Source: Moraxellaceae bacterium (GTDB lineage Bacteria; Pseudomonadota; Gammaproteobacteria; Burkholderiales; Rhodocyclaceae). Taken from it: a DNA stretch of 34,281 nt. Shown in pieces: positions 1-34,281 of the stretch (the first letter of the stretch is position 1; each line of letters begins with the position of its first letter). The position numbers and the translations under genes were made by a program. The stretch is taken from assembly GCA_031119205.1 (NCBI GenBank), contig JAVHYF010000041.1:1-34281 (forward strand), written 5' to 3'. The notes below the pieces were generated by a model that was not told where the DNA came from, did no database searches, and was given only the letters and a program-made list of their open reading frames with translations.

Positions 1-103
<103 letters not shown>

Positions 104-970
104 TTACTCGAGGTTCTGGACCTGCTCGCGCATCTGCTCGATCAGTACCTTGATATCGACCGAAATGCCGGTGAGTTCAGTGGACACCGACTTGGAGGCC
201 AGGGTGTTGGCCTCGCGGTTGAGTTCCTGCATGAGGAAGTCCAGGCGCTTGCCGACCGCCCCGCCCTTGGTGATGACGCGCTCTACTTCGTCCATGTGGG
301 CGACCAGGCGGGTCAGTTCCTCGGCGACATCCACGCGTTGTGCGAAGACGGTGACTTCCTGGCGGATGCGGTCTTCGTCCAGCGTGGCGACGGCTTCGCG
401 CAGGCGCATGGTCAGGCGTTCGCGATACTCGCTGACGGCGGCGGGGATCAGCGGCGTGGCGCGGTCTACCAGCACGCGCATCTGGGCGACGCGGTCGCGC
501 AGCATGGCAGCCAGCTTCTCGCCTTCGCGGGCGCGGGTGTCGCGCAGTTCTTCCAGTGCCTGCCTGGTCAGTGCCTGCAGTTCGGCATTCAGGGTGTCCT
601 GGCCAGCCGAATCTTCGGCCAGCATGCCCGGCCAGCGCAGCACTTCACCGACCGACAGAGAGGCGGACTGCGGGAAGCGGGTCTGCACGCGGGCCTGAGC
701 GACCGACAGCTGGTCCAGCATGGCGGCATTCAGCTTCAGCTCGGGCGCACCGCTGGTGGCGGCCTGCAGGCTCAGCCGGCACTCCAGTTTGCCGCGTGAT
801 ACGCTGGCATTGATGTGCTCGCGCAGCAGCGGCTCGGCGAAGCGCAGGTCTTCCACGATGCGGAAGGCCAGGTCGAGGTAGCGTGAATTGACGCTGCGCA
901 GCTCCAGTTGCATGACTGCGCGGCCGATATCACGGGAGACGACGGCATAACCGGTCATGCTGAAGATCAT
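104..970 (-). CDS. yicC: YicC/YloC-family endoribonuclease
   Basis: This 288-residue protein starts MIFSMTGYA, the signature N-terminus of the YicC family, and ends with the conserved acidic helix IKVLIEQMREQVQNLE. Family members are cytosolic endoribonucleases linked to RNA turnover and stationary-phase survival. The length matches the usual value of about 287. The middle is rich in charged helices (roughly residues 100-250), as expected. It lies directly upstream of gmk and is probably cotranscribed with it. A terminator-like hairpin sits about 30 bases before its start codon. The assignment is secure; the physiological substrate cannot be told from sequence. Confidence 0.95.
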   Translation of the reverse strand: MIFSMTGYAVVSRDIGRAVMQLELRSVNSRYLDLAFRIVEDLRFAEPLLREHINASVSRGKLECRLSLQAATSGAPELKLNAAMLDQLSVAQARVQTRFPQSASLSVGEVLRWPGMLAEDSAGQDTLNAELQALTRQALEELRDTRAREGEKLAAMLRDRVAQMRVLVDRATPLIPAAVSEYRERLTMRLREAVATLDEDRIRQEVTVFAQRVDVAEELTRLVAHMDEVERVITKGGAVGKRLDFLMQELNREANTLASKSVSTELTGISVDIKVLIEQMREQVQNLE

Positions 971-984
971 CGTGAGTGCCTGTA

Positions 985-1013
985 CAAGAAAAAATGAAAC
1001 CCGCAGGAGCGGG
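985..1013 (-). terminator. Terminator-like hairpin in the yicC leader
   Basis: On the minus strand a 5-bp GC stem (CCCGC, loop TCCT, GCGGG; 1013-1000) is followed by a T-rich run (TTTCATTTTTTCTTG; 999-985). The start codon of yicC is only 15 bases further on. No minus-strand gene lies upstream that would need ending, because the neighbour at 1193 reads the other way. It could be an attenuator in the yicC-gmk leader or a chance structure. The rest of the 971-1192 gap holds only weak promoter-like sequence (TTGAAA at 1152-1157 with GATAAC at 1177-1182) before the kinase gene. Confidence 0.35.
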
Positions 1014-1192
1014 GCGGGGATGAAGTCGGGCGGTGGCCGGGTGGCACTACGGACGGCGCGTTTGGCTGGATGGCCGGCAGCGTCGCGCGAACTACGTCCC
1101 GAGCCGCGTCAAAACACGTCAATTCCGCCTTTACAACGCTGGGTCGCCGGTTTGAAAATGCCGGGCCGCGCTGGATGATAACCCCCTGACTC

Positions 1193-2146
1193 ATGCCCTC
1201 TCAAGCCAACTCTGCCTTGCCGCCCAGCTTCCAGCTGGAGCAGTACCGCATCGAGCAGCAGTTGAGCCTCGGTGGTTTCTCCATTGTCTACCTCGCCACG
1301 GATGCCGAAGGCAACGCCGTGGCCATCAAGGAATACCTGCCCAACTCGCTGGCGCTGCGCAAGAACGGCGAGATCGAGCCCCAGGTTACCGAAGAACATC
1401 AGGCCGCCTTCCGCTACGGCATGAAGTGTTTCTTCGAGGAAGGCCGCTCGCTGGCCAAGCTGCTGCATCCCAATGTCGTGCGGGTGCTCAACTTCTTCCG
1501 CGCCAACGGCACGGTGTACATGGTCATGCAGTTCGAGCGTGGCCGTACGCTGCAGGACTTCATCCATCGCAACAAGGGCCACATCAAGGAGCGCTTCATC
1601 CGCGGCGTGTTCACCCGCCTCCTCAATGGCCTGCGCGAAGTGCATGCACACAAGCTGCTGCACCTGGACATCAAGCCCTCGAATATCTACCTGCGTAACG
1701 ACGGTACGCCGGTGCTGCTGGACTTCGGTGCCGCGCGTCAGACCCTGGCCAGTGATACGCCGATGCTCAAGCCGATGTATACGCCCGGCTTCGCACCGCC
1801 GGAGCAGTTCAACGACCGCGAGCACCTGGGGCCGTGGAGCGACATCTACAGCACCGGTGCGTCCATGTACGCCTGCCTGGCCGGCAGCGCGCCGCAGCGC
1901 TCGGACGAGCGCATCAAGAAAGACCTGATGGAGCCGGCCACCAAGCGTTGGGCCGGCCAGTACTCCACTCATCTGCTGGAAACCATCGACTGGTGCCTGG
2001 AGCTTGACCCGCTCAACCGTCCGCAGAGTGTGTACGCCTTGCAGAAAGCACTATTGACCCGTTCCCGCCACGTGGCCCCGCCGCCGCCCAGCACCTTCCT
2101 GGGCAAGATGAGCGTCAAGCTGCGTGCTTTGATTGGCCGTTCATGA
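1193..2146 (+). CDS. Serine/threonine protein kinase (Hanks type)
   Basis: This is a 317-residue kinase made almost only of the catalytic domain. Visible elements are the glycine-rich loop (LSLGGFSIVYL, about 25-34), the ATP-binding lysine in VAIKEY (K46), the catalytic loop HLDIKPSN (D159, N164), the metal-binding DFG (177-179), the APPEQF activation-segment end, the DIYS motif and a final conserved Arg near 276. The catalytic loop has Leu instead of Arg before Asp, so this is a non-RD kinase. No membrane segment or sensor domain is visible; a Pro-rich tail (about 295-300) ends the protein. The stop overlaps the start of the PP2C phosphatase by 4 bases (ATGA), so the two are translationally coupled and probably act on the same substrates. 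Confidence 0.93.
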   Translation: MPSQANSALPPSFQLEQYRIEQQLSLGGFSIVYLATDAEGNAVAIKEYLPNSLALRKNGEIEPQVTEEHQAAFRYGMKCFFEEGRSLAKLLHPNVVRVLNFFRANGTVYMVMQFERGRTLQDFIHRNKGHIKERFIRGVFTRLLNGLREVHAHKLLHLDIKPSNIYLRNDGTPVLLDFGAARQTLASDTPMLKPMYTPGFAPPEQFNDREHLGPWSDIYSTGASMYACLAGSAPQRSDERIKKDLMEPATKRWAGQYSTHLLETIDWCLELDPLNRPQSVYALQKALLTRSRHVAPPPPSTFLGKMSVKLRALIGRS

Positions 2147-3072
2147 AATTCACCGTCTATCAGGAGAGCCGCCCGGGCGGCCGACCCAACAATCAGGACC
2201 GCGTGGCGTACAGCTACTCGCGCGACTCACTGCTGATGGTCGTGGCGGACGGCATGGGCGGGCATCTGCACGGCGAGGTGGCTGCGCAAATCGCCACCCA
2301 GTACATCATCGAGGCCTTCCAGGCCAGCGCCATCCCGAAAATCCGCGACGAGCTGCTGTTCTTGTCGCGCTCGCTGGCCAACGCGCACAACGCCATCCTC
2401 GACTACGCCTTCGAGAAGGGCCTGCCGGAAGCACCTCGCACCACCATCGTCGCCTGTTTGATCCAGGACAGCGTGGCGCACTGGGCGCATGCCGGCGATT
2501 CGCGCCTGTACCTGATCCGCCGCGGCCGCACCATCATGCAGACGCGCGACCATTCGCGCCTGCAGCTGATGATCGACCAGGGTCTGATCACCGAGGAAGA
2601 GGCCGCTGTTCACCCGGCGCGCAACCGCATCTTCAGCTGCCTCGGCGGCACGCATTCGCCGCAGATCGAGTTCTCGTCGTCCACCCCGTTGTTCGCCAAC
2701 GACCTCATCGTCATGTGTTCCGACGGCGTGTGGGGCAACCTGGAGCCGGACGAACTGGTCGACCTGCTGTGCGACGCAGACATCCTGGAGCGCTCGCCGC
2801 GCGTCATGGATCGCGCCGAATCGCGCGGCGGCCTGACCTGCGACAACCTCTCCATGCTGTCCATGCGCTGGCATGACGATTACGCGGAGGACTCTCCGTC
2901 CACGGTGTCCACCGACACCATGCCGCTCGATGCCATCACCACCCAGATGGAAGGCTTCGCACGCAGCCGCCTGCCGGAAGGCACGGGGCTGAGCGACAAC
3001 GACATCGAGAGCGCGATCGCCGAGATCAACGCAGCAATAAAGAAATTCTCCCGCTTCGACCCGAATAGATAG
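2143..3072 (+). CDS. PP2C-family protein phosphatase
   Basis: The protein has 309 residues. The PP2C metal-binding motifs are all present: NNQDR (D19), VADGMGG (D36-G40), AHAGDSRLYL, MCSDGVWGN and CDNLSM. It dephosphorylates Ser/Thr residues using two Mn or Mg ions. The catalytic domain ends near residue 245. The remaining 60 or so residues form an extension of unknown role that ends in a helix-rich stretch. The gene overlaps the kinase stop by 4 bases, giving a kinase-phosphatase pair like PpkA/PppA or PrkC/PrpC, but no type VI secretion genes are near. Its last codons lie inside the left arm of a long inverted repeat. Confidence 0.94.
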   Translation: MKFTVYQESRPGGRPNNQDRVAYSYSRDSLLMVVADGMGGHLHGEVAAQIATQYIIEAFQASAIPKIRDELLFLSRSLANAHNAILDYAFEKGLPEAPRTTIVACLIQDSVAHWAHAGDSRLYLIRRGRTIMQTRDHSRLQLMIDQGLITEEEAAVHPARNRIFSCLGGTHSPQIEFSSSTPLFANDLIVMCSDGVWGNLEPDELVDLLCDADILERSPRVMDRAESRGGLTCDNLSMLSMRWHDDYAEDSPSTVSTDTMPLDAITTQMEGFARSRLPEGTGLSDNDIESAIAEINAAIKKFSRFDPNR

Positions 3073-3187
3073 GGCGCAAGGCTACTGCGCGGCCCGATCC
3101 TGGAACTCCGGTGCTCGTCGTACTCCAGTACGACTCCGCGCCTCGTTCCAACCTCGGGCCGCTCGCTACGCCTTTCGCCCTATCTAT
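3065..3187. repeat. Long imperfect inverted repeat with GTACTnnAGTAC core
   Basis: The outer arms (3065-3082 and 3170-3187) are complementary at 17 of 18 positions. Inner pairs continue inward: CGGCCCGA near 3090 with TCGGGCCG near 3154, TGGAAC (3101-3106) with GTTCCA (3145-3150), and a perfect 8-bp core GTCGTACT (3117-3124) with AGTACGAC (3127-3134) around two bases. The whole could fold as one long hairpin. It contains the stop codon of the phosphatase gene and ends six bases before the start of the next gene. A second element of the same design lies after parB (15871-15992). It is probably a dispersed intergenic repeat that may also work as a terminator. Confidence 0.8.
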
Positions 3188-3193
3188 CCCTCC

Positions 3194-3634
3194 ATGTTGA
3201 AATTGGCTTTTGAGTCGGCAGTTGCCGACGACGCAGAGGCGCTCGTGGCGCTGCGCATCGCGGCCATGCGCGAGAGTCTGGAGCGGATCGGGCGCTTCGA
3301 TCCGCAGCGGGCGCGGGAGCGGTTCCTGGCGACATTCGATCCCGCTGCCACCCGGCACATCGTGCGCGAAGGTGAGCGAGTCGGGTTCGTGGTGCTGCGC
3401 CATCAGGATGGCGGCCTGTTCCTGAATCATCTGTACGTACTGCCGACGCACCAGGGGCGAGGCATCGGGGCGTGGGTACTGCGGCAGGTGTTCGCGCAGG
3501 CGGATGCAGAAGGCCTGTCGGTGCGGGTAGGTGCCTTGCGTGGCAGCGATGCCAACGGCTTCTACCAGCGTCATGGTTTCGTGCAGACGCACGAGGAAGA
3601 CTTCGATGTCTACTACGTGCGATTGCCCGGCTGA
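3194..3634 (+). CDS. GNAT-family N-acetyltransferase
   Basis: The 146-residue protein is a single GNAT domain. The acetyl-CoA pyrophosphate-binding motif is QGRGIG (residues 87-92), preceded by the beta-4 strand [10 protein letters not shown]. The C-terminal part [14 protein letters not shown] is the usual GNAT motif B. The substrate cannot be predicted. No clear ribosome-binding site precedes the ATG, and the right arm of the inverted repeat ends six bases before it, so translation may be weak or influenced by that structure. The gene is followed by rph after 50 bases. Confidence 0.88.
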
Positions 3635-3684
3635 GGGCAGCTACAATCGCAGCCCTCTCCGCGACTCTCCAGCAGGTATCAATC

Positions 3685-4404
3685 ATGAGCAACCGTCCCT
3701 CCGGCCGCCGCGCCGATCAATTGCGCGAGGTGCGCATCACCCGTGGGTTCACGAAGCATGCCGAGGGTTCGGTGCTGGTGGAGTTCGGTGAGACGCGCGT
3801 GCTGTGCACCGCCAGCGTGGAAGAGTCGGTGCCGCCCTTCCTGCGTGGCAAGGGCGAGGGCTGGGTGACGGCGGAATACGGCATGCTGCCGCGCTCCACC
3901 CACACCCGCATGTCGCGCGAAGCCGCCAAAGGCAAGCAGACCGGACGCACGCAGGAAATCCAGCGCCTCATCGGCCGTAGCCTGCGCGCGGTGGTGGACC
4001 TGAAGGCGCTGGGCGAGCGGCAGATCACCATCGACTGCGACGTGCTGCAGGCGGACGGCGGTACGCGCACCGCATCGATCACCGGTGCCTGCGTGGCCTT
4101 GCACGATGCGCTGCAGAAGCTGATTGCCGAGGGCAAGCTGGCGGCGTCGCCGCTGCGTGACTGGGTGGCTGCGGTGTCGGTCGGCATCGCCAATGGCGAG
4201 CCGGTGCTGGACCTGGACTATGTCGAAGATTCGGCTTGTGACACCGACATGAACGTGGTGATGACCGGCAGCGGTGGCTTCGTCGAAGTGCAGGGCACTG
4301 CCGAAGGCGTGCCGTTCCAGCGCGCCGAGCTGGACGCCTTGCTGGCCCTGGCGGGTGCAGGTATCGCCGATCTGGTGAAGCTTCAGAAGCAGGCCGTGGC
4401 CTGA
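3685..4404 (+). CDS. rph: Ribonuclease PH
   Basis: This 239-residue enzyme trims tRNA 3' ends by phosphorolysis, releasing nucleoside diphosphates. It starts [16 protein letters not shown]. Family features include the RNA-contacting [23 protein letters not shown] region, the phosphate-binding [10 protein letters not shown] loop, and the acidic metal-binding stretch [10 protein letters not shown] followed by [10 protein letters not shown]. The ATG at 3685 was chosen because it gives the standard length and has AGG eight bases upstream; an open frame further upstream overlaps the acetyltransferase gene and is not supported. A strong hairpin follows 20 bases after the stop. Confidence 0.97.
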
Positions 4405-4423
4405 CACGATCGTGCCGGAAAGT

Positions 4424-4449
4424 ACAAAGGGCCCTGCGGGGCCCTTTGT
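4424..4449. terminator. Bidirectional terminator between rph and the diguanylate cyclase
   Basis: A perfect 11-bp stem (ACAAAGGGCCC, loop TGCG, GGGCCCTTTGT) sits between the convergent genes rph and the GGDEF gene. The A/T ends of the stem give a short T-run on each strand, so it can stop transcription from both sides. The rest of 4405-4560 shows nothing else. Confidence 0.8.
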
Positions 4450-4560
4450 CGTTCTGCTTGGCGCTGGCAGGGGTGTTTTCCGTCAGCGCCTGTGAGTTGG
4501 TAGGAAGCTGGCTCGCTATAGCGTATCGGTGCAAGGGCACCGTGCCAGAGAAGCGGACGC

Positions 4561-5361
4561 TCAGGCCACCAGGCTGCGCGCCTTGCCGGCACGTTTGGCG
4601 GCGTACATGGCGTTGTCGGCGCGGGCGAGCGCCTGATGCCAGGACTCCTGCGCCTGCACGCGGACGATGCCGGCGCTGAAGCTGAGCGGAATGTCGCGTG
4701 CCTGCCAGCGGGGTACGCGGGTGGCCAGCGCAGCCTGCAGCCGGCCGATGATCGTGACGGCTTCGGCCGGACTGGCGCCTGGCAGCAGCACCACGAATTC
4801 CTCTCCCCCGAAGCGACCTACCGCGTCCTGCGGGCGCAGGTGCTCGCGTGCGAGCGTGGCGAAGTGCTGGAGGGCGTGGTCACCTGCCAGGTGGCCGTGC
4901 TGGTCGTTGAGTCGTTTGAAGTCGTCGAGGTCCAGCAGGGCGACGCACAGACTGGCGTCTTCGCGCAGGCTGCGGGCGCTCTCCGCCTCGAAGGCGTCCA
5001 CCAGGCCCTTGCGGTTGAGCAGGCCGGTCAGCTCGTCGCGACGCACACCCTGGGCGAGGTTGCCGAGCGCCAGGCGCAGGGCGCGCGCTTCTTCCTCGGC
5101 GGCACGGGCGCGTTGCGCCAGTGACGGTACGGCCTGGGTATTCTGCGGATCGAGCCGGGCTACGAGATCCTGCAGGGCCGGCAGGAGTGCCTCACCGACA
5201 TCGCGCTGGTTGAGTGCCAGGCGTCGCAAGGCGTCGAGCAGCATGCCCGCCGAACTCGCATCCAGCGAGCCGGCGCCGGCCATGTGCTGGCTGGCGGGCG
5301 GCCGCAGGCGCCGCGCCATGTCGGCGTGGAGGTGCGGGGCGAGGCGGGCTTGCGGGTTCAT
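4561..5361 (-). CDS. Diguanylate cyclase (GGDEF domain)
   Basis: The protein has 266 residues. The C-terminal half (about 105-266) is a GGDEF domain: DELTGLLNRKGL, LLDLDDFKRLND (metal-binding Asp), and the active-site loop GGEEF at 185-189. An inhibitory I-site, RxxD (R176-D179), lies five residues before it, so product inhibition by c-di-GMP is likely. It makes c-di-GMP from two GTP. The first 100 residues are helical, have no membrane segment, and match no sensor I recognise; a short coiled stretch (about 82-100) joins the two parts. It follows the globin gene with a gap of only 12 bases, so oxygen or NO sensing through the globin is possible. No good ribosome-binding site precedes the ATG; coupling to globin translation is likely. 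Confidence 0.93.
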   Translation of the reverse strand: MNPQARLAPHLHADMARRLRPPASQHMAGAGSLDASSAGMLLDALRRLALNQRDVGEALLPALQDLVARLDPQNTQAVPSLAQRARAAEEEARALRLALGNLAQGVRRDELTGLLNRKGLVDAFEAESARSLREDASLCVALLDLDDFKRLNDQHGHLAGDHALQHFATLAREHLRPQDAVGRFGGEEFVVLLPGASPAEAVTIIGRLQAALATRVPRWQARDIPLSFSAGIVRVQAQESWHQALARADNAMYAAKRAGKARSLVA

Positions 5362-5373
5362 GGCGTGGCAGCG

Positions 5374-5796
5374 TCAGGCGGCTTTTGGCACGGCGGCCGC
5401 GGCTTCCTGCATGACGCCGGCCAGCGTGCCGTAGGCGGTGGCCCAGGCGTCGCGCGTTGGTTCGGTGAAGGCAGGGCCGAGGCCGGTCGCCAGGGTCTGT
5501 AGCAGGGCCTGGCCGACCGTGTCGTAGTGGGCGTCCTGAACGCCATAGCCGGCGTGCTTCGCGCCCAGTGCCTGCACCGTGGGAACCAGCTCGTTGAGGC
5601 GTTCCAGCGAGGTGACGACCACGCCCAGCACGCTCATCAGCTTGCGGCCCTGTTCGGCCATGTCGCCCTTGAACAGCGGGCGCAGGGCCGGGTCCATGGT
5701 GAACAGCGTGTCGTAGAACAGGGTGGCGGCCTGTTCCCGGATCGGAACCACCTGTGCCCAGCTGGACTGGATGAGCGAGATCTGTTGCGGCGTCAT
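5374..5796 (-). CDS. Single-domain globin (Vitreoscilla/flavohaemoglobin-like)
   Basis: This 140-residue protein is a three-over-three globin. The CD1 phenylalanine is F42 (RPLF), the distal position carries Gln (Q49, in AEQGRKL) as in flavohaemoglobins, and the proximal haem-ligand His is H81 in LGAKHAGYGV. No FAD/NAD reductase domain follows, so it is a lone haemoglobin. The start at 5796 has a strong AGGGGAAG ribosome-binding site; a longer frame to 5934 has no such site and crosses the promoter region. It binds oxygen or NO; whether it stores, detoxifies or senses is not shown. It shares a transcript direction with the GGDEF gene 12 bases downstream. Confidence 0.93.
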   Translation of the reverse strand: MTPQQISLIQSSWAQVVPIREQAATLFYDTLFTMDPALRPLFKGDMAEQGRKLMSVLGVVVTSLERLNELVPTVQALGAKHAGYGVQDAHYDTVGQALLQTLATGLGPAFTEPTRDAWATAYGTLAGVMQEAAAAVPKAA

Positions 5797-5838
5797 GTTG
5801 CTTCCCCTCTGCTGCGTGATGCAGCGCGCTGTGTGGCG

Positions 5839-5859
5839 GGTGGTCACGGCGTGACCACC
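5839..5859. promoter_or_regulatory. 21-bp perfect palindrome upstream of the globin gene
   Basis: Two 10-base arms, GGTGGTCACG and CGTGACCACC, flank a single central base. The site lies 43 bases before the globin start codon. A possible -10 element on the minus strand (CATAGT, 5875-5870) would put the palindrome just after the transcription start, a repressor-like position. It does not match the FNR, NsrR or NorR consensus sequences I know. The regulator is unknown. Confidence 0.6.
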
Positions 5860-5917
5860 GTATGCAGCCACTATGGGGGCGGGAGGTATCAATCCCGCTT
5901 CACTTGCCCCGCCAGCG

Positions 5918-5935
5918 TGTTTCGATTGTTTCAAC
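5918..5935 (+). promoter_or_regulatory. Direct-repeat operator A upstream of globin-GGDEF
   Basis: Two 9-bp units, TGTTTCGAT and TGTTTCAAC, stand head to tail. The site is about 120 bases before the globin start and just after the stop of the histidine kinase gene. The same two-unit site occurs upstream of the response-regulator gene (9565-9582). Shared sites at both loci point to the OmpR-type regulator encoded here as the likely binder. I see no convincing sigma70 -35 box near it. Confidence 0.6.
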
Positions 5936-5955
5936 CGGGGTCGCGTGGGGCTCGC

Positions 5956-8802
5956 TCAGGCGGACTCGACGCGCGCTGCAAGCTGCAGCACTTCCTCCGG
6001 TGTGAAAGGCTTCTCGAGGCAGGGTAGGCCAGTTTCCTGCAGGAAGGGGGCGATGCTGGCCGAAAGGGTGTCCCCGGTAACGAAGCCCATTCGGGCAGCC
6101 AGGGTCGGGTTGCGCGAACGGATGGCGCGGTAGAGCTCCGGTCCGTTCATGTCCGGCATGCGGATGTCGCAGAAGATGAAGTCGCAGGCGTTGTCCGCCA
6201 GCCAGGCCAGACCGTCCTGTCCGCTGTGCACCACATGGGTGGCATAGCCCGCCGAGCGCAGGATGTCGGCGAGCAGGTCGGCGACTTCCGGTTCGTCGTC
6301 GACCACCAGCACGCGTCCGCTGTTCGGCGAGTCGCTGACGGGCACCGGTGCCGGGGTGTCGGCGCTGCGCGTGCAGCGTGGCAGGCGCAGGACGAAGCTG
6401 GCGCCATCGGACAGGTTCTCCAGCAGCAACTCGCCACCGTGTTCGCGCGCGATGGCGCGACTGACCGACAGGCCGATGCCGGTGCCGGTGCCTTCGCTCT
6501 TGGTGGTGAAGAAAGGGTCGAAGATGCGTTCGCGCAGGTCCTCCGGCACGCCGGGGCCGTTGTCGCTGACACGCAGGACGATGAGGTCTTCCTCCGCACG
6601 GGTGCGGATGTCGATGCTGCGTTCGCCGGCACGGCTCTGCAGCGCATGCTCCGCATTGACGATGAGGTTGAGCACCACCTGGCCGATCTGGTCGGCATCC
6701 ATTTCCACCTGTGGCAGTGCGCTGTCGAGCTGGGTGTTCACGCGCACACCGGCGGTGCGCAGGTTGTAGCCAAGCAGGTCGACGGCACCTTCGACCACAT
6801 CGTTCAAGGACGCAGCGCGGTGCTCCGGCGGGCGCCTTCGCGCCATCGACAGGAAGGTGCGCACGATGCGGCCGCAGCGTTCGGCGGCGTTGCGGATCTT
6901 CTCGGTGTCGGCGCGCAGTGCCGGGTCCTGGACCTTGTCTTCCAGCAGTGCGGCGCGGCCCATCAGGATGGCCAGCGGATTGTTCAGTTCGTGCGCCACG
7001 CCGGCCAGCAATGCGCCCATGGCCGAGAGCTTCTCGCTCTGGCGCAGCGCTTCGCGCTGGCGGGCCAGTTCGGCTGCCGCCTGACGGCGTTCGGTCAGGT
7101 CGAGCAGGAAGGCGGTGAAGTAGCGGCGCTCGCCCACGGTGGTGGCGAAGATGGTCAGTTCCACCGGCAGCTCATGGCCGCTGCGATGCAGTGCGTTGAT
7201 CTCCAGTGGCGAGCCGAGGATGCGTGACTGCCCGGAATCGAGAAAGCGCTTCACGCCGGCGCGGTGCATGCCGCGCATCGCAGGCGGGATGATCAGCTCG
7301 GCCATGTCCTGGCCGAGGACGTCCTGCGCGTTGTAGCCGAAAGTCTTCTCGGCGGCCCGGTTGAACTCCACGACGTGGCCTTCCTCGTCCATCGTCACCA
7401 CGGCGAGCAAGCCGTTCTCCACGATGGCGGTCTTGAAGGCCTCGCTGGCCTTCAGCCTGAAGTCCGCGGTACGGCGCGCCTGGAAGGTCTCGGCGACGGT
7501 TTCCACCCAGGGTTGCCACAGGCGGGGCAGGTGCGGTGCGCTGCCCTGCACCGGTTGCTGATCCTGACGCGACAGGCGCTGGATGTAGTCCACCAGCTTC
7601 AGGGCCGGCAGGATGAACTCGCGACGCAACATGTACACGGTGAGCACCACGGACAGCGCCAGCGCGGCGAGGATCACACCGTAGGGCACGAAGCGCGGCA
7701 GCAGCTGGCCGTTGATTTCCTGATTGCTCACCATGCCGACGAGGTGCCACGGCGCGTGGCCCAGCGGATGCGCGAACAGCGTGCCGGAGGGCGTGTCGAT
7801 GTAATGACGCGGCGAGGCGGCCGCCTGGCTGATGTTGCCGGCATCGAGGTCCGGGGCCTTCAGGTCGGCGAACTTCGGCAGCACGTCGTCGGGGAGGCCG
7901 GCGCTGTCGGCCAGCACGAAACCCTTGGCGTCGACGATCAGCAGCCGGCCGACCGGGCGCGCCAGATCCTTGATGAAAGCCTGCAGCGTAGCGAGGCGTA
8001 CGTCGGTGCCGACGATGCCGCCGAACTGCCCGTTCACGTAGTACGGCGCGGCATGGGACACCATCGGCCCGGTGCCTGCAGCATCGATATAGGGCTCGGT
8101 CCAGTAGGCCTTGCGATCCGGGTTCACCTTGGGCGTGCCGGCGACGAACACCTCGTAGCTGAAGTAGCTCGACATGGCCTTGTTCAGGGAGGCGTGATCA
8201 AGCTTCTCGACCAGCTCGCGGCTGGTCACCCAGGGATACACCGAGAAGAAGTTCTGGCCGGCGGGGAAGATGTAGGACCAGCGGAAATGCGGCGACACCT
8301 CGTGCGTCAGGCGCACCACGCTGAAAAACTCCAGCGCCTGGTCCAGCACGCCGCGGCCGGTGGTGGCACGGCGCGGATCGTCCTCCCACCACAGCACCTG
8401 GCCGACGCGTTTCTGCAGGGCCGAGGGCAGGCGGTCCAGCGTGTAGCCATCGGCTTCGCCGAGGTCCGTCCGTCGTGCCGTGAAATGCCGGCGCAGGTCG
8501 CTGGGCGTACTGGGTGGGCTGGTGAGGAAGCCTTCCGACCAGGCCTTCATCTGCAGCACGTGGTCATTGGCCTGCTTGGCCACGGCGTCGAGCAGGATGG
8601 CGTGGCCGCGACCGGCCTCAGCAAGATCCTGCAAGCTGCTCTCGCGCTGTTCGCGGTACTGCACGATAGCCAGCACCAGCACCACCACGAACAGCGGCAG
8701 TGCCAGCATCAGCATCATGCCGCGGAAGCGCTGGGCAAGGCGTGAGTCGAGCGGAGCGGCGGATTCCGCCGCCACCATGGCGGGTAGCTCGGAGGGCTTC
8801 AC
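5956..8802 (-). CDS. Hybrid sensor histidine kinase (dCache, PAS, HisKA, HATPase, REC)
   Basis: The protein has 948 residues. Membrane segments lie at about 28-48 and 371-391, and between them is a periplasmic double-Cache sensor domain (YWTEPYIDAAGTGPMVSHAAPYY-like core near 233-255). A PAS domain (about 453-570) follows, then the HisKA helix with the phospho-acceptor H604 (AHELNNP), and the ATPase with the N box (N716), DNGPG (747-751) and GTGTGIGL (771-778). A C-terminal receiver has D879 and K931. Such Cache sensors usually bind small organic ligands; the ligand is unknown. The start overlaps the regulator stop by 4 bases (ATGA), so they form one operon. The extra receiver may feed back on the kinase or pass phosphate to another protein. 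Confidence 0.95.
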   Translation of the reverse strand: MKPSELPAMVAAESAAPLDSRLAQRFRGMMLMLALPLFVVVLVLAIVQYREQRESSLQDLAEAGRGHAILLDAVAKQANDHVLQMKAWSEGFLTSPPSTPSDLRRHFTARRTDLGEADGYTLDRLPSALQKRVGQVLWWEDDPRRATTGRGVLDQALEFFSVVRLTHEVSPHFRWSYIFPAGQNFFSVYPWVTSRELVEKLDHASLNKAMSSYFSYEVFVAGTPKVNPDRKAYWTEPYIDAAGTGPMVSHAAPYYVNGQFGGIVGTDVRLATLQAFIKDLARPVGRLLIVDAKGFVLADSAGLPDDVLPKFADLKAPDLDAGNISQAAASPRHYIDTPSGTLFAHPLGHAPWHLVGMVSNQEINGQLLPRFVPYGVILAALALSVVLTVYMLRREFILPALKLVDYIQRLSRQDQQPVQGSAPHLPRLWQPWVETVAETFQARRTADFRLKASEAFKTAIVENGLLAVVTMDEEGHVVEFNRAAEKTFGYNAQDVLGQDMAELIIPPAMRGMHRAGVKRFLDSGQSRILGSPLEINALHRSGHELPVELTIFATTVGERRYFTAFLLDLTERRQAAAELARQREALRQSEKLSAMGALLAGVAHELNNPLAILMGRAALLEDKVQDPALRADTEKIRNAAERCGRIVRTFLSMARRRPPEHRAASLNDVVEGAVDLLGYNLRTAGVRVNTQLDSALPQVEMDADQIGQVVLNLIVNAEHALQSRAGERSIDIRTRAEEDLIVLRVSDNGPGVPEDLRERIFDPFFTTKSEGTGTGIGLSVSRAIAREHGGELLLENLSDGASFVLRLPRCTRSADTPAPVPVSDSPNSGRVLVVDDEPEVADLLADILRSAGYATHVVHSGQDGLAWLADNACDFIFCDIRMPDMNGPELYRAIRSRNPTLAARMGFVTGDTLSASIAPFLQETGLPCLEKPFTPEEVLQLAARVESA

Positions 8803-9506
8803 GCGCGTACGAACATGTAGCCGGCGCCGCGCACGGTCTTCAGCACTTCCGGCTTCTCGGGGTCGATCTCGATCTTGCGACGCAGGCGCATGATGCGCAG
8901 GTCGATGGAGCGGTCGAACACTTCCCAGCCACGGTTGTGGGCCAGCTCCATCAGGGTGTCGCGATCCAGCACCCGGTTGGGGTTGTCGGCGAAGACCTTG
9001 AGCAGGTCGTACTCCATCGCGGTGATGGCGATCTCGGTCTGGCTGGCGTCGAAGAGCTTGTGGGAAACGAGGTCGAGTTCGCAGCGGCCGAAGGCCAGGC
9101 GCTGCGGGGCACGTTGCGGCGCGCTGGCGCGGTCGTCCAGGCGGCGCAGCACGCTCTTGATGCGGGCCAGCAACTCGCGCAGGTCGAAAGGCTTGGCGAT
9201 GTAGTCGTCGGCCCCCATTTCCAGGCCGACGATGCGGTCCACCACGTCAGCCGCGGTGGTCAGCATGACGATGCCGGTCTGCTTGTGGGTGTCGCGCAGC
9301 CAGCGTGCCAGCGACAGGCCGTCCTCGCCGGGCATGTGGATGTCGAGGATCGCCAGGCGCGGCACCTCGCGCGCCACCGCCTCGCGCGCAGCCGCAGCGT
9401 CGCGCGCGGTGGTGACGGCAAAACCATGGCGGCCGAAATACTCCGCGACGATCTCGCGCAGCTCTTCCTCGTCATCCACCACCAGCAGTGGCGTACCGTT
9501 GCTCAT
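8799..9506 (-). CDS. OmpR/PhoB-family response regulator
   Basis: This 235-residue protein has a receiver domain with the acidic pocket D11-D12, phospho-acceptor D55 and K105, and a C-terminal winged helix (about 132-232) ending in DLRIMRLRRKIEIDPEKPEVLKTVRGAGYMF-type sequence typical of OmpR regulators. It is the first gene of the operon with the hybrid kinase. A good ribosome-binding site (AGAGGAACGAGG) precedes the ATG. Upstream are a TATGAT -10 box without a good -35 and a direct-repeat site at the place where an activator would bind, so autoregulation is likely. A similar site precedes the globin gene. Confidence 0.95.
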   Translation of the reverse strand: MSNGTPLLVVDDEEELREIVAEYFGRHGFAVTTARDAAAAREAVAREVPRLAILDIHMPGEDGLSLARWLRDTHKQTGIVMLTTAADVVDRIVGLEMGADDYIAKPFDLRELLARIKSVLRRLDDRASAPQRAPQRLAFGRCELDLVSHKLFDASQTEIAITAMEYDLLKVFADNPNRVLDRDTLMELAHNRGWEVFDRSIDLRIMRLRRKIEIDPEKPEVLKTVRGAGYMFVRA

Positions 9507-9532
9507 GCCTCGTTCCTCTTGTTGTCCGCACG

Positions 9533-9538
9533 ATCATA
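9533..9538 (-). promoter_or_regulatory. -10 element of the response-regulator promoter
   Basis: On the minus strand the sequence TATGAT matches five of six consensus bases. The expected -35 position (9556-9561) reads TGCGGG, which is poor. A promoter with a weak -35 next to a bound direct repeat (9565-9582) is typical of activator-dependent promoters. The transcription start would be near 9526, about 20 bases before the regulator start codon. Confidence 0.5.
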
Positions 9539-9564
9539 CGGCGCCGGCATTGCTGCCCGCACGC

Positions 9565-9582
9565 ATCGAAACAATTGAAACA
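9565..9582 (-). promoter_or_regulatory. Direct-repeat operator B upstream of the response regulator
   Basis: Read on the minus strand, two 9-bp units, TGTTTCAAT and TGTTTCGAT, are joined directly. Both units match those of operator A (5918-5935) apart from single-base changes; TGTTTCGAT is present at both places. The site abuts the weak -35 of the response-regulator promoter, at about -39 to -56 from the predicted start. The likely binder is the regulator itself. Confidence 0.6.
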
Positions 9583-9614
9583 GAGCTGCCGCGGGATGCG
9601 GCGGCCCTTCCGTC

Positions 9615-9669
9615 CAGCCTCGGTTCAACCGCAGTCCAACCTCCGTTGAACCTCAGTCGGACCTCAGTC
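9615..9669. repeat. Five degenerate 11-bp tandem repeats
   Basis: Five consecutive 11-base units read CAGCCTCGGTT, CAACCGCAGTC, CAACCTCCGTT, GAACCTCAGTC and GGACCTCAGTC on the plus strand. The last two differ at one position. The array runs from the intergenic region into the stop codon of the methyltransferase gene, upstream of the response-regulator promoter. An 11-bp period places every unit on the same face of the DNA helix. Function unknown. Confidence 0.65.
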
Positions 9670-10815
9670 GAAAAACTCGGCGAATGTGGCTGGCAGCAGG
9701 CAGGTCTGCAGGCTGCGCTGCGTGAACAGATGGCGGCCGTCGCACTTGAAGCCCAGTTCTTCCCAGTCCACCGCGGTGTTCAGCAGCTCCACCGCGCGGC
9801 CCATGTCCATGCCTTTGATGCGTGGAAACAGGGCGAGGATGGCGCCGTCGTAGTCCCGGCAGTCGTGCAGGAAGAAAGGTTGCGCGCGTCGTGTCTTGCC
9901 GTTCACGTAAATGCGCGGCGACGCGCTCTGGTGATGCTGCCGACCCCAGCGCCACCAGTTGTGCTCTTCGAACTCCCGCACCCTGCGCGCGAGCAGGCGC
10001 GGCTTGTTGGCGAGCAGGTGGGGATGCTGCACGTCGAAGAGCATGCGACGTAGCTCGCCGGTCTCTGCGGTGCGCGAACAGACGAACTCGCGGTTGCCTT
10101 CCGGGTGGGTGAACACCTCGTCGGCACCGGACACCGCGCCGACCCGTACATCGAACAACTGCGCCAGCGGCAGGGTGTAGTCGCCGCGCAGGAACATCAG
10201 CTGCCCGCCCACCTCCGCGAACAGGCGGCCATCATGCATGCGGCGGTCCATGCGGCCGCGCTCGAAGCGGAAGATCGCGCAGTTGGGCACGTACTCGCCG
10301 AAGATGTTGCTGTCGCCCGTCTCGATGAAATCGGTGATCGTGCCCTGCTCGAACAGCCAGCGGTTGAGCTTGCGCGCGGCCGTCAGCTTGATGAAGTCGC
10401 GCGGCACGATGAACACCAGCTCGCCACCGGGGCGCAGATGGCGCACGCACTTCTCGATGAAGAACAGGTACAGGTTGCTGCGCAGGTCGAACAGATCCAT
10501 CGGCAACAGTGCGCGCGTGGCTGGCAGGATGTCCTGGTGGCGCACGTAGGGCGGGTTGCCGACGATGCTGTCGAACTGCTCCTCCGCCGGGTAGGCGAAG
10601 AAGTCCATCACCTGCGCCATCACCTGCGCATCGGTCGGCGCCACGCTGGCGTCCAGCTCGATGGCGACGCAGCCGGGCAGATGCCGCGCGAAGGCGCCGT
10701 CACCGCAGCTGGGTTCCAGCACGCGGCCTGCGTTGCGACGCAGGGCCAGCATCTGCCGCACCACAGCGGGCGCGGTGAAGACCTGACCGAGGCGCTCTAC
10801 GCGGCTGGCGTCCAT
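9664..10815 (-). CDS. Class I SAM-dependent, probable N6-adenine DNA methyltransferase
   Basis: The protein has 383 residues. Motif X is LGQVFTAPAVVRQML (9-23), the SAM-binding motif I is LEPSCGDGAF (33-42), the acidic ELD follows at 53-55, and motif IV NPPY (87-90) is the catalytic signature of adenine-N6 methylases related to the Eco57I/TaqI group. The C-terminal half (about 190-383) is probably the target-recognition part. No restriction gene is next to it, so it is an orphan methylase or modifies something other than DNA, such as RNA or protein. The start at 10815 avoids overlap with the YjgR stop; the longer frame to 11004 runs antisense-free but inside that gene and lacks family similarity. 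Confidence 0.85.
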   Translation of the reverse strand: MDASRVERLGQVFTAPAVVRQMLALRRNAGRVLEPSCGDGAFARHLPGCVAIELDASVAPTDAQVMAQVMDFFAYPAEEQFDSIVGNPPYVRHQDILPATRALLPMDLFDLRSNLYLFFIEKCVRHLRPGGELVFIVPRDFIKLTAARKLNRWLFEQGTITDFIETGDSNIFGEYVPNCAIFRFERGRMDRRMHDGRLFAEVGGQLMFLRGDYTLPLAQLFDVRVGAVSGADEVFTHPEGNREFVCSRTAETGELRRMLFDVQHPHLLANKPRLLARRVREFEEHNWWRWGRQHHQSASPRIYVNGKTRRAQPFFLHDCRDYDGAILALFPRIKGMDMGRAVELLNTAVDWEELGFKCDGRHLFTQRSLQTCLLPATFAEFFD

Positions 10816-10831
10816 GGGCTGCCTGCGTTGC

Positions 10832-12376
10832 TCAGCGACGGCGGCTGCCGCCCCCGAGGATGGAGCCCAGCACGCCGCGCACGATCTCACGGCCGATGGA
10901 GCTGCTGATGGTGCGGGTGAGTGTCTTGGCGGCGGTCTGTACGAGGCCGTCATGCTGGCCGCCGCGCGGGCCCACCTTGCCGAACAGGATTTCGCCGACC
11001 GCACCGCCTAGCAGGCCGCCGCCGTCACCGGCTGGCGCGGGGGCTGTGCCGGTCGGGTTGGCACCGGCGCTGCCGGCAGGGGCGGCGCCTGCGCCGTTGG
11101 CGACGGCGGCCTTCAATTTCTCGAAGGCCGACTCGCGGTCCAGCGCGTCTTCGTAGGTGCCGTACACCGGCGAGTTGTTGATGGCGGCGTTGCGCTCGTC
11201 CGGTGTCATCGGGCCGATGCGTGAGCCCGGTGCGATGACGAAGGCGCGCTCGACGATGCCCGGCGTGCCCTTCACGTCCAGGCAGGAGATCAGCGCCTCG
11301 CCGACACCGAGTTCGGTGATGGCCGCCTCGGCGCTGAACTTGGGGTTGGCGCGCAGGGTTTCGGCGGCGGTCTTCACGGCCTTCTGGTCGCGCGGCGTGA
11401 AAGCGCGCAAGGCGTGTTGCACGCGGTTGCCGAGCTGGCCGAGCACAGTTTCCGGCACGTCCAGCGGGTTCTGCGTCACGAAGTAGACGCCGACGCCCTT
11501 GGAGCGGATCAGGCGTACTACCTGCTCGATCTTTTCCAGCAGGGCGGGCGGTGCATCGTTGAACAGCAGGTGGGCTTCGTCGAAGAAGAACACCAGCTTG
11601 GGGCGGTCGAGGTCACCGGCTTCCGGCAGTTGCTCGAAGAGTTCTGCCAGCAGCCACAGCAGGAAGGTGGCGTAGAGCTTGGGCGAGTTGTAGAGCTTGT
11701 CGGCGGCCAGGATGTTGATGACGCCGCGGCCGTTCTCGCCGGTCTGCATCAGGTCGTCGATGTTGAGCATCGGCTCGCCGAAGAACTTGTCGCCGCCCTG
11801 TTGTTCCAGCGTCAGCAGGCCGCGCTGGATGGCACCGATGCTGGCGGCGGACACGTTGCCGTAGCTGGTGGTGAGCGTCTTGGCGTTGTCGCCGACGAAC
11901 TGCACCATGGCACGCAGGTCTTTCAGGTCCAGCAGCAGCAGGCCGTTGTCATCGGCCACCTTGAAGACGATCTGCAGCACGCCGGCCTGGGTGTCGTTGA
12001 GCGACAGCAGGCGGCCGATCAGCAGCGGGCCCATGTCGGACACGGTGGCGCGCACCGGGTGGCCGCTCTCACCGAACACGTCCCAGAACACCACCGGATT
12101 CTTCACCGGCTCCCAGTCGGTGATGCCGATGGCGGCCAGGCGCTCCTGCAGCTTGGGTTTCATTTCGCCGGCGGCACCAGCACCCGAGAGGTCACCCTTC
12201 ACGTCGGCCATGAACACCGGCACGCCGATGCTGGCGAAGCCTTCGGCCAGCTTCTGCAGGGTGACGGTCTTGCCGGTGCCGGTGGCGCCGGTGATCAGGC
12301 CGTGGCGGTTTGCCATGCCGGGCAGCAGGGCGATGTCGAGGTCGCCGCTCTTGGCGATGATGAGGGGCTGGGCCAT
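10832..12376 (-). CDS. yjgR: HerA/FtsK-like ATPase of the YjgR (DUF853) family
   Basis: The 514-residue protein begins [20 protein letters not shown]. The Walker A motif is GATGTGKT (30-37) and Walker B is [13 protein letters not shown]. The sequence then has the YjgR-typical sensor region [24 protein letters not shown]-like and ends with a Gly/Ala/Pro-rich linker and a basic GGGSRRR tail. These are cytosolic hexameric ATPases of unknown cellular role, related to HerA. The ATG at 12376 was chosen over 12421 because it has GGAG upstream and gives the family N-terminus. The methyltransferase gene starts 16 bases after its stop, so they may be cotranscribed. Confidence 0.93.
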
Positions 12377-12452
12377 GGGGGAGCTCCGATGACAAGCGGG
12401 CAGGGCGCCGTCGCCCGGCAATGGTAGCGGAAAGGTGGGTGCGTGAACAGAA

Positions 12453-12478
12453 ACGGCCGGGCGTTGTGGCCCGGCCGT
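12453..12478 (-). terminator. Terminator of the secreted-protein gene
   Basis: On the minus strand a perfect 10-bp stem (ACGGCCGGGC, loop CACAAC, GCCCGGCCGT) is followed by TTTCTGTT. It lies about 30 bases after the stop of the 12512-13219 gene and before the YjgR start, so it separates the two transcripts. Confidence 0.75.
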
Positions 12479-12511
12479 ACGGTGTGGAGGTGGTGGTGCG
12501 AGGGGCGTCGT

Positions 12512-13219
12512 TTACTTGCCTTCGCAGCCCGCGTTGCAGCGGTCGAAGGTCTGCAGACAGGCAGCGCTGTTGCCGCAGCTGTACAGGCGCGAACCACAGG
12601 ACTGCACGCACTGGCTGTAGGCCGGGCTGCGCTGCAGGGTGGTGGGCACGCCTACAGTGTTGCCCTTCTTCGGCGTGGCACTGCGGGCAGGGGCGGGCGG
12701 CAGCTGGCAGGACGCCAACTGGAAGTCGCGCGGCGGGCCGGGCAGCAGGTTCCAGTCATCCACCGCGAACTGCAGGTCGGTCTGGATGGATTCCACTTCA
12801 GCGGCGCTCGGCAGCATGCCGGAGCGGCGCAGGATGGCGAGCGCCTGGCAGTCGGCACGGCGGGCATCCGACAGGGCGCGCACGCCGCTGGTGGGCAGGT
12901 TCAGCTGGTGGCGGGCGCATTCGTGGGCGAACAGGAACATGCGCGTTTCCGGCAGCAGTTGCGGCAGGCGCTGCGGGTTGTAGGCCAGGCTGGTGCGGCC
13001 GTTGTCGACGCGGGTCTCGACGATGGGGCCGAGGCCGGGATCGGCCTGCGAGGGGATGGCGCGGCCCAGTCCGTCGGTGCAGCCACCGAAGTTGAAGTTG
13101 ATCTGGGTGACCGTGTAGTCCCCCGACTGTGCCTGCGCCGGCAGGGCGAAGCCGAGCACAGTGAGGCTGGCGAGGGCTGCTCCGAGGGCTTTCAATAGGT
13201 GGGCGGCGAAGTTGCGCAT
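12512..13219 (-). CDS. Secreted Cys-rich protein with degenerate metallopeptidase motif
   Basis: The 235-residue protein has a signal peptide (1-30, cut after AQA). The middle carries FLFAHECARH (H99, E100, H104) and, 19 residues on, RRADCQA. This resembles the HExxH ... ADxxA arrangement of zinc metallopeptidases, but the second His is replaced by Arg (R103), with a His one place later. The C-terminal 35 residues hold six Cys with mirror spacing: C204, C208, C215, C221, C228 and C232 (CX3C-X6-C-X5-C-X6-CX3C), probably three disulfides. I do not recognise a named family. It stands alone, with its own terminator, divergent from yebC. It is probably periplasmic; catalytic activity is doubtful. 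Confidence 0.75.
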   Translation of the reverse strand: MRNFAAHLLKALGAALASLTVLGFALPAQAQSGDYTVTQINFNFGGCTDGLGRAIPSQADPGLGPIVETRVDNGRTSLAYNPQRLPQLLPETRMFLFAHECARHQLNLPTSGVRALSDARRADCQALAILRRSGMLPSAAEVESIQTDLQFAVDDWNLLPGPPRDFQLASCQLPPAPARSATPKKGNTVGVPTTLQRSPAYSQCVQSCGSRLYSCGNSAACLQTFDRCNAGCEGK

Positions 13220-13321
13220 GGTCAGACTCTCTGCAGCTGGTTGGCCAGCTTGTTGATTCGTAATGAATCCAATCTAGCAAAGCGCCTGTCCGCGCCAGCC
13301 GGTCGGGCTGATCGGCGGTTG

Positions 13322-13327
13322 TATAAT
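13322..13327 (+). promoter_or_regulatory. -10 element of the yebC promoter
   Basis: A perfect TATAAT lies 47 bases before the yebC start codon. No good -35 is visible at 17 bases upstream (CCGGTC region). The start point would be near 13334. It is the only promoter-like element between the divergent genes that reads towards yebC. Confidence 0.5.
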
Positions 13328-13374
13328 CCCGCCCTTTGACTGCAACGGGCGCGCAGACGCCGGGGACGTACGTT

Positions 13375-14100
13375 ATGGCTGGTCACTCCAAATGGGCCAA
13401 CATCCAGCACCGCAAGGGTCGTCAGGACGCCAAGCGCGGGGCTGTCTTTACCAAGCTGATCAAGGAAATCACCGTCGCGGCCAAGATGGGCGGCGCGGAT
13501 GCCAACTCCAACCCGCGCCTGCGCCTGGCCATCGACAAGGCCAAGGCCGTGTCGGTGCCGAAGGACAACATCGAGAACGCCATCAAGCGCGGTACCGGCC
13601 AGCTCGAAGGCGTGGTGTACGAAGAGGCCCGCTACGAGGGCTACGGCATTGCCGGCGCCGCCGTCATGGTGGATTGCCTGACCGACAACAAGACGCGGAC
13701 CGTCGCCGACGTGCGCCACGCGTTTTCAAAGTTTGGCGGCAACATGGGCACCGACGGCAGCGTGGCCTTCCAGTTCAAGCACTGCGGCACCCTCGTGTTT
13801 GCGCCCGGCACCAATGAAGACGCGCTGATGGAGGCCTCGCTGGAGGCTGGCGCCGAGGACGTGGTGAGCAACGACGATGGCTCCATCGAAGTGAGCACCG
13901 GCCCCTGGGAGTTCACCCAGGTGAAGGAAGCGCTGGAGGCCGCCGGCTTCAAGGCCGAGTTCGGCGAGGTGACGATGAAGCCGCAGAACGACACCGTGCT
14001 GACCGGCGACGACGCCGTGCGTATGCAGAAGCTGCTGGATGCGCTGGATTCGCTGGACGACGTGCAGGAAGTCTATACGTCGGCTGTCATCGAAGACTGA
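13375..14100 (+). CDS. yebC: YebC/PmpR-family protein
   Basis: The 241-residue protein begins [20 protein letters not shown], the unmistakable start of the YebC/PmpR/TACO1 family. It is full length. Older work described these proteins as transcriptional regulators; recent work shows that family members bind ribosomes and help translate polyproline stretches. It is cytosolic. A perfect TATAAT lies upstream. parA starts 72 bases after the stop, so cotranscription is possible. In many genomes yebC sits beside ruvC instead, so this position is a local arrangement. Confidence 0.97.
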
Positions 14101-14172
14101 GCTGGCAACTGAGCGTCACAACAAGCCTCACAACAAGTCGCACGCAGCGACAGAAGCTCCCGGGGGAACAGC

Positions 14173-14943
14173 GTGGCCCGCATTTTCGCAGTCGCCAACC
14201 AGAAGGGTGGCGTCGGTAAAACCACCACCACGGTCAACCTGGCCGCGGCGCTCGCTGCGCACGGCCAGCGCGTGCTGCTGGTCGACCTCGACCCGCAGGG
14301 CAACGCCACTATGGGCTCCGGCGTCGACAAGCGCGCCGTGCCGTCCACCGTGTACCAGGTGCTGGTCGGGCTGAAGACGCTGCAGGAATCCCGCGCGCGT
14401 TCCGAGCAGGGCGGCTACGACGTGCTGGCCGCCAACCGCGACCTCGCCGGTGCGGAAGTGGAGCTGGTGACGCTGGACAACCGCGAGCGCCGCCTCAAAG
14501 ACGCGCTGGCCACCGTCGAGACCGAGTACGACTTCGTGCTCATCGACTGCCCGCCCAGCCTGTCGATGCTGACCCTGAACGGCCTGTGTTGCGCGCACGG
14601 CGTCATCATCCCGATGCAATGCGAGTACTACGCACTGGAAGGCCTGTCCGACCTGGTGAACACCATCAAGCAGGTGCACGCCAAGATGAACCGCGAGCTG
14701 AAGATCATCGGCCTGCTGCGCGTCATGTTCGACACCCGCAGCACGCTGTCGCAACAGGTCTCGGCGCAGCTCGAATCGCACTTCGGCGACAAGGTGTTCA
14801 AGGCCATCATCCCGCGCAACGTGCGCCTGGCCGAGGCCCCCAGTCATGGGCTGCCCGGCGTGGTGTTCGACAAGGCCGCCAAGGGTTCGCAGGCTTACCT
14901 GAGTTTCGCCGCCGAGATGATCGAGCGGATCAAGACGATTTAA
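14173..14943 (+). CDS. parA: Chromosome-partitioning ATPase ParA (Soj)
   Basis: The 256-residue protein begins MARIFAVANQKGGVGKTTTT with the deviant Walker A motif KGGVGKTT (11-18), the VDLDPQGNAT switch, and IDCPPSLSMLT as Walker B. It is a chromosomal type I ParA that moves or segregates the ParB-bound origin on nucleoid DNA. The start codon is GTG at 14173 with GGGGGAA eight bases upstream. parB follows after 72 bases. I found no parS site in the window, although such sites usually lie within some tens of kilobases of parAB. Confidence 0.97.
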   Translation: MARIFAVANQKGGVGKTTTTVNLAAALAAHGQRVLLVDLDPQGNATMGSGVDKRAVPSTVYQVLVGLKTLQESRARSEQGGYDVLAANRDLAGAEVELVTLDNRERRLKDALATVETEYDFVLIDCPPSLSMLTLNGLCCAHGVIIPMQCEYYALEGLSDLVNTIKQVHAKMNRELKIIGLLRVMFDTRSTLSQQVSAQLESHFGDKVFKAIIPRNVRLAEAPSHGLPGVVFDKAAKGSQAYLSFAAEMIERIKTI

Positions 14944-15015
14944 AGCAATCCGATTCAAAGCAATCAACTGCAACGGCGCGCGCTGTCGTTGCAAGGTATC
15001 CATCCAGGCATTGCC

Positions 15016-15870
15016 ATGACACCACCCAAGATGAAAGGCCTCGGTCGGGGCCTCGAAGCCCTGCTTGGCGGCGACACGCTGCCGGCGGACACCGGCAACC
15101 TCACCACGCTGCCGGTCGGCGGCCTGCAGCCAGGCAAGTACCAGCCGCGCACGCGCATGGACGCCGGCTCGCTGGAAGAGCTGGCCGCGTCGATCAAGGC
15201 GCAGGGGTTGATGCAGCCGATCACCGTGCGGCCTGTTGCGGGTGGCAAGCACGAGATCATCGCCGGTGAGCGTCGCTGGCGCGCGGCGCAACTCGCTGAG
15301 CTCACCGAAGTGCCGGTCATCATCCGCGACATTCCGGACGAAGCCGCGCTGGCGATGTCACTCATCGAGAACATCCAGCGTGAGGATCTCAATCCGCTGG
15401 AAGAAGCGCTGGGCATCCAGCGCCTGATCGACGAATTCGGCATGACCCACCAGCAGGCTGCCGACGCACTGGGCCGTTCGCGCCCGGCCACCAGCAACCT
15501 GCTGCGTCTGTTGCAATTGCAGGAAGCGGTGCGCGAGATGCTGATGCTTGGCGACATCGAGATGGGCCACGCCCGCGCGCTGCTGGCGGTGGACCCGGCG
15601 CAGCAGATCCTCCTGGCCAACCAGGTCGTCGCGAAGCGACTGTCGGTGCGCGACACCGAGAAACTGGTGTCCAGCCAGCTCAAGCCGCGTGACGAGAAGA
15701 CCGCGAAGCGCGCCGAGAACAGTCAGGACGTGCTGCGTCTGGAAGAGGAGCTGTCCGACCGTTTCGCTGCTACGGTGAAGATCAAGGCCAGCAAGAAAGG
15801 CGTCGGCACGCTGACCATCAGCTTCGGCAGCCTGGACCAGCTCGACGGAATTCTCGGCAAGCTGAAGTAA
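15016..15870 (+). CDS. parB: Chromosome-partitioning protein ParB (Spo0J)
   Basis: The protein has 284 residues from ATG 15016. KGLGRGLEALLG near the N-terminus is the ParA-stimulating region. The CTP-binding and clamp motifs are GERRWRA (84-90) and ENIQRED (118-124), and the helix-turn-helix for parS follows at about 143-165. The C-terminus is the dimer domain. A TTG at 14989 would add nine residues; ATG 15016 has CAGG at the right distance and was preferred. In many betaproteobacteria parB lies next to the atp operon; here about 13 kb separates them. A long inverted repeat begins at the base after the stop codon. Confidence 0.96.
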   Translation: MTPPKMKGLGRGLEALLGGDTLPADTGNLTTLPVGGLQPGKYQPRTRMDAGSLEELAASIKAQGLMQPITVRPVAGGKHEIIAGERRWRAAQLAELTEVPVIIRDIPDEAALAMSLIENIQREDLNPLEEALGIQRLIDEFGMTHQQAADALGRSRPATSNLLRLLQLQEAVREMLMLGDIEMGHARALLAVDPAQQILLANQVVAKRLSVRDTEKLVSSQLKPRDEKTAKRAENSQDVLRLEEELSDRFAATVKIKASKKGVGTLTISFGSLDQLDGILGKLK

Positions 15871-15992
15871 GAAGCCGCAACAAAATGGTTCTGGCGTTGT
15901 TGCATCTCCTTGCCGTACTGGATGTACTGTCTTCGTCGATGCGCCTAGCCAGAACCGCTGCGCTTCGCTTCACTCTATTCTGTTGCGGCTTC
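15871..15992. repeat. Long imperfect inverted repeat after parB
   Basis: Outer arms 15871-15886 and 15977-15992 are complementary at 15 of 16 positions. A second pair, GGTTCTGGC (15887-15895) and GCCAGAACC (15948-15956), is perfect. The middle contains CGTACTGGATGTACTG (15914-15929), close to the core of the 3065-3187 element, which reads CGTACTGGAGTACG on the opposite strand. The two elements have different arms but the same size and plan. It fills almost the whole gap between parB and the next gene and may end parB transcription. Confidence 0.8.
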
Positions 15993-16036
15993 CAAAGCCT
16001 GCGGCCTTGGCTGTAGTCATCTTGCAAGGATGCATC

Positions 16037-16726
16037 ATGAACAGACGTCGTTTCGTGTCCGCACTGGCGCTGGCACCGCTGCTCGCACCCCTGTACGCGC
16101 ATGCTGGTTTGCTCGACGCGATTTCCAGCAAGGATGCGACGGCGGGCCTGAAGCAGGCGCTGGAGCAGGGGGCCACGCAAGCGGTCGCCACGCTCGGCGT
16201 GACGGACGGCTTCCAGGGCAATCCGCGCTTCCGCATCCCCTTGCCGGATTCGATCCGGCAGATCGAGCCAGCGCTGCGCCTGATGGGTCAGGGGCCGGCA
16301 CTGGACGAACTGCAGCAGGCCATGAACCGTGCCGCCGAGATGGCGGTGGCCGAGGCGAAGCCGCTGCTGGTGGGCGCGGTGAAGCAGATGAGCGTGCAGG
16401 ACGCCAGGAGCATCCTTGGCGGTGGCGACGACTCCGTGACCCAGTATTTCCGCAGCAAGACGCTGACGCCGCTGACCCAGAAATTCCAGCCGGTAGTGAA
16501 GCGCGCAACGGGCCGTGTGAAGCTGGCCGAGCAGTACAACCAGCTGGCCGGGCAAGGCGCCGCGCTCGGCCTGGTGAAAGCCGAAGACGCCAACGTCGAG
16601 AGTTTCGTGACCCGCCGTGCCCTGGATGCGCTGTACCTGCGCATCGCGGAGGAAGAGCGGGCCATCCGCCAGAACCCCGCCGAGGCTGTGGGTAGCATCG
16701 CCCGTAAAGTATTTGGCGCGATCTGA
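16037..16726 (+). CDS. DUF4197 family exported protein
   Basis: The 229-residue protein starts with a signal peptide (MNRRRFVSALALAPLLAPLYAHA, cut after about residue 23) with an RR pair near the start. The mature part is helical and fits the DUF4197 pattern: LLDAISSKDATAGLKQALEQG, then DGFQGNPRFRIPLP, the central VKQMSVQDARSILGGGDDSVT and a C-terminal LDALYLRIAEEERAIRQNP. Proteins of this family are periplasmic and have no established function. The ATG at 16037 has AAGGA seven bases upstream. The gene is monocistronic between an inverted repeat and a convergent terminator. Confidence 0.88.
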   Translation: MNRRRFVSALALAPLLAPLYAHAGLLDAISSKDATAGLKQALEQGATQAVATLGVTDGFQGNPRFRIPLPDSIRQIEPALRLMGQGPALDELQQAMNRAAEMAVAEAKPLLVGAVKQMSVQDARSILGGGDDSVTQYFRSKTLTPLTQKFQPVVKRATGRVKLAEQYNQLAGQGAALGLVKAEDANVESFVTRRALDALYLRIAEEERAIRQNPAEAVGSIARKVFGAI

Positions 16727-16776
16727 GCGAAGCGCGGGGGGCTTCGCCGCGCCTCTCCAGCGTGACAGGCAGGCTC

Positions 16777-16802
16777 CAGACAGCGGCTACGGCCGCTGTC
16801 TG
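16777..16802. terminator. Convergent terminator overlapping the Bcr/CflA stop
   Basis: A perfect 11-bp stem (CAGACAGCGGC, loop TACG, GCCGCTGTCTG) is followed on the plus strand by TTCTTGTG. It lies 50 bases after the DUF4197 stop and includes the last codons and the stop of the exporter gene from the other strand. It should end plus-strand transcription and may also mark the end of the lipid operon. Confidence 0.75.
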
Positions 16803-18001
16803 TTCTTGTGCCAGGCGTACAGCACGAAGCACAACAGGCTGGCGATCCAGCCGCCGGTAGCCGCCCAGGCCAGATGATGGAGGTCGGACCATACCGCCGG
16901 CGCCAGCAGGCCCGCACAGGCCGCCGTCACCAGCATCTGGATGAAGCCCTGGCAGCTCGCCGCGAGCCCGCGCCGCTCCGGGAACATGTCCAGCGCGATG
17001 AGGCTGAAGCTGGGCATCGCCAGGCTCATGCCGAAGGTGTAGAGCGCGAGTTGCGGAATGCGGCTGGCTACCGAGGTGAATACGAAGTAGTTCAGCATCA
17101 GGTTGATCAGGGTTGCCACGGCCATGATGCTGAAGCCCAGGCGCACGGTGCCGTGACGGGACAGCTTGCCGGCCAGGCGTGCAGACAGGGCCGAGCCGCA
17201 GACCATGCCCAACACCATCGGTACGAACAGCCAGCCGAACTCCGTGCTGGACAGGCCAAGGTGCTGCATCAGGAACACGGGCGCCGACATCACGTAGACG
17301 AAGAAGCCGGTGAACATCAGGCCCAGCGACAGCGCGCTCAGCACGAAGCCGGGGTGGCCCAGCACGCTTACGTAACCGCGCATCAGCGACACCGGATGCA
17401 GTGACTGGCGCTGCTCGGGCGGCAGCGTTTCCGGCAGGTGGGTCACGGTCATGACCAGTTGCACCACGCCCAGCAGGGCCAGGAAGCCGAACACGCTGCG
17501 CCAGCCCAGCAGCTCCGTGATCCAGCCGCCGAAGATCGGGGCTACCGCGGGCGCCAGCGCGAACACCATGGCCACGTGCGCCATCAGCCGTTGCGCCGCC
17601 GGGCCCTCCAGCACATCGCGGATGATCGCGCGGCCCACCACGACGCCCACACCGGCAGAAATCCCCTGCAGCGCACGGCCCAGCCACAGCATCTCGATGC
17701 TTTGCGCCATGACGCACACCAGCGAGGCCAGTGAGAACAGCGTCAGCCCCACCAGCAGGACGCGGCGGCGCCCCAGCGCGTCGGCCAGCGCGCCGTGCCA
17801 CAGCATCATGAAGGCGAAGGGCAGCATGTAGGCGGTGAGCGACTGCTGCATCGCCAGCGGCGTGGTGTGCAGCCCCGCCTCGATGGCCGGAAAGGCCGGC
17901 AGGTAGGTGTCGATGGAGAATGGGCCGATTGCGTTCAGCAATGCCAGCATCATGGCCAGCAGCGGATAGGCGATCGGTTTCGGGAGATGAGACGTTGGCA
18001 A
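16787..18001 (-). CDS. Bcr/CflA-type multidrug efflux MFS transporter
   Basis: The 404-residue protein has twelve predicted membrane helices. NAIGPFSIDTYLPAFPAIEAGL near the N-terminus and the motif A loop GALADALGRRRVLL identify the Bcr/CflA group of H+-driven drug exporters. The start is taken as TTG at 18001, with GGAAG upstream: the next in-frame ATG falls inside the first helix, and the ATG at 18115 lies within the previous gene. It is the last gene of the minus-strand lipid cluster, 34 bases after the LplT-PlsC fusion, and could export a product of that cluster, though the family mostly exports drugs and amino-acid-like compounds. Confidence 0.88.
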   Translation of the reverse strand: MPTSHLPKPIAYPLLAMMLALLNAIGPFSIDTYLPAFPAIEAGLHTTPLAMQQSLTAYMLPFAFMMLWHGALADALGRRRVLLVGLTLFSLASLVCVMAQSIEMLWLGRALQGISAGVGVVVGRAIIRDVLEGPAAQRLMAHVAMVFALAPAVAPIFGGWITELLGWRSVFGFLALLGVVQLVMTVTHLPETLPPEQRQSLHPVSLMRGYVSVLGHPGFVLSALSLGLMFTGFFVYVMSAPVFLMQHLGLSSTEFGWLFVPMVLGMVCGSALSARLAGKLSRHGTVRLGFSIMAVATLINLMLNYFVFTSVASRIPQLALYTFGMSLAMPSFSLIALDMFPERRGLAASCQGFIQMLVTAACAGLLAPAVWSDLHHLAWAATGGWIASLLCFVLYAWHKNRQRP

Positions 18002-18035
18002 GGTGTACTTCCGGTTGCTGCAGAAGGGGAATGCG

Positions 18036-19913
18036 TCAGGCGGCTTCGCCGCGCAGGGTCTGGATGCGCGCCTGCAAGGCGGCGGGCGAAACGCTGTCGG
18101 GCGCCATCGGCGCATCCACGATCAGCTCGATGCGGTTGAAGAAACCACGCCGGAACGGTTTGCTCATGGCAGGACCACCCTTGCGCGAGAAGAAGCTGCC
18201 CCACAGGCCGCGCAAGGCCATCGGCACCACCGGCACCGGGTTGCGCTGCAGGATCTTGTTGATGCCGCCCTTGAAGGGCGCAATCTCGCCGCTGTCGGTG
18301 ACACGGCCTTCGGGAAAGATGCCGACCAGATCGCCGGCCGCCAGCGCTGCAGCGATGTCGTCGTAGGCGCGGTGCAGGGTGTCCGGGTCTTCCTTAGCCG
18401 AAGCGATCGGAATGGCGCGGTTCTCGCGGAAGACGAAGTTGAGGACCGGGATGCGGAAGATGCGATGGTCCATCACGAAGCGGATCGGCCGCGGACTGGC
18501 GGCGAGGATCACCAGCGCGTCGACGAAGCTCACGTGGTTGCAGACAATCACCGCGGCGCCGCCCTCGGGAATGTGCGCGACGCCCTGAGTCCGTACGCGA
18601 TATACCGTGTGCACCAGCAGCCACACGATGAAGCGCATCAGGAATTCCGGCAGCAGGGTGTAGATGTAGATGGCCACCACGGCATTGAAGAGCGCGACCG
18701 CGAGGAAGAGTTCCCCGATGGACAGCCCCAGACCCAGCAGAACCATGCTGACACCGGCCGATACCACCATGAAGCCGGCATTCATGATGTTTACCGCCGC
18801 GATCACTCGCGACACATAGCGCCTGTCGCAGCGGGTCTGGATCATCGCATTCAGCGGCACGACGTAAAGCCCGCCACACAGGCCCAGCGCAGCGATGTCG
18901 AACAGCAGACGCCAGTGCGTGAAGTGCTGCAGGTACTCCGTGATGCCGCCGTTTTGCATCAGCGGTGTGTCGGGTATCGAGAAGTACATGTCGGTGCCGA
19001 ACAGCGTCAGGCCGATGGCCGCCAGCGGCACCAGGCCGATCTCCACCCGCCCGCGCGACAGGCGCTCGCACAGCAGGGAGCCGATGCCGACGCCGACCGA
19101 GAAGACCGTCAGCAACAGCATGAACACGCTTTCGCTGCCGCCCAGTGCACTCTTCGCAAGATTCGGGAATTGCGCCAGCACCGTGGCGCCGTAGAACCAG
19201 AACCACGAGATGCCCAGCACCGACAGCCACACGGCGCGGTTGCTGCGCGCGAAACCGATGTTGCGCCAGGTCTCGCTGAACGGATTCAGGTTCACCTTCA
19301 GGCCTGGCTCGGCAGGCGGTGACGATGGAATGCCACGGCTGGCCCACCAGCCGGCAATGGCGAGTGCCAGCACGCCGATGCTCGCCAGCCGGTTGCTGTC
19401 GTCCAGCGCGATCAGCCCCGCGCCCAGCACCTGGCCGAGAAGGATCGCCACGAAGGTGCCCATGCCCACCATGCCGTTGCCCCCTACCAGCTCCTGCGGC
19501 GCGAGGTGCTGCGGCAGGTAGGAGTATTTGACCGGGCCGAAGAAGGTGGAGTGCAGCCCCATCAGCACCAGCGCGAGCACGAGTTGCCACAGGCTGTGGG
19601 CGAGGAAGCCCCAGCCTGCCAGCAGCATGATGGCGATCTCGCACAGCTTCACCACGCGCGCCACGCTGCCCTTGTCGTACTTGTCAGCCACCTGCCCGCC
19701 CGTCGCGGAGAACAGGAAGAAGGGCAGGATGAACAGACCGGGCAGCAGGGTGGTGAGCTGGGCAGAACCCAGACCCGCGAACTCAGCGCCGCGGAACGCC
19801 ACGAGGGTGATCAGCGCCGTCTTGAAGACGTTGTCGTTGAACGCGCCTAGGAATTGCGTGAGGAAGAACGGCAGGAAGCGCTTTTCGCGCATCAGCTGGA
19901 ACTGGTTGCTCAT
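18036..19913 (-). CDS. LplT-like MFS transporter fused to PlsC acyltransferase (copy A)
   Basis: The protein has 625 residues. Residues 1 to about 420 form an MFS domain resembling the lysophospholipid flippase LplT (FLTQFLGAFNDN, GQVADKYDKG, FGPVKYSYLPQ). The last 190 residues are a PlsC/LPLAT acyltransferase with the catalytic NHVSFVD (HX4D) and FPEGR. The fusion would flip lyso-lipids inward and acylate them at the inner face. The start at 19913 gives the MSNQFQLMREKRFLPF N-terminus; a longer frame upstream runs over the hydroxylase gene. A paralogue of equal length lies at 23597-25474 and is mostly identical by eye. There is a 77-base gap to the gene before it. Confidence 0.93.
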   Translation of the reverse strand: MSNQFQLMREKRFLPFFLTQFLGAFNDNVFKTALITLVAFRGAEFAGLGSAQLTTLLPGLFILPFFLFSATGGQVADKYDKGSVARVVKLCEIAIMLLAGWGFLAHSLWQLVLALVLMGLHSTFFGPVKYSYLPQHLAPQELVGGNGMVGMGTFVAILLGQVLGAGLIALDDSNRLASIGVLALAIAGWWASRGIPSSPPAEPGLKVNLNPFSETWRNIGFARSNRAVWLSVLGISWFWFYGATVLAQFPNLAKSALGGSESVFMLLLTVFSVGVGIGSLLCERLSRGRVEIGLVPLAAIGLTLFGTDMYFSIPDTPLMQNGGITEYLQHFTHWRLLFDIAALGLCGGLYVVPLNAMIQTRCDRRYVSRVIAAVNIMNAGFMVVSAGVSMVLLGLGLSIGELFLAVALFNAVVAIYIYTLLPEFLMRFIVWLLVHTVYRVRTQGVAHIPEGGAAVIVCNHVSFVDALVILAASPRPIRFVMDHRIFRIPVLNFVFRENRAIPIASAKEDPDTLHRAYDDIAAALAAGDLVGIFPEGRVTDSGEIAPFKGGINKILQRNPVPVVPMALRGLWGSFFSRKGGPAMSKPFRRGFFNRIELIVDAPMAPDSVSPAALQARIQTLRGEAA

Positions 19914-19990
19914 GGTGGGCTTGGGCGGGCCGCGGGGGACGCCCATCTTGCCATGTCCTTGCGGTGGATCGCCCCCGGCACGCGAGAGTG

Positions 19991-20716
19991 CTACAGACGC
20001 GTGCCCAGCCAGCGGTCGAAGCAGGACAGCGCAAAGCCGTAGTTGCCATGCGCACGGGCGTGGTGGGCGGCATGTTGCTCGCTTGCCCGCCGCAGCCAGC
20101 CAGCGGGGCTGCGTGGCCGCCAGTTGCTGTGACCGAGGACGTTCCAGGCCAGCGACAGCGCCGGCAGGCACAGCAAGGCCCAGGGCGAGAAGGCGTGAGC
20201 GCACAGCGCCAGCGGCATCACCGCGCCGAGCAGGAAGGCTTCGATCCAGTGGAAGTTGAAGGCGGCAAGCGGGGTGACCCGCACCGAGCGGTGATGCACG
20301 GCGTGAACCCGCAGGAAGAGCGGCCGCCAGTGCAGCAGGCGATGCGTGGCGTAGAAGTGGACCTCGTTCCACAGCCACAGGCTGCATACCTCCAGAGCCC
20401 AGCGGGCCGGCCCCACGTCCCAGCTGACCGCAAGCCACCCGCGGTCGAGTAGCCACCACACTGCCGCTGCCTGCGCGGCGAACACCCCGATGGAGCGCAG
20501 GCTGCCGGCAATCTCGCTGCGAACCTGACCCGTCCGCAGCGGCCGCGCGTTGATCGGCGCCGCAGCCAGTCTGTCCAGCAAGAGGAATGCGCCACCGGCC
20601 ATCACCGCGTAGAGAAGCAGGAACCAGCCCGCCGTCAGCACGGCGGCCAGTAACGGCGAGCCGTCGCCAGTGCGGGCGAACACTATCGCCAGCGCCTGTT
20701 GCGACAAATCGATCAT
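19991..20716 (-). CDS. Fatty acid hydroxylase/sterol desaturase superfamily protein
   Basis: The 241-residue integral membrane protein has at least four hydrophobic segments (about 20-50, 75-92, 107-120, 160-195). The di-iron histidine clusters are complete: HFYATHRLLH (H120, H125, H129), HAVHH (H138, H141, H142), H196 and HAAHH (H215, H218, H219). Such enzymes hydroxylate or desaturate acyl chains, sterols or related lipids using oxygen. The substrate is unknown. Its start overlaps the stop of the preceding unknown-family gene by 4 bases, so both are coupled in the lipid operon. Confidence 0.9.
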   Translation of the reverse strand: MIDLSQQALAIVFARTGDGSPLLAAVLTAGWFLLLYAVMAGGAFLLLDRLAAAPINARPLRTGQVRSEIAGSLRSIGVFAAQAAAVWWLLDRGWLAVSWDVGPARWALEVCSLWLWNEVHFYATHRLLHWRPLFLRVHAVHHRSVRVTPLAAFNFHWIEAFLLGAVMPLALCAHAFSPWALLCLPALSLAWNVLGHSNWRPRSPAGWLRRASEQHAAHHARAHGNYGFALSCFDRWLGTRL

Positions 20717-21642
20717 GCTTCTGCGGGTACGTCGGCCTGCGCGGCGAGGGCGCGTTTTTGCTGTACGAGGTAGGCGTGCAGCATCTCAGTCGCCAGGCCA
20801 TGCAATACCAGCCGGAAGCCCGCACGCAGCGTGGTCATCGGGATCATCGGATGCTTGTTGTTCACCAGCAGCAGTGGCAGAGGATCGTCGAGGATGCGCG
20901 AGGCATACAGCGCGATGGTCTCGTCCAGCTGCAACGAGTTGGCGGCGCGCCAGAAGTCGGTGTCAGTCAGGAAGAACTGGTACACCGGGGTATAGACCTC
21001 GATGGCGGTCAGCAGGTCGACACGGTTCCAGCGGCCCTGCGGCATGCTGTCTATGGGGAAGCCGCCGTCGGTGATCATCGACAGGTCCAGTGCAGGCGGT
21101 GGCTGCATGCGCTGGCCGCGTGCATGCAGGGCCTGGTTCACCCAGATGACGAAGTTGTAGAGGTTGAGATCGTGACGCAGGAAGGCGTCGTCGCGCAGCT
21201 CCTCCAGCGAGCGGAAGCGCATGAAATGCAGCGGTGGAATCTCCACGCCGGGCAGGTTGCGCAGGATGAACTGCTGGATCTCGGCACCAAGGTGGAAGTG
21301 ACGCATGATCAGCCAGTTGGCCTGCGGGCTGACGAAGCGCTGCAGGCCGAAGACGAGGCTGCGGTGCAGGAGGCTGGAGGATTGCCAGTGTTTCGGCAGC
21401 ACGAGCTTGAGCACCTGCACCAGTACGATGGCGGCGCGCGCAAAGGGGCGCAGCAGCGGCAGCAGGTACTGCCGGCTGGGCGAAGCGCTGTCCTCCAGCC
21501 AGGCCTGCTTGACCGCCGGATCGATGGGGATGCTGGTGTCGACCATCAGCGCATGCCAGGGGTCGGGGTCGCGCGGGTCATGCGGCCGCATCGGGTCCCT
21601 GAACGCCGGGCTGGTGTGGCGGGCTTCGGTGCGGGCGTTCAC
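20713..21642 (-). CDS. Protein of unknown family in the lipid operon
   Basis: I do not recognise this 309-residue protein. It starts at a GTG that overlaps the ketosynthase stop (GTGA), and its own stop overlaps the hydroxylase start (ATGA), so it is tightly coupled on both sides. The N-terminal 40 residues are Pro/Asp/Arg-rich. A hydrophobic helix (YLLPLLRPFARAAIVLVQVL, about 61-80) could be membrane-associated. The rest is helical, with conserved-looking stretches such as MRHFHLGAEIQQFILRN, LRHDLNLYNFVIWVNQAL and DLLTAIEVYTPVYQFFLTD, rich in His, Asp and Glu. A His/acidic pattern could bind metal, but no known motif is clear. Context suggests a role in the same lipid pathway. Confidence 0.8.
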   Translation of the reverse strand: MNARTEARHTSPAFRDPMRPHDPRDPDPWHALMVDTSIPIDPAVKQAWLEDSASPSRQYLLPLLRPFARAAIVLVQVLKLVLPKHWQSSSLLHRSLVFGLQRFVSPQANWLIMRHFHLGAEIQQFILRNLPGVEIPPLHFMRFRSLEELRDDAFLRHDLNLYNFVIWVNQALHARGQRMQPPPALDLSMITDGGFPIDSMPQGRWNRVDLLTAIEVYTPVYQFFLTDTDFWRAANSLQLDETIALYASRILDDPLPLLLVNNKHPMIPMTTLRAGFRLVLHGLATEMLHAYLVQQKRALAAQADVPAEA

Positions 21643-23597
21643 AGCACGTGCTCCCACTGCATGAGGTAGAGCTGGGCGATGCGTCGCGCGGTGGCGACGA
21701 TGGCGTCGGCACTGCCGGGGTCGGCAGCCAGCACGATGCGCACTGCGTCCAGCCAGTGCGCCAGATGCTCCAGGTCGTTCTCGCCGTGGTACTTCAGGAA
21801 GCGGAAGCAACGCTCGGGCAGATCCAGCTGGCGGCGCAGCATCGGCAGCAGCACCGGCACGATGCGCTGGCCCGTCCCTTCGATGATGTAGATGCCGCCC
21901 AGGAGGCCCAGCGGATCTGTCTGCTTCGACAGCGCGTGCATGTAGGCGTTGAGACCCTCGCCGCCGGGATTGCGACGCAGGCTGTCGATGTCCGGTGCCG
22001 TGCCGCCCGCCGTCTGGTAGTCCTCGAAGAGAATGCGGAAGTCGAACTGCTCGTCGCCGGCGTGGGCTTCGATCAACGCCTGCAGCAAGGCGAAGCGCGG
22101 GCTCAGCGAGGCGGCGGCCTGGCGCATCCAGATGCTGCCCTCTCGCACTTGCGGGATCCAGCAAGCCATCCAGCGCAGGTAGTCCTCGCGCGTCATGTGC
22201 CCTTCACGGATACGTGTGGCCAGTGGCGTGCGCCATACCTGAGAGCGGTAGTCGTGCCACACCGCGGCCAGCTCCTGCAGCGTGGCGCGCAGACGCGGAT
22301 CGTCGGCTGTCGCTGGGTCATGCGGGGCCGCGATGTGGGTAGCATCACTGGCATGCGCTTTGACCGGTTCGGCGGCTGTCCCACTGTCCCGCCCGTCGAC
22401 CACAGTCAGCTGCATGAAGCCCACCGTGAAGCGACCGGACTCCGGCACGAAGCACAGGATGCGTTCGCCGGGTTTCAGCTCGCGTTCGCGCAGCAGACCG
22501 TCGAGCATGATGAAGAACGAGGCCGAGCCTGTATTGCCGCAGCGCGCGAGATTGGAGTACCAGCGTTCGCGTGGAATGGACAGGCCGGCCTTTTCCATCA
22601 GGTCTTCACAGACCTTGCCCAGGCTCTCGGACGAGTAGTGGCACAGGAAGTGATCTACGCTGGCGGGATCGACGTGGCCCGCGCGCACGAGTGCGGCGTA
22701 CTCGTGGATGGCGACCTCGAAGAGCTGTGGTAGCAGGCGGGTGTCCTGGCGCAGCAGGAAGGCGCCGTCGGCCTCGGCGTCGGCAAGGCTGGGGTAGTCC
22801 AGATAGCTGCGACTGGCTTGCGCGGCAGTACCGAGCTGCATGCATGCGGGGAGGTCGCCAGAGAAGGACTTGAGGTGCACCCAGTCCAGTCGCAGTGACA
22901 GGCGATGGCGTGCCGGCTGTTTGCGCAGCACGCAGGCGCCGGCGCCGTCCGACAGCATCCAGCGCAGGAAGTGGGCGTCGAAGTCCACGTCGTAGCCGCG
23001 TGGCGCAAAACGCGTGGCGCGGAACATGCGCGACGGGTACTCGACCGTCGTCACCGCACCATGCGAATGGCCGCCATGTTCGATGAGGTTGGCGACGTTC
23101 TTCAGCGCGGCCACGCCTGCAGCGCAGATGCCGTGGTGGGAGTGGGCCTCCAGCGGCGGTGCCTTCAGCTCGCCTTGCAGCATGTTGGCCAGGCCGGGCA
23201 TGGCGACATCGCCCCCCGAACTGCCGGTGGCGAGCAGGCGCAGGTCGGCCAGCGGAAGCTGGGCGTCGTCCAGTGCGGCATGCAGGGCCTGTGCGGCCAT
23301 ATCCACCGCAGTGTGGCGGGGCGTGCCGTCCGGGGCACTGGCGTAGTGACGCGTGAGGATGCCGTTCTCTTCCAGGATGCGCCGCTTGATGCGCGTGGAG
23401 TGGCGGTTGATCGGCGCGATGTAGTCGTCCATCGCCGCGTTGTCTACCGGCTTGCCTGGCAGGAAGCGGCCGCTGCCGGTGACATACACCTGGCGGTAGA
23501 AGCTGGGGCCGTAGTCGCCGGTTGCCGGCCCGGATGCGGTTGTCGAAGCGCCTGCGGTCGTCGAAGCATCTGCTTGCGAATCTGTCCCTGCCGTCAT
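21639..23597 (-). CDS. KAS III-like ketosynthase fused to heme-oxygenase-like diiron oxidase
   Basis: The protein has 652 residues. Residues 1-30 are a Ser/Thr/Ala linker. Residues 35-400 are a thiolase-fold KAS III/OleA-like domain with catalytic C158 (HHGICAAG), H320 (LCHYSS) and N355 (GNTGSAS). Residues about 430-652 resemble TenA/heme-oxygenase-fold iron enzymes (UndA-like): candidate iron ligands are E487, H512, E573 and the HGENDLEH cluster (H604, D608, H611). One chain may condense acyl groups and oxidise or cleave the product. The start is ATG 23597, sharing one base with the upstream stop, with GGGAGG before it. The next gene overlaps its stop by 4 bases. Domain identities are firm for the first part, good for the second; the product is unknown. 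Confidence 0.87.
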   Translation of the reverse strand: MTAGTDSQADASTTAGASTTASGPATGDYGPSFYRQVYVTGSGRFLPGKPVDNAAMDDYIAPINRHSTRIKRRILEENGILTRHYASAPDGTPRHTAVDMAAQALHAALDDAQLPLADLRLLATGSSGGDVAMPGLANMLQGELKAPPLEAHSHHGICAAGVAALKNVANLIEHGGHSHGAVTTVEYPSRMFRATRFAPRGYDVDFDAHFLRWMLSDGAGACVLRKQPARHRLSLRLDWVHLKSFSGDLPACMQLGTAAQASRSYLDYPSLADAEADGAFLLRQDTRLLPQLFEVAIHEYAALVRAGHVDPASVDHFLCHYSSESLGKVCEDLMEKAGLSIPRERWYSNLARCGNTGSASFFIMLDGLLRERELKPGERILCFVPESGRFTVGFMQLTVVDGRDSGTAAEPVKAHASDATHIAAPHDPATADDPRLRATLQELAAVWHDYRSQVWRTPLATRIREGHMTREDYLRWMACWIPQVREGSIWMRQAAASLSPRFALLQALIEAHAGDEQFDFRILFEDYQTAGGTAPDIDSLRRNPGGEGLNAYMHALSKQTDPLGLLGGIYIIEGTGQRIVPVLLPMLRRQLDLPERCFRFLKYHGENDLEHLAHWLDAVRIVLAADPGSADAIVATARRIAQLYLMQWEHVL

Positions 23598-25474
23598 CAC
23601 AACACCTCCCCGCGTAGCGCGAGCACTTGCTCCTGCAGCGCCTGTGGCGTGGCATCTGCGGCGGCCACGGGTTCGCCGACGCGCAGCACGATGCGGTTGA
23701 ACAGGCCGCGACGTAGCGGCTTGCTCATGGCCGGACCATCCTTGCGCGAGAAGAAGCTGCCCCACAAACCCGACAGTGCCATCGGCACGACCGGCACCGG
23801 CGTGCGCGCGAGGATATTCGCGATGCCCTGCTTGAAGGGTGTCAGCTCGCCGGTATGGGTGATGGCACCTTCCGGGAAAATGCCGACGAGATCGCCCTCG
23901 GAAAGTGCCTGTGCGATCTCGTCGTACGCTTTCTCCAGCAGGGCCGGGTTGTCCTTCGACGTTGCGATGGGAATCGCGCGGTTCTCGCGGAACACGAAGT
24001 TCAGCAGCGGGATGCGGAAGATGCGATCGGCCATGACGAAGCGGACCGGTCGCGGGCTGCAGGCGATGAGCACCAGTGCGTCGACGAAGCTGACGTGGTT
24101 GCACACGATCAGCGCTGCGCCCTCGCGGGGTATGCGCTCGATGCCTTCGCTGCGCACGCGGTAGATCAGGCTGATGGCGATCCACACGATGAAGCGCATC
24201 AGGAATTCCGGCAGCAGCGTGTAGATGTAGATCGCCACGACCGCGTTGAACAGCGCGGTGGCGAGGAACAGTTGGGGGATGCTGAAGCCGAGCGCGAAGA
24301 GCCCCATGCTGACGCCGGCCGACACCACCATGAAGGCGGCGTTGAGGATGTTGTTGGCGGCGATGATCCGCGACTGGTGGCTGCGCTCGCTGCGCGTCTG
24401 CACCAGGGCATACAGCGGCACGATGTAGAAGCCGCCGAACAGACCGATCAATCCGATGTCTGCCAGGAGGTGCCAGTGCGCGCCGTGGGCGAGGAAGCCG
24501 GCGAGGCTGGCGGAGTCCGCCAGCGGCGCGGCGGGAATAGCGAAGTACAGGTCGACACCGAACAGGGTCAGACCGATGGCGCCGAAGGGCACCAGGCCGA
24601 TCTCGACGCGCCCTTGCGACATCTTCTCGCACAGCAACGAGCCGATGCCCACGCCGACCGAGAAGACACCCAGCAGCAGGATGAACACCTGCTCGCCACC
24701 GCCCAGCACGTCCTTGGCGAAGATCGGGAACTGTGCCAGCAGCGTGGCACCGTAGAACCAGAACCACGAGATGCCCAGTACGGCGAGCCACACGGCGCGC
24801 TGCTTGCGCGCGAAGCCGATGTTGCGCACGGTTTCCGTGAAGGGGTTCCAGTTGACGCGGATGCCGGGGTCGGCGGCGGGGGATGCCGGCATGGCGCGAC
24901 TGGCCAGCCAGCCAGCAAGCGCCAGGACCAGCACCGTGATGGCGACCGGCCAGCCGCTGTCGGTCAGGGCAATGATGGCTACGCCGACGACTTGCCCGAG
25001 CAGGATGGCGACGAAGGTGCCCATTTCCACCAGGCCGTTGCCACCGACCAGTTCGTGCTCGCGCAGATGCTGGGGCAGGTAGGCGTACTTGGCTGGGCCG
25101 AACACGGTCGAGTGGAGACCCATGAGCAGCAACGCGATGACCAGTGACCACAGCTCATGGGTGACGAAGCCCCACGCGGCGAGCAGCATCACTGCGATTT
25201 CGAAGAGCTTCACGCCGCGCATCACGCGCGTCTTGTCGTATTTGTCGGCGACCTGCCCGCTGGTGGCGGAGAACAGGAAAAAGGGCAGGATGAACAGGCC
25301 GGGCAGCAAGGTCGCCAGCGCGCTGCTGTCCAGCCCCGCGAGTTGCGCGGCGCGGAAGCTCACCAGCGTGATCAGCGCCGTCTTGAAGGCGTTGTCGTTG
25401 AAGGCGCCGAGGAACTGGGTAAGGAAGAAGGGCAGGAAGCGGCGCTCCTTCAGTAGCGAGAACTGGGAACTCAT
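23597..25474 (-). CDS. LplT-like MFS transporter fused to PlsC acyltransferase (copy B)
   Basis: This 625-residue protein has the same layout and exact length as copy A (18036-19913). The MFS half shows FLTQFLGAFNDN, GQVADKYDKT and FGPAKYAYLPQ; the PlsC half shows NHVSFVD. The acyltransferase block III reads FPEGA here but FPEGR in copy A, a possible difference in phosphate handling. It starts at 25474, where ATG overlaps the aas stop (ATGA), placing transporter and acyltransferase right after the acyl-ACP synthetase, as in the lplT-aas pair of enterobacteria. Expected role: inward flipping of lysophospholipids and their re-acylation at the inner membrane. Confidence 0.93.
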   Translation of the reverse strand: MSSQFSLLKERRFLPFFLTQFLGAFNDNAFKTALITLVSFRAAQLAGLDSSALATLLPGLFILPFFLFSATSGQVADKYDKTRVMRGVKLFEIAVMLLAAWGFVTHELWSLVIALLLMGLHSTVFGPAKYAYLPQHLREHELVGGNGLVEMGTFVAILLGQVVGVAIIALTDSGWPVAITVLVLALAGWLASRAMPASPAADPGIRVNWNPFTETVRNIGFARKQRAVWLAVLGISWFWFYGATLLAQFPIFAKDVLGGGEQVFILLLGVFSVGVGIGSLLCEKMSQGRVEIGLVPFGAIGLTLFGVDLYFAIPAAPLADSASLAGFLAHGAHWHLLADIGLIGLFGGFYIVPLYALVQTRSERSHQSRIIAANNILNAAFMVVSAGVSMGLFALGFSIPQLFLATALFNAVVAIYIYTLLPEFLMRFIVWIAISLIYRVRSEGIERIPREGAALIVCNHVSFVDALVLIACSPRPVRFVMADRIFRIPLLNFVFRENRAIPIATSKDNPALLEKAYDEIAQALSEGDLVGIFPEGAITHTGELTPFKQGIANILARTPVPVVPMALSGLWGSFFSRKDGPAMSKPLRRGLFNRIVLRVGEPVAAADATPQALQEQVLALRGEVL

Positions 25475-27018
25475 GCGGCCTCCGCCCATTGTTTGAGGGT
25501 GACGTAGTCGATCTTGCCGGTGCCCAGCAGCGGTAGTGCGTCCACCACGATGATCCTGCGCGGCACGGCGATCTCCGGCCAGCCGCCACTGCGGGCCGTG
25601 GCCTGCAGTGCCTCGCGCGTCAAAGCCGCATCGGTGGTGAACAGCAGGACGCTCTCGCCGCGGGCGGCATCGGGCTGGGTGGAGGCGGCATGCTGGGCGC
25701 CGGGTGCTGCCTGCACGGCGAGTTTCTCCACGGACTCCAGCGACACCATCTCGCCGGCTACCTTGGCGAAGCGCTTGACGCGACCGACGATGCGCACGAA
25801 ACCCTCTGCGTCGATATCCACCACGTCGCCGGTCTCGTACCAGCCGATGCCGGCTTCCGAACCGGGCGGTTGCAGCACGCCGGGCTGGTCGACCTTCAGG
25901 TAGCCGCTCATCAGGTTGGGACCCTTCACGTGGAGGATGCCGCCCTGCTCGATGCCGGGCACCGTGACCAGTCGCGACTGGATGCCCGGCAGCAGCTGTC
26001 CGACGGTGCCGCCGCGGAATGCCATCGGGGTGTTCACCGCCAGCACCGGTGCCGTTTCGGTGGCGCCGTAGCCCTCGAAGATGCGCAAGCCGAACTTCTC
26101 GAACCAGGTGCTGCGAATGGCTTCCGACAGTTTCTCGGCGCCGGCGATGACATAGCGCAGGCGATAGAAGTCGTAGGGGTGGGCGAATTTCGCGTAGTTA
26201 CCCAGGAAGGTGCTGGTGCCCAGCAGTACCGTGCAGCCGCGGTCGTAGGCCAGCTCCGGAATCACGCGGTAGTGCAGCGGAGACGGGTACAGGAAGACGT
26301 TGGCACCGGTCAGCAGCGGCAGGATGCCGCCTGCGGTGAGGCCGAAGGAGTGGAACAGCGGCAGCGCGTTGAGGATCTTGTCGTCCGCCGAGAAGTCCAC
26401 CACTGCGCGGATCTGGCCGACGTTGGCAAGCAGTGCGCGATGCGACAGCACCACACCCTTGGGCTTGCCTTCGGATCCGGAGGTGAACAGTACGACAGCG
26501 GCATCCTCCGGCTTGCCGTCACGCGTGGCCCAGCGCGGGAAGTGCAGGGCCCAGCCCATCAGCCACAGCTTGTCGGCCCAGCCAGCCTGCTCGCGCAGGT
26601 CTTCCAGATAGAGGATGCGGACGCCTTGCAGGGCGTCGATCTTGTCAGCCAGTTTGGCCTGGGCCACGAAGGCGCGCGAACTGACGATCAGTTGCAGACG
26701 GGCTGCGGTGCAGGCGGCCTGCATGCCATCCACGCCGGCGGTGTAGTTCAGCATCGCCGGGATGCGTCCGTGGGCGTTCAGGCCGAAAACCATGGCGAGC
26801 GTCGGCGCGAGGTTCGGCAGCAGCACGCCGACGTGTTCGCCATCGCTACTGTAGCGTGACACCAGGCGACCCAGCATCAGCGCCATCTTGAGCAGGTCGT
26901 TGTACGAGTACTCGATCTGGCGCATGTCCTCGACCAGGCGGTGACGACGCCCGAAGATGCTGGCGGCATCCACCAGCGCTGCGAAGATGGTCTGCTGCGG
27001 ACGCGAGGCGAAAATCAT
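25471..27018 (-). CDS. aas: Aas acyl-ACP synthetase half (C-terminal part of split aas)
   Basis: This 515-residue AMP-forming ligase corresponds to the C-terminal domain of enterobacterial Aas. Motifs: LFTSGSEGKPKGV (ATP loop), FEGYGATETAPV, GWYETGDVVDID, KRFAKVAGEMVSLE and the catalytic Lys in GTGKIDYVTLK. It activates a fatty acid and passes it to bound ACP for lysophospholipid acylation. The frame is separated from its acyltransferase half by an 11-bp tandem duplication at 27048-27074. The ATG at 27018 overlaps the stop of the first half (ATGA), so both pieces may still be made; ATG 27027 is an alternative. Adjacent residues upstream in this frame (GEQLRRIMQE) continue the Aas sequence, which supports recent splitting. 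Confidence 0.92.
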   Translation of the reverse strand: MIFASRPQQTIFAALVDAASIFGRRHRLVEDMRQIEYSYNDLLKMALMLGRLVSRYSSDGEHVGVLLPNLAPTLAMVFGLNAHGRIPAMLNYTAGVDGMQAACTAARLQLIVSSRAFVAQAKLADKIDALQGVRILYLEDLREQAGWADKLWLMGWALHFPRWATRDGKPEDAAVVLFTSGSEGKPKGVVLSHRALLANVGQIRAVVDFSADDKILNALPLFHSFGLTAGGILPLLTGANVFLYPSPLHYRVIPELAYDRGCTVLLGTSTFLGNYAKFAHPYDFYRLRYVIAGAEKLSEAIRSTWFEKFGLRIFEGYGATETAPVLAVNTPMAFRGGTVGQLLPGIQSRLVTVPGIEQGGILHVKGPNLMSGYLKVDQPGVLQPPGSEAGIGWYETGDVVDIDAEGFVRIVGRVKRFAKVAGEMVSLESVEKLAVQAAPGAQHAASTQPDAARGESVLLFTTDAALTREALQATARSGGWPEIAVPRRIIVVDALPLLGTGKIDYVTLKQWAEAA

Positions 27019-27626
27019 CTCTTGCATGATGCGGCGCAGCTGCTCGCCGGCGAGCCGACGGCGAGCCGACGGCGGGCCTTGGCGGTCGGTGCTTCCGGCA
27101 TCGGCAGGTGGGTGGTCGGCAGGAAATGCAGGCTCACGCGCGGCAGCAGGCGGCGCGGGCTGCGGCCCGACACGCGGGAAAAGTAGCTGCGTGCGGCGCC
27201 GTCCAGGCGCACGGGGGCCAGCGTCGCACCGCTGCGCGCAGCGATGAAGGCCGGCCCGTCATAGACCTTCATGAGGCTGCCGGTAGTAGTGAGACGGCCT
27301 TCCGGGAATATCACCACTGGCCGGCCCGATTCGACTACGCGCAACACCTTCTTCATCGCCATCGGGTTGGTCGGGTCGACGGCGAGGTAGTCGACCAGCG
27401 ACAGCACGAGGCGCAGGAGCGGATTGCGCGCCACGCCAGTGTGTACGACGAAGAGGGCATCGACCGGCAGGAAGAGTCCGAGCAGCAGGCCGTCGAGGAA
27501 GGACTCGTGGTTGGCGATGATCAGCAGGCGTTGCTGGCGCGCCAGTACGGATGAGTCACCCGTGATCTTGATGCGGAACAGCACCCGCGCCAGGTTGCGC
27601 AGGCCTTGCTTCAGGAGGGTCTTCAT
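27015..27626 (-). CDS. aas: Aas acyltransferase half (N-terminal part of split aas)
   Basis: The 203-residue protein matches the N-terminal PlsC-like domain of Aas (2-acylglycerophosphoethanolamine acyltransferase). Key parts are RVLFRIKITGD, the catalytic HX4D in NHESFLDG (H40, D45), LAVDPTNPMAMKKV and VVIFPEGRLTTTGSLMKVYDG (FPEGR at 107-111). Similarity stops after residue 189 (RRRLA). The last 14 residues are a frameshifted tail. Removing one copy of the 11-bp duplication joins this frame to the next gene: 27626 to 25471 is 2156 bases, and 2145 after removal, or 714 residues, against about 719 for E. coli Aas. The acyltransferase domain itself is complete and may work alone. Confidence 0.92.
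   Translation of the reverse strand: MKTLLKQGLRNLARVLFRIKITGDSSVLARQQRLLIIANHESFLDGLLLGLFLPVDALFVVHTGVARNPLLRLVLSLVDYLAVDPTNPMAMKKVLRVVESGRPVVIFPEGRLTTTGSLMKVYDGPAFIAARSGATLAPVRLDGAARSYFSRVSGRSPRRLLPRVSLHFLPTTHLPMPEAPTAKARRRLAVGSPASSCAASCKR
27048..27074. repeat. 11-bp tandem duplication that splits aas
   Basis: The unit GCGAGCCGACG occurs at 27050-27060 and again at 27061-27071. The 11-base periodicity extends over 27048-27074, about 2.5 copies. On the coding (minus) strand the unit reads CGTCGGCTCGC. Eleven bases shift the frame; with one unit removed the coding sequence reads RRRLAGEQLRRIMQEM, which follows the Aas family pattern (compare E. coli DRRKIAGEMLHQIMME). It may be a real mutation, a reversible slippage site, or an assembly error. 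Confidence 0.85.
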
Positions 27627-27697
27627 GTTGTCGGGATGGTCGCGGGAAGTCGTCGATCGTGTGGTCGTCTCGTGTGGCTGCTATTCAGATTCTGCGG

Positions 27698-28369
27698 TCA
27701 GTCCTTGCGCTGCCTGCCGATGGCATGCCCATCGAATATCGTGTGCAAATCCGGACTGTGCAACTGGCTTGATGGAGTGACCGTGCGGCGTTGCCACGGG
27801 ATGTTGCCGAAGTACCACCAACGCCAGAAGGTGAGCGCGGTCTGCGGATTGTGTGCGAGAAGCGTGGAGAAGCTCTGGATCTCGCCGACCTCTTCGCCGA
27901 TCGCCTCCAGCAGCACTTCGCGCACGAACTTCGAGCAGAACTGCCGCGATGAATCCAGGTTGAAGCCGGTGTGATACAGCTTGCCCATGCGCTTGCGTGC
28001 TGCGGCTTCGATGGCAATGGCATCGGCCGCATCCAGGCTGATCCGCAGGCGACGCACGGCCACGCGACCGCCTGCCGAGCGGGCAAGAAAGCGTGACAAG
28101 GTGGTTACACCCGACAGGGGCACCCGGCTTTCGGCGATGAGAGGCTCGGAGCCATCTGTGCGGATGACGATCCCGACATGGTTGGTCCAGCTGGAACTGG
28201 CGCTGGCGATGCGGCGGTACAGCGGATTGTCGATGAGGGTGAAGACCAGATCCCCGACCTGGAGCTGCGAGGCCAGATCAGCCACGTCCAGCGTGGGGGC
28301 GGCGCCATCGTCCGGCAGTCGGCGCCGAGGGGCGGCATTGCGGCGGTGGGTTTGAGTGGTCGTGTGCAT
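27698..28369 (-). CDS. YebB/YiiX-like permuted NlpC/P60 (papain-fold) protein
   Basis: The 223-residue protein belongs to the permuted papain-fold group that includes YiiX and YebB. The predicted catalytic His is H64 (TNHVGIV), near the N-terminus, and the Cys is C145 (RQFCSKFV), in the order expected for the permuted fold; an Glu at 80 (LIAES) is also conserved in the group. Related proteins are amidases, thioesterases or lipid acyltransferases (LRAT-like), which fits a lipid operon. No signal peptide is evident; the first 20 residues are Arg-rich. It is the first gene after the regulator, with AGGAG 11 bases before the ATG and an operator-like palindrome 22 bases further upstream. Confidence 0.85.
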   Translation of the reverse strand: MHTTTQTHRRNAAPRRRLPDDGAAPTLDVADLASQLQVGDLVFTLIDNPLYRRIASASSSWTNHVGIVIRTDGSEPLIAESRVPLSGVTTLSRFLARSAGGRVAVRRLRISLDAADAIAIEAAARKRMGKLYHTGFNLDSSRQFCSKFVREVLLEAIGEEVGEIQSFSTLLAHNPQTALTFWRWWYFGNIPWQRRTVTPSSQLHSPDLHTIFDGHAIGRQRKD

Positions 28370-28391
28370 GCTTGATCAGGCTCCTATGTTC

Positions 28392-28411
28392 CGATGTGTC
28401 TAGACATATCG
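28392..28411. promoter_or_regulatory. ArsR-type operator in front of the lipid operon
   Basis: The 20-bp site reads CGATGTGTCT followed by AGACATATCG, an inverted repeat matching at nine of ten positions. It lies between the regulator gene and the YebB-like gene, 22 bases before the latter's start codon. The half-site CGATATGT(C/T) is the same as in the site at 28758-28777. Confidence 0.65.
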
Positions 28412-28443
28412 AAATGTTGATCATGAAAATCCAGCCAGGCGTA

Positions 28444-28755
28444 TCAAAGGCGCTTGCGCAGGTGCTCGGTGACATCTTCGAAGACCTGCATCAGCCAGGC
28501 CTTGTTGATCCAGTACCAGACTTCCTTGCCGGTCTTCTCGCTCTCCAGCACGCCGGCCTCGCGCAGGATCTTCAGGTGGTGCGAAACGGTAGAGCGGGCC
28601 AGCGTGGAGACCTCGGCCAGCTGCGAGACGTTGAGCCGCTCGCCAGGTTCGAAGCTGAGGACCAGGCGCTGGCGGTGTTCGTCACCCAGGGCTTCGAACA
28701 CTTTCGACATGGCGCGCCACTCGGCAGGGATGGCACGGGAGTAATTGCGGTTCAT
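28444..28755 (-). CDS. ArsR-family transcriptional regulator
   Basis: This is a small winged-helix regulator of 103 residues (109 if ATG 28773 is used). The recognition region is LSQ/LAEVSTLARSTVSHHLKILREAGVLESEKTGKEVWY-like: VSQLAEVSTLARSTVSHHL is the HTH and EKTGKEVWYWIN the wing. No Cys pair for metals is present, so it is not a typical metal sensor; the ligand is unknown. ATG 28755 was preferred because a promoter-like TTGACT (28790-28785) and the operator 28758-28777 overlap the alternative start at 28773; the transcript could then begin at or near the ATG without a leader. It is divergent from the atp operon and precedes the lipid genes. Confidence 0.88.
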   Translation of the reverse strand: MNRNYSRAIPAEWRAMSKVFEALGDEHRQRLVLSFEPGERLNVSQLAEVSTLARSTVSHHLKILREAGVLESEKTGKEVWYWINKAWLMQVFEDVTEHLRKRL

Positions 28756-28757
28756 GT

Positions 28758-28777
28758 CGATATGTTTCGACATATCG
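28758..28777. promoter_or_regulatory. Operator at the arsR promoter
   Basis: The site reads CGATATGTTT followed by CGACATATCG, an inverted repeat with eight of ten positions paired and perfect 7-bp outer arms CGATATG/CATATCG. It overlaps the spacer and -10 region of a promoter whose -35 is TTGACT at 28790-28785 on the minus strand. Binding here would block transcription of the regulator itself. Confidence 0.65.
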
Positions 28778-28826
28778 TCTTGTGAGTCAAGCCACCCTTT
28801 CGGGTCCTTGTGCCGGGTGACCAGAT

Positions 28827-28855
28827 TTGACGTTTGCGGGCCTGCCCCCTAAAAT
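28827..28855 (+). promoter_or_regulatory. Sigma70-type promoter of the atp operon
   Basis: TTGACG (28827-28832) and TAAAAT (28850-28855) each match five of six consensus bases and are separated by exactly 17 bases. The start point would be near 28862, about 50 bases before atpI. It is the best promoter in the window, as expected for ATP synthase. Confidence 0.8.
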
Positions 28856-28912
28856 CGCTCGGCTTTTTTGGCCGCGACCGATAGTCGCTCGCAGCCGAAG
28901 TCGGGGGAGAGC

Positions 28913-29254
28913 ATGTACAAAGTGGTGCGCCTGCAAAGTGCGCTGGCTCTCTTTGGTGTCCTGCTGGGCACCGCCTTCTTCGGTCTTCGCGGGGCGCTGT
29001 CGGCAGCCATCGGTGGCGCAGCCTGTGTCATCCCCAGTCTGTTCTTTGCGTGGCGCCTCTCCAGGACGGCTACGCAACCAGGCGCGTCCCGAGTGGGGAC
29101 GTTTGTTGCCGGGGAGTTGCTCAAGCTGGCCCTCGTAGTCGGAATTTTGATCGCAGCGGGTGGCCTGTATCCGGGCATCCACTGGGGTGCAGTGGTGTTA
29201 GGCCTGGCCGTCACCCTGCAAGCGAATTTTTTTGCATTCTTGATTAGAACCTGA
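28913..29254 (+). CDS. atpI: ATP synthase assembly protein AtpI
   Basis: The 113-residue membrane protein has four hydrophobic segments and sits first in the atp operon. The sequence LFGVLLGTAFFGLRGALSAAIGG and the ending LQANFFAFLIRT are typical of betaproteobacterial AtpI, which helps assemble the c-ring. The ATG at 28913 has a GGGGGAGA ribosome-binding site; the longer frame from 28868 lacks one. atpB starts one base after its stop codon. Confidence 0.92.
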   Translation: MYKVVRLQSALALFGVLLGTAFFGLRGALSAAIGGAACVIPSLFFAWRLSRTATQPGASRVGTFVAGELLKLALVVGILIAAGGLYPGIHWGAVVLGLAVTLQANFFAFLIRT

Positions 29255-29255
29255 C

Positions 29256-30152
29256 ATGGCGACCGGAACCGAGGCGGCCCACGGCCCCACCCCGGGTGAG
29301 TACATCGCTCACCACTTGACCCACTTCAATGGCACTGGCGGCAAGCAGGCTGCGCTGGTGGACTTCTCCCTCGTCAACTACGACACCCTGTTCTGGGCGG
29401 TTGCGATGGGGGTGCTCGGCTGTTTCGTGCTGTGGCTGGCTGCCCGCAAGGCGACGTCCGGCGTGCCCGGCCGTTTCCAGGCCGCCGTCGAACTGCTGGT
29501 CGAAATGGTGGGTGACCAGGCCAAGGGCCTCATCCACAGTCCCGAGTCGCGCAAGTTCGTCGCTCCGCTGGCGCTGACAGTCTTTGTCTGGGTGTTCCTG
29601 ATGAACGCCATGGACTTCATTCCGGTCGATCTGATCCCGCGCCTCTGGGAAATGATCTACGGTGGCATGGGCCATGATCCGCACCATGCGTACCAGCGCG
29701 TCGTCGCGACGGCCGACATCAATGCCACGCTGGGCATGTCGATCACCGTGCTGCTGATCTGCCTGTTCTACAACGTCAAGATCAAGGGCGCGGGTGGCTG
29801 GGCGCATGAACTGGTCAGTGCGCCATTCGGCACCAGCAAGAACCCGATCCTCGCTGTCGTGCTCGGCCTGGTGAACTTCGCCATGCAGATCATCGAGTTC
29901 GCTGCCAAGACCATTTCGCACGGCATGCGCTTGTTCGGCAACATGTTCGCCGGCGAGCTGATCTTCATGCTCATCGCGCTGATGGGCGCTGCCTGGACGG
30001 GCTACAACGCCCCCAGCATCCTGCTTTTCCTGGGTCACTTCGTGGCCGGTATGGCATGGACCCTGTTCCACATTCTGGTCGTCGTATTGCAGGCGTTCAT
30101 CTTCATGATGCTGACGCTGGTCTACGTCGGCCAGGCGCACGAGTCGCACTGA
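29256..30152 (+). CDS. atpB: ATP synthase Fo subunit a
   Basis: This 298-residue subunit forms the proton half-channels beside the c-ring. The essential Arg is R225 in SHGMRLFGNM, the equivalent of E. coli R210. The hydrophobic segments and the VWVFLMNAMDFIPVDLIP motif are conserved. The protein is slightly longer than the E. coli one (271) because of a longer N-terminus and a loop near 130-150 with several His. It starts directly after atpI. Confidence 0.98.
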   Translation: MATGTEAAHGPTPGEYIAHHLTHFNGTGGKQAALVDFSLVNYDTLFWAVAMGVLGCFVLWLAARKATSGVPGRFQAAVELLVEMVGDQAKGLIHSPESRKFVAPLALTVFVWVFLMNAMDFIPVDLIPRLWEMIYGGMGHDPHHAYQRVVATADINATLGMSITVLLICLFYNVKIKGAGGWAHELVSAPFGTSKNPILAVVLGLVNFAMQIIEFAAKTISHGMRLFGNMFAGELIFMLIALMGAAWTGYNAPSILLFLGHFVAGMAWTLFHILVVVLQAFIFMMLTLVYVGQAHESH

Positions 30153-30187
30153 TTTCCGTTAGGTTTTTTGCCCCACTTTCTTTTTAA

Positions 30188-30460
<273 letters not shown>

Positions 30461-30495
30461 ACCTTTCTTAAGCTTTCCCAGGAAAGGGATCTGCC

Positions 30496-30969
30496 GTGAA
30501 TCTGAACGCAACACTGCTTGCGCAGATCGTGGTGTTCCTCGCCTTCGTGGTCTTCACGATGAAATTCGTGTGGCCGCCGATCGTGAAGGCACTCGACGAG
30601 CGCGCAAAGAAGATCGCCGACGGGCTCGCTGCTGCTGACAAGGCTAAAACTGATCTGGCACTGGCTGAAAAGCGTGTCGGTGAAGAGCTGCGCAAGGCAC
30701 GCGAATCCGCGTCCGACCTGCGTGGTGGCGCCGAGAAGCAGGCGACCCAGCTGGTGGATGACGCTCGCGCCGAAGCCGCCCGCATCATTGCCCAGGCTCG
30801 CGAAGCCGCCGAGAAGGAAGCCGACGCCGCTGCCCAGCGTGCCAAGGACGACCTGCGTGAACAGATTGCGCTGCTGGCTGTGGCCGGCGCCGAGCGCATC
30901 CTGCGTCGCGAAGTGAACGCCCAGGCACATGCTGATCTGCTCGCCAATCTGAAGCAGGAACTCAGGTAA
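30496..30969 (+). CDS. atpF: ATP synthase Fo subunit b
   Basis: The 157-residue protein has one N-terminal membrane helix (about 5-26) and a long charged, Ala-rich coiled coil, the peripheral stalk that holds F1 to Fo. The start is GTG at 30496, with AGGAAAGGGA upstream. The [20 protein letters not shown] start is conserved. atpH follows after five bases. Confidence 0.97.
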
Positions 30970-30974
30970 GCGCC

Positions 30975-31499
30975 ATGGCTGAGAACCTCACCCTGGCGCG
31001 ACCCTATGCAGAAGCGGTATTCGTGCTGGCGCGCGACGCCGGCACGCTGCCGTCCTGGGCGCAGGCCCTGGACGGACTGGCTGCTGTGGCGTCTGCGCCC
31101 GAAGTCCGCGACCTGATCGGTGATCCGCGCGTCGTGCCGGCCCAGGTGGTCGAAGTGCTTGCTGGTGGCTCGCTGAGCCCCGAGCAACACAACTTCGTCC
31201 AGGTGCTGGTCGCCAACGGTCGTGCCGAACTGCTGCCCGAGATCCGCGAGCTGTTCGTCGAAGAGAAGAACCGCTTCGATGGCGTGCGTGATGCTGTCGT
31301 CAGCTCCGCCTTCCCCATGGATGACGCTGCCCTCCAGCAGCTCGCCGCCGACCTCGCTCCGCGCTTTGGCGCGTTGCGCATGTCCGTGCGCATCGACCCC
31401 GAACTGATCGGTGGCGTGCGCGTGGCTGTCGACGATGAAGTGCTGGACGCCTCGGTACGAGGCAAGCTCGAAGCCATGGCTGCCGCCTTACAGAACTAG
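30975..31499 (+). CDS. atpH: ATP synthase F1 subunit delta
   Basis: The 174-residue protein links the b stalk to the top of F1. [13 protein letters not shown] at the N-terminus and the C-terminal [28 protein letters not shown] stretch are the OSCP/delta signatures. The length is close to E. coli delta (177). It lies between atpF and atpA in the normal order, and a GGAG site at its 3' end serves atpA. Confidence 0.97.
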
Positions 31500-31508
31500 G
31501 AGTTATCC

Positions 31509-33047
<1,539 letters not shown>

Positions 33048-33061
33048 TCTAGGACACGATC

Positions 33062-33937
33062 ATGGCTGGCGGAAAAGAGATCCGTAACAAGATCAAGAGC
33101 GTCCAGAACACCAAGAAGATCACCAAGGCGATGGAAATGGTGGCGGCTTCCAAGATGCGCAAGGCACAAGAGCGCATGCGGGCAGGCCGTCCCTACGCGC
33201 AGAAGCTGGCCCGCATCGCGGGTCACCTTGCGCAGGCTTCGGTGAGCGACTTCAAGCACCCCTTCCTCAGCGGCCCAGCCGAAGTGAAGAAGGTGGGCGT
33301 GATCCTGGTGTCGACGGACAAGGGTTTGTGCGGCGGCCTCAACACCAACCTGTTCCGCCAGCTCGTGCTGCGCATGAAGGAGTGGGAAGGTGGCGGCGTC
33401 AGCGCCATGCAGTTCACCTGTATCGGCAACAAGGGCCTGGGCTTCATGCAGCGCATGGGTGCCAAGGTCGTGTCGAACGTGATCCAGCTTGGCGACGCGC
33501 CGCACATGGAACGTCTGATCGGCCCGGTGAAGGTGATGATCGATGCCTACCTCAATGGCGAGGTGGACGCGGTCTTCGTGGCCTACAACCGGTTCGAGAA
33601 CACCATGAAGCAGGAGCCTACGATCCGGCAGATGCTGCCGCTGACTGGCGAGCACTTCAAGGACACCGTACCCGAGCGTTCCTGGGACTACATCTACGAG
33701 CCGGACGCACAGGCCGTGATCGAAGAGGTCCTGCGTCGCTTCATCGAGACGGCGGTTTATCAGTCCGTGGCCGAGAACATGGCCTCCGAGCAGAGCGCGC
33801 GCATGGTGGCCATGAAGGCTGCCTCCGACAATGCCGGCAACGTGATCAAGGAGCTGCAACTGGTCTACAACAAGACCCGTCAGGCCGCGATTACGAAGGA
33901 ACTGTCTGAGATCGTCAGCGGCGCCGCCGCGGTTTAA
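33062..33937 (+). CDS. atpG: ATP synthase F1 subunit gamma
   Basis: The 291-residue central shaft starts [36 protein letters not shown], the conserved N-terminal helix, and ends with the partner helix carrying [15 protein letters not shown] and [22 protein letters not shown]. The middle is the Rossmann-like domain with [11 protein letters not shown]. It turns inside the alpha3-beta3 head and couples it to the c-ring. Confidence 0.98.
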
Positions 33938-33964
33938 GAATTTTTGCGTATTGGGGATATGACT

Positions 33965-34281
33965 ATGAGTCAAGGATCCGTAGTTCAGTGCATCGGCGCC
34001 GTGGTGGACATCCAGTTCCCGCGTGAGTCGATGCCCAAGGTGTACGACGCGTTGGTGCTGGATGCGTCGGAAGAAAACGTTCTGGTCGAAAAGGGCCTGA
34101 CCTTCGAAGTGCAGCAACAGCTGGGCGACGGCGTGGTGCGAACCATCGCCATGGGTTCGTCCGACGGTGTGCGTCGCGGCATGAAGGTCAATGGCACTGG
34201 CGCCGGCATCTCGGTGCCGGTGGGTCATGGCACGTTGGGCCGCATCATGGATGTGCTGGGTCGTCCCATCGACGAAGCCGG
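33965..34281 (+). CDS. atpD: ATP synthase F1 subunit beta, N-terminal part (cut by window edge)
   Basis: The first 105 codons are inside the window: [19 protein letters not shown], then the beta-barrel domain up to [15 protein letters not shown]. The catalytic P-loop lies beyond the edge. ATG 33965 was chosen because GGGG lies eight bases upstream; an in-frame ATG two codons earlier (33959) is only two bases from that site. The intergenic gap after atpG is 27 bases. Confidence 0.97.

Follow-up and report, generated by a model that had tools for sequence, protein, structure and literature searches.

The locus studied here sets genes for lysophospholipid recycling beside a ketosynthase (KS) fused to a haem-oxygenase-like di-metal oxidase (HDO), and it raises a question: do all of these genes serve one pathway, or does one gene set lie within another? 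The window, that is, the whole analysed stretch of 34,281 nucleotides, holds ten relevant ORFs that run from 28773 to 16787, on the minus strand throughout, as judged from ORF coordinates and Pfam/NCBIfam matches (Table 1). A preliminary description of this DNA was right to place aas/LplT recycling genes together with a ketosynthase-diiron oxidase and a hydroxylase, all on one strand. It had counted eight genes where we count ten, and its statement that they mostly overlap by 1–4 bases was too strong: with the starts that we chose, only three of the nine junctions do so, one overlaps by 13 bases and five are gaps of 34–77. Terminator-like sites, called by consensus scan only, numbered nine against 5.9 expected.

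Table 1. Features of the operon and its borders.
Feature	Position	Strand	Remarks
ArsR/SmtB-type regulator	28444..28773	-	109 aa; Pfam HTH_5 39.5 bits
YebB-family permuted papain-like amidase (C92)	27698..28369	-	NCBIfam YebB
aas PlsC half (lysophospholipid acyltransferase)	27015..27626	-	PRK08043 positions 5-185
aas acyl-ACP/CoA ligase half (AMP-ligase)	25471..27027	-	PRK08043 positions 193-713, 739.4 bits
LplT-PlsC fusion copy a (MFS-PlsC)	23597..25474	-	PRK06814 positions 3-598 of 1140, 555 bits
KS-HDO fusion	21639..23597	-	KS ~residues 31-405; HDO ~430-652
DUF6999 protein	20713..21591	-	PF22523
Membrane fatty-acid hydroxylase (FA_hydroxylase)	19991..20716	-	PF04116
LplT-PlsC fusion copy b	18036..19913	-	70% identical to copy a
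Bcr/CflA-type MFS exporter	16787..18001 (start possibly 18115)	-	TIGR00710 236.6 bits, cut-off 200.9
Palindrome, 11-pair stem, exporter gene end	16777..16802	.	possible terminator, consensus scan
parB, left border	14989..15870	+	
atpB, right border	29256..30152	+	
atpI-like ORF, right border	28868-29254		

We read the region as a composite, and we give this reading, with the mechanism set out below, an even chance of being correct. Its backbone would be a resident operon for the recycling of membrane lipids (ArsR, YebB, Aas, LplT-PlsC and exporter) between parB and atpI; part of a separate and widely conserved biosynthetic module (KS-HDO, DUF6999 and hydroxylase) would have been placed between two copies of LplT-PlsC. 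The two-part architecture is apparent from a genome of another genus in the same family, G019, whose genes run parAB ... exporter - LplT-PlsC - Aas - YebB - ArsR - atpB. That locus has a single LplT-PlsC, an ORF of 130 aa between LplT and Aas, and neither KS-HDO, DUF6999 nor the hydroxylase. None of the 11 related LplT loci examined has KS-HDO either. The earlier proposal that all the genes together make up one new pathway finds little in its favour, given that the backbone of G019 lacks KS-HDO. GC is level across the KS-HDO/DUF6999/hydroxylase insert; it therefore bears no compositional sign of recent transfer, and foreign composition was ruled against on this ground. Nor do we claim a crossover integration inside LplT-PlsC that would have yielded two chimeric copies: the run of identities changes over near residue 420, and in the trees both copies group with the relative G004 over the MFS half while only copy a does so over the PlsC half, a combination of identity pattern and trees that does not settle the matter.

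The proteins of the backbone were compared with family models. The regulator belongs to the ArsR/SmtB family (NF033788, HTH_metalloreg, 66.2 bits; cut-off 55). ArsR arsenic sensors possess a Cys-based metal site; this thiol site is absent here because the 109 residues include no cysteine. The protein is probably the regulator of the operon. The YebB-family protein likewise scores above the cut-off of its model (NF008547, 261.2 bits; cut-off 227), and homologues occur in 7 of the 37 genomes searched, the bacterium's own included. The two LplT-PlsC fusions, in both of which the Pfam domains PF07690 and PF01553 were detected, match the N-terminal half of PRK06814 and score 102.0 and 95.9 bits against the LplT model PRK11195, for which more than 297 is required. 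As had been described, aas supplies both of its domains; it is not a single ORF here, however. Its PlsC and ligase halves lie in different frames and score 238.2 and 739.4 bits against PRK08043, for which a single-protein Aas exceeds 886 bits, whereas one ORF of 712–714 aa encodes both in each of three relatives compared. This split means that the feeder may be broken or that the draft sequence is wrong. Could the operon as a whole be decaying or partly misassembled? The frame change in aas, the doubling of LplT-PlsC and the state of the genome (a draft in 90 contigs) would fit, but KS-HDO, DUF6999, the hydroxylase and both LplT-PlsC proteins span their family models and keep their conserved residues, and we regard this explanation as improbable.

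The composite reading also draws on the conservation of the module elsewhere. We surveyed 113 loci plus the window and dropped six duplicates, which left 108 loci, 19 of them found via KS or KS-HDO and 89 via DUF6999. In 87 of the 89 loci found via DUF6999, KS and HDO lay no more than 6 kb away and in the same orientation; conversely, DUF6999 was present in all 19 found via KS or KS-HDO (the window counted). DUF6999 stood without its module partners at just two of the 108. Where both KS and HDO occurred, they were fused as one ORF in 93 of 96 loci (a count drawn from 97 loci, 93 distinct). A hydroxylase and a desaturase accompanied them in 88 of 108 loci, the hydroxylase only in three, the desaturase only in three and neither in 12; the tblastn searches for these two used only a small set of reference sequences, and remote ones may be missed. 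KS, HDO, DUF6999 and, mostly, the hydroxylase thus co-occur recurrently in many genomes, beyond chance. KS-HDO with DUF6999 occurs in Beta- and Gammaproteobacteria and also in one or more other classes of the phylum, Collimonas being an example of an environmental carrier; full-length KS-HDO was found in none of seven same-genus genomes searched. Seventeen plasmid records match KS-HDO, one of them over at least 80% (from Pseudoalteromonas, with KS and HDO as separate genes).

Is the module, then, tied to Aas and LplT at all? It may well be autonomous, its position in the aas/LplT operon being an accident and the module a passenger in the gap between ArsR/Aas and LplT; we rate this a serious possibility, somewhat short of even. 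The same gap in relatives carries other genes, which were named by reading the sequences alone: a DUF559-like ORF (L133), an amidohydrolase-like gene (L152 and L155), a peptidase-like gene (L153) and a decarboxylase-like gene (L154). Moreover, 101 of the 108 DUF6999 loci have no LplT or Aas (at least 40% identity) within 8 kb on the same strand, some of the stretches being shorter than that. Full KS-HDO occurs in six other genomes of the family, of which one shares its record with locus L057; there it is accompanied by hydroxylase and desaturase, and the 10–19 kb examined contain neither LplT nor Aas. Against autonomy stands one genus of another class. In two of its genomes, G993 and G1308, a full LplT-PlsC-AMP fusion comes no more than 60 bases after KS, HDO and DUF6999; these are the only two of the 107 other loci in which LplT/Aas directly adjoins the module. 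A lone LplT-PlsC lies about 3 kb downstream of the module in four more loci, with two genes intervening in L032. The preliminary description had staked its proposal on co-occurrence in other genomes; homologues do co-occur, and G993 and G1308 keep the module beside LplT-PlsC-AMP. As the window was itself chosen for this feature and adjacency was taken as a plain count, the one further lineage makes the link to Aas/LplT suggestive only.

What might the module do? That a condensing and oxidising pathway is encoded fits the sequence: the KS triad, the HDO residues and the His boxes of the hydroxylase are intact. The triad C158/H320/N355 is kept in 32 of 32 aligned sequences. The HDO domain (PF14518, 42.6 bits; cut-off 28.9) retains E486 in 31 of 32 and H512, E516, E573, H604, D608 and H611 in all 32; these three His and four Glu/Asp are, by their conservation, the putative metal ligands. 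By sequence profile, its only solved relative is 3dde, a protein of unknown function. The hydroxylase (PF04116, 87.3 bits; cut-off 31) has its His boxes H120/H125, H138/H141/H142 and H215/H218/H219 in conserved columns of a 73-row alignment (the desaturase alignment has 88 rows; ORFs longer than 200 aa were used for both).

The KS is nearest to StlD/DarB, with 37% identity to StlD, and the KS-HDO model (pTM 0.60) matches the StlD structure 5gk0 at 6e-30. We take DarB/StlD to be the ketosynthases that form cyclohexanediones. One KS class builds 2,5-dialkylcyclohexane-1,3-diones by joining an unsaturated acyl thioester to a beta-ketoacyl one (PMC4578411). The module could accordingly be a variant of the dialkylresorcinol/cyclohexanedione pathway that makes part of a signal or pigment, which we consider unlikely. 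The score against the StlD/DarB family model (NF005293) is 331.7 bits, under the cut-off of 450, and two relatives score 333.3 and 344.7. In a KS tree entered by 8 of 19 DarB-like and 3 of 4 FabH rows, KS-HDO and DarB-like rows split at 100/99 support; L021 grouped close to the DarB half of this midpoint-rooted tree, and a FabH fragment (L015) with a very long branch fell within the KS-HDO half, which is an artefact. No DarA model appeared among the NCBIfam matches of the ten operon proteins, although the library may contain none. Finally, another contig of the same genome already has a true StlD/DarB-family gene adjoining DarH (584 and 481 bits).

A hydrocarbon or ketone is also conceivable as the product, the HDO oxidatively cleaving a beta-keto acid from the KS in the manner of OleA plus UndA. 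UndA, itself an HDO, converts fatty acids to 1-alkenes (PMC13108848), and head-to-head joining of two chains is among the reactions of which a KS is capable (PMC4578411). The latter source places the catalytic base of PpyS at a Glu 24 residues ahead of the catalytic Cys; the position so spaced here is Pro134, as in StlD, an argument from spacing only, and a conserved Glu143 exists. Additionally, the three His and four carboxylates of our HDO appear to follow the 3H/4C set (SznF first) and not the 3H/3C set of UndA. We find a hydrocarbon or ketone product quite doubtful.

The protein that had been called unknown belongs to the Pfam family DUF6999 (PF22523, 392.4 bits; cut-off 27), the function of which is unassigned. 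Its model is all-helical (AF2 pLDDT 86); Foldseek returned no match among solved structures at E≤0.001, and a search of the PDB by sequence gave no relative, with one profile match at E 0.65. It may possibly represent a new enzyme fold. The idea that DUF6999 is a hidden HDO was dropped, as hhalign gave nothing (E 0.72). A relative is encoded by 278 stretches of the species-level genome collection, and a pattern match occurs in the Caulobacter vibrioides genome. The pattern scan of viral contigs, made with a viral origin in mind, was without any DUF6999 relative.

Returning to the composite reading, the module most likely condenses two acyl thioesters and then oxidises the product. As to substrates, order and product, we infer the following course. 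The KS would take an acyl thioester onto Cys158 and condense the loaded acyl group with a second acyl thioester, probably a 3-oxoacyl one; the fused HDO would use O2 to oxidise the KS product, DUF6999 would carry out some third step, and the membrane hydroxylase, joined in most genomes by a membrane desaturase, would modify a chain. Aas may feed the module with acyl-ACP made out of free fatty acids; LplT-PlsC could transport and acylate the lipid. More broadly, we tentatively suggest, with confidence clearly below even, that KS-HDO and DUF6999 form the core of a lipid pathway not yet described, one that has a condensing-oxidising fusion enzyme of its own and a new-fold protein, and that in the lineage of the window and in the genus of another class became tied to acyl-ACP recycling by Aas/LplT, a new lipid being built from or returned to membrane phospholipid.

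We recognised no description of this gene set among the literature matches listed, as represented by titles and abstract openings. A core of three proteins is conserved over many genera, with KS and HDO nearly always beside DUF6999; with the core named, its catalytic residues listed and its tailoring genes marked as optional, the pathway becomes testable and searchable by name. If KS and HDO are also present in C. vibrioides, the function of DUF6999 might be testable in a genetic model. Should the proposal be true, lipid chemistry would gain an HDO tethered to a ketosynthase and perhaps a new enzyme fold.

How does the locus compare with known systems? Like Aas/LplT lysophospholipid recycling, it has a PlsC-ligase and an LplT-type MFS-PlsC in one operon; unlike it, Aas is in two frames, LplT-PlsC is present in two copies with the KS-HDO module between them, and ArsR and YebB lie upstream. 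With the Ole/Und hydrocarbon pathways it shares thinkable two-chain condensation and HDO chemistry, but no OleB/C/D-like gene was recognised among the ten operon proteins, and the HDO residue set and the KS base position differ. The KS resembles the StlD/DarB ketosynthases in its fold, its Cys-His-Asn triad and its lack of a Glu at the PpyS spacing, whereas its fusion to an HDO, its partners (DUF6999, hydroxylase and desaturase) and its separate clade set it apart. Lastly, the oxidase has in common with UndA, SznF and BesC the PF14518 domain and three His with four Glu/Asp; unlike them, it is fused to a ketosynthase, as in most carriers of the module.

The preliminary description read this unusual gene set as a single system. 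The set is real, but it comprises two systems instead: an Aas/LplT operon, which is the ordinary part, and a core consisting of a ketosynthase fused to a haem-oxygenase-like di-metal oxidase (KS-HDO) and DUF6999, which is the interesting part. The established anatomy is composite. There are ten ORFs, all on the minus strand. Neighbouring ORFs overlap at four of the nine junctions (by 1-4 bases at three, by 13 at one) and are parted by 34-77 bases at the other five. The window is one entire contig (34,281 bases) of a 90-contig source genome.

Features of the window and of the loci compared with it
Feature	Position	Strand	Remark
ArsR, YebB-type C92 enzyme, PlsC, AMP-ligase, MFS-PlsC, KS-HDO, DUF6999, FA_hydroxylase, MFS-PlsC, Bcr/CflA MFS (in order)	28773-16787	-	family searches
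LplT-PlsC copy a; copy b	23597-25474; 18036-19913	-	
Frame change between aas halves	27015-27096	-	
parB	14989-15870	opposite to operon	flank of operon
atpI/atpB	28868-30152	opposite to operon	flank of operon
tRNA-Gly (gcc)	11042-11135	-	side observation
True StlD/DarB-family ketosynthase and DarH acyltransferase	L158 (own contig 68), 8705-11234		another ketosynthase-like and a transporter gene close by
Transposase-like gene and DUF6999	L025, 8841-10864		KS-HDO missing
DUF6999 remnant	L188, 8716-8892		
Small membrane protein	L021, 11448-12005; L180, 10440-11006		ahead of KS

The resident operon was compared with its relatives. In another genus of the same family (genome G019), the corresponding interval begins with parA and parB and later continues through a homologue of window 15983-16726, the exporter, a single LplT-PlsC, Aas, YebB, ArsR, atpI and atpB. 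A 130-aa ORF separates LplT from Aas there, and KS-HDO, DUF6999 and the hydroxylase are all absent from the interval. Of 61 genomes, 36 had an LplT match, and ten further LplT loci were picked from these; with G019, none of these 11 loci contained KS-HDO, DUF6999 or the hydroxylase. Their neighbours included atpB (9), the Aas ligase (7), ArsR (6), the exporter (5), YebB (2) and parB (2); thus, the complete window backbone is matched by G019 alone, and by the others in part. Other genes occupy the gap between ArsR/Aas and LplT in several of the 11. The gene content of this gap differs from relative to relative (L133, L152-L155); the Aas/LplT locus may often gain genes. Two PlsC-ligase (aas-like) units stand in tandem ahead of LplT-PlsC in L149, L150 and L156.

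The window's Aas is split, with the PlsC part in one frame and the ligase part in another, as opposed to the 712-714 aa of its relatives, three of which have one ORF across this point. The frame change is either a true mutation or a draft error. A switch near residue 420 was also seen in the two LplT-PlsC copies, relatives being closer to copy a just before it and to copy b just after.

An alignment scan of a species-level genome collection yielded 278 DUF6999 relatives. Going by their names, the best 80 are chiefly Betaproteobacteria (Achromobacter, Bordetella, Alcaligenes, Delftia, Comamonas, Collimonas, Iodobacter); Lysobacter, Thiothrix and Cellvibrio are also among them. In the genome samples given below, DUF6999 also had a match in the control genome, that of the model organism Caulobacter vibrioides. 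We compared 108 distinct DUF6999 loci, including the window and loci from genome searches, and they establish a conserved core: KS and HDO lie in the same orientation and no more than 6 kb away in 87 of the 89 loci found via DUF6999, and DUF6999 is present in all 19 found via KS or KS-HDO. Both hydroxylase and desaturase were found in 88 of the 108 loci, the hydroxylase only in three (the window, L146 and L147) and the desaturase only in three. Twelve have KS and HDO with neither, and two have a lone DUF6999. One of these two, from a Thiothrix MAG (L025), has a transposase-like gene ahead of DUF6999 and is missing KS-HDO. The other (L188) holds a short remnant upstream of a ClpP-like gene, in the place where two loci of the same genus (L185, L186) carry KS, HDO and DUF6999. 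More distant DUF6999 relatives (24-27% identity; L170, L171, L180) adjoin KS and HDO encoded as separate genes. Ahead of KS, the distant loci L021 and L180 encode a small membrane protein of 185-188 aa that contains His/Glu motifs; the L021 protein had no Pfam match.

In samples that counted the window's own genome, full KS-HDO was found in 17/399 genomes of the order and 7/297 of the family, and DUF6999 in 7/369 of the class and 9/398 of the phylum. DUF6999 was found in 5/296 genomes sampled from the order of G993, the window's own genome not being counted here.

Counting hits of 40% identity or more that share the strand of DUF6999 and lie no further than 8 kb from it, LplT was detected in seven of the 108 loci, the window among them, and not in the stretches read of the other 101. 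In L179 and L187, 55-58 bases lie between the DUF6999 match and the start of an LplT-PlsC-ligase fusion. Their source genomes (G993 and G1308, of one genus) belong to another class of the phylum than the window and are taken for Alphaproteobacteria. Four loci (L032, L053, L054, L058) have a lone LplT-PlsC about 3 kb from DUF6999. In six other genomes of the family that carry KS-HDO, the module takes the form hydroxylase-desaturase-KS-HDO-DUF6999, and neither LplT nor Aas was found in these loci (10-19 kb read each). The DUF6999 of G1559, a genome of the same family, is identical to that of L057 over the stretch that matched. Given the seven of 108 loci and these six genomes, a link between the module and Aas/LplT is possible but not general.

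The catalytic residues of the fusion are intact. StlD is the best solved relative of the KS (1.8e-70; predicted model match 6e-30; predicted KS-HDO structure, pLDDT 84, pTM 0.60), and the Cys-His-Asn triad is kept in 32/32 aligned fusions. The window KS scores under the StlD/DarB family cut-off; the source genome's other copy, on contig 68, scores over it and adjoins a DarH gene, in what is probably an aryl-polyene/dialkylresorcinol cluster. KS-HDO rows split from DarB-like rows with support of 100/99 in a tree that took 8/19 DarB-like and 3/4 FabH rows, the rest being lost by fixed-frame reading. With midpoint rooting, the FabH fragment L015 fell on the KS-HDO side on a very long branch, an artefact, and L021 lay near the DarB side.

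The sole PDB match of the HDO by profile was 3dde (9.4e-9), which shares the positions H-x3-E, E and H-x3-D-x2-H in the profile alignment. E486, H512, E516, E573, H604, D608 and H611 are conserved in 31 or 32 of 32 fusions; judged by conservation rather than geometry, this is a putative 3H/4C set. In a review (PMC13108848), 3H/3C is named as the usual set of ligands and 3H/4C, first seen in SznF, as a smaller class. The predicted DUF6999 model is all-helical (mean pLDDT 86), with a single hydrophobic stretch of 19 residues; no structure in the PDB or a viral library matched its fold at E <= 0.001. Invariant in 36 rows are H98, H140, D141, D192, E198, D223, E224, H247, H264 and E269, which, at a guess, could hold a metal. 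The hydroxylase's His boxes are conserved.

Among the literature matches listed, judged by titles and abstract starts, we recognised no published description of the KS-HDO-DUF6999 core. Aas produces acyl-ACP, and LplT moves lysophospholipids. In the mechanism that we propose, the KS would join two chains, with acyl-ACP possibly supplied by Aas; the fused HDO would oxidise the product, DUF6999 would carry out a third step, and the hydroxylase and desaturase would add decoration. The StlD/DarB class is presumably the one that couples a beta-ketoacyl with an unsaturated acyl thioester. Such coupling by one ketosynthase class is described in PMC4578411, and the substrates of characterised HDOs are, according to PMC13108848, mostly fatty acids or amino acids.
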